From Lysinibacillus sp. OF-1 (lineage in GTDB: Bacteria; Bacillota; Bacilli; Bacillales_A; Planococcaceae): a stretch of 64,000 nt of DNA. Positions within the stretch are counted from its first letter, which is position 1; each line of letters starts with the position of its first letter. The stretch is from NCBI RefSeq assembly GCF_028356935.1, contig NZ_CP102798.1, positions 2,666,001 to 2,730,000 on the forward strand, in the 5' to 3' direction. This document shows positions 1 through 64,000 of this stretch, one piece after another. Both the position numbers and the translations under genes were made by a program. Below the pieces are notes generated by a model. The model saw nothing but the letters and a program-made list of their open reading frames with translations. It had not been told where the DNA came from and searched no databases.

Positions 1-269
1 ACAACTTGCGCCTGTTCATTGGACATCGCTTTTTTCATATCATGATCTAGCTCTAGCATTTTTTTTGCATACTGTTGGAGATGTTTCCCCTCCTCTGTCA
101 GGACAATGCGTTTTCCTAGCCGCTCAAAAAGAATAACACCCAATTCTTGTTCTAATGTTTTAATTTGGGCTGTAATACTGGACTGGGCATAGTCGAGACG
201 CTGTGCTGTCTGGGTAAAGCTTAATGTTTCAGATGCCGTTAAAAACGTTTGGAGCTGCTTCATATCCAT
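1..269 (-). CDS. LysR family transcriptional regulator (N-terminal part, runs off window)
   Basis: Reading leftward from ATG at 269 gives MDMKQLQTFLTASETLSFTQ, then a winged helix-turn-helix with AQRLDYAQSSITAQIKTLEQ and LGVILFERLGKR, the classic LysR N-terminus. Only about 89 residues are present; the effector-binding domain lies left of position 1. LysR proteins are cytoplasmic DNA-binding regulators that usually control a divergent neighbour. The sequence to its right (about 370-612) has no intact divergent gene, only a decayed-looking stretch, so its target may be lost or elsewhere. The family call is firm; the effector is unknown. Confidence 0.9.
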   Translation of the reverse strand, partial: MDMKQLQTFLTASETLSFTQTAQRLDYAQSSITAQIKTLEQELGVILFERLGKRIVLTEEGKHLQQYAKKMLELDHDMKKAMSNEQAQV

Positions 270-369
270 TCACTTAATCCCCTTCATTCGGATTTTCCGA
301 TAGATTTTACCGAAACATTCATAAAAATCGATAGTAAAATTCAGTTTACACTAGTTAGTAGTTGAAAGA

Positions 370-612
370 AAGAAGTTGCGTCTCATGATTCATCGCAAAT
401 TCTGGACAACAAAGCAATGTCGAATAATGAACAGATATCATGTTAGCAGGTGTACCACACGACAATTTATATAGCCAAGGATTTAACATTGAACCTATCT
501 ATGATTTACGTCACGACGTTATGACTTTCTGATGCTCGAGAGAATTTTAAAAAACATGGTAATCGATTTTGCCAAACCGAGCGACAACAAAAGAACCTTT
601 AATCAAATAAAA
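370..612 (+). pseudogene. Possible decayed gene divergent from the LysR gene
   Basis: This 340-bp gap between the LysR start and a terminator has short protein-like stretches in shifting frames. One is a 30-codon run at 440-532 starting MLAGVPHDNLYSQGFN and ending at TGA; another lies near 558-606. There is no continuous frame and no clear ribosome binding site. The position (divergent from LysR and followed by an intrinsic terminator) fits a degenerated LysR target gene. The protein family is not recognisable, so this is inference only. Confidence 0.25.
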
Positions 613-614
613 AG

Positions 615-653
615 AAACGGATTTGGAAGCTACATATCGTCCAAATCCGTTTT
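615..653. terminator. Intrinsic terminator, probably bidirectional
   Basis: Perfect 12-bp stem AAACGGATTTGG / CCAAATCCGTTT with a 14-nt loop, followed by T-rich sequence on both strands. It would end the minus-strand reductase gene at 753 and any transcript from the left. Confidence 0.8.
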
Positions 654-752
654 TAAATCGCGGGAGAAAATTTTGTTCTATTCTTTATATGTCTTTAACA
701 TAAGAGCATAAATGATCTTTTTTAGTAGCTAACATACATCAGAAACAAAATG

Positions 753-1292
753 CTATTGTAATTCTTTTCGAAGACATTCAGCTGCAGACAACGCTGTTAA
801 ATCTTGAAGGATATCTCCTGGTTTGTTTCCTTCTCCTAAAATATACCCTTCAAAGGTTGTGCCAATAAAGTCAAAGATATGTTGAAACTGCTGAATCATT
901 GGTAAACCTTTCATATAAGGTTGATCTCCACCAACTGCAATTACATAGGCTTTTTTAGAAGACATCATCGCTTTGAAATTGGGATAATTTGGGTCCCTTA
1001 AAGTTTGGGACCACCGATCAATAAAGTTTTTCATCGCCCCTGTCATGCTATACCAATAAATAGGGGTCGAAAAAACAAGAATATCATGCGGGAGTATACG
1101 ATCTATGATGGTGTTATAATCATCGTTTACTTCGGAAAATCCCCCCTCTGCATGCCGCTTATCTATTATTGGTTGAATGACATAATCCTTTAGATAAACT
1201 TCTTCAACATTTAAGCCTTGCGTGATTAATTTTGTCAGTGTCTCTACATTCCCATTCGGACGATTTCCACCGTAAATAACTGCTATTGACAT
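753..1292 (-). CDS. NAD(P)H-dependent FMN reductase / flavodoxin-fold oxidoreductase
   Basis: This 179-residue protein has the flavodoxin-like fold of the NADPH-dependent FMN reductase family. The N-terminus MSIAVIYGGNRPNGNVETL forms the first strand and FMN-phosphate loop. FSTPIYWYSMTGAMKNFIDRW (about residues 75-95) is the conserved segment that packs on the isoalloxazine ring. Such enzymes reduce flavin, quinones or azo/nitro compounds in the cytoplasm. It lies near a nitroreductase on the same strand, suggesting a small redox/detoxification neighbourhood, but the 260-bp gap argues against one operon. The substrate cannot be told from the sequence. Confidence 0.85.
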   Translation of the reverse strand: MSIAVIYGGNRPNGNVETLTKLITQGLNVEEVYLKDYVIQPIIDKRHAEGGFSEVNDDYNTIIDRILPHDILVFSTPIYWYSMTGAMKNFIDRWSQTLRDPNYPNFKAMMSSKKAYVIAVGGDQPYMKGLPMIQQFQHIFDFIGTTFEGYILGEGNKPGDILQDLTALSAAECLRKELQ

Positions 1293-1428
1293 ATTGATTA
1301 TCCCCTCTTCCTTAAAATTCCCTACTATTGTTTCCGAATGCTTATATCTTATTATGATTTTACAAATCGATAAAGATGATTATTTCGATAAAATAGATCG
1401 AAAAAATTGATTATAAAGAGGTTGCTAA

Positions 1429-1536
1429 ATGGAAAAGAAACAAGTATTACTTTCAAGCACGCTAAAAGGAGAGCTTTCACCCTCCCCTTTTAAAGTCAAA
1501 TCATATTATGAAGCCTTTGTTTTGGCTATTTTTTAA
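1429..1536 (+). CDS. Doubtful 35-codon ORF between two minus-strand genes
   Basis: ATG at 1429 is preceded by AAAGAGG about eight bases upstream and opens a 35-codon frame ending at 1536. The product has SPSPFKVKSYYEAF near its end and matches no family I know. It could be a remnant of a regulator divergent from the flavin reductase, or chance. The short length and AT-rich context make it weak. Confidence 0.2.
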   Translation: MEKKQVLLSSTLKGELSPSPFKVKSYYEAFVLAIF

Positions 1537-1555
1537 TGTGAGTCGTTCTCTAACA

Positions 1556-2182
1556 TTATTTATTGAACCTTACAATGTGATCAATTGAAAGACGTGAAGA
1601 GCCATAAGCTGGTGCAGCTGCTTCACCAATTGCTAATAATAGTATAGGTACTTCATTCGCAGGTAATTCCATGTACTCAGCAAATTTAGCTTTATCAAAC
1701 CCACCCATTGGAACTGTATCATAACCCATTTCTTTCGCTAATAGCATTATTTGCATAGAAACTAAGCCAGCATCAAAGTGTACGATATTTTCTAATGTTT
1801 TTGTCGAAGCTGAGCCATACATTGTTAATGCGTCTTGAGCAAGCTTATTGGCAATTTCTTCTGGCATATAGCCTAATTCCACATTTTTTGCATAGATTTC
1901 CTTTGCATTTAAATACATTTCAGTATCACCAATGACAGCAATAATGGCAGAGGCTGTTTCGATTTGCTCTTGATTAAACGAAAAGAAATTAATATTCTTT
2001 TGAATTTCCCTATCATCAATGACAATAAATCGCCATGGTTGCATGTTACTTGAAGAAGGCGCTGAAGTAGCATCTTGCAACAGCTGCACTATTGTTTCAC
2101 GAGAAATTTTAATATTAGCATTGTATTTACGAACTGATTTTCGCTCCTGCATAATTTGTTTTAATGGTGTAGTTGATAACAT
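1556..2182 (-). CDS. Nitroreductase family protein
   Basis: 208-residue FMN-dependent nitroreductase-fold protein. The N-terminal RKSVRKYNANIKI is the usual phosphate-contact region, SAPSSSNMQPWRFIVIDD (about residues 41-58) is the signature FMN-binding segment, and AKEMGYDTVPMGGFDK (about 148-163) is the second flavin-contact motif. Members use NAD(P)H to reduce nitroaromatics, quinones or flavins in the cytoplasm. It ends 26 bp from the Ohr gene start region on the same strand, so the two may be co-transcribed downstream of the OhrR operators, which would link it to peroxide or thiol stress. The true substrate is unknown. Confidence 0.9.
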   Translation of the reverse strand: MLSTTPLKQIMQERKSVRKYNANIKISRETIVQLLQDATSAPSSSNMQPWRFIVIDDREIQKNINFFSFNQEQIETASAIIAVIGDTEMYLNAKEIYAKNVELGYMPEEIANKLAQDALTMYGSASTKTLENIVHFDAGLVSMQIMLLAKEMGYDTVPMGGFDKAKFAEYMELPANEVPILLLAIGEAAAPAYGSSRLSIDHIVRFNK

Positions 2183-2208
2183 GTCATTTCCCTCTTTTTC
2201 AAAAAAAT

Positions 2209-2613
2209 TTAAACTGCTTTAATTATTACATTGATATTTCCCATCGTTGCCTTTGAATATGGGCACACTGTATGTGTTAACTCTAATAATTCCTGTGCTT
2301 CTTCCAATGCTAATCCTTCAATATGTCCTTCGATGTCAACAGCAAGCACATAGTCAAAAGTAGCTTGTTCCATTAATTTGACTGTTACTTTAATTGTTGA
2401 TGCGTTGTTTAGTTTTTTTTGGCGTTTAATTAAATCTAGTGCACTATTAAAGCAGGCACTATAACCTGCCGCAAATAATTGCTCTGGGTTTGTCACATTA
2501 GCTAATTTTGAGCCTGGTGGTGCAATTTTTAAAGAGAGTGATTGATCCTCTGCATATGATGTGCCACTACGCCCACCATCATTAATCATTGTAGTTGAGT
2601 ATAATTCTTTCAT
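2209..2613 (-). CDS. ohr: Organic hydroperoxide resistance protein (OsmC/Ohr family)
   Basis: This 134-residue OsmC/Ohr-fold peroxidase reduces organic hydroperoxides with two reactive cysteines. Cys54 in YSACFNSALDL and Cys117 in TVCPYSKAT match the family's catalytic pair, and the GGRSGTSYAEDQSLSLKI N-terminus is typical. I start at ATG 2613 (MKELYSTT) rather than the upstream ATG at 2628, because the GGGG before 2613 is the better ribosome binding site and family members begin this way. It is divergent from ohrR with two OhrR-like operators between them. Expression should be induced when OhrR is oxidised. Confidence 0.93.
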   Translation of the reverse strand: MKELYSTTMINDGGRSGTSYAEDQSLSLKIAPPGSKLANVTNPEQLFAAGYSACFNSALDLIKRQKKLNNASTIKVTVKLMEQATFDYVLAVDIEGHIEGLALEEAQELLELTHTVCPYSKATMGNINVIIKAV

Positions 2614-2645
2614 AACCGAAAACCCCATATCTATATTAGTATTTT

Positions 2646-2690
2646 AAATTGCGCACAATTTAATTTTCACAAATCGAATTGTATACAATT
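2646..2690. promoter_or_regulatory. OhrR operator region (two inverted repeats)
   Basis: Between ohr and ohrR lie a perfect 14-bp palindrome AATTGTATACAATT (2677-2690) and an imperfect one, AAATTGCGCACAATTT (2646-2661). Both resemble Bacillus OhrR boxes, which contain the TACAATT/AATTGTA half-sites. Their placement would allow repression of ohr and autoregulation of ohrR. Confidence 0.75.
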
Positions 2691-2699
2691 TAATTGCGT

Positions 2700-2728
2700 T
2701 TGACAAGTAGGAACTTTATTTTTAATAT
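2700..2728 (+). promoter_or_regulatory. SigA-type promoter of ohrR
   Basis: TTGACA (2700-2705), a 17-bp spacer and TAATAT (2723-2728) lie about 35 bp upstream of the ohrR start. The perfect OhrR palindrome sits immediately upstream of the -35 box. Confidence 0.75.
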
Positions 2729-2763
2729 AAATGTAATGAGAAGAACTTTAAGAGGGGATTTTT

Positions 2764-3201
2764 ATGCCTAATCATTTAGATAATCAACTGTGCTTTCTTT
2801 TGTATGCCACATCAAAGGAAATCATTCGACAATACACATTATTATTGAAGCCATATGATCTAACTTATACAGGCTATATCACTTTATTAGCCTTGGAGGA
2901 AAACGAACAAATAACAGTGAAAGAATTGGGACAACGTTTATTTTTAGATTCAGGTACATTAACACCGTTGCTCAAAAAGTTAGAGGCGAAGGGCTATATT
3001 TGTCGTGAGCGTTCCAAGGATGACGAACGACAAATGCAAATTTATTTATCAAAAGAAGGCAGTAATGTCCGTTGTATGCTACCAGAAGTGTCACGACAAG
3101 TAATGCAACAATCAAATATCTCAGAGCAGCAATTTATACAACTGAAAAATGTTCTTCAAGATATTATGCACAACGACTGGACAATGAAAGATAAAAAATA
3201 A
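2764..3201 (+). CDS. ohrR: MarR-family organic peroxide sensor repressor OhrR
   Basis: 145-residue winged-helix MarR protein. Residues 5-17 (LDNQLCFLLYATS) contain Cys10, equivalent to the single redox-sensing cysteine of Bacillus OhrR. LFLDSGTLTPLLKKLEAKGY (about 60-79) is the recognition helix and RSKDDERQMQIYL the wing. Oxidation of the cysteine by organic hydroperoxides releases the repressor from DNA. Two further cysteines (near residues 80 and 103) may give a second redox partner. It is divergent from ohr with matching operators, and AGAGGGG gives a clear ribosome binding site. Function is well supported. Confidence 0.93.
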   Translation: MPNHLDNQLCFLLYATSKEIIRQYTLLLKPYDLTYTGYITLLALEENEQITVKELGQRLFLDSGTLTPLLKKLEAKGYICRERSKDDERQMQIYLSKEGSNVRCMLPEVSRQVMQQSNISEQQFIQLKNVLQDIMHNDWTMKDKK

Positions 3202-3286
3202 AGTAATGAATATTGTAAACCTAAAACTTTTGATTCATGCTATAGCGGCGGTATCACGTAACAATAATTTTATATAATCAACATAA

Positions 3287-3329
3287 AGAACCGTATTTGG
3301 AATTTGCTTATCTTCCAAATACGGCTCTT
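3287..3329. terminator. Intrinsic terminator downstream of ohrR
   Basis: Stem AGAACCGTATTTGGAA / TTCCAAATACGGCTCT with a 10-nt loop. It resembles the hairpin at 615-653 in design. The U-run is short. Confidence 0.65.
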
Positions 3330-3409
3330 CAAACCTAGGCATTTTATCAGATGCCATTAACAATTTATAAAATCACCGCTTAACTACCATTTCCCGCAAT
3401 CCCCCTTTT

Positions 3410-3572
3410 TTAAGAATTTATCCCTACGCCAATTACACAAACAAATCCAATAAATAACAATAAAAATCCTATTAGAATACCTTCCAGAGCTACATTACTC
3501 CCTATCACCATAAAATCAAAAACTAAGTACACCTAATCTAATTGGTGTTGAAGCAATCATATATTTCGTCAT
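3410..3572 (-). pseudogene. Possible frameshifted small membrane protein remnant
   Basis: On the minus strand, ATG at 3572 opens MTKYMIASTPIRLGVLSF and meets TGA. A one-base shift continues into VALEGILIGFLLLFIGF and ends at TAA 3410. Joined, these would give a roughly 53-residue hydrophobic protein with one membrane helix. The rest of 3202-3781 holds only the terminator, this remnant and the promoter of the next gene. No family is recognisable. Confidence 0.3.
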
Positions 3573-3714
3573 TACCTTATTCCTTCATTTAACTATTTTT
3601 AATGTGCAAAATTCAGATCCTGCCACCTACAATCAGAAGCTTAAAATATATTCTAAGACAATTATTTTTTATCGAAAAACAATATTTTTTTATCCTTTAA
3701 CAACTATTTTATTA

Positions 3715-3743
3715 TTGACATTTTAAATTTCAAATTATAAAAT
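3715..3743 (+). promoter_or_regulatory. SigA-type promoter for the hypothetical gene at 3782
   Basis: TTGACA (3715-3720), a 17-bp spacer and TAAAAT (3738-3743), about 38 bp before the start codon. Confidence 0.55.
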
Positions 3744-3781
3744 GACCAAAACCTTATATATAAATATGGAAGGGTGATTTG

Positions 3782-4225
3782 ATGAACTATGAGGATTTGA
3801 TGCAGCAAAAAGGTTTTGTTTTTTTAGATAATATAGTAGAGCCTGGTACGAATTCATTGAGAATTTCTATTAAAAGAGCTTCTATCAGTTCTAAAAGCGA
3901 GGATGTAAATGTTGGTGAATATACATTATATGATGTCAACCCAATTGAAATTGATAAAACATTACCAGTGATACATATAGAATTTGATTCGTATGTAGCC
4001 TATTCTGTTTTCGATGAGTCATTTCATTTTGTAAATTCAGAAGATAAATTTATTGGTCATTCAGTACGTTTATTCTCAAAGTCTACCTATTTAGATTTTG
4101 TAAGTAATGGAACAATTGCTCAGGAAATATACTCCTACAAAGACCTAATTCATTACCAAATTGTTTGTCTTGACCATATAATAGATATTGTTTCTTTCGA
4201 TAAACCTAGTGTTTTAAAAGAATAA
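3782..4225 (+). CDS. Hypothetical protein
   Basis: I do not recognise this 147-residue protein. It has no signal peptide or membrane helix. It is rich in beta-strand-forming and acidic residues, with segments such as LPVIHIEFDSYVAYSVFDES (middle) and YQIVCLDHIIDIVSFDK near the C-terminus. The start at ATG 3782 is preferred over the in-frame TTG at 3779 because AAGGGTG lies closer to the right distance. The gene is free-standing with its own promoter and terminator, and looks like a cytoplasmic protein of uncertain role; a contact-dependent immunity protein is conceivable but unsupported. Confidence 0.7.
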   Translation: MNYEDLMQQKGFVFLDNIVEPGTNSLRISIKRASISSKSEDVNVGEYTLYDVNPIEIDKTLPVIHIEFDSYVAYSVFDESFHFVNSEDKFIGHSVRLFSKSTYLDFVSNGTIAQEIYSYKDLIHYQIVCLDHIIDIVSFDKPSVLKE

Positions 4226-4234
4226 TAGATCCTA

Positions 4235-4267
4235 AAACAGTCAATGAAATATGTTGTCTGTTTTTTA
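4235..4267 (+). terminator. Intrinsic terminator of the hypothetical gene
   Basis: AAACAGTCAA / TTGTCTGTTT stem with one mismatch, a short loop and six or more T residues. Confidence 0.65.
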
Positions 4268-4350
4268 TTTTTATCAAAAAGATTACTAAATATATAATTA
4301 TCGGAAGTATAAAAGATGTCTCAGAGCTACTTAGATCAACACGAAATACA

Positions 4351-4386
4351 AAAACGACCTAAAGCTTTAAGCTATTAGGTCGTTTT
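4351..4386. terminator. Bidirectional terminator next to ade
   Basis: Perfect 12-bp stem AAAACGACCTAA / TTAGGTCGTTTT with a 12-nt loop, A-rich on one side and T-rich on the other. It ends the ade transcript just past its stop codon. Confidence 0.85.
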
Positions 4387-4389
4387 CGT

Positions 4390-6135
4390 CTATGCTTCTA
4401 CAGAGATGTGCTGGAAGGTTGTCACATCAAATAATCCTGTATCTGTTAGTTTTAGTGCAGGAATGACTGGTAATGCCACAAAAGAAAACGTCAGTAGAAA
4501 ATGGAAATCTAATGTTGGGTTGAGCGTCTTTAATGCACTATGCAAGCCTGCTAGCTGTTCCTTTGCTTGCTGAGCAGGGGCATCTGTCATCAAGCCGCCA
4601 ATGGTTAATGGCATCTCCGCTAGAATTTTGCCATCTGCTACAATCACAAAGCCCCCTTGGATTTCTTGAATGCGTGCAAGCGCAAGTATCATATCCTCAT
4701 CGTTTGTCCCTACGACAAGGGCATTATGTGAATCATGTGCTACGGTTGTGGCTACTGCCCCTTTTTGTAAACCAAAGCCTTTGACAATGCCTAGGCCTGT
4801 CGTGTGTAAATGATGGTGTCGTTCAATTACGGCCAATTTCAGTAAATCTTGTTCTACAGATGGTTCAAAAACGCCTTCTTTCACAGGTACATCCATTACT
4901 ACATGATTGGTAATGAGCTGATTTGGAACAATCTCCATAACATTAGCCTTCGTACCCTTTGTGAAAGCTAGTTGTAGCCTATCCTTTGTAATGGCTGGTA
5001 AATGCACTGATTGGTGGATATGAGCAGGAACAATTAGCTCTTGACGACTTGTCAGCATTTCCCCATTTTCAGCAACCTTTCGACCATTTTTCCATACAGC
5101 CTTTGCCTGCATCGTCGACAAATTCTCGACTAACACAAAATCTGCCTTATAGCCTGGGGCAAGTACCCCTCGATCAAATAAACGATAGCATTCTGCTGTG
5201 TTCACAGTTGCTAACTGGATTGCCTGTAATGGTGTCATCCCTTCGGCTATTGCCATAGCTATATCATAATTGATGCTGCCTTCATCGATTAACTCATCCA
5301 CATATTTATCGTCTGTACAAAAACCAAAGCGACGAGCATTATGTGGCTGAACAGCCGGTAATAAATCACGTAAATTTTTAGCTGCTGAGCCTTCTCGAAT
5401 CAGTACATACATCCCTTGCTCCACACGATCAATGGCTTCTTCGGCTGTCACACATTCATGATCTGTCAGTATGCCTGCAGCGCGATAGCCTGTAATTTGT
5501 TCGCTCTGTAAGCCAGCACAATGCCCATCAATTACTAGGTTTGCTTGCTGTGATAATAAAATTTTCTGAAGCATGCCCTCTTCCCCATTTAATACGGCTG
5601 GAAAATCCATGACTTCTGCCAAGCCACGAACTTGTTCATGTTTTAGAAATGACGCCAAATCCTGAGCTGTTAGTGTTGCACCTGCATTTTCAAACTGTGT
5701 ACCAGGTACGCTTGATGGCAGCATCACAAAAATATCCATATCCGCTTTTTGTGCATCATCGAGCATAAATTGGATGCCTTCCGCTCCTGCGACATTGGCG
5801 ATTTCATGTGGATCTGTGATGACTGTGGTAATACCATGAGGTAGTAAAACTCGACTAAATTCCCCCGGCGTTAGCATGGAAGATTCTATATGTATATGAC
5901 CATCAATTAATCCAGGAATGACGTAGCTTCCTGCTGCATCCTGTTCCTCTTTTGCCTGAAATTTGTGGTTGTGATCCAGTGCCACAATCGTACCATTGTT
6001 CACAACAATGTCTGCCTTTTTCCACGTTAACGTATAAACATCGGCCACTTGAGCATTTCTCAGTATGAAATCTGCCTCTAATTTCCCTTGAGATGATAAG
6101 ATATTTTGCGTTAACTTCTGTAATTTTGTTGTCAT
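4390..6135 (-). CDS. ade: Adenine deaminase
   Basis: The 581-residue length matches bacterial AdeC-type adenine deaminases (about 577 in B. subtilis). The amidohydrolase metal motif is seen at residues 78-82 (DGHIH), followed by IESSMLTPGEF, and the second half carries the family-specific HHHLHTTGLGIVKGFG and AHDSHNALVVGTNDEDM segments. The enzyme converts adenine to hypoxanthine plus ammonia for purine salvage, in the cytoplasm with a di-metal centre. The ribosome binding site AAGGAG precedes ATG 6135. I see no purine riboswitch in the short upstream gap. It is transcribed alone, behind the PNPOx-like gene's terminator. Confidence 0.96.
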   Translation of the reverse strand: MTTKLQKLTQNILSSQGKLEADFILRNAQVADVYTLTWKKADIVVNNGTIVALDHNHKFQAKEEQDAAGSYVIPGLIDGHIHIESSMLTPGEFSRVLLPHGITTVITDPHEIANVAGAEGIQFMLDDAQKADMDIFVMLPSSVPGTQFENAGATLTAQDLASFLKHEQVRGLAEVMDFPAVLNGEEGMLQKILLSQQANLVIDGHCAGLQSEQITGYRAAGILTDHECVTAEEAIDRVEQGMYVLIREGSAAKNLRDLLPAVQPHNARRFGFCTDDKYVDELIDEGSINYDIAMAIAEGMTPLQAIQLATVNTAECYRLFDRGVLAPGYKADFVLVENLSTMQAKAVWKNGRKVAENGEMLTSRQELIVPAHIHQSVHLPAITKDRLQLAFTKGTKANVMEIVPNQLITNHVVMDVPVKEGVFEPSVEQDLLKLAVIERHHHLHTTGLGIVKGFGLQKGAVATTVAHDSHNALVVGTNDEDMILALARIQEIQGGFVIVADGKILAEMPLTIGGLMTDAPAQQAKEQLAGLHSALKTLNPTLDFHFLLTFSFVALPVIPALKLTDTGLFDVTTFQHISVEA

Positions 6136-6211
6136 AGCCTATACTCCTTTTTCTTTTAAGAACTATCATGCCTGAAAAATACCGATCATTGCAAGTATTT
6201 ATAGTAGTACA

Positions 6212-6240
6212 GTAAAAAACGACCATCCATCAATGGTCGT
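6212..6240 (-). terminator. Terminator overlapping the end of the PNPOx-like gene
   Basis: ACGACCAT / ATGGTCGT stem with a 6-nt loop, followed on the minus strand by six T residues. The stem overlaps the last codons of the gene at 6230-6655. Confidence 0.8.
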
Positions 6241-6655
6241 TCGAAAATTCTAGCTCTTTTGGTGGTTGCCCCTTTTTATTCATCAAGCGCATGCGAATAG
6301 GTTCAATTTTCAAGGTCACCATTTCGTCCTGATTACCAACGAAGATACTCGTAAAAAATTCAGCTAGTTTATTTTTTAACCCCTCTTCATGGACTTCCGT
6401 AAGCCGGCCCTCTATTTCAACATACGTATCCCCAAAGCCTTCATTTTCATAGCCATATAAAATATGGGTATAGGGATTTTTACGAAGTTCTTCCATTTTC
6501 TCTGAATGTTTATTCGTTACCGTATATAATACAAAGTCCTCATGTTGAAACGTCATGTAACGAGAGTACGGTTTTCCATTTTCTACAGTCGCCATTGTTC
6601 CAATCTTTTCTCGATTTAAAACTTCTAAAATTTCATCACGTACAGAAGTCATTTC
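6230..6655 (-). CDS. PNPOx-fold general stress protein (GSP26/YdaG type)
   Basis: 141-residue split-barrel flavin-binding protein of the pyridoxamine-phosphate-oxidase-like general stress family (COG3871). Landmarks are IGTMATVENGKPYSRYMTF at the N-terminus and VTNKHSEKMEELRKNPYTHIL in the middle. Family members bind FMN or a related flavin; their reaction is poorly known, and B. subtilis YdaG is SigB-controlled. Start ATG 6655 (MTSVRDE) is chosen over 6670 because AAGGATGGG sits at the right distance. A SigB-like promoter (6684-6708) lies just upstream, matching the stress role. Confidence 0.88.
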   Translation of the reverse strand, partial: EMTSVRDEILEVLNREKIGTMATVENGKPYSRYMTFQHEDFVLYTVTNKHSEKMEELRKNPYTHILYGYENEGFGDTYVEIEGRLTEVHEEGLKNKLAEFFTSIFVGNQDEMVTLKIEPIRMRLMNKKGQPPKELEFSNDH

Positions 6656-6683
6656 ATCCCATCCTTTCATCTACATATCTATT

Positions 6684-6708
6684 TTGCCCTCTCCTCAAAA
6701 AGCTAAAC
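6684..6708 (-). promoter_or_regulatory. SigB-like promoter of the PNPOx stress gene
   Basis: On the minus strand GTTTAG (6703-6708), a 13-bp spacer and GGGCAA (6684-6689) resemble the SigB consensus GTTTAA-N12-15-GGGTAT, about 29 bp before the start codon. The -10 has two mismatches. Confidence 0.5.
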
Positions 6709-6817
6709 CGCCTTTTTTTGAAAAATGTGAAATGACAATTTTCGGCCATATTGAAAATTTATTTGTTATACTAATTGGATGGATAATAGGAATTTTCGGA
6801 TAAATGAGGGTTAAAAA

Positions 6818-7444
6818 ATGAAACAAGCTTTCTTTACGCGCTGTTTGTTTTTCATAACAGGCATTATCGTGCTATCTTTTGGCATCACATTAACAATTAA
6901 AGGGCAGCTTTTTGGCGTTGGCTCTTGGGATGTACTACATATTGGCTTAACAAAAACAGTGGGTTTAACAATCGGCACTTGGTCCATTATATTGGGACTT
7001 GCCATTTTAGCATTTGATATGCTGATCACAAAAAAATTTCCATTACCAGGGACCTTTATTGATATGTTTTTAGCAGGCATTTTTATTGATATATTTAATT
7101 ATTGGTTGCCAGATATCGATGGATTTTGGATGCAACTTGTCTCCTATCTTACAGGGTTAGTTTTATTAGGCTGGGGTTGCGGTATGTACATGGTAGCCAA
7201 TTTGGGAATCGGTCCACGTGATACGTTAATGTTAATGATGGTCCATAAGCTTGGCTGGAGTGTTACACGTTCTCGTACAACAATGGAAGTGACTGTCGCT
7301 GTTATTGGCTTTTTACTAGGTGGCCCTATTGGAATTGGTACAGTCATTATGGCATTTGGGCTTGGACCCATTGTACAATTTGCCTTAACCTATAATGAAA
7401 AATTATTTATGAGATGGACTGGCGTGAAAAGCGCTGTCGTATAA
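6818..7444 (+). CDS. YczE/YyaS/YitT family integral membrane protein
   Basis: 208-residue hydrophobic protein with about five predicted membrane helices. FFITGIIVLSFGITLTIKGQL is the first, and GVGSWDVLHIGLTKTVGLTIGTW plus NLGIGPRDTLMLMMVHKLGWSVTRSRTTMEV (about residues 125-155) are the conserved YczE-family loops. Family members sit in the cytoplasmic membrane; B. subtilis YczE is linked to surfactin production, and others may be permeases, but no reaction is established. Ribosome binding is through GAGG upstream of ATG 6818. The gene is monocistronic, with a strong terminator directly after it. Confidence 0.85.
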   Translation: MKQAFFTRCLFFITGIIVLSFGITLTIKGQLFGVGSWDVLHIGLTKTVGLTIGTWSIILGLAILAFDMLITKKFPLPGTFIDMFLAGIFIDIFNYWLPDIDGFWMQLVSYLTGLVLLGWGCGMYMVANLGIGPRDTLMLMMVHKLGWSVTRSRTTMEVTVAVIGFLLGGPIGIGTVIMAFGLGPIVQFALTYNEKLFMRWTGVKSAVV

Positions 7445-7450
7445 GCTTAC

Positions 7451-7481
7451 AAGACAATGCAAAAATGCATTGTCTTTTTTT
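7451..7481 (+). terminator. Intrinsic terminator of the YczE-family gene
   Basis: AAGACAATGCA / TGCATTGTCTT perfect stem with a 3-4-nt loop and a T run. Confidence 0.88.
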
Positions 7482-7487
7482 ATACAG

Positions 7488-7543
7488 TTGCAATATACAG
7501 TCCAACTATATATAATCAAACTATATAGTTAAACTGTATAGTT
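7488..7543 (+). promoter_or_regulatory. padR promoter with tandem palindromic operators
   Basis: TTGCAA (7488-7493), a 17-bp spacer and TATAAT (7511-7516) form a good SigA promoter. Directly downstream, over the expected start site, are AACTATATAGTT (7519-7530, perfect palindrome) and AACTGTATAGTT (7532-7543, one mismatch); a third partial copy overlaps the spacer. This is the arrangement expected for autorepression by the PadR protein encoded next. Confidence 0.75.
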
Positions 7544-7554
7544 GAGGTGACCTA

Positions 7555-7878
7555 ATGAAAAAACATAAATTACTGCCTTTATCAGAAACCATGCATTATA
7601 TTTTACTTGCTCTACGTGAACCGTTACATGGCTATGCCATGATGCAAAAAATCGAGGAAATGAGCGCTGGCAGTGTGAGAATTGCTGCTGGCACCATGTA
7701 TGGGGCAATAGAAAATTTGTTGAAATATCATTGGATTACTCCTGTTGCAACTGAGGATTCTAGACGCAAGGTGTATCAAACAACCGCTGAAGGGCTAAAT
7801 ATATTAGCTGCCGAGCAACAGCGATTGCAACGAATTTTATCTTTATATGAGGGAGCTGATGAACATGATCAAGTTTAA
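7555..7878 (+). CDS. PadR family transcriptional regulator
   Basis: 107-residue winged-helix PadR-family regulator. LSETMHYILLALREPLHGYAMMQKIEE is the family's N-terminal helix pair; SVRIAAGTMYGAIENLLKYHWI is the recognition helix and RRKVYQTTAEG the wing. This is the short PadR-s1 form with a brief C-terminal helix. The stop codon overlaps the next gene by 14 bp, so the two are translationally coupled. PadR/DUF2812 pairs are common in Bacillales, and the partner is probably the regulated membrane protein. The operators upstream suggest autoregulation. Confidence 0.92.
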   Translation: MKKHKLLPLSETMHYILLALREPLHGYAMMQKIEEMSAGSVRIAAGTMYGAIENLLKYHWITPVATEDSRRKVYQTTAEGLNILAAEQQRLQRILSLYEGADEHDQV

Positions 7879-8470
7879 AATCTTTTTTGATATTGAAAAG
7901 GAAGAACAATGGTTAAATCAAATGTTATCCCAAGGCTTAGTTTGCACAAACATAAATTCAGCAGGCTTTTATACATTTAAACATACTACAGATCTTGAAC
8001 AAGTTATCCGAATTGATTATCAGCAAGATCTTCGAAAAAAAGAGCAACCCAACTATAAGCAATTACATGAGGATTTTGGGTGGCGCCCTTTAAAAGAAAA
8101 GTCGTATGATGGAACCTACTATTGGTTAAAAAGAAAAGATGGCAACGATGAATTATTTTCGGATAATGATTCGTATATTGCTAAATATAAACGTTTAATG
8201 CAGCATGCGAGCCATTGGGCGTTACTCTCTTTTCTTTTGTTAATGATTTTGTATGCCAATGATGGCTTCGATTCCTTTTTCAGTATAAAAGCTGCCTATT
8301 ATACACCTGGCTTATGGGAGAAAGAAGGTTTAGCATTCCTTTTGGCTTTTTTATTTGAAACACCCTTTGCCCTTATGCGCTTTATTCCACCTTGGCTATT
8401 TTTAGCAATATGTGGGATGTATGTAGTCGTTTATTATCGTTATCGGAAATCTATACAGCAGCTGTTATAG
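7865..8470 (+). CDS. DUF2812 domain membrane protein
   Basis: 201-residue protein. The N-terminal half is a soluble DUF2812 domain (KIFFDIEKEEQWLNQMLSQG, residues 3-22; YQQDLRKK and FGWRPL later). It is followed by two membrane spans near residues 115-135 and 155-190 and a short basic tail. Start ATG 7865 is placed 9 nt after GGAG and overlaps padR; ATG 7859 and 7847 are alternatives. The function of the family is not established; its constant pairing with PadR regulators suggests an envelope stress or drug-responsive role. Confidence 0.82.
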   Translation: MIKFKIFFDIEKEEQWLNQMLSQGLVCTNINSAGFYTFKHTTDLEQVIRIDYQQDLRKKEQPNYKQLHEDFGWRPLKEKSYDGTYYWLKRKDGNDELFSDNDSYIAKYKRLMQHASHWALLSFLLLMILYANDGFDSFFSIKAAYYTPGLWEKEGLAFLLAFLFETPFALMRFIPPWLFLAICGMYVVVYYRYRKSIQQLL

Positions 8471-8480
8471 AAAATACCAA

Positions 8481-8513
8481 GGAGCCACTTACATAGCGTA
8501 AAATGGCTCCTCT
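8481..8513. terminator. Terminator between DUF2812 gene and L25 gene
   Basis: GGAGCCA / TGGCTCC stem with a 16-nt loop between convergent genes; moderate T content on the plus strand. Confidence 0.6.
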
Positions 8514-8518
8514 TTCCT

Positions 8519-9154
8519 CTATGCTTCTGGTTCAGCACCGTTTTGTCCTGTTGCTTCTATCACTTCTGGTGTACCATCCACAGTATCATCTTCTTGTACA
8601 TTTTCAGCAGGTGGTGGTGTAATCGTTGCTAATGTAAAGTCATCCTCTTGTAAAATTTCAAATGAAAACTGCCGACGTATATCTCCTACATAAAGAGACG
8701 TGCCGATTGCTACATTCGTAACATCAATTTCTATAGTTTCTGGAATTTCAGTTGGCTTCACTTTGATGCGTACCTCACGATTTGGCTGTAGCAGGAAACC
8801 GCCATCCGCAACACCGACAGCATGACCAGTCACTGTTACTGGAATGTCCACTTCTAGCTCCTCTGACATATTGATGGACTTAAAATCAACGTGTTTAACA
8901 TTGCCCTTTAATGCACAACGTTGTACTTCTGTTAATACAGCATTAATTCGTTTTCCTTCTACATCTAGTTGAAAAACACTTTTCGTACCATGTGCTGCTA
9001 ACATTTTTGCAAAGGTTCTAGCATCTAACGTAATAGCTGTTGATTCCATTTGAAAGCCGTAGACAACACCAGGAATGTCCCCATTTTGTCGAAGCTGTGT
9101 TAATGAAGATTGTCGTCCTTTTTGACGTTTACTGGCAGTTAAAACCATATTCAT
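8519..9154 (-). CDS. ctc: 50S ribosomal protein L25 / general stress protein Ctc
   Basis: This 211-residue two-domain L25 (TL5/CTC type) binds 5S rRNA. The N-terminal beta-barrel covers about residues 1-95 (RQNGDIPGVVYGF is the signature) and the Ctc C-terminal domain about 96-190 (VDIPVTVTGHAVGVADGGFLLQ), with an acidic tail. In B. subtilis ctc lies beside pth (spoVC) and is SigB-dependent; here it stands alone between a DUF2812 gene and a HAD phosphatase. A SigB-like promoter (GTTTTT-N14-AGGTAT) lies upstream. Ribosome binding site AAAGGGG precedes ATG 9154; MNMVLTA leaves an in-frame ATG two codons later as an alternative. Confidence 0.93.
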   Translation of the reverse strand: MNMVLTASKRQKGRQSSLTQLRQNGDIPGVVYGFQMESTAITLDARTFAKMLAAHGTKSVFQLDVEGKRINAVLTEVQRCALKGNVKHVDFKSINMSEELEVDIPVTVTGHAVGVADGGFLLQPNREVRIKVKPTEIPETIEIDVTNVAIGTSLYVGDIRRQFSFEILQEDDFTLATITPPPAENVQEDDTVDGTPEVIEATGQNGAEPEA

Positions 9155-9217
9155 CGAATATTTCCCCTTTCATGGAAACTAGTCTCATAAAAGGTTTTGC
9201 CTTTTCTGTTGTATTTT

Positions 9218-9243
9218 ATACCTACATTGTTTGATGAAAAAAC
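9218..9243 (-). promoter_or_regulatory. SigB-like promoter of ctc
   Basis: Minus strand GTTTTT (9238-9243), a 14-bp spacer and AGGTAT (9218-9223), the same spacing as the known B. subtilis ctc SigB promoter. Mismatches leave it tentative. Confidence 0.45.
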
Positions 9244-9252
9244 GGATGATAA

Positions 9253-9292
9253 ACTAAAAAACACCTCCTTTGTCCAGATAGCAAAGGAAGTG
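9253..9292 (-). terminator. Terminator of the HAD nucleotidase gene
   Basis: Minus strand CACTTCCTTTG / CAAAGGAGGTG (one wobble) followed by six T residues. Confidence 0.78.
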
Positions 9293-9301
9293 CCGTATTT
9301 C

Positions 9302-10006
9302 TTAATACAGAGCTATTTTTTTATTTAATAACCCATGTAATTCATGCAATTTTTTAATTTCATAATGCGGTTCAATGTCGCTCGTGTTTTCAACATTATG
9401 GATGTTAAACCAGCATGTATCGATCCCTGATAGTAAACCACCTTTTATGTCTGACGTCAAAGAATCACCGATAATAAGCGTTTTAGCTTTATCAAAATGA
9501 TCAATCCGTTCAAATACATAATCAAAAAAGGCTGGCATCGGCTTTTGATAGCCCGTTTGCTCCGAAATAAAGATACCCTTAAAATATTGTGCTAAATTGG
9601 CATCCACTAATCGTTTATTTTGTGTCATCGTGATGCCATTTGACACAACATATAAATGATGACTTTCGGCTAATTGAGCAATGACTTCATAAGCCCCATC
9701 CACATAATGATGTGCCTCCTGTAAATATTTTTGGAACAGCGATTCAAAGTAGACGCCATCAACCTCTATCCCAAATTCTTTTAAAGCAATTGCAAATCGT
9801 GTATTATGTAGTGTATTTTTTGTTACTTCCCCACGCTCAAAAGCTCGCCACATCGTCTCATTTATCTCCTTGTAACGGGCAATCATCTCTGGCGTAGTAG
9901 CTATGTTTTCCTCTTTAAACATGCGGTCCAGCGCCGCATTTTCAGCTAAATCAAAATCTAGTAACGTATCATCCACGTCAAACAATAGTGTCTCATATTT
10001 CGTCAT
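9302..10006 (-). CDS. YjjG-type HAD nucleotidase
   Basis: 234-residue HAD-superfamily hydrolase. Motif I DVDDTLLDF gives the nucleophile and acid aspartates (Asp10/Asp12), VVSNGIT is motif II, the lysine in TGYQKPMPAFFDYVFERI is motif III, and IGDSLTSDIKGG is motif IV. The helical C1 cap and the last two motifs match YjjG-family pyrimidine nucleotidases, which dephosphorylate non-canonical or surplus pyrimidine nucleotides in the cytoplasm. I use ATG 10006 (MTKYET), preceded by GTGGGA; an upstream GTG at 10018 is possible. It is monocistronic with its own terminator. Substrate is assigned by family only. Confidence 0.88.
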   Translation of the reverse strand: MTKYETLLFDVDDTLLDFDLAENAALDRMFKEENIATTPEMIARYKEINETMWRAFERGEVTKNTLHNTRFAIALKEFGIEVDGVYFESLFQKYLQEAHHYVDGAYEVIAQLAESHHLYVVSNGITMTQNKRLVDANLAQYFKGIFISEQTGYQKPMPAFFDYVFERIDHFDKAKTLIIGDSLTSDIKGGLLSGIDTCWFNIHNVENTSDIEPHYEIKKLHELHGLLNKKIALY

Positions 10007-10282
10007 ATCTGTTCCCACTTTCTTCGATGCATTGTGACTATTTACTCTCTACCATGATAACGTTTTTTATAAGAAATAACAGTAAAATGTCCTATAACAG
10101 AATATTAGGACATCAATGCGCTTTAACTCTTCAATTGCTAGCCAAATGGAACGGTGAACATTTTCCTATATTGGGTAAAAAAATGTTCGTCTAGTCCTAA
10201 AATAGTCCATTCGGTAATTTCATATTTGAAATTTTCGATGAATATGAGACAATAGAATGCTAGAAAGGAAGATGTACGAAAG

Positions 10283-11395
10283 ATGACGACCTTACAAAAA
10301 ATAACACCTGTCTTTGATCCATGGGAAGCGTATTTAGATGTGGAACAGCATGGACAAATGACACTATCAAATATTGAATTTACAACTACTAATCTTTGCA
10401 ACATGCGCTGCGCTCACTGTGCAGTAGGCTATACATTACAAAATAAAGACCCTGAGGCACTACCTATAAACTTAATTTTACAGCGCTTAGACGAGATACC
10501 TCATTTAAAAACACTCAGCATTACAGGTGGAGAACCGATGATGAGTAAAAAGTCTGTCCAAAACTATGTATTGCCGCTTTTAAAATATGCACACGAACGA
10601 GGCGTACGGACACAAATTAACTCCAACTTAACATTAGAGCCAGCTCGTTATGTATTGATTGCCCCTTATCTAGATGTCCTTCATATTTCTCATAACTGGG
10701 GAACGATTGATGAATTTGTAGAAACCGGCTTTGCCATGATGGAGCGCAAACCAACTTATGACCAACGTGCAGCTTTATTCCAACGCATGATTGATAATGC
10801 TAAAATGCTAGCTGAGCATGGTGTTATGGTATCTGCAGAAACGATGTTAAATAAAAAAACATTGCCTTATTTAGAGCATATCCATCATCAAATCATTGAG
10901 GAAATGAAGTGTGCGAGACATGAGGTACACCCAATGTACCCATCAGACTTCGCAAGTGCACTTAGTTCTTTATCATTAGAAGAAACGCGTGAAGCCATTC
11001 ACCATCTACTTGATATTCGTGATGAAAATACATGGATGCTATTTGGCACACTCCCATTCTACCCTTGCAGTAGGAATGAAGAGGATCAAAAGTTGCTGCA
11101 CCGTCTGCGCACAGCGAAGAATGTCACAATGCGAAATGACCCAGACGGTCGTTCTCGATTAAACATCAATATTTTCACAGGCGATGTGATCGTTACAGAT
11201 TTTGGTGATACACCAGCACTTGGCAATATTGTGCATGACGAGCTACCAGCCATTTTTGATAAATGGATGACAACTGACTTAGCAAAATCACTCAACTGCC
11301 ACTGTCCAGCAGTCAAATGCTTAGGGCCCAATGTTCTTGTGAAAAATATGTATTATCAAGATGCCGCATTTGTGAGTGGCTCTGCTCGCGTATAA
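10283..11395 (+). CDS. yfkAB: Radical SAM/CxCxxxxC protein YfkAB
   Basis: 370-residue radical SAM protein. The SAM-binding [4Fe-4S] motif is at residues 39-46 (CNMRCAHC), TGGEPMM gives the SAM-contact GGE motif, and the C-terminal cysteine cluster CHCPAVKC (347-354) defines the YfkAB CxCxxxxC family. The two halves are separate yfkA/yfkB frames in an early B. subtilis annotation; here they form a single frame. The reaction is unknown, though a peptide- or cofactor-modifying role is typical of SPASM-like tails. AAAGGAAG precedes ATG 10283. It stands alone, followed by an orphan RNA candidate. Confidence 0.92.
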   Translation: MTTLQKITPVFDPWEAYLDVEQHGQMTLSNIEFTTTNLCNMRCAHCAVGYTLQNKDPEALPINLILQRLDEIPHLKTLSITGGEPMMSKKSVQNYVLPLLKYAHERGVRTQINSNLTLEPARYVLIAPYLDVLHISHNWGTIDEFVETGFAMMERKPTYDQRAALFQRMIDNAKMLAEHGVMVSAETMLNKKTLPYLEHIHHQIIEEMKCARHEVHPMYPSDFASALSSLSLEETREAIHHLLDIRDENTWMLFGTLPFYPCSRNEEDQKLLHRLRTAKNVTMRNDPDGRSRLNINIFTGDVIVTDFGDTPALGNIVHDELPAIFDKWMTTDLAKSLNCHCPAVKCLGPNVLVKNMYYQDAAFVSGSARV

Positions 11396-11565
11396 ATGTT
11401 TTCCAGTAAGTACAAATAACTTTAAATAGATAACCTCCATATTGACCAAAGTTTGATCCAAGAAGAGTTTCACTAAATTGCTTATTTTTTAAGCTTTACT
11501 TAATTTATATTTTTTATAATTTGTTCAACAAGGTATAAAAAATAATGAATGGTCTATACTATTAA

Positions 11566-11764
11566 AGATTTCACTTCAAATCCAATGACTGGGAGGGTTA
11601 ACCCGATGAGTGCGATTGATCGATAACTCAGAAGGACCATCAAAGCTGAGTAAAGTACAGTTTTCTTAGGAATATCTTAAGATCCTATACGGAAGCGAGG
11701 CAGTGTGTCATGGAGAAAAAAATGTAGTGGTAATCAGACCCGGAAATTTATTTCCGGGTTTTTC
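11566..11764 (+). ncRNA. Candidate structured small RNA, family not recognised
   Basis: The 450-bp gap between convergent yfkAB and the luciferase-like gene holds a roughly 200-nt segment with no ORF but dense secondary structure. It has a perfect GGGTTAACCC palindrome (11595-11604), an ACTCAG/CTGAGT hairpin (11626-11651), a TAGGA/TCCTA hairpin (11667-11687) and a strong intrinsic terminator (11738-11763). A TATACT -10 box at 11555-11560 would start transcription near 11567, though no good -35 is seen. No gene follows on this strand, so it is not a leader. It does not match the T-box, SAM, yybP-ykoY, TPP or c-di-GMP motifs I know. Confidence 0.5.
11738..11763 (+). terminator. Terminator of the candidate small RNA
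   Basis: ACCCGGAAA / TTTCCGGGT perfect 9-bp stem, 4-nt loop and five T residues. Confidence 0.85.
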
Positions 11765-11793
11765 TATGTTGTGTGCAAGCCCATGGCCAATAA

Positions 11794-11830
11794 AAAATCA
11801 CCTCGACGACTACATACACGAGGTGATTTT
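11794..11830. terminator. Bidirectional terminator, mainly for the luciferase-like gene
   Basis: AAAATCACCTCG / CGAGGTGATTTT 12-bp perfect stem; T-rich on both sides. Confidence 0.85.
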
Positions 11831-11847
11831 ATCAAGCTTTATTTGTT

Positions 11848-12840
11848 CTATATTAATTCCTTTGCTAGGAATTTGTAGGTATTCAAACGACTTTCTAGTT
11901 CATATTGATTACAATTCAGCATGACTTCATCGAAACCATACTTCTCTTGCTCAGCAATTAAAAATGCAGCAATGTCTTTTGGTGTCCCAACAAGATTCGC
12001 CTTACGGTTATTATCAATTGTCATTTTATCCATTTCCGACAACGGATAATCCTTTGCTTCTTCTGGTGACATCGTTTGAATGATTTGCCCCTTCATCAGT
12101 TGAAGACGAGAGATATCAATTGGTTTTGCCAAATATTCCGCTTCTTCTAAAGTTGGTGCAACCGTTGCTGCATATGTCACAATAATTTGTGGCTTTTCCA
12201 TATAATAAGAAGGCGTAAAATAGGATTTATAGGCATCAAAAATATCCTTCGACATATTGCCAGTGAAGAATTGTGCATATGAATAGCCTACTCCAAGCTG
12301 TCCAGCCTGCATAGCACTTTGTCCACTCGATCCTAGTAACCAAGCCTCTGGTAATGAAATATGAGCAGGGGCTGCGATGACTTGATCATAGACATGCTCA
12401 CCTGTTTTTTGATTATTCATCAGCTTTAAAACGATTTCGAGCTTATCATACTGTTCCGTGAAGCGTTGACGTCTTCCCTCTGCTAATGCATAAATAGCGG
12501 CATGGTCGCCACCTGGCGCTCTACCCACACCAAAATCAATCCGATTCGGTGCTAAACCAGATAATGTCTTAAATACCTCTGCTAGCTTATAAGGCGAATA
12601 ATGCATCATCATAACGCCACCTGTGCCAATGCGAAGACGTTTTGTTTTCGCAGCTAAAAAAGCGGCGGTCACTTCAGGAGCTGAACTTGCTAGTGACTGA
12701 CTATTGTGATGTTCAGCTAGCCACATACGATGATAGCCAAGTTCTTCACCTAGTAGTGCCAGTTGTTCTGTACGTTGGAAGGCTTCCTCTGCAGAATGAC
12801 CTTTTGGAATGGGCATTTGATCTAACATACTTAATCTCAT
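11848..12840 (-). CDS. LLM class flavin-dependent oxidoreductase (luciferase-like, MsnO8 family)
   Basis: 330-residue (beta/alpha)8-barrel flavin monooxygenase-like protein. MRLSMLDQMPIPKGHSAEEA, LGYHRMWLAEHHN, and RIGTGGVMMMHYSPYKLAE with RIDFGVGRAPGG are hallmark bacterial luciferase-like segments. The MsnO8-type subgroup is common in Bacillus, and most members have no proven substrate. It would use reduced FMN supplied by another enzyme. Ribosome binding site GAGGATG lies before ATG 12840. It is transcribed alone between two terminators. The family assignment is firm, the substrate is not. Confidence 0.9.
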   Translation of the reverse strand: MRLSMLDQMPIPKGHSAEEAFQRTEQLALLGEELGYHRMWLAEHHNSQSLASSAPEVTAAFLAAKTKRLRIGTGGVMMMHYSPYKLAEVFKTLSGLAPNRIDFGVGRAPGGDHAAIYALAEGRRQRFTEQYDKLEIVLKLMNNQKTGEHVYDQVIAAPAHISLPEAWLLGSSGQSAMQAGQLGVGYSYAQFFTGNMSKDIFDAYKSYFTPSYYMEKPQIIVTYAATVAPTLEEAEYLAKPIDISRLQLMKGQIIQTMSPEEAKDYPLSEMDKMTIDNNRKANLVGTPKDIAAFLIAEQEKYGFDEVMLNCNQYELESRLNTYKFLAKELI

Positions 12841-12915
12841 TTAAAACATCCTCTCTGTCTCTAAGCTCCCCCTTTTACTGTAATACAGTTTGGATGATTT
12901 ACAAAATAAAAAACC

Positions 12916-13341
12916 TTACTCATAAGCTAGTTGTTTCTTTTCCCATATTTGATAGACCATGCCGACTAGCTTTTGTTGTTGCTGCTGGTTCAATACTACA
13001 TCTTTAAATTTCATCGCCTGAAGTGAGAATTGCTGCGTTTGTTCGTTGACAACAAATTGTAAGATAGCATGTCCTTTTACACCTTGAAACGTAATATCAC
13101 CCGATAATTCAACAACCTGCTCTCCTGTTTTTGCTTGATAATAACGCCAGTACGGTTCAAAAAAAGCATAATTAAACGCATTTCGAACTGTGACATCTGA
13201 AAAATTCTCCAAATAGCCTTCTTTTACGATATCAATATAATCATGGTCTGTTATATCTTTTTTTGCATTAAAGACATATCCTACAAGCACTCCCATAAAA
13301 ACCACACAGAGAAATACGCGTAGATGATTTCCTAAACTCAT
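12916..13341 (-). CDS. Hypothetical membrane-anchored protein
   Basis: 141-residue protein of unknown family. Residues 7-25 (LRVFLCVVFMGVLVGYVF) form one N-terminal membrane helix or uncleaved signal anchor. The rest is a soluble, probably extracellular domain with alternating hydrophobics (VVELSGDITFQGVKGHAILQ) ending in a Gln-rich helix. GGGGACGTGATG upstream serves as ribosome binding site. The 74-bp gap to the LLM gene contains no terminator, so the two may be co-transcribed. The fold resembles small secreted beta-rich domains, but no function can be stated. Confidence 0.7.
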   Translation of the reverse strand: MSLGNHLRVFLCVVFMGVLVGYVFNAKKDITDHDYIDIVKEGYLENFSDVTVRNAFNYAFFEPYWRYYQAKTGEQVVELSGDITFQGVKGHAILQFVVNEQTQQFSLQAMKFKDVVLNQQQQQKLVGMVYQIWEKKQLAYE

Positions 13342-13556
13342 GTCATCACGTCCCCTTTACGTAAAAACACCATCATTTACATAATACATCAAAATAATGA
13401 CTTCAAGTAGAAATTATTTGAATAATGTAGCAATTACATTCATTTTCTATAAAACCTCTCCATGTACTTAAGCCCAAAAATAATCGATAGTATATTTACA
13501 GCTTATCTTCAGTTCGCTACTATCAGATTATTATGATAGAAAAGAGATGACCTGTT

Positions 13557-14324
13557 GTGCCTTTTGATTTAGATGTAAATATTTTAATGATCTTACTTCT
13601 TTTTGGTTTTTTAGCAGCATTTATTGATTCAGTGGTGGGAGGCGGTGGCCTTATTTCTTTACCAGCTCTTATGTTTGTTGGTCTTCCACCCTCTGCTGCA
13701 GTAGCAACAAATAAATTAGCAGGTACGATGGGATCGCTGACTAGCACAGTGACATTTTATCGCTCTGGTAAGCTAGATATTAAAGCCGTCTATAAGTTAT
13801 TCCCCTTTGTCTTTTTCGGCTCTATGTTAGGTGCTTGGATTGTCCACTTAATGGACCCCAGTGTTCTCAAGCCACTAATGCTGATAATGCTTGCAGCAGT
13901 GGCTATCTACACCATTTTCAAAAAAGACTGGGGAAGTATATCGAGCTATAAAACATTAACACCAAAACGTTATCTCATTTTTGTTATGGTGATCACACTA
14001 GTTGGATTTTATGATGGCTTTTTAGGTCCTGGAACAGGCTCATTTTTACTTTTTGCTTTTCTTATGGTTGGTTTTGACTTTTTACAATCAGCAGGAAATG
14101 CAAAATTTTTAAATTTTGGCAGTAATATAGCTGCCCTTCTTATGTTTATATACTTAGGACAAATAAATTATGCTTATGGTCTACCGATGGGACTTGCACA
14201 AATTGCAGGTGCTATTGTTGGCTCCAAATTTGCGATTAAACGCGGCAGTGGCTATGTACGTAAATTATTTATCGTTGTGACCATTCTATTACTCTTGAAA
14301 AATACATATGACTATTTTTCATAA
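13557..14324 (+). CDS. TauE/SafE family sulfite/organosulfur exporter-like protein
   Basis: 255-residue integral membrane protein with about eight helices and the two characteristic TauE/SafE repeats. The first is FLAAFIDSVVGGGGLISLPALMFVGLPPSAAVATNKLAGTMGSLTS-like (N-terminal); the second begins GFYDGFLGPGTGSFLLFAF (about residues 148-166). The family moves sulfite, sulfoacetate or related anions across the cytoplasmic membrane. The start is GTG 13557 with a weak AGAGATGA site. It is a single gene with its own terminator, and no sulfur-metabolism neighbour indicates the substrate. Confidence 0.88.
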   Translation: MPFDLDVNILMILLLFGFLAAFIDSVVGGGGLISLPALMFVGLPPSAAVATNKLAGTMGSLTSTVTFYRSGKLDIKAVYKLFPFVFFGSMLGAWIVHLMDPSVLKPLMLIMLAAVAIYTIFKKDWGSISSYKTLTPKRYLIFVMVITLVGFYDGFLGPGTGSFLLFAFLMVGFDFLQSAGNAKFLNFGSNIAALLMFIYLGQINYAYGLPMGLAQIAGAIVGSKFAIKRGSGYVRKLFIVVTILLLLKNTYDYFS

Positions 14325-14364
14325 TCAGCATTATGCTTATGTATGCCGATACTATTGAAGGATA

Positions 14365-14394
14365 AAACTTATCTCAATCGAGGTAAGTTTTTTT
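14365..14394 (+). terminator. Terminator of the TauE-family gene
   Basis: AAACTTATCTC / GAGGTAAGTTT stem (one wobble) with a 4-nt loop and a long T run. Confidence 0.85.
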
Positions 14395-14400
14395 CATGGA

Positions 14401-14430
14401 TTAAACTTTTTCCCTCTACTCGCACGTCTA
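14401..14430 (+). promoter_or_regulatory. Candidate ECF-type (SigV autoregulated) promoter
   Basis: TTAAAC (14401-14406), 18 bp and CGTCTA (14425-14430) resemble ECF promoters (TGAAAC-N16/17-CGTC) that sigV-like genes use for autoregulation. The -35 mismatch and long spacer keep it tentative. Confidence 0.4.
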
Positions 14431-14471
14431 GATAGTGTATACAATTTGACAATGTTAAAAAAGGAGCTTCT

Positions 14472-14996
14472 TTGGACATGAAAACAAGAAATGCATTTCA
14501 ACATGAAGAGGTGTTTGTCCAATTCATTCGTGAACAAAAAGAGCGTTTTTATATGCTCGCGTATAGCTATACAAAAAATGAACAGGACGCACTAGATGTT
14601 GTACAGGACAGTATCCAAAAAGCCATGCTCTCATTAGATCGACTTGAAAATGTGACCTATATGAAAAGCTGGTTTTACAAAATAGTTGTCCGTACGGCCA
14701 TTGATTTTTTGCGTAAGCATAAACGCTTACAAGTAACAGATGATGATACATTACAATATTTAACGCCAGCTCAAGAGGATGTTTATGAGAATGTAGACTT
14801 GGAGCATGCGTTGGATGAGCTCCCACAAATGTATCGTGAGGTTGTCATTCTCCATTATTTTGAGGATTTAAAGCTCGCTGACGTAGCGAACATCCTTGAT
14901 ATTAAGTTGAGTACAGCCAAATCGCGTCTTTATAAAGCGTTAAAACTATTGAAAATACAATTGGAAGATGTGAAGGGAGAAACTGCACATGGATAA
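14472..14996 (+). CDS. sigV: ECF RNA polymerase sigma factor, SigV-like
   Basis: 174-residue ECF sigma factor. Region 2 is at about residues 15-85 (FYMLAYSYTKNEQDALDVVQDSI, then MKSWFYKIVVRTAIDFLRKHKR) and region 4 at about 115-165 (LPQMYREVVILHYFEDLKLADVANILDIKLSTAKSRLYKALK-type helix-turn-helix). Downstream and overlapping by 8 bp is an RsiV-like anti-sigma factor, the pairing found in B. subtilis where SigV answers lysozyme. AAGGAG lies 5 nt before TTG 14472 and 11 nt before ATG 14478; the start is undecided between them. SigV is inferred from the partner; the family is certain. Confidence 0.88.
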   Translation: MDMKTRNAFQHEEVFVQFIREQKERFYMLAYSYTKNEQDALDVVQDSIQKAMLSLDRLENVTYMKSWFYKIVVRTAIDFLRKHKRLQVTDDDTLQYLTPAQEDVYENVDLEHALDELPQMYREVVILHYFEDLKLADVANILDIKLSTAKSRLYKALKLLKIQLEDVKGETAHG

Positions 14997-15879
14997 AAAA
15001 TTACAAAAATTAGAAAAACAATATATGGAGGTTCCTATTCCAAAGGAGCTAGACTTTGTGGTTGAAAGTGCACTAAAACAAGGTCGAAAAAAGAAAAAAA
15101 ATCGCACACCACAATGGCTACTTGGATCAGCGGCTGCGGCTATGCTGTTTACAGCTAGTTTAAATGTTAGCCCTGCAATGGCACGAACACTTTCTGAAAT
15201 ACCTGTTGTTGGTAGTGTGGTGAAAGTATTAACTTGGACTGAATATGAGGTGGCAGAAGATAATTATGATGCCAACATTCAAGTTCCTTCCATTGAAAAT
15301 TTAGAGAATCAAGAGCTTGCCAATGCTTTAAATGAAAAATATCGTGCAGAGGGGAAAGCCCTTTATGAAAATTTTATTGCTGAGGTTGGAGATTTAAAAG
15401 CTAGTGGTGGTGGACATTTAGGTGTTGATAGCGGCTTTGAAATCAAAACAGATAATGACCAAATTTTATCGATTGGCCGTTATGTGGTGAATACGGTTGC
15501 TTCCTCTTCAACGGTCATGCAATACGATACAATCGACAAGCAAAATGAAATTTTAATTACACTACCAATGCTCTTTAAAGATCAACAATATGTTGAGACA
15601 ATTAGTGAAAATATTAAGGAACAAATGCGTACACAAATTGCAGAATCTAATCAAGAAAAAATTTACTGGGTGAAAGGCGCAGGCCTTCCCGATGAAGAAT
15701 TAATGGAAGCATTTACAACCATTAAACCAGATCAACCATTCTATATTTCAGATCAAGGGAAACTAGTGATTTCCTTCGATAAATACGAAGTAGCACCAGG
15801 TTATATGGGAGTTGTAGAATTTGAAATCCCAACAGATGTGCTAAAAGGAGATCTAGTTAGCACGAAATATATTCACTAA
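14989..15879 (+). CDS. rsiV: RsiV-like anti-sigma factor (lysozyme-sensing type)
   Basis: 296-residue type II membrane protein. A cytoplasmic anti-sigma segment (residues 1-40) is followed by a basic stretch and one membrane helix (about 44-65, WLLGSAAAAMLFTASLNV), then an extracellular DUF3298-type domain reaching the C-terminus. The layout and length (RsiV 285) match RsiV, which binds lysozyme and is then cleaved by signal peptidase and RasP to free SigV. SPAMARTLSEIPVVGSV after the helix is a plausible site-1 region. No oatA or other lysozyme-resistance gene follows; a terminator does. The ligand is inferred from the family. Confidence 0.87.
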   Translation: MDKKLQKLEKQYMEVPIPKELDFVVESALKQGRKKKKNRTPQWLLGSAAAAMLFTASLNVSPAMARTLSEIPVVGSVVKVLTWTEYEVAEDNYDANIQVPSIENLENQELANALNEKYRAEGKALYENFIAEVGDLKASGGGHLGVDSGFEIKTDNDQILSIGRYVVNTVASSSTVMQYDTIDKQNEILITLPMLFKDQQYVETISENIKEQMRTQIAESNQEKIYWVKGAGLPDEELMEAFTTIKPDQPFYISDQGKLVISFDKYEVAPGYMGVVEFEIPTDVLKGDLVSTKYIH

Positions 15880-15901
15880 TTGAGCTTACTATTCATAGGA
15901 C

Positions 15902-15941
15902 GAGGTATTTGACGATTGAATCATCAAATACCTCTTTTTTT
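15902..15941 (+). terminator. Terminator of sigV-rsiV
   Basis: GAGGTATTTGA / TCAAATACCTC perfect 11-bp stem followed by seven T residues. Confidence 0.9.
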
Positions 15942-16027
15942 CATGAGGTCATGCCATTTTTTGCTTATAAAAATGACTTTTTTTGTCTAAGCTAGTATGT
16001 ATCAATCAATGTTAGAGGGTTTTCATC

Positions 16028-17152
16028 ATGAAAGGTGTAGGATCAATCAGTATTTTACATGTCATCTTCCTATCTATGACTGTTATTGGCTTAAAAAATC
16101 ATGTAACGATTATTCCCCCGCTGTTAGATGTAGCCAAAAGAGATGGTTGGCTATCGGTTTTACTTGCTGGAGGAGTCATTTTCTTTTGGCTATTTCTATT
16201 AGTATATATTCAATCGAAGTCTAAACAGGAACCCATTCGAGACTGGTTAAACGAAAAAATCGGAAACATTGGCTCTTCTATTGTCATTTATACAATTGTC
16301 ATTTTTATAATGATTATTACAGCTTTTACGATGGTTGAAACCTTGCAATGGGTTAACACAACATTTTTACCGCAAACACCCGTTATCATCCTATTATTTA
16401 TCTATACCATTTTGTGTATTCTTCTGGTGACGACGAGCTTGCAGACAATTGTGATTTTAAATGTCTTTGTGTTATTCGGAGTTGTGGTGTTTGGCTTTTT
16501 TGTTGCCTTTACCAACCTACAAGTAAAAGACTATGATTTATTACGACCGTTTTTTGAACATGGTTTCCAGCCCGTTTTTCGAGGCATGATTTTCCCAGCA
16601 TCAGGGTTCATAGAGCTTTTAATGCTACTATTTTTACAACATCAATTTAAAGAACGAATTCGGTGGTATCACTTTGTCATTATGCTATCGATCTTAGTGG
16701 GACTCACATTAGGGCCATTAATTGGAGCCATTACCGAATTTGGACCAAGTGAAGCGGCTAAACAACGCTATCCTGCCTATGAAGAATGGGGTTTAGTGAC
16801 AATCGGGCGCTATATTGAACATCTAGACTTTTTCTCTATTTACCAATGGCTAACAGGGACCTTTATTCGCGTTAGCTTCCTTTTGTATATCGTGGCAGAT
16901 TTATTAAAAATGACCGGCAATCCGAAGCGAATATGGCAAATGCTTGCTCCTCCCTTCTTTATACTTTGCTTGCCACTCATTATGTTAAATGAAAATTTAT
17001 TTTTAAAGGTAAAAGGAAATTATATCCTAACTTCTACGTTTATCTTTTTCTTTGCCCTGTCAATTTTTTTCGTAATCGTAGCTTTCTTGTCGGATAAATC
17101 TTCTAAAAAGGGGAAAACTGAAAAACAAGACATGAAAAGTGGTGAATCGTAA
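16028..17152 (+). CDS. Spore germination permease, GerAB/GerKB-like
   Basis: 374-residue integral membrane protein of the endospore germination permease family (APC-like fold, about ten helices). SILHVIFLSMTVIGLKNHV is the first helix, and FPASGFIELLMLLFLQHQF (about residue 195) is the family's conserved mid-protein loop. In germinant receptors the B subunit binds the nutrient germinant in the spore inner membrane. Its stop overlaps the start of the A subunit (TAATG). AGAGGG precedes ATG 16028. The order B-A with no C subunit differs from the usual gerA-B-C. Confidence 0.9.
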   Translation: MKGVGSISILHVIFLSMTVIGLKNHVTIIPPLLDVAKRDGWLSVLLAGGVIFFWLFLLVYIQSKSKQEPIRDWLNEKIGNIGSSIVIYTIVIFIMIITAFTMVETLQWVNTTFLPQTPVIILLFIYTILCILLVTTSLQTIVILNVFVLFGVVVFGFFVAFTNLQVKDYDLLRPFFEHGFQPVFRGMIFPASGFIELLMLLFLQHQFKERIRWYHFVIMLSILVGLTLGPLIGAITEFGPSEAAKQRYPAYEEWGLVTIGRYIEHLDFFSIYQWLTGTFIRVSFLLYIVADLLKMTGNPKRIWQMLAPPFFILCLPLIMLNENLFLKVKGNYILTSTFIFFFALSIFFVIVAFLSDKSSKKGKTEKQDMKSGES

Positions 17153-18618
17153 TGCCTCAGCACGAGCAGGCGCTAGATCTTAGTACGCTCAGAAAATTAT
17201 TTCAAAAATCGGCAGATATTCAATTTCAAGAATACACCTTTAATCAGCAAAAAGTACACTTCATTACATGTGATGCGATGATTGATCAACAAATGCTCAA
17301 TGAAGTGATTATTGAACGTATTCAATATTTATTTGACCATTTGGATGAGGTCCCCCTTGAAGAGAATATTGCTAGGCATCTTCATATTCCGAGTATTCAA
17401 AAAATAGAAGACAAGGAACAGCTAATTACATTTGTTTATAGTGGTTTCCTGTTGCTGTATTTTGATGAAGATAATCTTTTATATGCTAGTAATATTGCGC
17501 ATAAACCTAATCGTCAACCTGAAGAAACGCGCATGGAGGTTCTTGTTAAAGGACCGAGGGATAATTTCATTGAAGATATTCGCGTCAATATCGCACTGTT
17601 ACGAAAACGATTGCCAACCAATTCCTTTTGTGTAGAAAAAATGGAGCTTGGGAAACGTTCAAAAACAACGGTTGCTATACTTTATTTTGATGATATTGTG
17701 GATATGGATATTTTACATGGGATTAAAAAGCAGCTAGCAGCCGTAGATACAGATATTGTATTTAGTGGTGATTTATTGATGGAACGGGTCAATAAAAATT
17801 CTAAGCTTTTTCCAAAGTTTGATTACACAGGGCGACCTGATTATGCCGTTCAAGCCTTAGCAAGAGGTCGATTTATAATTTTTGTTGATGGTGTTGCCTA
17901 TGCTGTCGTTACACCAGTCAATCTGTTTTTATTACTTAAATCGGCTGAGGATAATGAATATCCTATTATCTTCAGTTCCCTCGAACGATTATTAAGGATA
18001 TCAGGTATTTTAATCGGCTTACTACTGCCTGCATTTTGGCTAGCTTTAACGACCTATCATCAAAATCAATTACCGTTACAGCTACTCGCAACCGTTGTGC
18101 AGGCTAAATCGGGCTTACCGCTCCCCTCTTCGCTTGAAATGCTCTTGATGTTGCTAATGTTTGAATTGTTTCGTGAGGCAGGCTTACGTCTACCCTCTGT
18201 TATTGGTGGGACCATCAGTGTGGTAGGCGGATTAATTATCGGAGATGCTGCCATTCGAGCAGGGGTAACAAGTCCTGAAATGATTGTTGTGATTGCTATT
18301 TCTACTATTGCCTCTTTTACATTGGTCAATCAATCGCTTGTTACATCCGTTAGTATTTTAAGGATTGCCTTTATTTTTGCCAGTGCCTTTTTTGGACTGT
18401 TTGGCTTCTTTGTTTCATTATATTTAACACTCCTTTACCTATGTAATATTCGCATTTATGGCTACTCCTACATGAATCTGGCAACAGATTTAAATTGGGC
18501 TACCATTAAAAAATCCATCTTTCGTTTATCACCTAAGGGTTATACAGAGCGTAACAAAGCACTTGCTCCTCAGGATTATACACGAACATCAAAAGGTCAC
18601 GAAAACAAAGAGTCCTAA
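17152..18618 (+). CDS. Spore germination protein GerAA/GerKA family
   Basis: 488-residue GerA-family subunit. The soluble N-terminal region (about 1-235) contains LVKGPRDNFIEDIRVNIALLRKR, the most conserved A-subunit motif, and DYTGRPDYAVQALARGRFIIFVDG. Four to five membrane helices follow (about 285-430; LIGLLLPAFWLALTTYH, PSVIGGTISVVGG). A subunits form the pentameric ion-conducting core of germinant receptors. Translation is coupled to the B gene by a 1-bp overlap. No GerC lipoprotein follows: the next gene is convergent and unrelated, and a terminator closes the operon. Confidence 0.93.
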   Translation: MPQHEQALDLSTLRKLFQKSADIQFQEYTFNQQKVHFITCDAMIDQQMLNEVIIERIQYLFDHLDEVPLEENIARHLHIPSIQKIEDKEQLITFVYSGFLLLYFDEDNLLYASNIAHKPNRQPEETRMEVLVKGPRDNFIEDIRVNIALLRKRLPTNSFCVEKMELGKRSKTTVAILYFDDIVDMDILHGIKKQLAAVDTDIVFSGDLLMERVNKNSKLFPKFDYTGRPDYAVQALARGRFIIFVDGVAYAVVTPVNLFLLLKSAEDNEYPIIFSSLERLLRISGILIGLLLPAFWLALTTYHQNQLPLQLLATVVQAKSGLPLPSSLEMLLMLLMFELFREAGLRLPSVIGGTISVVGGLIIGDAAIRAGVTSPEMIVVIAISTIASFTLVNQSLVTSVSILRIAFIFASAFFGLFGFFVSLYLTLLYLCNIRIYGYSYMNLATDLNWATIKKSIFRLSPKGYTERNKALAPQDYTRTSKGHENKES

Positions 18619-18628
18619 AAACAAAGCA

Positions 18629-18667
18629 AATAGCATCCCTTCAAAAATGGTAGGGATGCTATTCTTT
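18629..18667. terminator. Bidirectional terminator between ger operon and SRPBCC gene
   Basis: AATAGCATCCCT / AGGGATGCTATT perfect 12-bp stem with an 11-nt loop. Confidence 0.85.
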
Positions 18668-18673
18668 GTACAC

Positions 18674-19093
18674 TCAAATAGTTTGTGCCCTTTCTTTGAT
18701 ACTGTCTAGCACGCTTTCCCAATGACGTTTCATTTCTTCTCGTACAGTCTGATCAGAAAGATGCTCTTGATGAAAGCTAATCGTCGTTTTATGTCGTTCT
18801 TTAGGTAGAATACGGATTTGTACAGTGGATGGTCTTGACCACGCTTCTTTTTGCCACGTGAGTCGAAGCTGCTCTAATGGTTTAACAATCCTGATTTCTC
18901 CTGTTCCTGTCCTTGAATGGTATTTATGCCCAGCTTCAAAAATAATCGTAGTACCTTCTCCTAACCAGGAATGTACTCCTTCTGCCGTCGTAATAAGCGC
19001 CCATGCTTGCTCCTGTGAAATTGGAAATGTCCTTCTAACCCCTACTTGAAAGCCTACACTTTTTGTTTGACCAATGATTTGTTGGTTATCCAT
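18674..19093 (-). CDS. SRPBCC (AHSA1-like) domain protein
   Basis: 139-residue single-domain START/AHSA1-fold protein. VRRTFPISQEQAWALITTAEGVHSWLGEG is the standard N-terminal strand-helix-helix, and RIVKPLEQLRLTWQKEAW and MKRHWESVLDSIKER mark the last strands and long C-terminal helix. Bacterial members bind hydrophobic ligands or act as putative Hsp90-activator-like proteins; no specific ligand is known. Ribosome binding site GAGGTGAAG precedes ATG 19093. It stands alone. 19094-19331 upstream holds no gene, only the PepSY gene's terminator. Confidence 0.85.
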   Translation of the reverse strand: MDNQQIIGQTKSVGFQVGVRRTFPISQEQAWALITTAEGVHSWLGEGTTIIFEAGHKYHSRTGTGEIRIVKPLEQLRLTWQKEAWSRPSTVQIRILPKERHKTTISFHQEHLSDQTVREEMKRHWESVLDSIKERAQTI

Positions 19094-19274
19094 TACTTCA
19101 CCTCATCTATTTCATCATTTTTACTAGTGATTGTTCTATTCGATTTTTTTGCGTATTATTCCTTTCACCATTCAAAAATTTTGCTAACCTATCTAATCCC
19201 GCTTCAACATTACTAATTATTTCTATACTAAGTGTGCTTTTAATCAACGAGCTGAGGCCTTTTCATGATCAATA

Positions 19275-19314
19275 AAAAAACCCAAGCTCAAAATCATTTG
19301 AGTACTTGAGCTAT
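19275..19314 (-). terminator. Terminator of the PepSY gene
   Basis: Minus-strand AGCTCAA / TTGAGCT stem with a 14-nt loop, followed by TGGG and seven T residues. Confidence 0.7.
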
Positions 19315-19331
19315 GCTTATTAAAACAAGAA

Positions 19332-19556
19332 TTAGTCGTAATCATTCTCTTCTTCTATTTTTCGAATGACACCTGTCTTTGCATTTACTTCAACTTCATA
19401 AATCTTATTTTGAGCAGTCAAAATAAATATTTCATAGACCAAAGTCCCGTTTTCCATATCCATGCCATAATGTATGATTTGACCTGGTACTCTTTGTACA
19501 GCAATTTGCATGGCTTGTTGAAGAGATATCCTTTGATTATTTGATGGCATAACCAT
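19332..19556 (-). CDS. PepSY domain protein
   Basis: 74-residue protein that is almost entirely one PepSY domain: ISLQQAMQIAVQRVPGQI then YEIFILTAQNKIYEVEVNAKTGVI. PepSY domains inhibit M4 peptidases or act as extracellular modulators, but this copy has no signal peptide or membrane helix, so it is probably cytoplasmic or non-classically placed. GGGGAGG sits 8 nt before ATG 19556 and decides the start (ATG 19550 also exists). It is monocistronic. Function unknown beyond the fold. Confidence 0.85.
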   Translation of the reverse strand: MVMPSNNQRISLQQAMQIAVQRVPGQIIHYGMDMENGTLVYEIFILTAQNKIYEVEVNAKTGVIRKIEEENDYD

Positions 19557-19639
19557 TCAATCATCCTCCCCTTGCTACATAAACCTATACTATGCATGTA
19601 TGTGTTTTTATGACAATGCTTGAGAATATGTGTCAAATA

Positions 19640-19671
19640 GAAAAGGGAGATTGTTTTAAAACAATCTCCCC
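19640..19671 (-). terminator. Terminator of the ABC exporter gene
   Basis: GGGAGATTGTTTT / AAAACAATCTCCC self-complementary hairpin followed by T-rich sequence on the minus strand. Confidence 0.85.
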
Positions 19672-19677
19672 ATTTCT

Positions 19678-21438
19678 CTACGTTAGTTCAACAAAATCTT
19701 GTTGTTTGTTTTGTTCCGATTGTCCCTTACGAAATTGAATATGATGAAGCTTCGCAAAAAGTCCATTTTGAGCCACTAGCTCATCATATGTACCATCTTC
19801 TTCAATACCGTTCGATGTCACAACTAGCACGCGGTCTGCATTCCGAATAGTTGCCAATCGGTGAGCAATAACTAATGTTGTGCGATTTTCAGCTAGCTCT
19901 GTTAACGATTGCTGGATAATCATTTCTGTTTCTGTATCTAATGCAGAAGTTGCCTCGTCTAAAATTAAGATCGGTGGGTTTTTCAGGAACATACGAGCAA
20001 TTGCTAATCGTTGCTTTTGACCCCCTGATAATTTCAAGCCACGTTCACCAATTTGCGTGTCGTAGCCATCTGGCAGCTCTGCGATAAATGATTGTAAATG
20101 GGCCTTTTTCGCTGCCTCTCGAATTTCTGCTTCACTTGCGTCTAATTTTCCGTAGGCAATGTTTTCACGAATCGTCCCTGTAAATAAAAAGACATCCTGC
20201 TGTACGATACCAATTTGAGCACGTAATGAAGCCTGCGTCATATTGCGAATATCAATACCATCTATCGTAATAGCACCTTCTGTCACCTCGTAAAATCGAG
20301 GAATTAACGAACAAATCGTTGTTTTACCCGCACCTGATTGTCCAACAAAGGCAATGGTTTGTCCAGCTTTTACATCAAATGATAGATCACGTAAAACCTG
20401 TTTCGATGCATCATAATTAAAATGAACATTGTTGAATGCGATATCACCTGCTAAGTGCTTGATAACCTTGGCATCCTCACGATCTTGAATTTCTGGCTCC
20501 TGCTCAATTAATTCACGGAAGCGCTTAAAGCCAGCCATCCCTTTAGGATAAAGCTCTAATAATGCACTAATTTTATCAATTGGTTTAATCAAAACATTCG
20601 TATATAAGACAAAGCTTACTAGTTCACCGTAAGAAAGCTTTCCATTAAAGCTTAACCAAGCACCGACAACAAGTACCACTAATGTTAAAAGGCGTGTCAT
20701 CATGTAGATACTGGAGTGTGTTCCTGCCATTATTTTATAGGCATATAATTTTGCCGCACGGAAAAATCCATTCTGTTCTTTAAATCGGCTAATTTCAAAA
20801 GCTTCATTAGTAAAGGATTTTACGACGCGCACACCGGATACACTGTCCTCCACACGTCCATTGACATCAGCAATTTTTCCGTACATCGTTTTCCATGCAT
20901 TATTCATTTTGACATTACTAAAGGTCACTAGCCATGTTAAAAACGGCACCATAATCACTGCAATCAAAGCGAGCGTTGGGTTCACATTAAACATAATAGC
21001 AAAGGCCCCAATAAAGGTCATAATCGCTATAAATAAATCCTCTGGCCCGTGATGAGCAAACTCCCCTATATCAAATAAATCGTTAGTAATACGACTCATA
21101 ATATGACCTGTTTTTGTATTATCAAAGAAACGGAATGATTGTCTTTGTACATGTGTAAATAATTCCTGTCGCATATCTGTTTCAATATTAATGCCAAGTT
21201 TATGGCCTAAATAGTTGACGATAAAGTTCAAAAAAGTACTAATGGCATATACAAGCAACAATAACACACTCACTTTTACAATCATGCCCCAATCGCCTGA
21301 TGGCAACAGTTCATCAATAAACCACTGTACAGCTAACGGAAAGGCAAGCTCTAAAATGGCTACAATAATAGCACTCGAAAAATCGATGACAAACAATCGT
21401 TTATGTGGCTTGTAATAGGAAAAAAATTTTCTATACAT
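19678..21438 (-). CDS. ywjA: ABC exporter, fused permease/ATPase (YwjA-like)
   Basis: 586-residue half-transporter with an N-terminal six-helix exporter domain (about residues 15-300) and a C-terminal ATPase. Walker A GQSGAGKTT is at 366-374, signature LSGGQ at 470-474, and Walker B LILDE at 491-495, followed by the H-loop (IAHRL). The membrane domain, including NIETDMRQELFTHVQRQSFRFFDN and AHHGPEDLFIAIMTFIGAF, closely resembles B. subtilis YwjA. It would work as a homodimer exporting a lipid or drug-like substrate. Ribosome binding site AAGGAG precedes ATG 21438. The substrate is unknown; the symbol is by similarity. Confidence 0.9.
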   Translation of the reverse strand: MYRKFFSYYKPHKRLFVIDFSSAIIVAILELAFPLAVQWFIDELLPSGDWGMIVKVSVLLLLVYAISTFLNFIVNYLGHKLGINIETDMRQELFTHVQRQSFRFFDNTKTGHIMSRITNDLFDIGEFAHHGPEDLFIAIMTFIGAFAIMFNVNPTLALIAVIMVPFLTWLVTFSNVKMNNAWKTMYGKIADVNGRVEDSVSGVRVVKSFTNEAFEISRFKEQNGFFRAAKLYAYKIMAGTHSSIYMMTRLLTLVVLVVGAWLSFNGKLSYGELVSFVLYTNVLIKPIDKISALLELYPKGMAGFKRFRELIEQEPEIQDREDAKVIKHLAGDIAFNNVHFNYDASKQVLRDLSFDVKAGQTIAFVGQSGAGKTTICSLIPRFYEVTEGAITIDGIDIRNMTQASLRAQIGIVQQDVFLFTGTIRENIAYGKLDASEAEIREAAKKAHLQSFIAELPDGYDTQIGERGLKLSGGQKQRLAIARMFLKNPPILILDEATSALDTETEMIIQQSLTELAENRTTLVIAHRLATIRNADRVLVVTSNGIEEDGTYDELVAQNGLFAKLHHIQFRKGQSEQNKQQDFVELT

Positions 21439-21542
21439 GTTTGTCTCCTTTCTAAGTTGTAAAAATTTCGCCTATCTTTTAATAGTACCATTTGTGCAAT
21501 GGTAACGGAAAAGTATTTTTTCCCCATAGCAGTATATTTTTA

Positions 21543-21571
21543 TTTACTTTCATTTTGTCACATGCTATTAT
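21543..21571 (+). promoter_or_regulatory. Possible promoter of the riboswitch-terC transcript
   Basis: TTTACT (21543-21548), 17 bp and TATTAT (21566-21571) would start RNA near 21578, just before the aptamer. Confidence 0.4.
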
Positions 21572-21605
21572 AAAAGTAAGAATTGAATAGCTTTTGACTT
21601 TATTG

Positions 21606-21777
21606 TCAAAGGGGAGTAGCTAGCAGATGCGATCGATGCATCTGATTTCACATTCGTCATTACATGGTATCTTACCATCGGGTGTGTTGGCATTTTTTGT
21701 CACACAGAATTTATTCTGTGGAATGAACAGTTAATTGCTTAGCAAGACCTTTGCCTGTTTTTTAGGCAGAGGTCTTT
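21606..21777 (+). ncRNA. yybP-ykoY (manganese) riboswitch upstream of terC
   Basis: Conserved aptamer elements are readable in order: AAAGGGGAGTAGC near 21608, a hairpin, TCGTCATTACA near 21654, CATCGGGTGTGTTGGC near 21677, and AGCAAGACCTTTGCC near 21741. The last element doubles as the 5' arm of an intrinsic terminator. Members of this family bind Mn2+ and turn on exporters such as TerC/YybP proteins by preventing termination. The downstream gene is a TerC-family protein, as expected. Confidence 0.92.
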
Positions 21778-21780
21778 TTC
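21744..21780 (+). terminator. Riboswitch-controlled terminator
   Basis: AAGACCTTTGCCT / AGGCAGAGGTCTT 13-bp stem (with a single mismatch) followed by a T run; expression platform of the riboswitch. Confidence 0.88.
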
Positions 21781-21854
21781 TTTTGCTTAAAATAGGGAAA
21801 GAATAAGTTAGCAAGCCATTCATTTCTGTTCAACAATTAAAGGAGGAAATACAT

Positions 21855-22616
21855 TTGGAGGCAATTATTTTAGAATACGCATGGGTACTTGTCGTATTAA
21901 TCGTACTAGAAGGTTTGTTAGCTGCTGACAATGCTGTCGTAATGGCTGTTATGGTTAAGCATTTACCAAAAGCTCAACAACAAAAAGCTTTATTATATGG
22001 ATTAGTTGGGGCATTTATTTTCCGCTTTGCCGCACTATTCCTTATTACAACACTCGTTAATTTCTGGCAAATTCAGGCAATTGGTGCTGCTTATTTATTG
22101 TTTATGTCAATAAAGCATATTTATGATTCCCGGAAAGCCTCGCAAAACTCCGAGGAAGTACAAGAGCCTAAAAAGAAATCTGGCTTCTGGATGACAGTTG
22201 TGAAAGTAGAGCTTGCTGATATTGCATTCGCAGTAGACTCTATTTTAGCAGCGGTAGCGATTGCTGTCACACTACCACATATCGGTGATTTTGATATCGG
22301 TGGCATTAATGCAGGTCAGTTTGCTGTTATGTTCTTAGGTGGTATTATTGGTGTGATCATGATGCGTTTCGCAGCTCGTTGGTTTGTGAAAGTTCTTGAT
22401 AAATTCCCATCACTTGAAACAGCTGCCTTTCTAATTGTTGGTTGGGTTGGTGTGAAACTAGCTGTGTTAACACTGGCACATGAGAAATTAGGCGTGATTC
22501 CACATGAATTCCCGCACTCGACTATTTGGAAAGCAATTTTCTGGATTGTTTTAGTTGCTATCGCACTTGGTGGCTACTTAATCGGTGTCAAAAACCAAAA
22601 GAAACAAGAACAATAA
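21855..22616 (+). CDS. TerC family membrane protein (probable Mn2+ exporter)
   Basis: 253-residue TerC-family integral membrane protein with about seven helices. LIVLEGLLAADNAVVMAVMVKHLP near the N-terminus and VELADIAFAVDSILAAVAI (about residues 118-136) each carry the intramembrane acidic/Asn residues that define the family. TerC proteins in Bacillus export Mn2+ and help load secreted metalloproteins. The start is TTG 21855, 8 nt after a full AGGAGG. Control by the upstream Mn2+ riboswitch supports the metal role. The cytoplasmic insert after helix 3 (near residues 92-108) is rich in Lys/Glu. Confidence 0.93.
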   Translation: MEAIILEYAWVLVVLIVLEGLLAADNAVVMAVMVKHLPKAQQQKALLYGLVGAFIFRFAALFLITTLVNFWQIQAIGAAYLLFMSIKHIYDSRKASQNSEEVQEPKKKSGFWMTVVKVELADIAFAVDSILAAVAIAVTLPHIGDFDIGGINAGQFAVMFLGGIIGVIMMRFAARWFVKVLDKFPSLETAAFLIVGWVGVKLAVLTLAHEKLGVIPHEFPHSTIWKAIFWIVLVAIALGGYLIGVKNQKKQEQ

Positions 22617-22622
22617 GACAAA

Positions 22623-22657
22623 AAACATCGCTTCGATTCATGTCGAGGCGATGTTTT
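22623..22657 (+). terminator. Terminator of terC
   Basis: AAACATCGCTTCGA / TCGAGGCGATGTTTT stem with one wobble. Confidence 0.82.
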
Positions 22658-22695
22658 CGTATTTCCTTCAAAGGAAAACGTACAAATTTTCTAAT

Positions 22696-22778
22696 TGAGA
22701 ACTAATATCAATTAACTTTTGCACAATTTGCCTCGAAAATTAAATTTTTTGTATGTAACCCCCTTTACACTGTATACT
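22696..22778 (+). promoter_or_regulatory. Ferritin promoter with possible Fur/PerR-like box
   Basis: TTGTAT (22749-22754), 18 bp and TATACT (22773-22778) form a SigA promoter. Upstream, TGAGAACTAATATCA (22696-22710) matches 11 of 14 fixed positions of a 7-1-7 Fur box, which is suggestive only. Confidence 0.45.
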
Positions 22779-22817
22779 AGTAAAGAAGTCATTTACTGCA
22801 AAAGGAGGAAAACTTTT

Positions 22818-23327
22818 ATGTTATCTGAAAAATTACACACAGCTCTTAACGAACAAATGAATTTTGAATTTTACTCTGCCCATGCTTATATGGCAATGGC
22901 AGCCTATTGCACAGACCAAGATTATGATGGCTTCGCTAACTTCTTTTTAGTCCAAGCCGAAGAAGAACGCTTCCATGCCATGAAATTTTATAATTTCTTA
23001 AGTGATATGGGCTATCGTGCAACAATACAAGGCTTTGAAAGCCCAGGTAATCATTTTGATTCGATTTTAGACGCCTTTAAAACAGCTCTATCGCACGAAA
23101 AAGAAGTAACACGACGCATTTACAATTTATCAGACATTGCTTTAGATGAACGTGAGCATGCGACTATGGCATTCTTAAAGTGGTTTATCGATGAGCAGGT
23201 AGAGGAAGAATCAACATTCGATACATTAATCCGCAAAATTGAGCGTATTGAAAATGACTCCAATGCTATCTTTATGCTAGATGCAGAATTAGCTTCGCGT
23301 ACATTTACACCTGATGCTGAAGCATAA
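22818..23327 (+). CDS. ftnA: Ferritin (FtnA type)
   Basis: 169-residue non-haem ferritin. Ferroxidase ligands are visible: Glu17-type in LNEQMNFEFYSAHAYMAMAAY, the EEERFHAMKFYNFL motif (Glu/His pair, about residues 49-60), Glu94-region and the DEQVEEES motif (about 126-133). The 24-mer oxidises Fe2+ and stores ferric mineral in the cytoplasm. I start at ATG 22818, placed 8 nt after AAAGGAGG; the longer frame from 22719 would add residues unlike any ferritin. It is monocistronic, with its own promoter and terminator. Confidence 0.95.
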   Translation: MLSEKLHTALNEQMNFEFYSAHAYMAMAAYCTDQDYDGFANFFLVQAEEERFHAMKFYNFLSDMGYRATIQGFESPGNHFDSILDAFKTALSHEKEVTRRIYNLSDIALDEREHATMAFLKWFIDEQVEEESTFDTLIRKIERIENDSNAIFMLDAELASRTFTPDAEA

Positions 23328-23373
23328 AACATAGTTTTTTTTAAAATCATGAATCATTAGCTAAGAAATGACA

Positions 23374-23416
23374 AAAGCTACGAAGTTTCATCATAGAAGC
23401 TTCGTAGCTTAATTTT
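23374..23416 (+). terminator. Terminator of ftnA
   Basis: AAGCTACGAAG / CTTCGTAGCTT 11-bp stem followed by AATTTTT. Confidence 0.78.
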
Positions 23417-23467
23417 TGTACTACAGCTAATTCTGTAGGTGATCGTAATAAAAATTATAATCTGCAT

Positions 23468-23497
23468 AAAAAAGAAACGTCAAAAATCAACGTTTCT
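23468..23497 (-). terminator. Terminator of the lactonase/dehydrogenase operon
   Basis: Minus strand AGAAACGT / ACGTTTCT stem with a 9-nt loop and six T residues. Confidence 0.75.
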
Positions 23498-23507
23498 CTT
23501 TTCTTAA

Positions 23508-24689
23508 TTATGATTGTTTAGGCTCTCGAACTTCTCCATCAAATGCAGCTCGATAAATAGCATAGATATCTTCTCGTTCTAGTAGCATCGGGCTTCGTGC
23601 TAAAATTCTTGTTTGTTTCGTTGCATCATCCGTTAATTGTTCTAAGGCTTGTTCTGGTATATTAAATCCTTTTAATGTGGAAGGAATATTAACATCTTGA
23701 ACGAGTTTTTGTAATGCGTCGACGCATTTATAGGAAGCCTCTTCTTGCGATAAATAGGCAGATGCTATACCCATTGCATCTAAAATATCTTTCAGACGTT
23801 TTTCACAGCTTTGACGAATATAGCCCATAACATATGGCAATAGCACTGCATTGGAATCACCATGTGCAATATGGAATTGGCCGCCAAGTGGATAAGCTAA
23901 CGCATGGACACCAGCTACACCAGCATTGAAGAATGCCAAGCCTGCTAAATAGCTGCCATAGCTCATATCTGTTCGAGCCTGCTTATCTTGCCCCTCATGG
24001 ACAGCCGTTCGAATCGAATGACTAATTAATCGAATAGCTTGCAGGGCAAGGGCATCTGTTACCTCGTTCGCATTCACTGATACATAGGCTTCAATGGCAT
24101 GTGTGAGGGCATCCACACCTGTAGCAGCCGTTACCTTTGGTGGTAAAGAAATCGTTAAAGCTGGATCTACAATTGCTACATCTGCTAATAAATAATCATG
24201 TGTTACGACATCCTTCGTTGTGTCGAGTGATAGCACAGAGATATTCGTTACCTCTGAGCCTGTCCCAGAAGTAGTTGGAATTAAGATTTTGGGCAGCCCT
24301 TTATTGTCCAATGTTTTTGTCCCTGTTAGGTTTAAATAATCTGCGACTTGTCCCTCATGTGTTGCTAATACAGCAGCGAGCTTTGCTAAGTCTAATGCAC
24401 TTCCCCCACCTACACCAATGACTAAATCGAACTGATGATTTCGAGTAAAATCTACAAGCTTTTCGCCAATGGCAAGCGGTGGCTCTGGTGCAATCTCCGT
24501 ATAAATAGTGGTTGTATACCCCTTTTCAATTAAAGGTTTTTCAACATGATCTGTTAACCCTATTTCTTTTAATAATGGATCTGTCACAATCAAAATATTG
24601 CGCGCGTTCAATTTCTCTACCTCTATCAGGAGCTGACTTAAGCTTCCCCAGCCGGTATAGCTTGTAGGTGTAAAGGTTAATTTATGCAT
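23508..24689 (-). CDS. Iron-containing alcohol dehydrogenase (candidate 4-hydroxybutyrate dehydrogenase)
   Basis: 393-residue group III (Fe-dependent) alcohol dehydrogenase. The Rossmann part has VIGVGGGSALDLAK (about 90-103) and the NAD-contact segment IPTTSGTGSEVTN (about 137-149). Metal ligands are Asp193, His197, His262 and His276, with the usual spacing. It is the last gene of an operon with an aldehyde dehydrogenase and a lactonase. In Agrobacterium blcABC the equivalent enzyme (BlcB) oxidises 4-hydroxybutyrate to succinic semialdehyde; I infer the same here, but other hydroxy acids or diols are possible. AGGAG precedes ATG 24689. Confidence 0.88.
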   Translation of the reverse strand: MHKLTFTPTSYTGWGSLSQLLIEVEKLNARNILIVTDPLLKEIGLTDHVEKPLIEKGYTTTIYTEIAPEPPLAIGEKLVDFTRNHQFDLVIGVGGGSALDLAKLAAVLATHEGQVADYLNLTGTKTLDNKGLPKILIPTTSGTGSEVTNISVLSLDTTKDVVTHDYLLADVAIVDPALTISLPPKVTAATGVDALTHAIEAYVSVNANEVTDALALQAIRLISHSIRTAVHEGQDKQARTDMSYGSYLAGLAFFNAGVAGVHALAYPLGGQFHIAHGDSNAVLLPYVMGYIRQSCEKRLKDILDAMGIASAYLSQEEASYKCVDALQKLVQDVNIPSTLKGFNIPEQALEQLTDDATKQTRILARSPMLLEREDIYAIYRAAFDGEVREPKQS

Positions 24690-24706
24690 GGCTTCTCTAC
24701 TCCTAT

Positions 24707-25552
24707 CTATTCATAATAACCTTCTGTTGATTTTCTAAATGATTTAAATTGGACAGGATCATGGCCAAACCATACTTGTGAATTCGTTTCATTTGCTAAT
24801 CTTCGAATCCGTTCAACCGTCGCATTATAGCCTACAGAGTCATAGATAATGCCTGGTGGCTTAACGGGAGGACCAAAGCTTTCAGCCGTATAAATAGCAT
24901 CCGAGGCTAAAATGATGCCTCCTGTATCGGGCATCTGTATATGCAAACCGAGCATACCCCAAGCATGGCCACTACCAAAATTCAATACTTGGATTCCTTC
25001 TGCTAGCTTCACTTGATCCTCGCCACGCTTAATTAGGCGCCATTGTAGATTGTTTTTAATCCACATATCAATGTCACCCCAAACATACGCACCGTCTTTG
25101 ACGTTTCGTGCATAGGTTTGTAATGTACCGTTAAATTCGTCTTCTTGCACAATAATTGTTGCATTTGTGAACAATTCTAAGCAGCCTGCATGGTCGAGAT
25201 GCAAATGGGATGCGACAACATATTTGATGTCCTCTGGACGAACGTTTAATTCTTCTAAGCGATGATGCAAATAGCATTCTTCTGGCATATTAATAGGAAA
25301 TGCCTTTTGCGTAAATTCACCCCAACGGCCTTCTGGCCCCATAGAATTTGGATTACACGCTGTATCAAAGAGAATTTTACCCTCTGGATGGTCAATCAGC
25401 ACTGTATAAACAGGGAATTCCACAAATTCATTTGGTTGGTTTGGATGATCGATCGTTGCTGGATTATGCATGGCAATCATATAGTTTTTATCCATTCGCA
25501 TCGTACCATTGTCCATTACATACAATTTTGGGTGTTGTTTGATCATTTTCAT
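24707..25552 (-). CDS. Metallo-beta-lactamase-fold lactonase (AHL/gamma-butyrolactone lactonase family)
   Basis: 281-residue lactonase with the dizinc motif HLHLDHAG (His116, His118, Asp120, His121), a further ligand in GSGHAWG, LASDA (bridging Asp) and the final HDP histidine. The family hydrolyses N-acyl-homoserine lactones (AiiA, AttM/BlcC) or simpler lactones such as gamma-butyrolactone. Its location between an aldehyde dehydrogenase and an Fe alcohol dehydrogenase points to the simple-lactone catabolic role, with quorum quenching as a possible side activity. Start ATG 25552 (MKMIKQHPK) follows GGAG by 9 nt; the frame also opens at 25567. Confidence 0.9.
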   Translation of the reverse strand: MKMIKQHPKLYVMDNGTMRMDKNYMIAMHNPATIDHPNQPNEFVEFPVYTVLIDHPEGKILFDTACNPNSMGPEGRWGEFTQKAFPINMPEECYLHHRLEELNVRPEDIKYVVASHLHLDHAGCLELFTNATIIVQEDEFNGTLQTYARNVKDGAYVWGDIDMWIKNNLQWRLIKRGEDQVKLAEGIQVLNFGSGHAWGMLGLHIQMPDTGGIILASDAIYTAESFGPPVKPPGIIYDSVGYNATVERIRRLANETNSQVWFGHDPVQFKSFRKSTEGYYE

Positions 25553-25573
25553 GTTTCCCATCTCCATTCGTGA

Positions 25574-27007
25574 TTATTGGTTATTCCAAATTACTAGCTT
25601 CATTTCCGTCATTTCCTCTATTGCATATTTAATGCCCTCACGACCTGTGCCACTTTCCTTCACACCACCGTATGGCATATGATCTACACGATACGTCGGA
25701 ACATCATTAATAATGACACCGCCAACTTGTAATAATTTCGTGGCTTGGAAAGCAATCTCAATAGAAGGTGTAAAAATCCCTGCCTGTAAGCCATAATGGG
25801 AATCATTGATAGCTGCTATCGCATCCTCTATCGATGAGACTGTATTCACCGTAACGACAGGTGCAAAGATTTCCTCACAGGATACACGGCTCTGTGGTTG
25901 AGCATTATATAAAACAGTAGGTAATAAAATATGATTCTCAATGTGACCACCCGTTATAATCTGTGCCCCTTCCGCAACCGCCTCTTTAATCCATTGATAG
26001 GCACGCTGTTGTTCAGCTCGTGAAATCATCGTCGCTAAATCCGTCTTGCTGTCCAGTGGATCACCAATTATTAGCTGTTCTATTTTTACTTTCAGCAGCG
26101 ATAAAAATTCGTGAATCATACTCTCCATAACATAAATACGCTGCAATGAAATACACACTTGACCTTGATTTGAAAAAGCTCCCATCACAATGCGATCCAT
26201 TATACGGTCGAGTTGGACTCCTTCATCAATAATAACGCCTGCATTCGAGCCTAATTCTAATGTTACTTTTTTCAAACCAGCTCGATTACGTAAGGAAATG
26301 CCTACTGCAGGGCTTCCCGTAAACGTTATCATTTTAACGTGTGGATGTGCTAAAAACATATCCCCTACTAATTTGCCTTGTCCAGTTACAAGATTAAATG
26401 CTCCTGCTGGTAAATTGGTTTGGGCTAATAACTTGGCTAAAAAATGAGCAGATAATGCTGTTTGTGTGGCAGGCTTCAACACAATGGTATTGCCTGCCGC
26501 TAACGCTGGCCCTACTTTATGGGCTACTAGATTTTGCGGAAAGTTAAATGGCGTAATCGCTGCCACTACACCTATTGGTTCCCGTAATGTATAGGCAAAA
26601 CGCCCCTCTCCATTTTTCGAGGCATCCATCGGAATCATCTCACCCGTAAGTCGCTTCGCTTCTTCAGCCGCAAATTTATAGGTTTCAATGGTGCGATCAA
26701 TTTCTGCATAGGCATACTTTAACGGCTTCGCTGATTCCAATGAAATAATGCTTGCTGCTTCTTCCCGATGTTCCGCAAACAGCGTGGCTAAATGTTCCAA
26801 TATCTCCGCGCGTTGAAAAGCGGTTAAAGCAGCCATTTGAGGAGCTGCAGCCTGCGCACTTTCAATGGCCTCCTGTACATCCTGTTCAGTAGCCATCGCA
26901 AATTGTGCAATCACTTCCTGTGAGTAAGGAGCTTGCACCTCCATCCAGTCAGCGGTCATCTTCCATTCCCCGTTGATCCATAAGCCCTTTTTCAAAACTT
27001 GTGTCAC
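25574..27007 (-). CDS. Aldehyde dehydrogenase (candidate succinic semialdehyde dehydrogenase)
   Basis: 477-residue NAD(P)+ aldehyde dehydrogenase. ITPFNFP carries the oxyanion-hole Asn155, LELGSNAG the general base Glu251, and GQVCISLQR the nucleophile Cys285. It is the first gene of the operon (then lactonase, then Fe alcohol dehydrogenase). In a lactone pathway it would oxidise succinic semialdehyde to succinate. The sequence is also compatible with sulfolactaldehyde, glyceraldehyde-phosphate or phosphonoacetaldehyde dehydrogenases, so the substrate rests on context. AAGGAG is 6 nt before ATG 27007 and lies right beside a large inverted repeat. Confidence 0.9.
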   Translation of the reverse strand: MTQVLKKGLWINGEWKMTADWMEVQAPYSQEVIAQFAMATEQDVQEAIESAQAAAPQMAALTAFQRAEILEHLATLFAEHREEAASIISLESAKPLKYAYAEIDRTIETYKFAAEEAKRLTGEMIPMDASKNGEGRFAYTLREPIGVVAAITPFNFPQNLVAHKVGPALAAGNTIVLKPATQTALSAHFLAKLLAQTNLPAGAFNLVTGQGKLVGDMFLAHPHVKMITFTGSPAVGISLRNRAGLKKVTLELGSNAGVIIDEGVQLDRIMDRIVMGAFSNQGQVCISLQRIYVMESMIHEFLSLLKVKIEQLIIGDPLDSKTDLATMISRAEQQRAYQWIKEAVAEGAQIITGGHIENHILLPTVLYNAQPQSRVSCEEIFAPVVTVNTVSSIEDAIAAINDSHYGLQAGIFTPSIEIAFQATKLLQVGGVIINDVPTYRVDHMPYGGVKESGTGREGIKYAIEEMTEMKLVIWNNQ

Positions 27008-27016
27008 TCCTTTCTT

Positions 27017-27064
27017 TATGGTTACGTATTCATTTCAGAAAATAAAGAAATGAATACGTAACCA
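27017..27064. promoter_or_regulatory. Paired operator / large inverted repeat before the lactonase operon
   Basis: Two perfect 19-bp arms, ATGGTTACGTATTCATTTC (27017-27035) and its complement (27046-27064), flank a 10-bp A/T spacer. No T run follows on the minus strand, so it is unlikely to be a terminator. Each arm also contains a CG-centred half-palindrome (ATGGTTA-CG-TATTCAT, 5 of 7 symmetric), the form bound by LacI-family repressors. It sits between the LacI gene and the operon. Confidence 0.7.
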
Positions 27065-27072
27065 TTTTAGTG

Positions 27073-27099
27073 TAAAAAACAAACTGACATTACATCAGT
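27073..27099 (-). terminator. Terminator of the LacI gene
   Basis: AACTGA / TCAGTT stem spanning the LacI stop codon, followed by TGTTTTTT on the minus strand. Confidence 0.68.
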
Positions 27100-28088
27100 T
27101 CATTTTTACACGTTGTATTTCTTGGGAAAAGTTTAACAGACTCTGTTTGCTGGATGCAAGTACTTTTTTTTTCCATGATCTCAAATAATTTTTCGATGGC
27201 CATAAAACCAAGGTTTTCCTCTGTGGTTAAACCAACTGTTGTTAAAGCAATAGAATGATGTTTACTCAGCTCGACATTATCAATACCTATGACATTAAAA
27301 TCCTTCGGAACCTGAAAGCCTCTTTCCAAACAAAGATTTAATATTTCAATAGCGATAGCATCTGTAGCTGCGCAAATAGCTGTTGGTCTACTATCGAGTT
27401 GTAAAAGTTCCTCAAAGGCACGTTCAATATCCTTTTTATTAGTGTTCGTTAAAAAAGTAGGCACGGCTTTGGCCTCTATCCCATGTTCCTTTAAGGCCCG
27501 TTCAAATCCCTGATAGCGCCCATAAAAAGTACTCATTTGATGGGGCCCACCTATCCAGCATAAGGATTGATGCCCTAACGATAAAACATGATTGGCTGCA
27601 AGATAACCAGCATGCACATTATCAATCTCTACAAAATGTCTATTTTCTTGATGCTTACGATTAAACATAATAAACGGGATGCCTAGTTTTTCTAGTTTAA
27701 AAAACAAATCATCTTGGTACAGCATAGAAGATAAAATGATCGCGTCTGCTTTTGTTTCCAAAACCGCATTATAAATTGAATGTAAATTATCCTCTGTTCC
27801 AAAATAGACATTGACTTTATAGCCACGTGCATTAACATAATTCACGATTGCTGTTGTTGTATCAACAAAAAAAGGGTTGTGTAACGGCCCCGAAATCAAT
27901 GTTATAATGCCTGTTTTTTTCTGAACAAGCGATCTTGCTATATCATTTGGCACATAGTTTAGTTCCTCAATCGCCTTCATTACTTTTTCAATTGTTTTTG
28001 GCTTTACCAGCTCTGGCGTATTCAACACCCTAGACACGGTTGTTTGTGAGACACCAGCATGCTTTGCCACATCTTTTGAAGATACCAA
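27090..28088 (-). CDS. LacI family transcriptional regulator
   Basis: 332-residue LacI/GalR repressor. The helix-turn-helix is KDVAKHAGVSQTTVSRVLNT, followed by the hinge helix VPNDIARSLVQKKT and a periplasmic-binding-protein-like sensor domain. I place the start at TTG 28088, after GGGTGG; the frame opens at ATG 28109, but that would add an atypical hydrophobic leader and lacks a ribosome binding site. Just downstream is the lactonase operon with paired LacI-type operators, so that operon is the likely target. A further inverted repeat (28126-28145) suggests autoregulation. Effector unknown. Confidence 0.88.
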   Translation of the reverse strand: MVSSKDVAKHAGVSQTTVSRVLNTPELVKPKTIEKVMKAIEELNYVPNDIARSLVQKKTGIITLISGPLHNPFFVDTTTAIVNYVNARGYKVNVYFGTEDNLHSIYNAVLETKADAIILSSMLYQDDLFFKLEKLGIPFIMFNRKHQENRHFVEIDNVHAGYLAANHVLSLGHQSLCWIGGPHQMSTFYGRYQGFERALKEHGIEAKAVPTFLTNTNKKDIERAFEELLQLDSRPTAICAATDAIAIEILNLCLERGFQVPKDFNVIGIDNVELSKHHSIALTTVGLTTEENLGFMAIEKLFEIMEKKSTCIQQTESVKLFPRNTTCKNELM

Positions 28089-28125
28089 AAAAACCACCCA
28101 TTTCATCATTGTAAAGCTATATTAT

Positions 28126-28145
28126 ACCATTTATAGCATAATGGT
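28126..28145 (-). promoter_or_regulatory. Promoter/operator of the LacI gene
   Basis: ACCATT-N8-AATGGT inverted repeat (28126-28145) overlaps a minus-strand TATAAT -10 box, about 30-40 bp before the start. Confidence 0.5.
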
Positions 28146-28168
28146 AATAGGGAAGACCAATTATTGGT

Positions 28169-29389
28169 TTAGCCCTTTCGTTCATAGGGCTTAGCTGCTT
28201 CACTCGCTTTAAAATTGTAGACGGGTTGAATAACTTTTACAATATCCACTGTTTCCCCAATAGCAGCTGTAATTTCTGCCATTGGCTTATAGGCCATTGG
28301 TGCCTCATCCAATGTTTCTTCGTTAACAGATGTTGTCCAAACCCCTTTCATCGTGTCTTTAAAATCTTCCATATTCAACGCTTTTTTAGCCGCTCGACGT
28401 GAGAACATGCGCCCTGCTCCATGCGGTGCTGAATAATTCCATTCTGCATTGCCCTTCCCAATACAAATAAGAGAACCGTCTCGCATATTCATAGGGATGA
28501 CAAGCTTTTCTCCTTTATTAGCACGAACAGCCCCCTTACGAAGGGTCATTGTTTCTGTCTCAATATAGTTATGGATCGTATCAAAGGTATCTACAAAATG
28601 CCAATCCATCTGTTTAGCAATCGTTTCTGCAATCGTCCAACGATTCATACGTGCAAACTGCTGTGCAATCTTCATATCGTGAATATAGTCATGGAAAGCT
28701 TCACCTTCTAAATAGGCTAAATCTTTCGGAACTGGCGGGTGTTGTTCCTTATAGGCTTGAATCATCGTTTGAATCTCCTGTTCCCGTCCTTGCTGCTTAA
28801 GCTCTACTATCTTTTCAGTCAAATCTTGTCTACGTAAATTTTCATAAGCTCTCTTTTGATGCCAATTGGCAACCTTTGCCCCTACATAGCGTGAACCTGT
28901 ATGGATCAATAAATAGTAGTGATTGTCTTCATCCTTTGCCAATTCAATGAAATGATTGCCTCCACCAAGTGTCCCTAATGATAGATTGGTATAGTCATCT
29001 TTCAAGCCGCTTGCTCGAAATTGTTTACCTTCAAACTCTAAAAAATGTCGATTGGGTGATACTTCTTGATGAATGTCCTGCCCACTTGGTATATGTGTTC
29101 GAATAATGGTATCGAGCTTTTCATAATCCACTGTCGATACATTTAATTGAGCGACTAATACACCACAGCCTACATCTACACCGACAAGATTTGGTACAAC
29201 ACGACCCTGTAATTGAATGGTTGTGCCAATAACACAACCTTTCCCCGCATGATAATCTGGCATAATCCGTACCTTAGTACCTGCCATGAAAGCCTGATCT
29301 GTCAGCTCTTGAATTTGCTCGATGGCAGTTTGCAATGCTGTTTGTGCATAAATTTTGGCCTCTGTGTAACGACCTTTAATGTCAATCAT
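28169..29389 (-). CDS. rtcB: RtcB family RNA ligase
   Basis: 406-residue RtcB, which joins RNA 2',3'-cyclic phosphate or 3'-phosphate ends to 5'-OH ends using GTP and Mn2+. Metal and guanylate landmarks are NLVGVDVGCGVLVAQL, GTLGGGNHFIEL, HTGSRYVG and the nucleotidyl-histidine segment SAPHGAGRMFSRR. The protein is shorter than E. coli RtcB but matches bacterial RtcB2-like forms. No archease, RtcA or RtcR is nearby. GGAGGG lies before ATG 29389. In bacteria it probably repairs tRNA or rRNA cut by toxins. Confidence 0.93.
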   Translation of the reverse strand: MIDIKGRYTEAKIYAQTALQTAIEQIQELTDQAFMAGTKVRIMPDYHAGKGCVIGTTIQLQGRVVPNLVGVDVGCGVLVAQLNVSTVDYEKLDTIIRTHIPSGQDIHQEVSPNRHFLEFEGKQFRASGLKDDYTNLSLGTLGGGNHFIELAKDEDNHYYLLIHTGSRYVGAKVANWHQKRAYENLRRQDLTEKIVELKQQGREQEIQTMIQAYKEQHPPVPKDLAYLEGEAFHDYIHDMKIAQQFARMNRWTIAETIAKQMDWHFVDTFDTIHNYIETETMTLRKGAVRANKGEKLVIPMNMRDGSLICIGKGNAEWNYSAPHGAGRMFSRRAAKKALNMEDFKDTMKGVWTTSVNEETLDEAPMAYKPMAEITAAIGETVDIVKVIQPVYNFKASEAAKPYERKG

Positions 29390-29715
29390 GTCTATCCCTC
29401 CTTCCTATTTATACGTAAAAATGGAATGAAATGTTTCGTAGTGTTGAAAAACAAAACCATCCATAGCATTTTTGTGAAGGGTGAAAATGGGTTTCCGTTA
29501 CAGGCTACTTGCTTTCCACTCCATAAAAATGTTTCTTTTTAGCAAAGGTTTTCAAATAAAGTGAAGGGTATTCACTACTCTTTATGGAGGGGTGTTGTCA
29601 TTCATCATTTTTCCATATTGAAAATAAGAGACTATCCTTTCTCTAATCATACAAATAATGGGCTATTTTGTTTACTAGGGCTTGGATAAAAGATAAGAAA
29701 CAGATACTTTTACAC

Positions 29716-29847
29716 ATGGTGAGTGAAGCGGCTCATCGAACGCTTCCTGAAAAGGACGCAAGCAGAACGGACATCAATCCCTCGCCTTTCAAAATGGCTG
29801 CTGCTGCCATTGACATCACCTGTTCTCAACAACATGAAACGTTCTAA
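29716..29847 (+). other. Coding-like 43-codon stretch in a gene-free region, probable intergenic repeat
   Basis: 29390-29879 has no convincing gene. Within it, ATG 29716 opens a 43-codon frame (MVSEAAHRTLPEKDASRTD, then NPSPFK) ending at TAA 29847 inside a terminator. There is no ribosome binding site. The GC content is higher than the surroundings, which suggests a dispersed repeat or a gene fragment. I cannot name a family. Confidence 0.25.
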
Positions 29848-29870
29848 AAGATTATACTTTTAGAACGTTT
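29837..29870. terminator. Terminator of the dynamin-like gene
   Basis: AAACGTTCTAAAAG / CTTTTAGAACGTTT 14-bp perfect stem with a 6-nt loop. Confidence 0.78.
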
Positions 29871-29879
29871 TGCGAAGGC

Positions 29880-31730
29880 TTATTCTTCATACTGAACAGC
29901 TAATTTCTTTGGTATTTCTGGTATATCGTTTGATTTTACATCTTCTTCTTTTAACGTAAGCCTTTGTAGTGCGTACTTTTCTTGCACATCAAAAGGTATT
30001 GCAATACTTTCCATTTTATTATGCATTTGACTTCGTGCAAGTAAGCCTTTGTTGGATAAATCAATAGCTAGAATAGCCTGAACAGTTTCCTCTAGCATTT
30101 CAAGATCCTTCGTTTTCAGCGGCATTTGCTCGTTCATTAAAAATGGTAGAAGCTGCTCTTTAATATAACCCTGCGCTTCAATTAAGCAAGAAAATTCGTT
30201 TAACTTTTCAGCATAACGCTTTAATTGGCGCTTCTCTTTTGCACGTTGTTGATTTAATTCTTGTACTTTTTGTTCAATACGATGCAAGCGCTCTTTCACT
30301 AAATCCACTAAATAGGATTGTATACCTTGCATCATTTGTAATACAGTGGCTTCCGCTTGCTGTACTTTGTCATATTGAGCGACACAATCCAATTGCTGCT
30401 CATTTAATTTTTGAACTCGCTCTTTGAAAAATTCATTTTGTGTATGCTGACCAAAAATAGCTTTCATAAGCCCTTTGCCATGAATTTTTTTATGCTGCGC
30501 ATCCAAACGCTCATATTCACGGGAATATTCACTATGCATGTTGCGGTATTCCCGTAACATTTGTTGGTAATACACAGCCATTTCAGTAAACTCTTCCACC
30601 TTATCATCCTGTAAATAATCATGTTGCGAGATCGTTTGTAACAGCTGATATAATGTTTGAACTTGTTTAAATGTATTCGCTACCTGCTCGTATTCTTGCT
30701 CATATTCTTTAACAATTGCTAAATCCCGTTGATAGCGAGAAAATTCATATTGGGTATCGCCTGCATATTTCTCAATATTCTCTACAGCAGATTGAAAAGG
30801 ATCACGTTGTGGAATTACAGTTAATTCGAAGCGGAATCGTTCAAGCCATTGCAAGAAGCGGATTAAGATGGCGTAGGTTTTTTTATCACTATTTTCAGCC
30901 ACACGATGGATGTGGGCAATTAAATGATCGTACTGGCTTTTTTGCCAAAGCTCCTGGTTGTCCGTTTGTTTGGCTTCTAGTGCATCGGTTGCTGAAACCG
31001 CTACAAAATCACTCATTAAATGACCAATACGTTGTTGTTCTGAGCTCATAAATGCTGTAGCATGCTCATCGATATCAATGCCATTGATGACACATAAAGG
31101 TTCTACCCCTTTATTTTTTAATGCATCGATCAATAATAGTTCGGCATCAATCGCCATAGAACCCGCACGCAGCACCCAGAAAATTTCATCGACACGGTTC
31201 ATAAGCGCTTCTGAGAAATAAGCCATTTCGCCTCCACCTGCTTCTAATGAGACAGAATCGATAATAGTTACCGATTTTAATAAATCATTTTTCAAATAGA
31301 CTTCAAGATAATCTAAATGTTCCCGTAAAATCTGAGAGGCAAACGTATCACCAGTTGTCAGTAGCTCTAGTTTACTCATATCAAATATAGCTACAACGCC
31401 ATCTAAAAAATAGGCTTTAATCTCTTCTTGTTCACCGTAGCGTATAAATGTATTTACACCTGTTGGATGCTGATCATCAACTGATAATATTTCACGTCCA
31501 AGAAGCCCATTGACAAGTGTCGTTTTGCCCACTCGCTCTTTTCCGACTACTAAGATCATCGTTTGGTTATTGGCATCTTGAATAATCCGATTTAAATGTT
31601 TCGCTGTATCTTTCACATATGTATTTTGCACAATGATGCCATACAAATGTCGCAGGTGATCAACAAATTGTGGCAAAATATTATTCGCTGAGGTTGTATA
31701 TTCGATTGGCGTGTTGTCAATGTTCGTCAT
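29880..31730 (-). CDS. Dynamin-family GTPase-like protein
   Basis: 616-residue single-headed bacterial dynamin-like protein. The P-loop GKERVGKTT is near residue 63, the T in HPTGVNTFIRYG is the likely G2, but G3 is degenerate (TIIDSVSLEAGG instead of DxPG) and G4 reads VINGIDID rather than T/NKxD. Long charged coiled coils follow from about 340 to 530 (REYRNMHSEYSREYERL, RIEQKVQELNQQRAKEKRQ). Such proteins remodel or seal membranes. Start ATG 31730 lies 8 nt after AAGAGG. It is monocistronic. Whether it still hydrolyses GTP is unclear. Confidence 0.8.
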   Translation of the reverse strand: MTNIDNTPIEYTTSANNILPQFVDHLRHLYGIIVQNTYVKDTAKHLNRIIQDANNQTMILVVGKERVGKTTLVNGLLGREILSVDDQHPTGVNTFIRYGEQEEIKAYFLDGVVAIFDMSKLELLTTGDTFASQILREHLDYLEVYLKNDLLKSVTIIDSVSLEAGGGEMAYFSEALMNRVDEIFWVLRAGSMAIDAELLLIDALKNKGVEPLCVINGIDIDEHATAFMSSEQQRIGHLMSDFVAVSATDALEAKQTDNQELWQKSQYDHLIAHIHRVAENSDKKTYAILIRFLQWLERFRFELTVIPQRDPFQSAVENIEKYAGDTQYEFSRYQRDLAIVKEYEQEYEQVANTFKQVQTLYQLLQTISQHDYLQDDKVEEFTEMAVYYQQMLREYRNMHSEYSREYERLDAQHKKIHGKGLMKAIFGQHTQNEFFKERVQKLNEQQLDCVAQYDKVQQAEATVLQMMQGIQSYLVDLVKERLHRIEQKVQELNQQRAKEKRQLKRYAEKLNEFSCLIEAQGYIKEQLLPFLMNEQMPLKTKDLEMLEETVQAILAIDLSNKGLLARSQMHNKMESIAIPFDVQEKYALQRLTLKEEDVKSNDIPEIPKKLAVQYEE

Positions 31731-32017
31731 CCTCAAAACCTCTTTTCGTATGTATCTATAAAACTATTATAAAGGAAACCATGGCTTTTCTAATACATGG
31801 ATTGATGAAAAGAGGACAATGTACTTATGTGATTATATAGTAAATAGGAATTCATCCTTATACTTATTCGATGTCTGCTCCATATATGAGCGGTTACTCG
31901 GACTAAAGGGAACAGCGTACCCCTCTGAATTCTACTAATTTTAATAGAAGTATGAGGTATTATCATTTTTATTTACCTCTGTTTTTCTATTGCAATGACC
32001 TTTCTCCTAAATGAAGT

Positions 32018-32902
32018 CTATTCCTCTACTCCAGCCATCCGAGCGTAAACAGCGCCAAGTGTTGGCATGCCGCCTTGTGCACCAAATTTTTCTACAGACA
32101 AGGAAGCAGCAATATTGGCGAAGTATACGGCCTCATCCAACGATTGTCCCTCTACTAAAGCATAGGCTAATGCCCCATTAAACGTATCTCCTGCTCCAGT
32201 TGTATCCACAGCTGTCGTCATATAGCCTGGTACATGGATTGGATAGGAGCCATCGAAATAACATGCACCATCACTACCTCGTGTCAAAATTATTTTATTA
32301 GGATACTTTTCTAAAAGTTGCTCGAACGGCTCATTAAAAATTTCAGCACATTCTGTTTCATTTGGCGTTAAATAGCTAATATCCTCCATCCACTGCACAT
32401 CAAAATTGGCTGCTGGTGCAGGATTTAATAGGACAGAAACACCTGCTTCTTTACATAATTGAATGGCGTAGGCTGTCGTCTCTTTTGGGATTTCAAGCTG
32501 TATGATTACCATTTGACTTTTTTGTATCAATTCCTTAGAAGCTTCAAGGTGAGATGGGGATAACGCATAGTTTGCTCCAGGTACAACAACGATTCGATTA
32601 TCGTCATTGTAAAGAAGAATATTGGCAATGCCTGTAGGAGAAGAAGTACTAGTTACAATCGCATCTGTCTGAATCTGCTCCTGCTGTAAAGTGGCTTGTA
32701 ATGCCTTACCAAAATAATCCTCACCTACACAGCCAATCATTGCCACTTCACTGCCAAGACGAGCTGCCGCAACTGCTTGATTAGCCCCTTTTCCTCCAGG
32801 GACCGTTTGAAATGCATTGCCCAGAATGGTTTCCCCTTGTTTTGGAAAAGTATCCATGTGTACAACTAAATCCATATTTAAACTTCCGATCACTGTAATC
32901 AT
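32018..32902 (-). CDS. rbsK: Ribokinase
   Basis: 294-residue PfkB-family sugar kinase. GSLNMDLVVHMDTFPKQGET and GGKGANQAVAAARLG form the ribose-binding N-terminus; VDTTGAGDTFNGALAYAL carries the anion hole and catalytic Asp. It phosphorylates ribose to ribose-5-phosphate in the cytoplasm. No rbsR, rbsD or transporter is adjacent, so it is an orphan, possibly for nucleoside-derived ribose. ATG 32902 (MITVIGS) is preferred to GTG 32911. The upstream palindrome (32943-32974) shares 13 bases with the lactonase-operon operator. 31731-32017 downstream holds no gene. Confidence 0.92.
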   Translation of the reverse strand: MITVIGSLNMDLVVHMDTFPKQGETILGNAFQTVPGGKGANQAVAAARLGSEVAMIGCVGEDYFGKALQATLQQEQIQTDAIVTSTSSPTGIANILLYNDDNRIVVVPGANYALSPSHLEASKELIQKSQMVIIQLEIPKETTAYAIQLCKEAGVSVLLNPAPAANFDVQWMEDISYLTPNETECAEIFNEPFEQLLEKYPNKIILTRGSDGACYFDGSYPIHVPGYMTTAVDTTGAGDTFNGALAYALVEGQSLDEAVYFANIAASLSVEKFGAQGGMPTLGAVYARMAGVEE

Positions 32903-32942
32903 CAATTTCACTACCTTTCTTCTTTTTGATTAGCAAAAAAAG

Positions 32943-32974
32943 CTGAAATGAACACAATATTGTATTCATTTCAG
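32943..32974 (-). promoter_or_regulatory. 32-bp near-perfect palindrome upstream of rbsK (operator or attenuator)
   Basis: Arms CTGAAATGAACACAAT / ATTGTATTCATTTCAG match at 15 of 16 positions, and in minus-strand RNA the exception is a G-U pair. Seven T residues follow on the minus strand, so it could terminate or attenuate; the dyad could equally be an operator. CTGAAATGAATAC on the minus strand is identical to part of the 27017-27064 repeat. Confidence 0.55.
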
Positions 32975-33146
32975 TAGCTAATTTTATAGTAATATATTTG
33001 CAAAAACCGAAAAATCATCTAGATACTTTTCTAATATATCCAATGAAATCACTTGATAAGCAGAAACAGCAGTAATTTGAAATCCTGCATGTTCATTAAG
33101 TTTTCTATTGGAGCACCCTGGAAAAATTGAAAAGCCTCTCTACTTG

Positions 33147-33587
33147 TTACTCAACACTTAAATTTGGTATCAATGACTTGTTTTCAATAGGTGATGATAA
33201 GGAAATCAATGTAGTGGAATCGCCATACTTCATACTATCATTTTCAAATAATTCAAGTTCCTTTGTTGATTCAACTACTACTTTAATCAAATAATTGTAT
33301 TCTCCGCTAATTCGGTGACACTCTACTACTTGTGAGGCCTGCTTACAATAATCAACGAAATTATTGCACTTTGTAGTCCGGAAAAGGACAAACGCAACAG
33401 TGGTTTTCCCAACTTTTTCATTCGAAACTATAGCTCTGTAGCTCTTAATCACTTCTTGTTCTTCTAGTCTTTTTACCCTCTCTGTTATTGCTGGTTGAGA
33501 TAATCCTATTAGTTTTCCAAGGGAAGTCATTGACAACCGAGCATCTGATTGTAAACGCATTAGTATATCTGCATCAATACTATCCAT
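33147..33587 (-). CDS. Lrp/AsnC family transcriptional regulator
   Basis: 146-residue Lrp/AsnC regulator. The helix-turn-helix covers about residues 5-55 (MTSLGKLIGLSQPAITERVKRLEEQ) and the RAM ligand-binding domain about 65-140, with VVECHRISGEYNYLIKVVV as its core. These regulators form octamers that sense amino acids. It is divergent from an MFS exporter, 226 bp apart, and probably controls it, perhaps sensing an exported amino acid or drug. AGGGGTG precedes ATG 33587. 32975-33146 downstream has no gene. Confidence 0.9.
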   Translation of the reverse strand: MDSIDADILMRLQSDARLSMTSLGKLIGLSQPAITERVKRLEEQEVIKSYRAIVSNEKVGKTTVAFVLFRTTKCNNFVDYCKQASQVVECHRISGEYNYLIKVVVESTKELELFENDSMKYGDSTTLISLSSPIENKSLIPNLSVE

Positions 33588-33813
33588 TTAAGCACCCCTT
33601 CATTTATACGAGACTGACATTTCACAATTAATAGCTATCCTATTGTAAGGTGTCTATGCCTCCTACATTATTATATTATACTTCAAATGCAATATCATCA
33701 AAATACATTAATTTTATAGCTAAATACATAATAATACCTTTATTATCAAATGTAAAATCAAAAATGACATTAGTATAATTAATTCTATCAACTAATCAGG
33801 AGGTCTTTTATAA

Positions 33814-35022
33814 ATGAATAATAATGATTTAACTAAACAAAATGAAAAATCTGTTGCAATACCTTCAGAACGTCTCCCTTGGGCCGGTTTAATTGCACTA
33901 GCTATGGCAGGGTTCATATGTATCCTTACCGAAACTATACCAGCTGGTTTATTAATACAGATAAGTGAAGGACTCGCTGTGTCCGAATCTCTTGCAGGTC
34001 AACTTATTACAGCTTATGCTCTTGGCTCACTAATTGCAGCTATTCCTATAACCACTGCAACACAAGGGTGGCATAGGAAACCCTTGCTGCTTTTATGTAT
34101 TATTGGGTTCCTTGTATTTAATACTATTACAGCCCTTTCTTCTAGTTTTACCTTAACTATAATAGCTCGATTCTTTGCGGGTGTAACGGCAGGCGTCCTG
34201 TGGGGAATGAGCGCGGGATATGCACGACTTATGGCGCCAGAGTTACTTAAGGGAAGGGCAATGGCAGTGGCCATGATTGGTACTCCTCTTGCATTAGCTT
34301 TTGGTGTTCCTGCTGGGGCATTTCTCGGTTCCCTTGTTGGCTGGAGATCTGTTTTCGGAATAATGTCACTCTTAGCAGTATTATTGATTTTATGGATTAT
34401 CTGGAAAATCCCTGACTTTCCTGGGCAAACATCTGAAAAGCGAATGACCCTGCTCAAGGTTTTCGTTACCCCTGGGGTTCGTCCGATTTTATTTGTTGTA
34501 TTAGTTTGGATACTTTCTCATAACATACTTTATACTTATATCGGACCATACCTCTCCGAAGCAGGTCTTGCGCAACGAGTTGATTTGGTTTTACTCGTTT
34601 TCGGTATTGCATCTTTAGTTGGAATTTGGGCTATTGGTATATTCATTGAGCGTATACTACGTACTTTAGTGTTAATGAGTCTAGCCGGATTTGGATTGGC
34701 ATCATTATTATTAGGTATCGGAATTAGTCACCCTACTATCATTTACATTGCTGTAGCTTTATGGGGTTTAACTTTTGGAGGAGCAGCAACACTTACGCAA
34801 ACAGCAATAGCAGATAATGCTAAAAAAGGTGCAGATATTGCCCAATCAATGCTAGTTACTGTTTGGAACCTCGCTATCGGTGGAGGGAGTGCAATTGGAG
34901 CAATCCTGATGGAATCATTTGATGTAGTATCTTTTCCATGGGTAATGTTTATCCTCATTCTTCTTGGATTTCTAGTAGCGTTTCGCGCAAATGTTTCTGG
35001 GTTTCCTCAAACAAAACAATGA
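33814..35022 (+). CDS. MFS transporter (drug/sugar efflux type)
   Basis: 402-residue major facilitator with 12 predicted helices. The first helices include AGFICILTETIPAGLLIQIS, loop 2-3 has TATQGWHRKPLLL, and motif C-like GVPAGAFLGSLVGWRSVFG lies in helix 5. This is the DHA1 subgroup (AraJ/YdhP-like) that exports drugs, arabinose or purine compounds. A full AGGAGG sits 8-9 nt before ATG 33814. It is divergent from the Lrp/AsnC regulator. The substrate cannot be assigned. Confidence 0.88.
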   Translation: MNNNDLTKQNEKSVAIPSERLPWAGLIALAMAGFICILTETIPAGLLIQISEGLAVSESLAGQLITAYALGSLIAAIPITTATQGWHRKPLLLLCIIGFLVFNTITALSSSFTLTIIARFFAGVTAGVLWGMSAGYARLMAPELLKGRAMAVAMIGTPLALAFGVPAGAFLGSLVGWRSVFGIMSLLAVLLILWIIWKIPDFPGQTSEKRMTLLKVFVTPGVRPILFVVLVWILSHNILYTYIGPYLSEAGLAQRVDLVLLVFGIASLVGIWAIGIFIERILRTLVLMSLAGFGLASLLLGIGISHPTIIYIAVALWGLTFGGAATLTQTAIADNAKKGADIAQSMLVTVWNLAIGGGSAIGAILMESFDVVSFPWVMFILILLGFLVAFRANVSGFPQTKQ

Positions 35023-35148
35023 TTAAATCAGGATATTCCTTGAAACACATAGCCATTTCGTTGCGGCTTTATTTCAAACATCTTATCTTTTTTTGTAAAC
35101 ACTGCAACTTTATTTCAAAGCTATATTGTATTGCTATTTAATCAGAGC

Positions 35149-35293
35149 GGCTGGGACAAAAGAAAAAATGTTAGACCATTTACAAGTTTGGTCTAACATT
35201 TTTTTGCGTTATTAGAACACATAAACTTTAATAAATTACAAAAATAACATTCATTTTTTGCTTTTTCTCAATAAAATGAGTTATGTCCCAGCC
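35149..35293. repeat. Intergenic inverted repeat with GGCTGGGACA ends
   Basis: GGCTGGGACA (35149-35158) and TGTCCCAGCC (35284-35293) bracket 125 bp that includes a terminator hairpin. GGCTGGGACA-type intergenic elements are scattered in many Firmicutes genomes. The arms would fold the whole segment into one long hairpin. No ORF inside is credible. Confidence 0.6.
35165..35206 (+). terminator. Terminator downstream of the MFS gene
   Basis: AAAATGTTAGACCA / TGGTCTAACATTTT 14-bp stem with a 10-nt loop and seven T residues. Confidence 0.85.
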
Positions 35294-35380
35294 TCTTGCT
35301 CTGCGCGTGAAACGCTGGGGTACTGGCCCATGTCTAAAGACATTCTGAATGGTCTGCCAACCGCACTCCATTTTCAAGCT

Positions 35381-35989
35381 ACCACTAAAGTGGTCTTATT
35401 ATTTTCGTTTGTTTGCTTTTATTTCTTCTCCTGTAAAAGGATCGATGAATTCTTTCATGGTCATTTGATCCTCAAGAATATCCTCTTGTAATTGATTTTT
35501 TATATATTCCTGAATGATTTTTCTGTTTCTTCCCACTATATCTACATAATATCCTCAACACCAAAACTTTCTATTTCCATATTTGTATTTCAGGTTCGCA
35601 TGTCGATCGAATATCATTAAACTACTTTTCCCTTTCAAATATCCCACAAACGATGAAACACTTAGTTTGGGTGAAATACTCACCAACATATGAATATGAT
35701 CAGGGCAGGCTGTTGCTTCTATAATTTCTACTCCTTTTTTTCACATAACTGGCGTAAAATTTTACCTATGTCTGCTTTGATTTGTCCATAAATAATCTGC
35801 CTTCTATATTTTGGCGCAAAGACAATGTGATACTTACAATTCCATGTTGCGTGTGCTAAACTTTTATTATCCATTTGGATCTCCTTTCGTACGAAGTCGG
35901 TTGACCAGACCTGAATTCATTGTACGATTGGGGTTTTTTTCTTGTCCCTAGCTAGAAGCTCTTTAGAACCCCTCGCATAGCAAGGGGTT
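35381..35989 (-). mobile_element. Degenerate IS200/IS605-family insertion sequence
   Basis: A broken Y1-transposase gene is flanked by sub-terminal hairpins typical of IS200/IS605: AACCCCT / AGGGGTT at 35967-35989 on the tnpA start side, and ACCAC / GTGGT at 35381-35394 on the end side. There are no terminal inverted repeats and no target duplication, as expected for this family. Exact ends cannot be fixed from one copy. No tnpB is present. Confidence 0.7.
35399..35874 (-). pseudogene. tnpA: IS200/IS605 transposase TnpA, frameshifted and with an internal stop
   Basis: Reading from ATG 35874: MDNKSLAHATWNCKYHIVFA, then PKYRRQIIYGQIKADIG, the start of a Y1 HUH transposase. After LCEKK, a run of seven A residues (35735-35741) puts the frame one base short; shifting by one restores GVEIIEATACPDHIHMLVSI with the HUH motif HIH. 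A second lesion is TGA where WCRGYYVD is expected (near 35560). The frame otherwise ends normally at 35399 after KRK. The catalytic tyrosine region lies past the lesions, so the protein should be inactive unless frameshifting occurs. Confidence 0.85.
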
Positions 35990-36042
35990 TTCAAAAGATA
36001 CAATAAAACAGCTTCGATTTCTCGGAGACTGTTCAGACTGTC

Positions 36043-36088
36043 GACAAAAGGAAGCGAGAAGTTCATACTCGCTTCCTTTTGTCATTTT
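36043..36088. terminator. Strong hairpin / terminator in gene-free region
   Basis: GACAAAAGGAAGCGAG / CTCGCTTCCTTTTGTC perfect 16-bp stem with a 9-nt loop, followed by ATTTTTC. No gene ends nearby; it may belong to a repeat. 36089-36390 holds nothing else convincing. Confidence 0.6.
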
Positions 36089-36390
36089 TCATTATGTTTA
36101 AAAATGGTCATTCACTACATATTAAACATACTCTTTAAGCATAAAAATTCTTTTAAGCTGCCTGCCATGTATAACATAAACCATCTCACCTGTAGTAGCG
36201 TTCCTTCATTTGTCCATATGTCAAATTTTCAAGAGATAGTTGATATAAGAGGGTTTGCGGTAAGCCTTTTTCAAATACGAAAATGAACAGCTAACAAAAC
36301 CTAGAAAATAAGGAAGTTCACCAACTAAGGTAATATTTTTAAAACAATGAAAATGAAAAAGCTATAGTAATACCCTTGTTCTAAATCATA

Positions 36391-36419
36391 TTGATTAACT
36401 ACAACTAAAGTACTATAAT
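36391..36419 (+). promoter_or_regulatory. SigA-type promoter of the chemoreceptor gene
   Basis: TTGATT (36391-36396), 17 bp and TATAAT (36414-36419), about 38 bp before the start. Confidence 0.6.
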
Positions 36420-36456
36420 TAATTTTAAAATAGAGATAATAAAAAGAAGGTGGTAA

Positions 36457-38175
36457 GTGTCTATGGGTCAACAGCAGAAAAATGGTAGAGTCAGAAAAGG
36501 AAGCTTAAAAAATCGTATTATTGGAATATCACTTTTACTGTTTATTTCGATTATCAGCATCAGTTCCTATTTAAATATTAAGACAGTTAAAGAAAATGTT
36601 TCAGATGCTTTATTAGAAAAGAGTATACAGCAGGTCGATGAAATTGCACGTCAAGTGGAGAATATTCTAGTTTCTAACTCTAATCCTACAGTGGAACTGC
36701 AAAATTTCGTTGAAAACAAAGTACAACAAAATGGAATTGCTTATGCAGTTGTCATTGATAAAAATGTTACGGCAATTGCCCATAGTGATAAGGAGAAAAT
36801 AGGTAAAAACTATGAAGATGATTCCTACTCTGTAGATGGAGCGAAAAATGGGAAAACGATGACTAGTAGATTTTATGCGGATGTTCAGAAAAGTTGGACG
36901 TTCGATATAATGGTACCGATTTATATAAATAATACGCTTTACGGATCTATGGATGTAGGTATTTTCGAGGGTGACATCACAAAAGTTACGAATGCCATTT
37001 TACTAAAGGAAATTATTACAGTTGCTGTTGGCTGTATTTTATTCATTATTTTAATGATTTTTATTTTAAATAAAATGTTCAAACCTTTACTGTTAGCAGT
37101 TGATAAATGCAATGACATGGGAAAAGGAGAATTCACTGAGTTAATCCCCCCAAAATATACAACTAGAAACGATGAAGTAGGTAAGCTTACATATGCTTTA
37201 AATGAGATGCAAAATCACTTTGTTGATTTACTTAATGAAATCAGTCTAACTTCGAATAAGGTTACTGCATCATCTGAAGAACTGCGAGATGCAACCAGTA
37301 CTTCTTTAGAGTCTTCAAAGGATTTATCATCTGCTGTTGAAGACATTGCTAAGGGAGCTGTGGAACAAGCAAAAGATACCGAATACGGGACTGCAAGTAT
37401 TGGAGAGCTAGGAGAATTAATTGAAAGTAATCAGGATCATTTAGAAAATCTGAATCTATTTGTCGATGAAGTAAGCCATATTAAAGATGAAAGCTTACTC
37501 ATATTAAAAGAGCTTGTTGCTAAAACAGAAGAAAATAATAAGGCAGCAAAAGAAATTTATGACATCATTCTCACGACAAACGAAAGCTCTGGGAAAATTC
37601 AAAATGCAAGCCAGATGATAAGAACCATTTCGGAACAAACGAATTTATTAGCTTTAAATGCGGCTATTGAAGCATCTAGAGCTGGCGAAGCTGGAAAAGG
37701 GTTTGCAGTTGTTGCGGACGAAATACGAAAATTGGCGGAGCAATCAAATCAATTCACTAAGGAAATTGCCACTGTTATAGGAGACTTAACAGCAAAAACT
37801 GGACAAGCTGTTCAGACTATCCAAGAAGTGAATCATATTGTCAATTCTCAAGCTACAAGTGTTAAAACTACGAATGGCAAGTTTGAAGATGTTGCAAACT
37901 CTATTGAAAAAATAAAAACGGTCATTGAGGAATTATATAACTTAGGCAATAATATGGGTGAAAAGAAGGACGAAGTAATAGATATTCTACAAAACTTATC
38001 TGCCATATCGGAAGAAAATGCAGCTGGTACGGAAGAAGCAGCCGCATATTTACAAAATCAAACAAACTCCATTTATGAAATTGCCAATTCCAGTGAAGAA
38101 TTAGCAAAGTTAGCTAATAAAATGCAGGAAAATGTCTCAAAATTTACGATTCAAACAAACTCAACTCGATTGTAA
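36457..38175 (+). CDS. Methyl-accepting chemotaxis protein
   Basis: 572-residue transmembrane chemoreceptor. TM1 is about residues 20-42, an extracellular Cache-type sensor spans about 43-180 ([21 protein letters not shown], then [21 protein letters not shown]), TM2 is about 181-208 and HAMP about 208-260. The kinase-control tip [20 protein letters not shown] lies near 395-415 with flanking Glu/Gln methylation regions. It would cluster with CheA/CheW at the pole. The sensor is the single-Cache type (PilJ/YkuI-like); the ligand is unknown. AAGGTGG serves GTG 36457 (5 nt) or ATG 36463 (11 nt). Confidence 0.93.
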
Positions 38176-38180
38176 GAACA

Positions 38181-38223
38181 AAGCCCAATTTCTCTATTTA
38201 ATTACAGAGAAATTGGGCTTTTT
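38181..38223 (+). terminator. Terminator of the chemoreceptor gene
   Basis: AAGCCCAATTTCTCT / AGAGAAATTGGGCTT perfect 15-bp stem followed by T residues. Confidence 0.88.
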
Positions 38224-38313
38224 AAACTAGGAATGTCTTACGTACACTATTTAGTTTTCAATGCTACTCGTCACACTAAAAACAAGAATTTTCGTTTATC
38301 TTAAAAAATAGTA

Positions 38314-41300
38314 TTAGTGTACATTAACAGTATATGTTCCATTTTCATTATCAAATTTATAAATATATAAATAATACTTTCCTGGTTTTGCATTTAATTT
38401 TCCTTTTATAATACTTCCATCTTCCTGTCCATAGGAAGTATAATTTTGCATATCAGACTCATGATAAAGTACCCATGTCATGCCAATTTGATTTTCATTT
38501 ACGACAGAAATATCTATTTCTTTTGGAGACGTAACATCGAATTGATATATATCCGTATTATCATCATCAAGCAAGCTACCTTTTATTGGCATATTAAATG
38601 GCATTATAGTCGCTTCTTCGGGATGATTATTTGGTTCTATCTCTGTTTGCGCTCCATTCCGTACATTTACTGTATATGTCCCGTTTTCATTATCAAATTT
38701 ATAAATATATAAATAATATTTTCCTGGTTTTGCATTCAATTTTCCTTTTATAATATTTCCATCTTCCTGCCCATAGGAAGTGTAATTTTGCATATCAGAC
38801 TCATGATAAAGCACCCATGTCATGCCAATTTGATTTTCATTTACAACAGAAATATCTATTTCTTCTGGAGACGTAATATCGAATTGATATACATTCGTAT
38901 CCTTATCAATCAAACTACCTTTTAGAGGCATATTAAATGGCATTATAGTCGCTTCTTCGGGATGATTATTCTCTGTCTGCTCCCCTCTCCGTACAGTTAC
39001 AATTGTTTTAGCTTTACTTGCTATTCCCTTATCATTTTGCACTGTTAATATCACATTGTATGTTCCTTCATCTTCGTATACATGAATAGGGTTTGCCTCT
39101 TCACTTGTTTTTCCATCACCAAAATCCCAAAGATAAGAAACGATATCTCCATTGTGATCTTTTGAACCATCGCTTTTGAACTGGATTTTTTCATTTTTGA
39201 TTCCAGTATATGGACCATTTATAGTTACAAAAGGCACTTGATTTTCTCCCTCATCCGTCGCAATGCCATGGAAAACAACATCATATTCAAACTGGTTTGC
39301 CGCATTCACACGGTAGTTTACAAAATACGCTGTCGCTGTTTTATAGCCGCTCCATTCTTTTTGCGACAGTTGCTCCAATACTTGGTTCACTTGCTTACTC
39401 ATCGTTTTCCAATCTTGAGATTCACCTTGTGTTTCACTACCTATATACGTGCCTTCGAGTATAAATGTATTAAAAAATTGAGATTTATGTTTTGTCATAT
39501 TTCCATTTTTCATGTTAGCAATATCGACAATTTCTTGCTCCACTTCGTCTAACGCTTTTGGTTGATGTTGCACTAAATAATCTTCTGATACTTGTGGTAC
39601 CTCGTATTTTTCTTGATTATCAATCAATTGCTGCATATAGGCTTGGTATTCCGCATTTAGTTGTGGATCTTTACTTAAAGTGTCACGATACGCATCATAA
39701 TTTTTCACATCATTCGCTCGAATTAAATCTTGAATCCTATCAAATGTATCAAATTGGTGATTATACATATAAGACTGCAATGCAAATGAATAGTTATAAA
39801 AATCCCATGATCCATATTTTGCAAACATTGTTTGTTCAGCTGTATAGCGTTGTGATGGATCCTCCGATAATCCACTAATAATACTCTTACGTGGAACAAT
39901 GTCATTTGTACGCGTTGATCCAGCGAAAAATTCTGCATTTCCTTCCTGGAACCATGTTAGTCGCTCGTTTTGGTACATATCACCTGTTCCGAATAAACCT
40001 GGAACCTCATACCTACCCTGTAAATAGTGTGTATATTCATGACGGAACAACTCTTCTAAACTATAAATACTTTGCTCTGGCGTCCGTTCATATGTAAAGA
40101 ACGTTCCATTCTCTTCAATATAAATACCACCATTATTTGTTTCATATCCATACAATTGACGGTTTAATCGATATTGATCTGGAGAGTTATAAATGACTAC
40201 TGTTAAGACATCGTCAGCATTACCTGGTTCTAATGCTTTATCATTCCCAATTACACGATGATATTGTGCTTTTACTTCTTTTGCAGCCCAGTATAATCTT
40301 TGAATTTTGTCTTCTGTTACTTGATCTCCCGTTTTAAATACAATGGATCCATCATCAAATGTATATGTTTTCGGTAGATACTGCTCCTTTCCTTCTTCAC
40401 GTACTTGCTGTAAATCTACTGTCTTTCCACTATAGTCTTTTCCACCATAATTTGTAGTAATTTGCTCTACTGCTACAAAATAAGCTTCACTTAAATATGG
40501 ATACATTTGCATCGCTTGTGTAACAACTTCTAAACCTTTATTCGGATTACTATGGAAGCCTCCTAAACTCCCTGCATAATAAATGCCATTATTGATTAAC
40601 CAACTATTGTTATCTGTCACATTATGTATAAGAGCAATTTTATTAACTTCATTTATGAAGCTATCAATTTTGCCATACCACATCGTCGTATTAGCTTCTT
40701 TACGAGTATCATATAAATACGACTGTAAGTCATAATCAATGCCATGTATTACATCGTATATAGCTTGTCCTTTTGACGACTCGTCTTCAAATGTAGAGAG
40801 ATTTTCGTTATACTGCTTTAAAATCTTCGTAGCAAGTTGAACTGTTTCCGCATCACTAGAAGCATTACCTATTAATTTCCCATAGGCAGATACTACTTTA
40901 TCTTGTTCAGCTGTACCTAGTTTAAAGTTCGGATTCTTAGCTATTTCTTTTAATGCTGGTAAACACTTATCTTGGAAACTTCTCTCGTTTAAATAACCTA
41001 GTTCATTATTATAAAATGCTACATAAAAAGCCGAACGCAATAGCTCAACAAATGTTTCAATCCCCTTTGAATCATCTTTCGTAAAAGAACTTCCTCTTTT
41101 CCCCAATTCATTAATAATCACTTGCATGCGTTCTTCATTTTGATAGAAAGCTTTTGTTTCCTCACTGAATTGGAACAAGTCTGTTATTTGATACCACCGA
41201 ATATTTCCTAGCGTATCAATTAGCTCACGATCGTTCATTTTATTAAGCTCTGCCATCGAGTACTTTTCCTGCAATTGCTTCGTATCAGCCTGTTCTATAA

Positions 41301-41541
41301 TTGGAGCTGGATGTTGCGAAAAATCTCCAATTTCCAAACGTTCATCAAATGATAATGTTTCATCAGCCTTTGTAGAGTGTACAATTTCATCTTTCGACGT
41401 TTCTATGCCAATTGGTTTCATTTGTAATACATTATAGGGCGTTTTTTCTGCTGCTGATGCTTCTGCTTGTAACCCTCCTAACGACAGTGCCATTGTGCTA
41501 ATCCCAATTAACACTTGATTGAATTTAAATTTTTTCTTCAT
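38314..41541 (-). CDS. colA: Secreted microbial collagenase (peptidase M9)
   Basis: 1075-residue M9 collagenase. A signal peptide is cleaved after about residue 30 (ASA-AEK). The activator and peptidase modules carry the zinc motif HEYTH (501-505), with the third ligand Glu533 in WFQEGNAEFFAGSTR, as in Clostridium ColG/ColH. A PKD domain lies at about 771-850 (YLWDFGDGKTSEEANP), then two nearly identical PPC-type collagen-binding domains at about 856-960 and 968-1075. It degrades native collagen outside the cell. AGGAGG is 8 nt before ATG 41541. The C-terminal domains are duplicated at the DNA level. Confidence 0.95.
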   Translation of the reverse strand: MKKKFKFNQVLIGISTMALSLGGLQAEASAAEKTPYNVLQMKPIGIETSKDEIVHSTKADETLSFDERLEIGDFSQHPAPIIEQADTKQLQEKYSMAELNKMNDRELIDTLGNIRWYQITDLFQFSEETKAFYQNEERMQVIINELGKRGSSFTKDDSKGIETFVELLRSAFYVAFYNNELGYLNERSFQDKCLPALKEIAKNPNFKLGTAEQDKVVSAYGKLIGNASSDAETVQLATKILKQYNENLSTFEDESSKGQAIYDVIHGIDYDLQSYLYDTRKEANTTMWYGKIDSFINEVNKIALIHNVTDNNSWLINNGIYYAGSLGGFHSNPNKGLEVVTQAMQMYPYLSEAYFVAVEQITTNYGGKDYSGKTVDLQQVREEGKEQYLPKTYTFDDGSIVFKTGDQVTEDKIQRLYWAAKEVKAQYHRVIGNDKALEPGNADDVLTVVIYNSPDQYRLNRQLYGYETNNGGIYIEENGTFFTYERTPEQSIYSLEELFRHEYTHYLQGRYEVPGLFGTGDMYQNERLTWFQEGNAEFFAGSTRTNDIVPRKSIISGLSEDPSQRYTAEQTMFAKYGSWDFYNYSFALQSYMYNHQFDTFDRIQDLIRANDVKNYDAYRDTLSKDPQLNAEYQAYMQQLIDNQEKYEVPQVSEDYLVQHQPKALDEVEQEIVDIANMKNGNMTKHKSQFFNTFILEGTYIGSETQGESQDWKTMSKQVNQVLEQLSQKEWSGYKTATAYFVNYRVNAANQFEYDVVFHGIATDEGENQVPFVTINGPYTGIKNEKIQFKSDGSKDHNGDIVSYLWDFGDGKTSEEANPIHVYEDEGTYNVILTVQNDKGIASKAKTIVTVRRGEQTENNHPEEATIMPFNMPLKGSLIDKDTNVYQFDITSPEEIDISVVNENQIGMTWVLYHESDMQNYTSYGQEDGNIIKGKLNAKPGKYYLYIYKFDNENGTYTVNVRNGAQTEIEPNNHPEEATIMPFNMPIKGSLLDDDNTDIYQFDVTSPKEIDISVVNENQIGMTWVLYHESDMQNYTSYGQEDGSIIKGKLNAKPGKYYLYIYKFDNENGTYTVNVH
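38320..38975 (-). repeat. Tandem 342-bp duplication encoding the collagenase PPC domains
   Basis: The 3' end of colA contains two direct copies offset by 342 bp (114 codons), for example TTTTCATTATCAAATTTATA at 38342 and at 38684. Differences are mostly silent. This indicates a recent in-frame duplication. Confidence 0.88.
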
Positions 41542-41570
41542 AATAAGTCCTCCTATAGTACTACATTACT

Positions 41571-41615
41571 TATTTGGTAATATATTTATTATTTGGTACT
41601 ATATTACCTATTTTA
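41571..41615 (-). promoter_or_regulatory. Repeated TACCAAATA motifs upstream of colA
   Basis: On the plus strand TATTTGGTA occurs at 41571-41579 and 41590-41598, 19 bp apart (about two helix turns), with an overlapping GGTACTATATTACC dyad. This is 30-75 bp upstream of colA and looks like a regulator site; the regulator is unknown. Confidence 0.45.
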
Positions 41616-41793
41616 AAATAACATATTATGTAAAAATATCAATAGATAATGTTATATTTAGGAATTTTTTCTTTTATAATTTGAACACTAAGACACAATT
41701 AGACCATAGAACTTAGTACCTTCCATTTATATATGAGTATGGGGAAGCTAAACATTTCTTTAATAGACAAATCACCAGAAACTCATTCAACAT

Positions 41794-41874
41794 CATATTT
41801 GGGAATCGTCTGTGGAGGAAGCCGAACATTTACGACATGAGAATGAAGGGATTAATACTTGGATGTTAGGCTGA
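41794..41874 (+). pseudogene. Possible C-terminal gene fragment
   Basis: In the 500-bp gap between colA and leuD, a 26-codon stretch reads HIWESSVEEAEHLRHENEG then INTWMLG and a stop, with protein-like composition. It lacks a start and ribosome binding site. It may be the tail of a deleted gene. No family recognised; the rest of the gap shows nothing else but the leuD terminator. Confidence 0.25.
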
Positions 41875-42001
41875 AGAGAGGTTTTCTACTAGATAAATAA
41901 ACGAAATCAATAGCAGTCTCTAGTTTTCATACTAAATGATCTTTGGGTGCTAATTGATCCATCAGTAGTGGAAATCAACAGCTTTACTTTATTTCACTGT
42001 A

Positions 42002-42039
42002 AAAGAAAAAACTGAAGACAACATAAAGTTGTCTTCAGT
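42002..42039 (-). terminator. Terminator of the ilv-leu operon
   Basis: ACTGAAGACAAC / GTTGTCTTCAGT 12-bp perfect stem, 5-nt loop and six T residues on the minus strand. Confidence 0.9.
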
Positions 42040-42047
42040 CTATCAAG

Positions 42048-42638
42048 TTAATAGGCTATCCGCTTTGCTTCATAGGCAGCAATATGGTCTTCGTATTTAA
42101 AGGTTAAGGCGATTTCATCCCAGCCATTGAGTAACGTTTCCTTATAATACGGATCAATCGAGAATTGATACACTGTACCATCTTCACCCGTTACAGTTTG
42201 CTCTGCCAGATTTACTTCCATTGTGTACGGCTTTGCCAAACCTTTAGCCAGAATATTATCGCATTCGGCTTCTGTTAGCTTAATAGGTAAAATTCCATTT
42301 TTAAAGCAATTATTATGGAAGATATCTGCAAAGGAAGGTGCTATTACTACATTAAAACCATAATCTAAAATGGCCCATGGTGCATGCTCACGAGATGAGC
42401 CACAGCCGAAATTATCTTGTGCTACTAGAATTTTTGATGCTTTAAATTCAGGTTTATTTAATACGAAGTCTGTTACTTCATTGCCTTGCGCATCATAGCG
42501 CCAGTGATAAAATAAATACTGCCCAAAACCTGTGCGCTCAATGCGTTTTAGAAATTCCTTTGAAATAATTTGATCTGTATCGACATTTTTACGATCAAGT
42601 GGTGTGATGACACTATTGACGATATTAATTGGTTCCAT
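42048..42638 (-). CDS. leuD: 3-isopropylmalate dehydratase small subunit
   Basis: 196-residue LeuD, the swivel domain of isopropylmalate isomerase. PLDRKNVDTDQIISKEFLKR and LVAQDNFGCGSSREHAPWAI are the conserved substrate-binding loops. With LeuC it isomerises 2- to 3-isopropylmalate. AAGGGATGAG precedes ATG 42638, 31 bp after leuC. It is the last gene of the operon, followed by a strong terminator. The length fits the family. Confidence 0.97.
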   Translation of the reverse strand: MEPINIVNSVITPLDRKNVDTDQIISKEFLKRIERTGFGQYLFYHWRYDAQGNEVTDFVLNKPEFKASKILVAQDNFGCGSSREHAPWAILDYGFNVVIAPSFADIFHNNCFKNGILPIKLTEAECDNILAKGLAKPYTMEVNLAEQTVTGEDGTVYQFSIDPYYKETLLNGWDEIALTFKYEDHIAAYEAKRIAY

Positions 42639-42669
42639 TTTTACTCATCCCTTCCGTGTAAAGCAAGAT

Positions 42670-44079
42670 TTACACAGTTTCCTTGACAAATTCACGCACA
42701 TCAACAAAATGACCTGCAATCGCAGCGGCTGCTGCCATTGGTGGTGATACTAAATGTGTACGAGAACCCGCGCCCTGACGTCCTTCAAAGTTGCGGTTAG
42801 ATGTAGAAGCACAGCGTTCACCAGCTGGTACGACATCATCATTCATGGCTAAACACATGGAGCAACCTGACTCCCGCCATTCAAAGCCAGCTTCCATAAA
42901 GATTTTATCCAAACCTTCTGCCTCCGCTTGCTTTTTCGTAGTATGTGACCCTGGCACAACGATCGCTGTGACCTTATCGTGCACCTTGCGTCCTTTGATG
43001 ATATTAGCTGCCGCACGTAAATCACTAATTCGTGAATTTGTACAGGAGCCAATAAAGACATGCTGGATGTCAATGGATGTTAAGGATTGCCCTTCCTCTA
43101 AGCCCATATAAGCAAGCGCTTTTTGAAGTGCCGCCTTATCAGAGTCATCCTCGTAATCTGCCTGTGTAGGCACATATCCTGAAACACCCGTACCCATCGA
43201 GGGATTGGTACCCCATGTAATGATAGGTTCAATTTCTTCTGCTTGTATGATACGAACTGTATCGTACGTAGCATCCTCGTCTGAGGCAAGGCTTAGCCAA
43301 TAAGCAGCTGCTTCCTCTAATTTTTCACCTTGGGGTGCATATTTGCGACCACGAATATAATCGACGGTTGTTTGGTCAGGTGAGATGAGCCCTGCTTTTG
43401 CTCCTGCCTCAATCGACATATTACAAATCGTCATACGTTCTTCCATTGATAATTTGTGGATTGCCTCTCCAGTGAACTCCACAATATGTCCTGTACCAAC
43501 GCCAATGCCGAACTTCGCAATAATGGCTAAAATAATATCTTTAGCTGCTACGCCAACTTGTAGCTCCCCTTCAACACGAATTTCCATCGTCTTCGGCTTA
43601 TTTTGCCATAATGTTTGCGTCGATAATACATGCTCTACCTCTGATGTACCAATCCCAAAAGCAATTGCCCCAAAGGCACCGTGAGTGGATGTATGTGAGT
43701 CACCGCAGACAATTGTTTTACCTGGCTGTGTTAGCCCTAGCTCAGGCCCGATAACATGTACAATGCCTTGGTCAGGGTGACCCATCCCTGCTAGCTCAAC
43801 GCCAAATTCTTCAGCATTTTTAGCCAATGTTTCGATTTGATTGCGTGCAATGGGATCATGGATAGTCGGTAAATTTTTCGTTGGTACATTATGATCCATT
43901 GTCGCAAAGCTTAAATCAGGACGACGCACTTTCCGTCCATTCAAACGTAGCCCTTCAAAAGCTTGCGGAGATGTTACTTCATGAATTAAATGAAGATCAA
44001 TATATAACAGGTCCGGTTTGCCCTCTTCCTGATAAACTACATGTTTATCCCAAATCTTTTCAATTATATTTTTACCCAT
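42670..44079 (-). CDS. leuC: 3-isopropylmalate dehydratase large subunit
   Basis: 469-residue LeuC, an aconitase-family enzyme. The [4Fe-4S] ligands are the Cys in [13 protein letters not shown] and the pair in [13 protein letters not shown]; the active-site RTHLVSP-type tail [19 protein letters not shown] is present. It works with LeuD in leucine synthesis. Start ATG 44079 (MGKNIIEKI) follows AGGTGAAG; GTG 44088 is the alternative. It lies 18 bp after leuB and is co-transcribed with it. Confidence 0.97.
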
Positions 44080-44096
44080 TGTCTTCACCTATTTCT

Positions 44097-45197
44097 TTAA
44101 ATATATGTTGTCATAATGCTTTGTGAAACAAAGCTAGTATCAATTTCATTAATTACTTTATCTGTCCATTCATTTGTCGAAAGAATACGATTGCCATCAC
44201 GGGCTAGATCTGCTGTAAAGTAACCATCATCAAATACCGCACTAACAGCACGCTCAATTTCTGCTGCCTCTTCTGTTAAACCAAATGAATATTGCAGCAT
44301 CATAGCGACAGAAAGAATGGTTGCTGCAGGGTTTGCGACTCCTTGCCCTGCAATTTCTGGTGCTGACCCATGTACTGGTTCATATAAGCCAAAATTATCG
44401 CCACGGATAGATGCTGATGGTAATACACCTAAAGAGCCAGTAATGACAGAAGCTTCATCGCTTAAAATATCACCGAACATATTTTCAGTGACTACAACAT
44501 CATAGTGTCCTGGGTTTGTAATAAGTTTCATCGCCACAGAGTCTACTAGATTATGTTCTACGATCACATCTGGATAATCTTTTTTCTTAGCTTCTACGAC
44601 TTCTCGCCATAAGCGACTTGTTTCAAGCACATTCGCCTTATCAACAGAGCATAATTTGCCGCCACGTAAACGTGCTAGCTCAAAGGCATTTTCAACAATA
44701 CGTTCCACTTCTGCTTTTGAGTAGACCGTTGTATCAATTGCGCCATTTTCAGTACGCATACGTGGTTCCCCGAAGTATACGCCGCCTGTTAGTTCACGGA
44801 CAATCATTAAATCAACGTTTTCAGCTACTTCACGTTTCAGTGGTGAAGCATCTAGTAAACTCGGGAACGCCTTTACTGGACGTAGATTTGCAAAAAGATC
44901 GAAGTGTTTGCGAATTCGCAATAACCCTTTTTCCGGGCGTAATTCAGGTGGATTCTGATCCCACTTTGGACCACCTACAGCACCTAATAAAATCGCATCA
45001 CTATTTTCACACATCTCGATTGTTTCTTCTGGTAGTGGATTATTATGCTGGTCGATAGCAGCACCTCCAATTGTTGCATACCCTAAATGAAAAGTATGAT
45101 TAAATCGTTTACCAATCACTTGTAATACACGTACAGCAGAAGCAACAACCTCAGGGCCAATCCCATCACCAGGAAGTACTGTAATTTTTCTCTCCAT
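44097..45197 (-). CDS. leuB: 3-isopropylmalate dehydrogenase
   Basis: 366-residue LeuB, NAD+-dependent oxidative decarboxylase. ITVLPGDGIGPEVV at the N-terminus, LLGAVGGPKWD, and the nucleotide loop EPVHGSAPEIAGQGVANPAAT are all intact, as is the catalytic Tyr/Lys region (TGGVYFGEPR). I start at ATG 45197 (MERKITV), 8 nt after AAAGGTG; ATG 45200 and GTG-like upstream codons are in frame. Upstream, where leuA normally sits, there is only a stub and a hairpin-rich leader. Confidence 0.96.
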   Translation of the reverse strand: MERKITVLPGDGIGPEVVASAVRVLQVIGKRFNHTFHLGYATIGGAAIDQHNNPLPEETIEMCENSDAILLGAVGGPKWDQNPPELRPEKGLLRIRKHFDLFANLRPVKAFPSLLDASPLKREVAENVDLMIVRELTGGVYFGEPRMRTENGAIDTTVYSKAEVERIVENAFELARLRGGKLCSVDKANVLETSRLWREVVEAKKKDYPDVIVEHNLVDSVAMKLITNPGHYDVVVTENMFGDILSDEASVITGSLGVLPSASIRGDNFGLYEPVHGSAPEIAGQGVANPAATILSVAMMLQYSFGLTEEAAEIERAVSAVFDDGYFTADLARDGNRILSTNEWTDKVINEIDTSFVSQSIMTTYI

Positions 45198-45245
45198 CAT
45201 CAAAACACCTTTCTTTGTATAGCGCATTCGCTAATTTAGTAAAGA

Positions 45246-45274
45246 CGCCCACCTACCATTGAATTAGGTGGGCG
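45246..45274 (-). terminator. Strong hairpin just upstream of leuB (possible attenuator)
   Basis: CGCCCACCTA / TAGGTGGGCG 10-bp perfect GC-rich stem, followed on the minus strand by TCTTTAC. The weak U-run suggests attenuation or mRNA processing rather than full termination. Confidence 0.55.
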
Positions 45275-45299
45275 CATTCATTACGTCTACGCGTAATTT

Positions 45300-45480
45300 T
45301 TTGTGAATGGATACAATACGCCATATCATCATTGCATCCGACTTGTGAATGGTATGTCATACGATTCACTACCTTTAAAACCTATACAGGATGTGCTCCC
45401 GAAGGCATGCTATTAAATGACGGTTAATGGCATTTAATAGCAGCTTCTAAACATCTTGAGAGGAGTTACGGCCGGTAGTC
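45300..45480 (-). promoter_or_regulatory. Hairpin-rich leader of leuBCD, unassigned
   Basis: The gap between the leuA stub and leuB has ordered hairpins on the minus strand, including GCTATTAAATG / CATTTAATAGC (45409-45441) next to a TGC-CTTCGGGA-GCA element. It resembles the lower stem region of the ilvB T-box leader (a GGCTATTAAA ... ATAGCTCCGGGC element there). No T-box sequence is present. It could be a decayed second T-box, or a processing region. Confidence 0.4.
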
Positions 45481-45489
45481 GATATATCC

Positions 45490-46603
<1,114 letters not shown>

Positions 46604-46685
46604 TTATTTCCTCCTAGAATTTGGTTTGGTTTTCATAGCTTTAGCAACTTGCTGTTTCAATAAAGCTATCAATTTTATATGCAAA

Positions 46686-47201
46686 CTATTTTAAAATAGA
46701 GAGCTGTGGGTTTGAGATTTTTTGCGTTTCACGCACAGAGGCAGTGGCTCCTGTACGTGTCAGTTCTTTAATGCCATATGGTCGAATGAGTTCGATAAAG
46801 GCATCAATCTTTTCTGGGTGCCCTACTACTTGATACGTCACAACATTTTTGGCTGTGTCAATAATTTGTGCACGAAATGGTTCAACAATCGAATTCATTT
46901 CCAAGCGTAGATTTGGTGGTGAAATAACCTTTACTAGCGCCAGCTCTCGCAGAACAATTGATTTGTCGGTAATATCATTGACTTTTAACACATCAATTTG
47001 CTTGGATAATTGTTTTACTAGCTGCTCGATTTTGCGTTCATCCTCAACATTGACAACAAAGGTCATCTTAGAAAAATTTGGTTGTTCAGTATGCCCTACT
47101 GTAATCGATTCAATATTGAACTGTCGCTTCATCAACAAACCTGTCAATCGGTTTAATACACCACTTTGGTTAATCACAGTTACAGTAATTACTCGTTTCA
47201 A
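46686..47201 (-). CDS. ilvN: Acetolactate synthase small (regulatory) subunit
   Basis: 171-residue regulatory subunit with an ACT domain at residues 3-75 ([32 protein letters not shown]) and a second ACT-like domain in the C-terminal half. It binds valine and confers feedback control on IlvB. Its start overlaps the ilvB stop by 4 bp (ATGA), so they are translationally coupled. It is called ilvH or ilvN depending on the annotator. Confidence 0.95.
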
Positions 47202-48964
47202 TTCTTTTTCACCCCAATCATTTCATGTAAGCCTTTGCCTGGTGCTACCATTGGGTAAACACATTCAAGCTGTTTCACTCGACAATCAATTAATACTGGC
47301 TCATCAGAAAGTAGTGCCTCACGGAAAATATTCTCCGCCTCATCGATTGTGTTAATACGATAGCCTTTAATATTATAGGCATCCGCTAATTTAACAAAAT
47401 CTGGTTGGATTGGCATCAGCGACGATGAATAACGTTCTTCATAGAATGTTTGTTGCCATTGGCGCACCATTCCAAGACAACTATTATTCAAAATCACTAT
47501 TTTTACTGGTAAGTTAAATTCCTGTAGAATAGATAGCTCCTGTGCCGTCATTTGGAATCCAGCATCTCCTACAATCGAAATAACTTTTTTGTCTGGCTTC
47601 GCAAACTGAGCCCCAATTGCGGCCGGGAAGCCGAAGCCCATCGTACCAAGTCCACCAGACGTTACCCATGCATGATCATTATTTAAATGGTAGTATTGTG
47701 CTGCCCACATTTGATGCTGCCCTACATCTGTCGTTACAATGGCATCACCCTCTGTAATCTTGTGCACTAATTGCAATGCCTCTTGTGGTAAGATTTCTTG
47801 CGTATTGGCATCTTTGCAATACCACAATGGGTATTCATTCGCATGATTATTTAAAAAGGCTAGCCAGTCTGCTGTATCAGGACCTTCGAAATCCTTTTTC
47901 AACAATGCCTTTAACGCCTCTTTTGCATCCGCAACAATCGGAATATCTGTCGGTACGTTTTTACCAATTTCAGCAGGGTCAATATCGATATGGATAATCG
48001 TTGCATTTGGTGCAAATGTGGCTAAATTTCCTGTTAAGCGATCATCAAAACGTGCACCGATATTGAGTAGTAAATCTGTTTTTGTGATGGCTGTATTCGC
48101 TGTAACCGTACCGTGCATTCCTGCCATTCCAAGGAATAAATCATGTTCCCCATGAATGGAGCCTAGCCCTAGCAATGTATTCGTTACGGGGATACGGTAT
48201 TTTTCAGCAAAGGCCGTTAATTCCTCACGTGCGTCAGCAAAAAGAACACCTGCACCAGCTAAAATAACTGGATTTTTTGCCAAAGAAATTGCTTGGATCG
48301 CCTTTTGAATTTGTAAATAGTTTGGTTTATAGGTTGGTTGATAGCCTGGTAAATAAATTTCATCTGGTGCTTGTGGTGGATTCTCTACATCAAACAACAT
48401 TTGTGAAACGTTTTTTGGAAAGTCCACAACCACTGGTCCCTTACGTCCAGTGCTTGCAATATGGAATGCTTCCTTCACAATACGTGGAATGTCATTGACA
48501 TCCTGCACTTGGTAATTGTGCTTTGTGATTGGTGTCGTAATCCCCATGATATCAGCTTCTTGGAAAGCATCTGTTCCAATGACAGATGTAGCAACCTGAC
48601 CTGTGAAGACAACTAATGGGATGGAATCAATCATGGCATCCGCAATACCTGTTACGAGGTTTGTTGCACCAGGTCCACTTGTGGCAATGACAACGCCTGT
48701 TTTACCTGAGACACGTGCATAGCCTTCAGCCGCGTGAATAGCCCCCTGTTCATGTCTTGTTAAAATATGGCGAATCGGATTTTTATACATCGCATCATAG
48801 ATTTGTAATACGGCTCCACCTGGATAGCCAAAGATGATTTCAACACCTTGATCATGCAAAGCCTGCACTAAAACATCTGCACCGTCCTTCGCTTGATAGG
48901 TTTGTTCAGCCGTTGCTGTTGTTGCTAATTGTTCTTGTTCATTGATTGAAACATTCGCACTCAT
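47198..48964 (-). CDS. ilvB: Acetolactate synthase large subunit
   Basis: 588-residue thiamine-diphosphate enzyme (AHAS catalytic subunit). The N-terminal activation motif with Glu is [14 protein letters not shown], then [15 protein letters not shown]. The TPP/Mg motif is [22 protein letters not shown]. It condenses pyruvate with pyruvate or 2-ketobutyrate. ATG 48964 follows AGGAGG by 9 nt; a short N-terminal extension of about 25 residues precedes the core. It is the first gene after the T-box leader. Confidence 0.97.
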
Positions 48965-49084
48965 CAATTTATGCCTCCTTCATTTCTTTCAAAGTCATAC
49001 ATCAGTGTTCTAGATTAGTAAAGTGCCACTAGCTGGTAAGTCTACCTCTCTTCCTTTTCATTGAGAGTTTGCTCATTACGTCGT

Positions 49085-49440
49085 GAAAATAATAAAAAAG
49101 CCCTTTTCTCCACACGCAAAGAACTACCTTACGTAGGGATGAAAAAGACTTTCCATGGTACCACCCTTTTTTATAGCAAATAATTGCTACCTCGCGAATA
49201 AATGACTGCATTTATACACCTATGCAAAAAATTTCACATCCAATAGGGTGTCATAAAACATTTATTCATTAATAACGAGCACTTTCGACTATGCCCGGAG
49301 CTATCTAATGGTGTAAACACGTTTAATAGCCCACTCCGAGGGGATGTCGGATCTAGTTGTATCGCCGGCTTCCAGCACGACCGGCTCTCTGGTAGATACA
49401 AGGCTCTAGAACCTTTAACCTCATCAACGTTTTCATTTAT
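49085..49440 (-). ncRNA. T-box leader controlling ilvB-leuD
   Basis: Minus-strand elements in order: stem I with the AGAGAGCCGG bulge (49381-49390) and its partner GCTGGAAGCCGG (49365-49376), a specifier region with GACATCCCCTCGGAG (around 49334-49348), several hairpins, the T-box AAGGGTGGTACC (49157-49168), and a terminator ending in six T residues (49094-49099). The specifier could be CTC (Leu, as in B. subtilis ilv-leu) or ATC (Ile). Uncharged tRNA would prevent termination. Confidence 0.93.
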
Positions 49441-49447
49441 CTAGTTG

Positions 49448-51118
49448 TTAAATTTTCATTACGCCACCAGTGGAAGCGTTCGTCACTAATTTTGAATATC
49501 TTGCTAACCAACCACGTTTGATTTTTGGCTCAAAGACTGGTAATTTTGCACGACGTTCAGCTAAAACTTCATCTGAAACTTGTACATTAATCGTACGATT
49601 TGGTAGATCAATTTCAATAATATCTCCGTTTTCTACTAAGGCGATTGGACCGCCTTCAGCAGCTTCTGGTGAAATATGACCAATTGAAATACCTCGAGAT
49701 GCACCTGAGAAACGACCATCTGTAATTAATGCAACCTTTGTACCAAGACCACGACCTTGAATCGCAGATGTTGGTGCAAGCATTTCAGGCATCCCTGGGC
49801 CACCCTTAGGTCCTTCATAGCGAATGACGACTACATGGCCCTCTTTCACTATTCCATTATCAATATTTTCCTGCGCTGCTTCCTGGGAATCAAAGACGAT
49901 TGCCTCTCCCTTGAATACTTTGATGGAAGGATCAACTGCACCTACTTTAATAACGGAGCCATCAGGTGCAATGTTACCAAATAACACCGATAACCCACCT
50001 ACAGCACTATAGGGATTGTCTTTTGTTCGAATGACTTGATCATTCGTGATGTGATAATCTTTGACAAGCTCACCCATCGTTACACCTGCAACGGTTGGGC
50101 GATCTGGATGAATAGCTCCCGGAATGGATGTTAATTCATTAATAATGGCACTAACACCACCCGCTTTATTGATATCATCCATTGAAATATCGGATGCAGG
50201 CATAATTTTCGCTAAATAGGGTACTCGCTCTGCTACTTTATTAATATCTTCAATGTTGTAATCTATTTCTGCTTCATTGGCAATGGCTAATGTATGAAGA
50301 ACAGTGTTTGTGGAGCCTCCCATTGCCATATCAAGAGCAAAAGCATCATCAATTGACTCTTTTGTAATAATGTCGCGTGGCTTAATGTCTTCCTTGACCA
50401 TACGAATTAATTGTTTGGCTGCTTCTTTAATCAGCTTGTGACGCTCTTCAGAAGTGGCAACGATTGTACCATTCCCTGGTAGAGCAACACCGAGCATTTC
50501 CATTAAACAGTTCATCGAGTTGGCTGTAAACATCCCTGAGCATGAGCCACATGTTGGACATGCATTATTTTCAATATCTAACAGCTCTTCAGATGACATC
50601 TTTCCTGATTTATGGGCTCCTACGCCTTCAAAAACAGAGGTTAAAGAAAGCTGCTTGCCTGAAGCAGAAGTACCAGCCTCCATTGGACCACCAGAAACAA
50701 AGATAGATGGTACGTTTGTGCGAACTGCTGCCATCAGCATCCCTGGTGTAATTTTGTCACAGTTAGGAATATAAAATACACCATCAAACCAATGTGCATT
50801 AATAACTGTCTCTGCTGAGTCTGCTATAATTTCACGACTTGGTAATGAATAACGCATACCAATATGCCCCATTGCAATACCATCATCGACACCAATTGTA
50901 TTAAATTCGAATGGAATACCACCCGCTTCAATAATGGCTTCTTTCACTACATCAGCGAACGTACGTAAATGAACGTGACCTGGTATTATGTCGATATATG
51001 AGTTACAAACCCCAATAAATGGTTTGCCTAAATCTTTTGCTTTTACTTTGCCTGTTGCATATAAAAGACTTCGATGTGGCGCTCGATCTACGCCTACTTT
51101 AATCATGTCACTTCTCAT
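49448..51118 (-). CDS. ilvD: Dihydroxy-acid dehydratase
   Basis: 556-residue IlvD, an iron-sulfur enzyme that dehydrates dihydroxy-acids in valine and isoleucine synthesis. The Cys in [14 protein letters not shown] and in [20 protein letters not shown] are cluster ligands, and [10 protein letters not shown] marks the active-site end. It lies just upstream of the T-box leader on the same strand with a separate promoter, so it is controlled apart from ilvB or feeds into it. GAGGGGC precedes ATG 51118. Confidence 0.97.
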
Positions 51119-51251
51119 TTTAAACGCCCCTCATTGCTATCCATACTATGTTCGTTGCTATAGACAAAATGTTCTGTCTTTTTAATTTTTGTTTATAGAG
51201 TAGCAGCCTACTAGATGGCTACTGCTGTAACGAACGTGTTAAATTGTTGTT

Positions 51252-51280
51252 ATCATAGTACGAAAAAAAGGTCTCGTCAA
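51252..51280 (-). promoter_or_regulatory. SigA-type promoter of ilvD
   Basis: Minus strand TTGACG (51275-51280), 17 bp and TATGAT (51252-51257), giving a leader of about 125 nt before ilvD. Confidence 0.75.
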
Positions 51281-51292
51281 CAGTATTTTTTG

Positions 51293-51308
51293 AATTGTTC
51301 AAACAATT
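51293..51308. promoter_or_regulatory. Possible CodY-like site upstream of ilvD
   Basis: AATTGTT-CA-AACAATT is a perfect dyad 13 bp upstream of the -35 box. CodY binds AATTTTCNGAAAATT, so this is a loose match; ilv genes are classic CodY targets. The rest of 51309-51490 holds nothing else I can support. Confidence 0.35.
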
Positions 51309-51490
51309 AAAAAAATCTGTCAAAATTGAAATCGTTTACATGCTGATTAAGCATCAGTTTTATCTCGCTTTGATAAAAATTTTGACATTTCGTTCAAATT
51401 TTAATTTTTCAATAATAACCAACAATGTAAGAGACCATTGATTCCCATATTTTCGGACAAGTTGAATCATCTTATCTATAGAGATAACGC

Positions 51491-52813
51491 TTACAATAGA
51501 AACAATTTTTTTAAGTAGCCTGTAAAAAATACTTGATCGGGATCATATTGGTGTCGTATTTTTAAAAACTTTTCGATCTCTGGATACAGTTCGTAGACGG
51601 TTTGTGCTGTTAAATGGTGTTGTTTGCCCCAGTGAGGTCGGCCATCATATTTTTGCATCAAAGTATGAACCCATTTAAAATAAGGCTCTTCTGACATCCC
51701 TTTATACATATGAAAGGCTATAAAAGCAGACTCGCGCCCCTGTGTTGGACTTAAAAAGCCTGCTTCCCCTGCAGTTGTTCGACACTCTAATGGGAAATGA
51801 ACATTAAAAATCCCTTTTTTAAAGGTTGTATGAATTTCCTCCAAGCATGCTTCAAATTGAGCGAGTGGAATGGCATATTCACTTTCTTGGAACTTCACAC
51901 TACGAGGAGAAGGATAAATTTCATAGCTTATGCCCACTTTTTCACTTTTCACCACATTTGCGGCTGCTATTTTACTCATAGCACCACTTAACGCTGGTTT
52001 CCACTTACAAAGTTCTGACATGGCAAAGAAAGCACCATTTTCTACAATTTGAAGCTTTAACGTTTCTATTTTTTTATTCCATTCACTTTGATAGATGGGT
52101 GCTACAGCATTCATCCGTTTTACTTGAATCGTCTCACTGCCAGGGAAATAAAACCATTCCACATGGCGATGTTGGCGAATATCCTCTGCGAATAGTGTGA
52201 GACCATTGCTCAAAGTTTCTCTTGCCCCAACATAATGCAAGCTATAAAGTGGCATGACTTTGATCGTTACTTTGACAAGGACACCAAGCATACCGAGCGA
52301 TACATGTAGTGCTTCAGATAAATCGTCCATTCCCCTCCTGTGCTCCTGATATGTGCCAGTGCCATCTACAAACCCCCATGTCATGACAGCAGACGACAGA
52401 GAACCAAGTGTAATCCCTGTACCATGTGTACCCGTTGATACTGCTCCTGCAATCGTTTGCTCCTGAATATCCCCCATATTGATTAAAGCAAAGCCGTGCT
52501 TCTCCAGCATTGGTCCAATTTCATATAGGTAGGTACCAGCCCATAATGTTGCCTCCTGCTTTTCCTCATTCACAGCGATTAATCCACGCATATTATGTAA
52601 GGAAATAGCGATATGCTCTGGCATAGCCACAGCGCTAAAAGAGTGAGCTGCCCCTGTGACCCGAATCGTTTTTCCCGTTTCACGTGCATGCTTGACAATG
52701 GTTGAAACTTCTTCAACCGATTGTGGTAAGTACATTTCACTCGGATAAGAAATAACATTCCCCGCCCAATTTGTCCACTTTTCACCATTACGCCATTTTT
52801 CTATAGAAAACAT
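51491..52813 (-). CDS. FAD-linked oxidase, D-arabinono-1,4-lactone/gulonolactone oxidase family
   Basis: 440-residue FAD-binding oxidase. The PCMH-type flavin domain holds TIRVTGAAHSFSAVAMP with the His in the conserved HS pair, where many members attach FAD covalently, and MGDIQEQTIAGAVSTGTHG. The C-terminal ALO domain (about 190-440) includes HWGKQHHLTA. The family oxidises aldono-lactones or alditols with O2. Its start overlaps the stop of the upstream gene by 13 bp, so the two are coupled. GGGGGATG precedes ATG 52813. The physiological substrate is unknown. Confidence 0.9.
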   Translation of the reverse strand: MFSIEKWRNGEKWTNWAGNVISYPSEMYLPQSVEEVSTIVKHARETGKTIRVTGAAHSFSAVAMPEHIAISLHNMRGLIAVNEEKQEATLWAGTYLYEIGPMLEKHGFALINMGDIQEQTIAGAVSTGTHGTGITLGSLSSAVMTWGFVDGTGTYQEHRRGMDDLSEALHVSLGMLGVLVKVTIKVMPLYSLHYVGARETLSNGLTLFAEDIRQHRHVEWFYFPGSETIQVKRMNAVAPIYQSEWNKKIETLKLQIVENGAFFAMSELCKWKPALSGAMSKIAAANVVKSEKVGISYEIYPSPRSVKFQESEYAIPLAQFEACLEEIHTTFKKGIFNVHFPLECRTTAGEAGFLSPTQGRESAFIAFHMYKGMSEEPYFKWVHTLMQKYDGRPHWGKQHHLTAQTVYELYPEIEKFLKIRHQYDPDQVFFTGYLKKLFLL

Positions 52814-53976
52814 TGTCCATCCCCCCTATATGTTGTGTAAGGCCCCATATACTTGTCCTCTCGAATCCCATGGAGTACTTGAAAACGCTCACAAAGCTCC
52901 CCCGCTTTTGCATGTCTAAAATAGATCGTATCACCAATATTAATATGTTTTCCTTTGACCTTTATAGGCGTTTGTACTTCTCCTGCTCCTTCTAAGCTAA
53001 GGTATGCAAAATTGCTAGGTTCATAGAATACAGGTAAGCGATCCAATCCAATTGCTCCAGAAGCCGTATAACCACCACCATGACAAACAACAATATTTTT
53101 TTCAGGCTTTCTCGTTACACTCAAAGCAAATCCAGCTGCCTTTTCTAGCTGTAAATGTGTAAATTGATCGAACAATGCAGGTGCATAAAAAGCGGAGCCT
53201 ACTGTAATTTCAGTCACTTCTTTCTGCTGATTGGTATATAACATGCTCCCTGAGCCTCCACCATTGACGAAGCGTAAGTTTGGAAAATACGCCTTGATAT
53301 GGGCTATCGCTAAGCGACGAAATTGGGTTACTTGTTTTTTAGCTTGTACTTGCATTGCCTCAATCACTTTGCCTTTTATTGCATTCGCAGGACGATTGCC
53401 AACGCCTGCTATTTGAGCCTCATAGCCCATTGCACCTACAACCTCAATCGCTGATGTTTTTTGAATCTCTTGCAAAAAAGGTGTCAGCGTCTCAAGAGAA
53501 TACAACGATGAACGTTTAGTCCCGAAATACAGTACTTTAAAATCATTCGAAACATTAATATCAATGCAAACCTGTACACGTACACCTATTTCTAGTCCCA
53601 GCTTCGCTAATAGTTGGATATGTTCTGGCCGATCCACCATAAAAGTAACGCTCTTCCCGTCTTTGACGAAATGTAGCAAGCGACGAATAGCTGCTTCCTC
53701 CATTACTGGATAGCCCAGTAATAAATCATCAAATTGCTGCTGTAGTAAAAAAATGGTCTCTGCCGCTGTGAATGTCATAAAGCCTACAACATTAGCAAGG
53801 TTTTTCTGAACATAACGAAGCACTTCAACAGAACGAATCGATTTTGTCGCAATACGAATTTGCTTGCCACCACAAGCCTCTTGCACAGTTCGTATATTTT
53901 TATCCAGCGCATCTAAGTCCAACCAAGCAAATGGTCTTTCCAAATCATTAAACGCTCGATCCAATCTTGTCGTCAT
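52801..53976 (-). CDS. Alanine-racemase N-domain (PLP) enzyme, amino acid deaminase/aldolase type
   Basis: 391-residue fold-type III PLP protein. WLDLDALDKNIRTVQEACGGKQIRIATKS has the PLP-lysine equivalent (KS), and RFVNGGGSGSMLYT is the phosphate-binding glycine loop, as in D-threonine aldolase/D-serine dehydratase-like enzymes. The C-terminal YMGPYTTYRGDGQ region differs from true alanine racemases. With the overlapping FAD oxidase downstream it forms a two-gene unit, a pairing whose pathway I cannot name. AGGAGGG precedes ATG 53976. Confidence 0.85.
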   Translation of the reverse strand: MTTRLDRAFNDLERPFAWLDLDALDKNIRTVQEACGGKQIRIATKSIRSVEVLRYVQKNLANVVGFMTFTAAETIFLLQQQFDDLLLGYPVMEEAAIRRLLHFVKDGKSVTFMVDRPEHIQLLAKLGLEIGVRVQVCIDINVSNDFKVLYFGTKRSSLYSLETLTPFLQEIQKTSAIEVVGAMGYEAQIAGVGNRPANAIKGKVIEAMQVQAKKQVTQFRRLAIAHIKAYFPNLRFVNGGGSGSMLYTNQQKEVTEITVGSAFYAPALFDQFTHLQLEKAAGFALSVTRKPEKNIVVCHGGGYTASGAIGLDRLPVFYEPSNFAYLSLEGAGEVQTPIKVKGKHINIGDTIYFRHAKAGELCERFQVLHGIREDKYMGPYTTYRGDGQCFL

Positions 53977-54045
53977 TTAATCCCTCCTGTATATACTATG
54001 TATTTGACAATTTACAGAATAATTTTGTTATTCATGAGTCAAAAT

Positions 54046-54093
54046 AAAAACAACCGTGCGCTTTTTATTCAATAAGTCGACACAGTTGTTTTA
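54046..54093 (-). terminator. Terminator of the small membrane ORF at 54134
   Basis: AAAACAACTGTG / CACGGTTGTTTT stem (one mismatch) with a 22-nt loop and T residues on the minus strand. Confidence 0.6.
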
Positions 54094-54133
54094 GAATGGG
54101 ACAAACATTTCATTCACCTTTCCATTCAATTGG

Positions 54134-54241
54134 TTACGATGCGTATAAGAAATCGGCTGCAAGATTTAGCAGCACTAACAAATGCAGACCAGCAATCAGA
54201 AAACCTTGACGATTTAAACGTTTCATAACAGCCATATTCAT
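54134..54241 (-). CDS. Small hydrophobic protein, 35 residues
   Basis: From ATG 54241: MNMAVMKRLNRQGFLIAGLH, then LLVLLNLAADFLYAS and TAA. A basic N-terminus is followed by a single membrane helix (about residues 14-33). AAAGGAGC lies 10 nt upstream, and a terminator follows at 54046-54093. These signals make it a likely small membrane protein, though a role is unknown. 54242-54670 upstream has no other gene. Confidence 0.5.
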   Translation of the reverse strand: MNMAVMKRLNRQGFLIAGLHLLVLLNLAADFLYAS

Positions 54242-54671
54242 ATGCAACACGCTCCTTTTTTCTCATTATAATCCTTTTAAACAGAATTTTCAAACTATTA
54301 AAAGGTGAAAATTTAACCATTTTCCATTCATATAAATAAAAAATGAACAACCGTATAATTGATTGAAATTCTGCTTCAACAAAAAATGCATTTTTTCATG
54401 GATAAAAAGGTGGTTTTTGCAAATATTTAGTCAAACGGCTGATTTTGGAGCGTTCCATCTATTTTTGGTACGAATTGAATGCGTGAACATACTATAGAAG
54501 TAAGCGAAAATCGGTGTATGTACAATATAGAAGTAATTGTAGTTAATGTGGACATTTTCACAATCATTTATGCAGTTGGAGTTACGTTAGTGTGGGCATG
54601 ATGAAAGAGCTGCATTCATTTGTCTACAGCCATTATGACAGCATGTAATAATTACTAAACAAAATCGCAGT

Positions 54672-54696
54672 GTTTAATCTACTCCATTCAGGGTAT
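54672..54696 (+). promoter_or_regulatory. SigB promoter of the GlsB/YeaQ gene
   Basis: GTTTAA (54672-54677), 13 bp and GGGTAT (54691-54696) match the SigB consensus exactly, about 46 bp before the start codon. Confidence 0.8.
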
Positions 54697-54742
54697 AACT
54701 AAGTAATCGCCATTATATCTTAATTTTAAGGAGATGAAAATA

Positions 54743-55000
54743 ATGATTAGTTTCATTTGGTATTTAATCATCGGAGGAATTCTTGGATGGTTAGCTGGCG
54801 TAATTTTAGGTAAAGATGTACCTGGTGGCATCATCGGGAATATTATTGCAGGGATTGTTGGTTCTTGGATCGGTAGTATGGTTTTAGGGAACTGGGGTTG
54901 GAGAGTAAGTGATTTCTACGTGTTCCCAGCACTGATCGGTGCCGTTGTGTTGATCTTTATCGTCAGCCTTATTTTAAAAGGTATGCGTAAAGCAACTTAA
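54743..55000 (+). CDS. GlsB/YeaQ/YmgE family stress response membrane protein
   Basis: 85-residue membrane protein of the transglycosylase-associated (GlsB/YeaQ/YmgE) family. Three helices with the glycine-rich repeats LIIGGILGWLAGVILG and GIIGNIIAGIVGSWIGSMVLG are diagnostic. Members are small, stress-induced inner-membrane proteins of unknown mechanism. AAGGAG lies 9 nt before ATG 54743, which I prefer to the in-frame ATG 54734. A consensus SigB promoter directly upstream fits a general stress role. Confidence 0.92.
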   Translation: MISFIWYLIIGGILGWLAGVILGKDVPGGIIGNIIAGIVGSWIGSMVLGNWGWRVSDFYVFPALIGAVVLIFIVSLILKGMRKAT

Positions 55001-55006
55001 ATATGT

Positions 55007-55040
55007 AATAAAGAGCCATCCATGGTGATGGCTCTTTATT
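55007..55040. terminator. Bidirectional terminator after glsB-like gene and transglycosylase gene
   Basis: AATAAAGAGCCATC / GATGGCTCTTTATT 14-bp perfect stem with a 6-nt loop; it overlaps the stop codon of the transglycosylase. Confidence 0.88.
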
Positions 55041-55734
55041 TTGCTTCATTTAGTAAAACGGTTGCTCGGAGTTCATCGTGATAATTATTATACAATTGGT
55101 AGTAATACAATACATTTTCTACATATTCTTCACTATGATTGTATTGATACACAGCTTTCTTAATATTACCTTTGGCAGCTCCGTATTTAGCTAAATAATT
55201 AGCTGCACTAAATACCGCATCCTCAATATCATAGGGATCGGCTATACCATCCCCATTCGCGTCTACGCCATATCCTCCATATTTAGCAATTGTCTCTGGA
55301 TTCATTAATTCAGCCTTCGTGATGTTTCCTTTTCCTAGTCCTGAACAAGTAGGATGCTGCCAGCCAACGAACGTGCACGGCATAAATTGCATATGCCCTT
55401 CTGCCCCGGCAGATGAAACCATTGATTTCACTGTAGAAAATCTCGTTTCAATTCGATGATGTGCAGCAAGCAATGTCCATGGCACACCATATTTCTCCTC
55501 CGCTGCTACATATACCGGAATGTATTTCTCTGGAATGTCCATATCGAAATGTTGTTGAATCTCCTCGATTGCCTTTTGCTGTGCAAGCTTTTCGAAAATC
55601 GGTAATGTTTGAAGTTCCTTCCACGCAAAAAATGTCAGGACATACACCGTTATCGCAACGGGAATCAATAATGCTATCATACCCAATTTTGTAGCGGGTG
55701 ATAACATGGCTTTGTTGTTCTTTTTCTTTGTCAT
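55036..55734 (-). CDS. Lytic transglycosylase
   Basis: 232-residue membrane-anchored lytic transglycosylase. One N-terminal helix (residues 18-38, GMIALLIPVAITVYVLTFF) is followed by a SLT/goose-lysozyme-like domain at about 75-215. The catalytic Glu is in AAHHRIETRFS, and GAEGHMQFMPCTF with DPYDIEDAVFSAANYLA are the family motifs. It cleaves peptidoglycan between MurNAc and GlcNAc outside the membrane, for wall turnover, secretion or sporulation. It is a single gene convergent with the GlsB-like gene. Confidence 0.9.
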   Translation of the reverse strand: MTKKKNNKAMLSPATKLGMIALLIPVAITVYVLTFFAWKELQTLPIFEKLAQQKAIEEIQQHFDMDIPEKYIPVYVAAEEKYGVPWTLLAAHHRIETRFSTVKSMVSSAGAEGHMQFMPCTFVGWQHPTCSGLGKGNITKAELMNPETIAKYGGYGVDANGDGIADPYDIEDAVFSAANYLAKYGAAKGNIKKAVYQYNHSEEYVENVLYYYQLYNNYHDELRATVLLNEAK

Positions 55735-55938
55735 ACGTCACACCTAATCTAGTATTCTTTTTCTATATTACCAAATTTTTCGTTATATGTAGTAAATCTT
55801 TTAATTTTTGTAAGATAGAAACTTCCAGTTGTAGGTTGCTATTCATTTTCACTATAAAAGCAGTTGAAAGGTTTGCTAAAAATATAGTAAAATACAGATT
55901 GATTCATTATATTGGATAATAATAGGGAGGCATTTATT

Positions 55939-56328
55939 TTGTGGAAAGACTTTAAAGAATTTGCAATGAAAGGCAATATTGTCGATCTAGCAGTAGCAGT
56001 AGTCATCGGTGGTGCTTTCGGTAAAATTGTTACCTCCTTAGTTGAAAATATCATTATGCCATTAGTTGGTATTTTAACAGGTGGTGTTGATTTAACAAAG
56101 AGCTTTGTTTTTGGCTCTGGTGAAGCCCAAGTCAATTTAGGTGTATTTCTACAATCAATTATTGATTTTTTAATTATTGCATTTGCCATTTTTATGGCGC
56201 TCCGAATTATGACGAAGCTTACACGTAAAAAAGAAGAAGCAGTCGTTGAAGAGCCAGCTCCTGAATTAGATGCAAAAGAAGAGCTCCTCAAAGAAATTCG
56301 TGATTTACTCAAAAAAGAACAAGCCTAA
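55939..56328 (+). CDS. mscL: Large-conductance mechanosensitive channel
   Basis: 129-residue MscL. It begins [21 protein letters not shown] (N-helix and TM1) and has [25 protein letters not shown]2 near 73-95, and a charged C-terminal helix [16 protein letters not shown]. The pentamer opens under membrane tension to release solutes on hypo-osmotic shock. The start is TTG 55939, 9 nt after GGGAGG; upstream in-frame codons would add non-family residues. A strong terminator follows, then a tandem repeat region. Confidence 0.95.
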
Positions 56329-56337
56329 CATATGACA

Positions 56338-56381
56338 CCAAAGGATCTGCCTTATTCGAAAGAGGCAGATCCTTTGGTTTT
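56338..56381 (+). terminator. Terminator of mscL
   Basis: CCAAAGGATCTGCCT / AGGCAGATCCTTTGG perfect 15-bp stem with a 10-nt loop and T residues. Confidence 0.9.
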
Positions 56382-56413
56382 GTATCCTTCTCTTTGGATG
56401 TTCTATCCGCTAC

Positions 56414-56765
56414 TTTATGCGTATCCTCCACTTTCTCTGCTCTATCCATCTCTTTCCGCGTTCTATCCGCTGCTTTCCTTATTCTATCCACCAACTTTAT
56501 GCGTATCCTCCACTTTCTCTCTTTCCGCGTTTTAACCGCTACTTTCCTTACTCTATCTACCAGTTTTATGCGTATCCTTCTCTTTCTCTGCTCTATCCAT
56601 CTCTTTCCGCGTTCTATCCGCTACTTTCCTTACTCTATCCACCAACTTTATGCGTATCCTTCTCTTTCTCTGTTCTATCCATCTCTTTCCGCGTTCTATC
56701 CGCTGCTTTTCTTATTCTATCCACCAACTTTATGCGTATCCTCCACTTTCTCTGCTCTATCCTGT
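56414..56765. repeat. 82-bp tandem repeat made of 21-bp sub-repeats
   Basis: TTTATGCGTATCC recurs at 56414, 56496, 56565, 56647 and 56729, spaced 82, 69, 82 and 82 bp (the 69-bp unit lacks 13 bp). Each 82-bp unit is 21+21+21+19 bp, every sub-unit beginning (TC)TATCC. Because 82 is not a multiple of three, apparent ORFs through it change frame each unit. On the minus strand a heptad pattern of the type DRxRKxx is readable. No start or family supports a gene; I treat it as a non-coding or fossil heptad repeat. Confidence 0.9.
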
Positions 56766-56983
56766 TAACTTAACTAGAAGCTCCCACACATTGTTGCTCA
56801 TAATTTAATAATCAATCTCCTACTATTCCTACGTGATTAACTATAAATAATCTAGCTAATTTTCAGAAAACACCCTTGTTCTTCTTTAGTATCCATGTTA
56901 AATTGGTAACAATTATTGAGAATACTAATAAATTGAAAGCGAAAATTGTCGCTTTTAATAATATTGGAGAAAAGAGTGACGTC

Positions 56984-58099
56984 ATGACATTAAACAGAAG
57001 TATTGAAACAAAACTTGTACAACTAGGAAATTTAAGTGACCCCATAACAGGTGCTGTGAGCCCGCCGATCCATTTATCGACTGCTTATAAACATGCTGGA
57101 ATTGGGGAATCTACTGGCTTTGACTATACACGTACAAAAAATCCTACACGTGCTCTTTTAGAAGAAGGGATTGCTGATTTAGAGGGGGGCGATATGGGCT
57201 TTGCCTGTAGTTCAGGGATGGCTGCTATTCAATTGGTGTTATCCTTATTTAAACCAGGCGATGAGTTAGTCGTGCCTGATGATTTATATGGCGGTACCTA
57301 TAGACTATTTAACTTCTTCCAAGAAACCTATAATATCAAGCCTGTTTATTCAAAGTTTGAATCGGTTGAACAGGTGGAAGCATTAATAACTGAAAATACT
57401 CGTGCGTTATTCATTGAAACCCCAACAAATCCACTTATGCAGGAATTCGATTTACAAGTGTATGCAGAGTTAGCCCATAAACATGGAGCCTGGTTAATTG
57501 TAGATAATACCTTCTATACACCATACTTCCAACGCCCTATCGAATTAGGGGCAGACATTGTCCTTCACTCTGCTACAAAATATATCGGTGGTCATAATGA
57601 TGTTTTAGCTGGTTTAGTTGTGGCTAAAGGTAAGGAATTATCTGAACGCATTGGCTTTATTCATAATGGCAGTGGTATGGTGCTAGGCGCTATGGATTCG
57701 TGGTTACTTATTCGCGGTTTAAAAACTTTACATCTCCGATTAAAACAGCATGATGCAAATGCAAAAGCCATTGCTGCTTATTTAGAGGAAGAAGCATTAG
57801 TGACTGATGTACTTTATACAGGAAAAGGTGGCATGCTGTCATTCCGCTTGCAAAAACCTGAGTGGATTGACCCATTCCTTCGTCACTTAAAGTTAATTAC
57901 TTTTGCTGAAAGTCTTGGCGGTGTGGAAAGCTTTATTACATATCCTGCCACACAAACACATGCAGATATGCCATATGAAGAGCGTGTTGAACGTGGCGTT
58001 TGTGATCGTTTACTTCGATTCTCTGTCGGTATTGAGGAAGCAGAAGATTTAATTGCAGACTTACAACAAGTATTCGATATCCTAAGAAAGGAGGCATAA
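56984..58099 (+). CDS. metI: Cystathionine gamma-synthase / O-acetylhomoserine thiolyase
   Basis: 371-residue Cys/Met-metabolism PLP enzyme. CSSGMAAIQLVLSLF is the PLP-phosphate loop, and HSATKYIGGHNDVLAG contains the PLP Lys. YDYT-type (DYTRTKNPTR) and the length match B. subtilis MetI, which makes cystathionine from acylhomoserine and cysteine or homocysteine from sulfide. I start at ATG 56984 (MTLNRSIETK); the frame opens at 56876, but that would give an unlike leader. It is followed 3 bp later by metC. No S-box is visible upstream. Confidence 0.93.
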   Translation: MTLNRSIETKLVQLGNLSDPITGAVSPPIHLSTAYKHAGIGESTGFDYTRTKNPTRALLEEGIADLEGGDMGFACSSGMAAIQLVLSLFKPGDELVVPDDLYGGTYRLFNFFQETYNIKPVYSKFESVEQVEALITENTRALFIETPTNPLMQEFDLQVYAELAHKHGAWLIVDNTFYTPYFQRPIELGADIVLHSATKYIGGHNDVLAGLVVAKGKELSERIGFIHNGSGMVLGAMDSWLLIRGLKTLHLRLKQHDANAKAIAAYLEEEALVTDVLYTGKGGMLSFRLQKPEWIDPFLRHLKLITFAESLGGVESFITYPATQTHADMPYEERVERGVCDRLLRFSVGIEEAEDLIADLQQVFDILRKEA

Positions 58100-58102
58100 T
58101 TT

Positions 58103-59263
58103 ATGAAGCAACGTATTGAAACGAGCCTCATTCATGCAGGTGTTCGTGATGGCTATGGTAATAAAAAAGGGGCTGTCAATGTTCCCATGTATCTGTCCTC
58201 TACCTTCCATCAAGAAAGTATGGATGAGTTTGGAGAATATGATTATGCTCGCTCAGGCAACCCTACGAGAGACGCATTAGAAAAAGCTGTGACAGAACTT
58301 GAAGGTGGTGTTCGCGCTCATGCCTTTTCTTCGGGCATTGCAGCGGTATCAGCAGCGTTAATGCTGTTATCCCAAGGGGACCATATCGTCATGACCGAGG
58401 ATGTTTATGGTGGAACCTATCGTTTTGTGACAAAGGTGTTACCACGCTTTGGGATTTCCCATACATTTGTAGATTTCACGGATCTAGCAGCAGTAGAAGC
58501 AGCAATAACGCCAGCTACGAAGCTGCTTTATATGGAAACACCATCAAATCCGACATTAGGCATCACAGATATTCGTGGCGTGGTGGCACTAGCGAAACAA
58601 CACCAATGTCTGACATTTTTAGATAATACCTTTATGACACCGTTACACCAACGTCCACTAGAACTTGGAGTTGATGTCGTCATTCATAGTGCAACTAAGT
58701 TCTTATCTGGTCATTCTGATATTATTGCTGGCTTAACAGTTACAGCAGATGACAAGCTAGGACAAGAGCTATACTTTATCCAAAATTCTTTTGGCAATAT
58801 TTTAGGTGTACAAGATTCTTTCACACTGCTACAAAATATCAAAACAACAGATGTGCGCTTTAGTCGCTCTGCTGAATCTGCACAAAAAATTGCAACATTT
58901 TTAACTACAAATCCACTGGTTGAGCAAGTCTACTATCCTGGACTTGCCTCACATCCAGGGTATGACATTCATCAGCGCCAAAGTACAAGTGGTGGGGCTG
59001 TTTTGTCTTTCCGTTTACCGAATTATGCAGCCGCAAAAGCATTAGTCGAAGCAATGACAATTCCTGTTTTCGCGGTCTCTCTTGGGGGTGTGGAATCAAT
59101 TCTTTCCTACCCAGCAAAGATGAGTCATGCTGCTATGGAGCCTGAGGAGCGTGCAAAACGCGGCATCACAGATGGACTTTTACGATTTTCAGTGGGACTT
59201 GAGCATGTAGATGATTTAATCGCTGATTTTGCACAAGCCTTAGAGATTGTGGCCAAGGCTTGA
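58103..59263 (+). CDS. metC: Cystathionine beta-lyase
   Basis: 386-residue PLP enzyme. DYARSGNPTRDALEKAVTELEGG, FSSGIAAVSAALMLL (PLP-phosphate loop) and HSATKFLSGHSDIIAG (with the Schiff-base Lys) are intact, and SLGGVESILSYPAKMSHAAM is typical of MetC. It splits cystathionine to homocysteine, pyruvate and ammonia. AAGGAGGCA is inside the end of metI, and the start is 3 bp after its stop, so the two genes are one operon, as in B. subtilis metIC. A terminator follows. Confidence 0.95.
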   Translation: MKQRIETSLIHAGVRDGYGNKKGAVNVPMYLSSTFHQESMDEFGEYDYARSGNPTRDALEKAVTELEGGVRAHAFSSGIAAVSAALMLLSQGDHIVMTEDVYGGTYRFVTKVLPRFGISHTFVDFTDLAAVEAAITPATKLLYMETPSNPTLGITDIRGVVALAKQHQCLTFLDNTFMTPLHQRPLELGVDVVIHSATKFLSGHSDIIAGLTVTADDKLGQELYFIQNSFGNILGVQDSFTLLQNIKTTDVRFSRSAESAQKIATFLTTNPLVEQVYYPGLASHPGYDIHQRQSTSGGAVLSFRLPNYAAAKALVEAMTIPVFAVSLGGVESILSYPAKMSHAAMEPEERAKRGITDGLLRFSVGLEHVDDLIADFAQALEIVAKA

Positions 59264-59290
59264 TTGAACCAACCTGAAAGAGACCGTTGA

Positions 59291-59347
59291 AAAACCCTAA
59301 CTATTTTACGAAACACTCATTGCGTGTTTTATCATAGTTAGGGTTTT
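59291..59347 (+). terminator. Terminator of metIC
   Basis: AAAACCCTAACTAT / ATAGTTAGGGTTTT 14-bp perfect stem with a long loop containing a smaller ACG-rich hairpin. Confidence 0.82.
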
Positions 59348-59400
59348 CTATTTGTTAATAGCTAAAGTAGTCATGCCACCGCATCTTTATAATCCTACGT

Positions 59401-59829
59401 TCAATTTTTCACCTTTCCTAACACACGGTATAAATAATCACCATGCCCCTTTGCTAGTAGCGCTTCTTGCTCAGCAGAAATCCAATAAAATGAAAAAATT
59501 AAATCCGCTTCATTTAAGCCCGTTGGATGATGTTGCCATGAATCTTGTGTTTCATCGGATGTTAAATGATAAAAATAACGTTTCTGTAAAATACCTGACG
59601 GATGATTAAAATAGTCCTGTGCAATTAACCTCTGAACGACAAGTGTTGTTAGACCAGTCTCCTCCAACATTTCACGCTTCACAGCTTCTAAAGGTGTTTC
59701 GCCCTCTTCTACTGTACCTTTGGGCACTTGAATACCTGCACCAACTGAATTCTGTTCAAATACGAGCACTTGTAATTGTTCTTCATGCTCTCTCGTAATA
59801 TAGCCAAATGCTTTTTCCACTACTTGCAT
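59401..59829 (-). CDS. Nudix hydrolase
   Basis: 142-residue single Nudix domain. The Nudix box is GTVEEGETPLEAVKREMLEE then TGL (about residues 38-60), with the Mg-binding REMLEE glutamates intact. Such enzymes hydrolyse nucleoside diphosphates linked to other groups. C-terminal features (NPSGILQKRYFYHL, DSWQHHPTGLNE) do not identify the substrate. AAAAGGGGG precedes ATG 59829. It is monocistronic and divergent from the acetyltransferase gene. Confidence 0.9.
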   Translation of the reverse strand: MQVVEKAFGYITREHEEQLQVLVFEQNSVGAGIQVPKGTVEEGETPLEAVKREMLEETGLTTLVVQRLIAQDYFNHPSGILQKRYFYHLTSDETQDSWQHHPTGLNEADLIFSFYWISAEQEALLAKGHGDYLYRVLGKVKN

Positions 59830-59899
59830 GAAAGTGACCCCCTTTTGACTGATTGAATGTTACAATAAAGATAAAAATTGGAATTTCAGGTGAAAAGTG

Positions 59900-60391
59900 T
59901 TGACATTTATTATACGACAGATGCTAGAAAATGACATTACTTTTGTACAAGAAATTGCTAGAACAAGCTGGCACCATACATATGAAGGAATCATCCCTCG
60001 TGATATTCAAGATCGCTTTTTACAAATGGCGTATAGCAGTAACCGTTTAACACAGCGCTTCACTACTAGCCTATTTTTAGTCGCAATCGTCGATGAATCG
60101 CTAGTAGGCTTTGCTAATTTCTCAAATGTTACACATGGTGAGGCAGAGCTGCTTGCCATTTACTTGCATCCTGATAGCCAGGGGAGTGGTATCGGTTCAG
60201 CTCTTTTACAAAGAGGGCTAAACATGCTTCCCAGCCTATCGTCATTATTTGTTTGTGTAGCAAAAGAAAATACAATTGGTATGCATTTTTATCAGGCAAA
60301 GGGGTTCGAAAAGCTAGTAGAATTCGATGAGTGTTTCGATGGTTATCCGCTTAAAACAGTGAAAATGGTGAAACAACATGAAAAAGGATAA
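59900..60391 (+). CDS. GNAT family N-acetyltransferase
   Basis: 163-residue GNAT. The acetyl-CoA loop is LLAIYLHPDSQGSGIGSALLQRG (about 90-112; QGSGIG is the R/QxxGxG/A motif), and FVCVAKENTIGMHFYQAKGFE is the C-terminal strand-helix. The N-terminal ARTSWHHTYEGIIPRDIQDRF is common in Bacillus GNATs of the YkkB/YuiZ type. The acceptor is unknown. CAGGTGA is 6-7 nt before TTG 59900; GTG 59897 is another possible start. Confidence 0.88.
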   Translation: MTFIIRQMLENDITFVQEIARTSWHHTYEGIIPRDIQDRFLQMAYSSNRLTQRFTTSLFLVAIVDESLVGFANFSNVTHGEAELLAIYLHPDSQGSGIGSALLQRGLNMLPSLSSLFVCVAKENTIGMHFYQAKGFEKLVEFDECFDGYPLKTVKMVKQHEKG

Positions 60392-60415
60392 CGGTTGCTT
60401 TGACAACCGTTATCC
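60386..60415. terminator. Bidirectional terminator
   Basis: GGATAACGGTTG / CAACCGTTATCC 12-bp perfect stem with a 6-nt loop, overlapping the end of the GNAT gene and facing the YwqG-family gene. Confidence 0.88.
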
Positions 60416-60425
60416 CCCTTTGTTT

Positions 60426-61304
60426 TTAAAAGCATTGTAAGACAACCCATGTCTGATCAAAGCGGGTCTTTTGGCAATCATCCTCACGAATCCAAAAATA
60501 CAATCTACCGCTATCTCCCCACATATATCCAAGCTCTTCTTCTGAATCAAGTTGAAGCAATAATCGCCAGTCTGTTGCCCCAGCCTCTAATTCCCTTCGA
60601 AGGGGATCATTATAGCCAGTTGAATCGCCACAATATAAGCCATTGGAGACAAGCTGACATTGTAAGTACATATCCCCTTGAATAGCATCTGGAAAACCGT
60701 CTATGCGATGAACGGCTCCATTTGCATCAGCTTCTTCCATCGATTCATATGCAAGGTCTCTCAAATTATCTGCTTCCTCTTCCGTTAGAGTTTCTTCTAA
60801 ATCATCCCAAAATGGAGATTCCCAGGGCGGGAGTGTCCATTCATTTTTAAACTGCAGACTTGCACTGGCAATGTCGCCATGTTTGAGTAAGATAGCAGGT
60901 ATTTTTATTCTTGTAAGGCTACTAACTGGTTCTGTGAAATAGAAAACATTGAAGCCATCATAGTCTTTCGGATCGTATCCCCATGGTTGCTCGGCTGCAT
61001 CATAGAAAAAGGACAATAATCCATCTGTAGGTAATAAATTGTTGGTATCGTAAGGTTTGATATCCTTTACATGTAGTTGGCAAAGGAAATACAACGGTCT
61101 CTTATCGTTCGTATATGGCCACACAAAATCTGTGGGAACATCCGGACAGCCACCTATTTTTGAATGGCCAATCGGAATTTCTTCATCAGCATTTTGCTTA
61201 GCTACCATACGTATAGAGCTTCTAGTATAAGCTGCTATTTGCTCAGCCTTATGTGCTAACCCATAGTCTTTCAACCATTTGTTCCATTTTTCTGTGTTGC
61301 TCAA
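60426..61304 (-). CDS. DUF1963 (YwqG family) protein
   Basis: 292-residue soluble protein of the DUF1963/YwqG family. SKIGGCPDVPTDFVWPYTND (about 46-65), PLYFLCQLHVKDI and GLLSFFYDAAEQPWGYDPKD are the typical motifs. Members are cytoplasmic, and some belong to polymorphic-toxin neighbourhoods (B. subtilis ywqG lies in such a cluster), but no reaction is known. The start is TTG 61304 after GGAGGGG. 31 bp separate it from the cupin gene on the same strand, so they may form an operon. Confidence 0.86.
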   Translation of the reverse strand: MSNTEKWNKWLKDYGLAHKAEQIAAYTRSSIRMVAKQNADEEIPIGHSKIGGCPDVPTDFVWPYTNDKRPLYFLCQLHVKDIKPYDTNNLLPTDGLLSFFYDAAEQPWGYDPKDYDGFNVFYFTEPVSSLTRIKIPAILLKHGDIASASLQFKNEWTLPPWESPFWDDLEETLTEEEADNLRDLAYESMEEADANGAVHRIDGFPDAIQGDMYLQCQLVSNGLYCGDSTGYNDPLRRELEAGATDWRLLLQLDSEEELGYMWGDSGRLYFWIREDDCQKTRFDQTWVVLQCF

Positions 61305-61335
61305 TGCCTTCCCCTCCTACCGTTACACACGTTTT

Positions 61336-61674
61336 TTATGTAAGATGTATATGCTCAGCTTGGATCACAAGTGCTGTCAAGCCTGTCGTACTACCAGATT
61401 CATGCGCCTGCCCTTGATGCCAAAGTACACCCTGTCCAGATTTTATGGTGATTTTTTCATCATCTTCACCACGAACCCAGCCTTCGCCATGCATCACGAT
61501 AAAAAGCTGAGGAACAGGGGCTTCATGCATACCAACTACCCCATTTGGCTCAATATAGATGAAACCGATATTCACTGGCTCTTCTGTTTTCATAATGTTC
61601 CGATAAAATGCATTGTTTGATTGATATTGATGAATTTGCTTCGCTAAATCTTGTGTATATGAGATGAATTGCAT
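61336..61674 (-). CDS. Cupin domain protein
   Basis: 112-residue single cupin. GFIYIEPNGVVGMHEAPVPQLFIVMHGEGWVRG (about 37-70) is cupin motif 1, with one His and the Glu/Gln positions partly changed, and GQGVLWHQGQAHESG is motif 2 with two His. Metal binding is likely. Short cupins like this are often ligand sensors or small-molecule isomerases. It sits between the DUF1963 gene and an unknown gene, all on the minus strand with short gaps, suggesting a three-gene operon. Confidence 0.85.
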   Translation of the reverse strand: MQFISYTQDLAKQIHQYQSNNAFYRNIMKTEEPVNIGFIYIEPNGVVGMHEAPVPQLFIVMHGEGWVRGEDDEKITIKSGQGVLWHQGQAHESGSTTGLTALVIQAEHIHLT

Positions 61675-61694
61675 TTTTCTATGTTCCTTTCATG

Positions 61695-62231
61695 CTAGGC
61701 TAATTCTTCCTGTGCAAATGCTAGCAGTGTACCATCTTCTGATTTGCCATAAAAAGCAAAGGCATCATAGCCAATACTTTTTATCGTCTCCCAATCTGCT
61801 GTTTCTCCGTTGAGTAGCTGTACATTGCCATGTTCATCTACCTCATAGTCTTCTGCTTCTTCGTCATAGTCAATATTATAGAAAAATGATAGGACAACTT
61901 CTGTTGTGGGCAAAAGATATTTCCGTAGTGGACGATGGATACGCTGCTCCTCCGTAAATTCATCACAAAATAGCGCATTATAGCCATGTAGGGTTGCATC
62001 AAATAGCAAAATTTCCTCCGCCGTTAAAGGGTCTTTTGCAACGATTCTAGCGGTTGCTCCAGTAATGAAAGGCAATGCCTCACCTTCGATTGTTAGTAAA
62101 TCTCCATAGTACCAAATTTCAAACTGTTTATTCCCTGTGCTGGAACAAAGCTGTAACTGTGATTCAACTGCCTCTAGCTGTTCAACATTTTCTGCATATG
62201 ACTGTAAATAAGTTGGAATAGTAATATTCAT
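61695..62231 (-). CDS. Hypothetical acidic protein
   Basis: 178-residue soluble, very acidic protein I do not recognise. FEIWYYGDLLTIEGEALPFI and PLTAEEILLFDATLHGYNALFCDEF are its most regular parts, and VVLSFFYNIDYDEEAEDYEVDEHG is strongly acidic. No signal peptide or membrane segment. AAAGGGGAGG precedes ATG 62231. It lies 20 bp before the cupin gene, on the same strand, and may be co-transcribed with it and the DUF1963 gene. Confidence 0.75.
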   Translation of the reverse strand: MNITIPTYLQSYAENVEQLEAVESQLQLCSSTGNKQFEIWYYGDLLTIEGEALPFITGATARIVAKDPLTAEEILLFDATLHGYNALFCDEFTEEQRIHRPLRKYLLPTTEVVLSFFYNIDYDEEAEDYEVDEHGNVQLLNGETADWETIKSIGYDAFAFYGKSEDGTLLAFAQEELA

Positions 62232-62297
62232 AGCCTTCCTCCCCTTTTCTTCCTTATAACGTATTATAATACATTCCGCCTTCTATTTTTATCCATA

Positions 62298-62322
62298 AAA
62301 AAACCCAGAATTTTTTCTGGGC
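62298..62322 (-). terminator. Terminator of the small ORF pair
   Basis: CCCAGAA / TTCTGGG stem, 4-nt loop, seven T residues on the minus strand. Confidence 0.8.
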
Positions 62323-62349
62323 TTGATGACACTTACTTTTCTAACATGA

Positions 62350-62502
62350 TTAAAACTGACGGGCCTTTGCTTCACTTCGCAAGAGGCGATTATGGAGAGT
62401 TATCTCCGTTTCACCATTTACTTGCGATTTGGATCGCTTAATCCTTGACCAGTTGCGGTGGATTTTTTGAGATTTTGGATCTAATTGTTCGAACCTACTC
62501 AT
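62350..62502 (-). CDS. Small basic protein, 50 residues
   Basis: From ATG 62502: MSRFEQLDPKSQKIHRNWSR then a Lys/Arg/Ser-rich remainder ending LLRSEAKARQF and TAA. A perfect GGAGG lies 7 nt upstream, the strongest evidence for expression. It is strongly basic and probably RNA- or DNA-binding or unstructured; no family recognised. Its start overlaps the stop of the upstream 30-residue ORF by 4 bp (ATGA), and a terminator follows. It lies downstream of the lipoprotein gene on the same strand. Confidence 0.65.
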   Translation of the reverse strand: MSRFEQLDPKSQKIHRNWSRIKRSKSQVNGETEITLHNRLLRSEAKARQF

Positions 62503-62591
62503 TTTTCATCCTCCTCATCATTATAGATTTCATAAGTGAAATCTTCTTTATTATGACCAGCTAGGATGAATTTATACAAACGGCCATTCAT
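62499..62591 (-). CDS. Small acidic ORF, 30 residues, overlapping the next start
   Basis: ATG 62591 opens MNGRLYKFILAGHNKEDFTY then EIYNDEEDEK and TGA 62499. Its stop overlaps the ATG of the basic 50-residue protein (ATGA), with the GGAGG of that gene inside it, so it may serve translational coupling. Its own ribosome binding site is weak. It could be a leader peptide or the remnant C-terminus of a longer gene. Confidence 0.4.
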   Translation of the reverse strand: MNGRLYKFILAGHNKEDFTYEIYNDEEDEK

Positions 62592-62631
62592 CAGAAAATA
62601 GCTCTACTTTATTGCAAAATGAATGCAGGTT

Positions 62632-63651
62632 TTACTTGCTTTTTATTTTTTTCTCCAATAAAACTTTGACAATTTTCTCAAGTTGTAGGTCTAAAGAGTA
62701 AGGATCTTCCATGACAAACTCATCATCGAACTCACCATACATATAAACATTGCCATTTTTAACAGCAGGTGCTCCCTGCCAAATCGGACTATTCAAAATT
62801 TCTTCTGCATCTTCTTGCGAATTGACATAGACAAATACATGATCGCCTAAATACTGTGGCAATACCTCTAATGAGATATTTTCAAAGCCCTCTTTCATGT
62901 TTAAAGCTTGCTCTGTTGGAGGTAATTTCAACATCTGATAAATGGTGTTACTACCATAATTCCCTCCCTCAGCAGCTAACACAAATAAACCTGTAGGGCT
63001 TAATTGCACGACTGATACCGTTTCACCTTCTTTAATGATGCCATCGATTTGTTTTCGAGCATCTTCTACCCTCTGTTCATATTCTTCTATCCATAACTCA
63101 GCTTCTTGCTCTTTTCCAAATACCTCAGCAATTCTTCTAAATTTTTCTAACGGCCCTGCCGTCGAAAGCTCTTCCCAGTAAGGAATAAAAACAGTAGAGC
63201 CGATTTTTTCATATTGTTCAATATTTTTCTCAATCGACCCAATGATTAAATCGGGCTCTAGCATAATGAGTTTTTCAGGATTCATTGGGAAGCCACCTAA
63301 ATTCTCGATTTTAGCGAGCGTTTCTTGAGGAATCCCCGCTTTCTCAATCCAACCTTCCGTTAACATGCCTTCGCGGACACCAACTGGAATAATTCCTAAC
63401 TTTAAAAGCTGCCCCATATATTGATCAGCCGCTACACGCTGTGGCTGAGCTGGAATTTCTACATCACCTCTAGGCGTCGAAACAATTCTTGTCTTTCCTT
63501 CTTGTACAGCCTCTTGTCCACTATTCGCTTGTGATTCCACTTGATTTGTCGATGATGAGGCTCCATTTGTATTTGAGCATGCTGCTAGCAGCAATGATAG
63601 GCACATAAACAACGTCATAGCCTTTACTTTCATATTTTTGTACTTCGACAT
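62632..63651 (-). CDS. Iron-siderophore ABC transporter substrate-binding lipoprotein
   Basis: 339-residue Fhu/FeuA-like periplasmic binding lipoprotein. The signal peptide ends in the lipobox LLAACS with Cys25. The helical-backbone two-lobe fold is seen in STPRGDVEIPAQPQRVAADQ and LEPDLIIGS. It binds ferric siderophore for an FecCD-type importer (the permease is not in view). I start at ATG 63651 because GGGAG is 8 nt upstream, a Fur box lies at 63671-63685, and the lipobox is correctly placed. In the same frame, however, the regulator gene continues with no stop. Confidence 0.9.
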   Translation of the reverse strand: MSKYKNMKVKAMTLFMCLSLLLAACSNTNGASSSTNQVESQANSGQEAVQEGKTRIVSTPRGDVEIPAQPQRVAADQYMGQLLKLGIIPVGVREGMLTEGWIEKAGIPQETLAKIENLGGFPMNPEKLIMLEPDLIIGSIEKNIEQYEKIGSTVFIPYWEELSTAGPLEKFRRIAEVFGKEQEAELWIEEYEQRVEDARKQIDGIIKEGETVSVVQLSPTGLFVLAAEGGNYGSNTIYQMLKLPPTEQALNMKEGFENISLEVLPQYLGDHVFVYVNSQEDAEEILNSPIWQGAPAVKNGNVYMYGEFDDEFVMEDPYSLDLQLEKIVKVLLEKKIKSK

Positions 63652-64000
63652 TTCATTTACTCCCTTTCGTTGATAATGATTTTCAATTTCATCATCAATA
63701 TAACACTCGAATTGTTTTGGGAGAATAGCATATCTTCTTTTCCAAAGTGGCAATTCTTCATCTTCCAGTTGCCGCTTTTGCCTCCATGCCACTTTAAATT
63801 GTGCTGGAGATACACCCTTGTATCGTTTAAAGCTTCGGCTCAAGGAATGACCGTCAGGATAACCGACATGCTCCGCAATTTCCTGCAACGTAGCATCTGT
63901 TTGCACGAGTAATGCCGCTGCTTTATTGACACGCATTTCACCTAAATAATGAATCGGGCTTGTATGCATTTTTTCTTTAAACAGTTTTGATAAATAACCA
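63652..64000 (-). CDS. AraC-family regulator C-terminus, in frame with the lipoprotein gene (partial)
   Basis: The frame is open at the window's end and reads GYLSKLFKEKMHTSPIHYLG, then EHVGYPDGHSLSRSFKRYKG, an AraC/XylS helix-turn-helix pair. After the usual C-terminus (near PAQFKVAWRQKRQ) it runs on through IENHYQRKGVNE into the lipoprotein's MSKYK with no stop. So this is either a regulator whose stop was lost, or a true regulator-binding-protein fusion. B. subtilis Btr has such an architecture but without an internal signal peptide. The N-terminus lies beyond 64000. Confidence 0.7.
63671..63685 (-). promoter_or_regulatory. Fur box upstream of the siderophore-binding lipoprotein
   Basis: TGATAATGATTTTCA matches 13 of 14 fixed positions of the 7-1-7 Fur consensus TGATAATNATTATCA, 20 bp upstream of the lipoprotein start and within the regulator's reading frame. 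Confidence 0.8.

Follow-up and report, generated by a model that had tools for sequence, protein, structure and literature searches.

In the genome of Lysinibacillus sp. OF-1 we identified a LacI-linked operon of four genes that is probably (at roughly 60%, in our estimate) catabolic for small lactones built on a 4-hydroxybutanoate core, most likely gamma-butyrolactone (GBL), and that would work like Agrobacterium blcABC. This reading was built from sequence, namely gene order, protein families, the conservation and rarity of a candidate operator, the presence of a succinic-semialdehyde dehydrogenase (SSADH)-type enzyme in related operons and a residue signature in the alcohol dehydrogenase. 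It suggests that the ‘quorum-quenching’ lactonase of the operon serves nutrition in the first place.

The window analysed was the 64,000-nt stretch from 2,666,001 to 2,730,000 of contig NZ_CP102798.1, and the locus occupies window positions 23508..28145. Its four open reading frames lie in one block, all on the minus strand, with gaps of 17 nt (Fe-ADH/lactonase), 6 nt (lactonase/ALDH) and 82 nt (ALDH/lacI), and Pfam and NCBIfam concurred on the enzyme classes. This bears out the first-pass annotation, which had described one operon of an aldehyde dehydrogenase (ALDH), a metallo-beta-lactamase (MBL)-fold lactonase and an Fe-dependent alcohol dehydrogenase (ADH) preceded by lacI, and had named catalytic residues that are all intact (ALDH Glu251 and Cys285; lactonase HLHLDH at residues 121–126; ADH D193/H197/H262/H276). 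Two genes probably start at a TTG codon downstream of the listed start: ALDH at 26995, after AAAGGAG, and lacI at 28088 (MVSSKDVAKHAG..., matching relatives). A plus-strand ORF at 25262–25573 was rejected, as it is antisense to the lactonase except for its last 6 bases. Scans of the window with Rfam (gathering threshold) and for tRNAs were empty, and a promoter scan returned 14 promoter-like sites against 14.8 expected by chance, so that no promoter was identified. The hairpin at the lacI end was not significant alone, and palindromes occupy the same position in three related loci (L007, L070 and L074); with a terminator there, the structural genes would need a promoter of their own.

Table 1. 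Features of the operon, in window coordinates.
Feature	Position	Strand	Evidence
lacI-family repressor gene	27090..28109	-	PF00356 and PF13377 above gathering score
Aldehyde dehydrogenase (ALDH)	25574..27007	-	PF00171, 505 bits
AhlS-family N-acyl homoserine lactonase	24707..25567	-	NF047976, 548.6 bits
Fe-dependent alcohol dehydrogenase (Fe-ADH)	23508..24689	-	PF00465/PF25137
Candidate LacI operator copy 1, ATGAATACGTAACCAT	27050..27065		conserved ATGNNTACGTANNCAT
Candidate LacI operator copy 2, ATGGTTACGTATTCAT	27018..27033		inverted-repeat partner of copy 1
Weak terminator-like hairpin and U-run, lacI end	27069..27100	-	-5.3 kcal/mol, z -1.0
Terminator-like hairpin with U-run closing the operon	23468..23502	-	-14.7 kcal/mol, z -4.4

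The grouping of lacI, ALDH, AhlS and ADH genes is conserved far beyond chance. The same gene order, which the first-pass annotation had thought worth seeking in other Lysinibacillus, was present in 9/9 Lysinibacillus loci retrieved with the AhlS query (L003–L008 and L030–L032), and Sporosarcina luteola (L010) has an identical arrangement. The family survey covered 97 of 99 ADH places, excluding one at a contig start (G046) and a 52% paralogue in G017 (L191); the named loci L003–L035 and plasmids L066 and L067 stand outside the 97, several being the same strains, and L166 (taken for its ALDH) and L167 have no counted ADH. Exactly the lacI–ALDH–AhlS–ADH order occurred in 18/97 loci, and LacI was linked to the ADH in 71/97, so LacI control, which had been called unusual, is common for this ADH. 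In 11 loci of other Bacillales the lactonase genes lie behind a sigma-54-type promoter, and these versions use a sigma-54 activator.

Besides the ADH, the 71 LacI operons carried a permease (30), AhlS in one of three gene orders (29) or neither (12), and never permease and AhlS together (0/71). Fisher’s test gives 1e-10 for this exclusivity, but the loci are related, so the figure is not a probability, and a count on the tree is safer: there were few independent events, with at least three and at least five label changes on a quick tree. The only PDB match of the permease was 7tak; it resembles the protein deposited as PurT and is no obvious hydroxyacid carrier. It had no NCBIfam match to 1e-15 and no Pfam match to 1e-8, and a search of the OF-1 genome, run with no positive control and so showing little, did not find it. 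The ALDH slot was filled by an SSADH-type enzyme in 8/71 LacI operons. Four of these enzymes (L094, L095, L096 and L109) scored 661–679 bits, all above the TIGR01780 cut-off of 646, and together with that of L160, placed by the tree only, they cluster with GabD/BlcA at 97/93; L158, L162 and L163 were assigned by BLAST only.

We propose that the ADH is a 4-hydroxybutyrate (omega-hydroxyacid) dehydrogenase. The signature was chosen post hoc, using a small number of reference enzymes; Tyr266 was present in 124/124 and Arg361 in 123/124 (one gap) related ADHs, a set that includes L003–L035 and L066/L067 and hence near-duplicates. Both residues are common to BlcB and the Halobacterium HOT-annotated transhydrogenase; neither occurs in FucO, DhaT, PduQ or MAR, nor in the remaining three Fe-ADHs that pass the Pfam cut-off in the OF-1 genome, of which two show 35–37% identity to the operon ADH. 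T179 was dropped from the signature, since MAR and two further Fe-ADHs of the genome have it as well. Against the 4-hydroxybutyrate dehydrogenase model NF058672 (cut-off 500) the ADH scored 247 bits; BlcB itself scored 228, so this model misses the BlcB type and the low score of the ADH says little.

The ALDH is proposed to be a succinic-semialdehyde-type dehydrogenase of an ALDH21-like group. Its PDB neighbours were 5kf0 and the ALDH21 structure 5mz5, and Arg105 and Arg440 are conserved counterparts of ALDH21 Arg121 and Arg457, two succinic-semialdehyde ligands of that enzyme, although by eye both are also found in lactaldehyde dehydrogenase 3pqa. Against the SSADH model TIGR01780 the enzyme reached 354 bits, below the cut-off, while BlcA reached 737; in the OF-1 genome 0/14 matches exceeded this cut-off, which we counted for the GBL reading, the absence of GabD being judged by the model cut-off alone. 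Neither ADH nor ALDH exceeded any NCBIfam equivalog cut-off. The ALDH stayed below the models for phosphonoacetaldehyde (368.9 bits for a cut-off of 635.65) and sulfoacetaldehyde dehydrogenases (368.1 for 700), and phosphonate or sulfonate aldehyde oxidation was rejected. None of the outcomes that the first-pass annotation had set against its own reading, among them firm grouping with sulfolactaldehyde or phosphonoacetaldehyde dehydrogenases, was observed.

The lactonase scored well above the cut-off of 475 for NF047976, a model named for AhlS of Solibacillus silvestris, and so belongs with AHL lactonases and not with an unrelated MBL group. It is 79.6% identical to GcL (PDB 6n9i), a characterised lactonase, and matches PDB 6cgy, which we take to be the AaL lactonase, at 526.8 bits. 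We propose it as a gamma-lactone hydrolase. Reported values for AaL are 1.4e5 M-1 s-1 on GBL, 4.5e5 on delta-valerolactone and 1.3e6 on C4-AHL, which it prefers to GBL (PMC6062542). Planococcus versutus has the AHL lactonase AidP, which may be unrelated to AhlS and is given in the portion of PMC6240239 consulted as without activity on GBL or homoserine lactone; we counted this against a GBL reading of the operon. Also counted against that reading was the position of AhlS in Planococcus, where it lies beside aspartate kinase and divergent from hom-thrC-thrB (5/97 loci).

It is unlikely, though the best placed of the alternatives, that the same chemistry serves another lactone, with delta-valerolactone or a substituted gamma-lactone passing through a hydroxyacid of five or more carbons and a semialdehyde to a dicarboxylate. 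The SSADH model family also contains glutarate-semialdehyde enzymes, the permease and GntP versions of the operon leave the chain length unfixed, and the delta-valerolactone value of AaL points the same way. However, BlcB and HOT, which have the same Y266/R361, are C4 enzymes, and the operon itself is without a CoA ligase or beta-oxidation gene.

Distinctly unlikely is a dedicated pathway for eating quorum signals, in which AhlS would open AHLs to N-acyl-homoserine, and ADH and ALDH would convert this through N-acyl-aspartate semialdehyde to N-acyl-aspartate. N-acyl-homoserine is a substituted 4-hydroxybutanoate, and both the preference of AaL for C4-AHL and the Planococcus arrangement would suit such a pathway, but 42/71 LacI operons lack AhlS, and no acylase or aspartate-handling gene was recognised beside LacI operons, whose neighbours are mostly unannotated. 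Moreover, BlcC is described in the sections consulted of PMC3907764 as supporting growth on GBL and not on OC8-HSL.

We give even less credence to the ADH–ALDH pair being a diol or lactaldehyde oxidation module (FucO/AldA-like), the lactonase being an independent passenger retained for its quorum-quenching effect. Such a module would account for the best NCBIfam models of the two enzymes, lactaldehyde reductase for the ADH and lactaldehyde dehydrogenase for the ALDH (507 of 650 bits), for ALDH–ADH pairs that occur without AhlS and for the paralogous LacI operon of Planococcus lenghuensis (L191), which adjoins glycolate-oxidase-like genes named from their start residues only. Against it, Y266/R361 agree with BlcB and HOT rather than with FucO, DhaT or PduQ, sister operons have an SSADH-type enzyme in place of the ALDH, and linkage of AhlS in three gene orders would be unlikely for a passenger.

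The regulator’s best NCBIfam model was RbsR NF047341, at 189 of 382 bits; being below this cut-off, it has no named equivalog. Homologues with 48–100% identity were present in the 71 operons, and in 70/71 ATGNNTACGTANNCAT lay in the interval that separates lacI from the first structural gene, a count made on the same loci from which the motif was derived. Its rarity across the genome is the independent check: the 4.71-Mb genome has only two exact copies, both at the operon, where they form a perfect 19-nt inverted repeat (27018–27036/27047–27065), 32 bp centre to centre. The locus thus combines a LacI protein with a conserved palindromic site adjoining the regulated genes, and the LacI link, earlier drawn from gene position, gained support; LacI would repress the operon through the paired operators. 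Genome-wide searches of relatives found single copies in G103 and G109 and no operator at six ahlS genes unlinked from a LacI operon (G141, G128, G124, G258, G259 and G251), and a trans regulon for ahlS was therefore rejected. That the repeat at 27018–27065 acts instead as a hairpin in the RNA, as attenuator or to stabilise the mRNA, is scarcely credible and was rejected. Its folding energy is indeed -26.9 kcal/mol (z -10.1), and 10 nt separate its end from the ALDH start as annotated, but 30/71 operons have a single copy, unable to form this hairpin, two copies lie 36–162 bp apart outside Lysinibacillus, and in L088, L089, L105 and L106 copies are also found in the gap separating lacI from divergent genes.

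For a lactone-catabolic operon we infer substrate, inducer, repression and direction of flux as follows. Uncharged GBL would diffuse into the cell and be opened by AhlS to 4-hydroxybutyrate, which the Fe-ADH would oxidize to succinic semialdehyde and the ALDH to succinate, for entry into the TCA cycle. LacI would keep the operon repressed by occupying the operator pair that lies immediately before the ALDH start. Sister operons combine the same LacI and operator with a permease but lack the lactonase, so induction probably depends on the hydroxyacid or the semialdehyde and not on the lactone. Degradation of AHLs, and with it quorum quenching, may be a side effect or a second benefit.

A broader view, to which we give even odds, is that the AhlS/GcL lactonases of Bacillales, which have been investigated for quorum quenching, are primarily catabolic in this lineage, joined in three gene orders to an ADH and SSADH-type module under a dedicated LacI operator, with AHL decay as a by-product. 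On that evenly weighted view, AhlS would replace the permease, a membrane-permeable lactone would replace an imported hydroxyacid, and the inducer would be the shared intermediate. Whether AHL lactonases evolved for signal jamming or lactone eating has been debated for Agrobacterium BlcC. Here a much-studied lactonase family is found in a defined operon, alongside two partner enzymes, a regulator and a candidate operator. Natural controls exist: some relatives pair the same LacI, ADH and ALDH with a permease instead of the lactonase, and two Lysinibacillus genomes (L079 and L080) have neighbouring ALDH and ADH genes but no ahlS. The question becomes directly testable, and the operator and inducer offer a logic for the timing of AHL degradation.

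Among known systems, Agrobacterium blcABC/attKLM with BlcR (L068) has the same three enzyme classes, a local regulator gene, the ADH Y266/R361 and the same proposed route from GBL through 4-hydroxybutyrate and succinic semialdehyde to succinate. The likeness to blcABC drawn in the first-pass annotation stood for the enzyme classes, and its GBL-type reading was supported, but it did not extend to homology. The lactonase, 30% identical to BlcC, is of the AhlS and not the AttM family (139.1 bits against the AttM/BlcC model NF045700, cut-off 390; BlcC 486.4); the ALDH, 32% identical to BlcA, falls outside the SSADH family that includes BlcA; the ADH, 38% identical to BlcB, forms a separate clade, on long branches, yet has Y266 and R361 in common with it; and the regulator is LacI (PF00356) where blcABC has the IclR-type BlcR and another gene order. 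Membership in blcABC was rejected as lactonase family, ALDH family and regulator all differ; the operon is an independent assembly.

In a genome of the Bacillaceae, the aiiB locus of Priestia megaterium has an AHL lactonase that is followed by an Fe-ADH and preceded by a sigma-54 regulator; aiiB and the regulator are missing in some strains that keep the Fe-ADH, and the excerpt consulted treats the locus as quorum quenching and mentions no ALDH or LacI (PMC12501872). The qsd operon of Rhodococcus erythropolis (QsdA/QsdC, QsdR) is likewise Gram-positive and repressor-controlled, serving lactone catabolism and quorum quenching, but pairs QsdA with the acyl-CoA ligase QsdC under a TetR-family regulator that binds homoserine lactone, and ‘alcohol dehydrogenase’ is absent from the text of that paper (PMC6262395). 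AhlS, GcL and AaL are described, in the portions of their literature consulted, as enzymes and not as an operon. By annotation, a plasmid of the archaeon Halobacterium hubeiense carries a lactonase–HOT–SSADH set for the same three steps (L174), with a 29% identical lactonase, a transhydrogenase in place of the NAD-type ADH and no LacI within the 3.1-kb stretch. Comparable gene sets recur in the sigma-54 versions, Agrobacterium blcABC and the Halobacterium plasmid cluster, a recurrence that we counted for the GBL reading.

The four minus-strand genes that the first-pass annotation had described, a lacI gene followed by genes for an aldehyde dehydrogenase (ALDH), a lactonase and an Fe-alcohol dehydrogenase (ADH), were all present, with the listed catalytic residues of the enzymes unaltered. 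Gaps between them, in transcription order, are 82, 6 and 17 nt, and a terminator-like hairpin closes the operon. The nearest named relative, Lysinibacillus fusiformis Juneja 3, matched at 99–100%. The convergent gene downstream is ferritin-like by eye; the RtcB-like gene immediately upstream of lacI matches PF01139, reaches no NCBIfam RtcB cut-off, and precedes lacI in most, not all, Lysinibacillus loci.

Coordinates of the operon and of features discussed in the text
Feature	Sequence	Coordinates	Strand	Likely start	Source
RtcB-like gene	window	28169-29389			
lacI	window	28109-27090	-	TTG 28088	ORF listing
ALDH	window	27007-25574	-	TTG 26995	ORF listing
Lactonase	window	25567-24707	-		ORF listing
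Fe-ADH	window	24689-23508	-		ORF listing
Terminator-like hairpin	window	23468-23502			
Permease (example)	L070	9712-11097			
Second LacI operon, Sporosarcina luteola	L190 (G175:C3)	6203-18083			
AhlS-ADH-ALDH copy, Planococcus lenghuensis plasmid	L067 (record)	266709-281539			
Lactonase-HOT-SSADH genes, Halobacterium hubeiense pSTJ001	L174 (record)	43886-47025			

The search at the rank of the order covered 261 genomes, of one family by genome codes; 67 had an AhlS-family lactonase above cut-off and 96 a close ADH (E <= 1e-120). Of 99 ADH places, 97 (the window among them) were classified, giving 71 LacI operons: LacI-permease-ALDH-ADH (28 loci), the window type LacI-ALDH-AhlS-ADH (18), LacI-ALDH-ADH (11), LacI-AhlS-ADH-SSADH (6; SSADH, succinic semialdehyde dehydrogenase), LacI-ALDH-ADH-AhlS (5), LacI-permease-ADH-SSADH (2) and LacI-ADH (1). 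The other 26 comprised ADH without any of these partners (13), aspartate kinase-AhlS-ADH (5), AhlS-ADH (4) and single arrangements (4). Permease and lactonase alternate: among the 71, 30 have the permease, 29 AhlS, 12 neither and none both. Divergent genes for an enoyl-CoA hydratase and a GntP permease accompany nine of those 12 operons, and in eight of the nine there are thiolase or CoA ligase genes too. On the LacI tree the AhlS label changes at least five times (three forced by well-supported branches), the permease at least three and the SSADH-type slot at least twice. Two Lysinibacillus operons, L079 (G049) and L080 (G056), have adjacent ALDH and ADH genes and no ahlS; they fall within an AhlS-bearing clade, so the absence is probably a loss, and the two genomes are ready-made comparison strains. 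The permease (461 residues), looked for beside ADH and in the window's own genome, gave no hit in NCBIfam or Pfam under the thresholds applied; its sole PDB match was 7tak ‘PurT’ (380 bits), a nucleobase transporter, and its substrate in LacI operons may be other than a purine.

Between lacI and the next gene lies a perfect 19-nt inverted repeat made of two copies of a candidate operator, ATGNNTACGTANNCAT, whose centres are separated by 32 bp. In 70 of the 71 LacI operons, whatever the next gene, this interval contains one or more exact copies (two copies in 38, one in 30, three in 2); the exception, L161, carries one ahead of the block, in front of lacI. An RNA-hairpin reading of the repeat is rejected because 30 operons hold a single copy. 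Beyond the two in the window, the own genome has no exact copy; with one mismatch allowed, the pattern did not outnumber its reversed control (12 against 19). Exact copies occurred in 12 of 40 further genomes, in 10 at LacI loci; the remaining two (G103 and G109) had single copies. Two of those loci are second LacI operons, in Sporosarcina luteola (L190) and Planococcus lenghuensis (L191). Alongside an ADH (48%) and an ALDH (60%), L190 carries thiolase-, 3-hydroxyacyl-CoA dehydrogenase-, enoyl-CoA hydratase-, symporter- and CoA ligase-like genes, and may encode a larger related pathway. Further copies separate lacI from divergent CoA-pathway genes in four loci (L088, L089, L105, L106). In L009, a locus in which no lacI was seen, the site precedes AhlS-ADH; at six unlinked ahlS genes it was not found.

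The lactonase scored 548.6 bits on the AhlS-family model (cut-off 475) and 139 bits, far under the cut-off of 390, on the AttM/BlcC model, with 79.6% identity to GcL, 41% to AiiB and 30% to BlcC. PDB 6cgy, which we take to be AaL, is a close match. Rates given for AaL in PMC6062542 are 1.4e5 M-1 s-1 for gamma-butyrolactone (GBL) and 1.3e6 M-1 s-1 for C4-AHL; a contrary case is Planococcus versutus AidP, described in PMC6240239 as without GBL activity.

Four ADH residues in columns conserved in Bacillales ADHs (R83, T179, Y266 and R361) are common to BlcB and a Halobacterium protein annotated as a hydroxyacid-oxoacid transhydrogenase (HOT); FucO, DhaT and PduQ have other residues there. Y266 occurs in all 124 related ADHs and R361 in 123 (one gap), in a set that includes near-duplicates. 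R83, Y266 and R361 are absent from the three other Fe-ADHs above the Pfam cut-off in the own genome, two of which share 35–37% identity with the window ADH; T179 has no such specificity, as two of these three and a maleylacetate reductase carry it. Y266, four residues past the metal ligand His262, aligns with FucO His266 (annotated numbering; His267 in the literature), an active-site residue. From a small reference set and columns picked after the fact, we take Y266 and R361 to point to a hydroxy acid as substrate. No NCBIfam equivalog cut-off was reached by this ADH; such cut-offs are indecisive here because BlcB, which belongs to the Blc route that takes GBL to succinate (PMC3907764), gets still fewer bits than the window ADH from the 4-hydroxybutyrate dehydrogenase model (228 and 247).

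On the ALDH tree the window enzyme stands well apart from the GabD/BlcA clade and groups (support 100/99) with an ALDH encoded on a Priestia plasmid, in a gene cluster that includes a ring-hydroxylating oxygenase. Its nearest solved structures are Burkholderia-type ALDHs (5kf0, which we assume to come from Burkholderia) and ALDH21 (5mz5), an SSADH whose substrate ligands, Arg121 and Arg457, are kept as Arg105 and Arg440; this pair is not specific, because lactaldehyde dehydrogenase 3pqa also carries both by eye. None of 14 own-genome matches exceeded the TIGR01780 cut-off of 646 (best 437 bits, window ALDH 354). An SSADH-type protein fills the ALDH position in 8 of the 71 LacI operons. All four that were scored exceed the cut-off (L109, 679; L095, 664; L094, 662; L096, 661) and, with L160, cluster with GabD and BlcA (support 97/93); for L158, L162 and L163 the assignment comes from BLAST only. 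These operons are the best evidence that the pathway aldehyde may be succinic semialdehyde (SSA) or a close relative.

AhlS also occurs beside a PAS/sigma-54-activator gene (identified by domain scan in two cases, otherwise by BLAST match) in Domibacillus, Fictibacillus, Paenibacillus, a Brevibacillus MAG, Cytobacillus and a Peribacillus plasmid. Some of these 11 loci depart from the full set: ALDH is absent from L014 and L027, and the ADH of L029 is of the zinc type. All 11 have a -24/-12 element, TGGCAY-N5-TTGCW, between regulator and first gene (background 0.02 per kb), and 10 have GGTGA...TCACC palindromes. Those of the form GGTGAA...TCACC that precede a -24/-12 promoter (L011–L014, L022, L024, L027, L028, L035 and L066) are candidate binding sites of the activator. 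A published precursor (PMC12501872) is the sigma-54 regulator, aiiB and Fe-ADH of Priestia megaterium. In nine Planococcus/Planomicrobium loci (L015–L021, L023 and L026), AhlS comes immediately after aspartate kinase, and the homoserine dehydrogenase-threonine synthase-homoserine kinase genes run divergently from it (family assignments by scan in L020 only); four of the nine loci also have ADH. The arrangement may reflect chance or a link to homoserine. The L067 copy is flanked on both sides by transposase genes, with methionine-synthesis genes beyond, and its ALDH is of a third type (43% identical). In L174, AHL-lactonase-family, HOT and SSADH genes stand in tandem by annotation, an apparent archaeal version of a GBL cassette.

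Beyond the gene and site assignments, we infer a scheme in which a lactone would enter by diffusion and be opened by AhlS, ADH would yield a semialdehyde and ALDH a dicarboxylate, and LacI would repress at the paired operators. The inducer is more likely a hydroxyacid or semialdehyde, because permease operons share the LacI and operator without a lactonase. The open-access papers searched do not describe the LacI operon, the operator or the way in which permease and lactonase alternate. The operon places a widely used family of quorum-quenching enzymes in a setting that is clear, testable and rather unexpected; the proposed chemistry is that of a known pathway. The likeness to Agrobacterium blcABC proposed in the first-pass annotation probably extends to the way of working. 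The operon is not a blcABC member, as lactonase family, ALDH family and regulator, each tested, all differ. The proposed inducer logic would parallel that of blcABC, for which release of BlcR by GBL, 4-hydroxybutyrate and SSA is reported (PMC3907764), and for which the true inducers may be SSA, or SSA and 4-hydroxybutyrate (PMC5924552).
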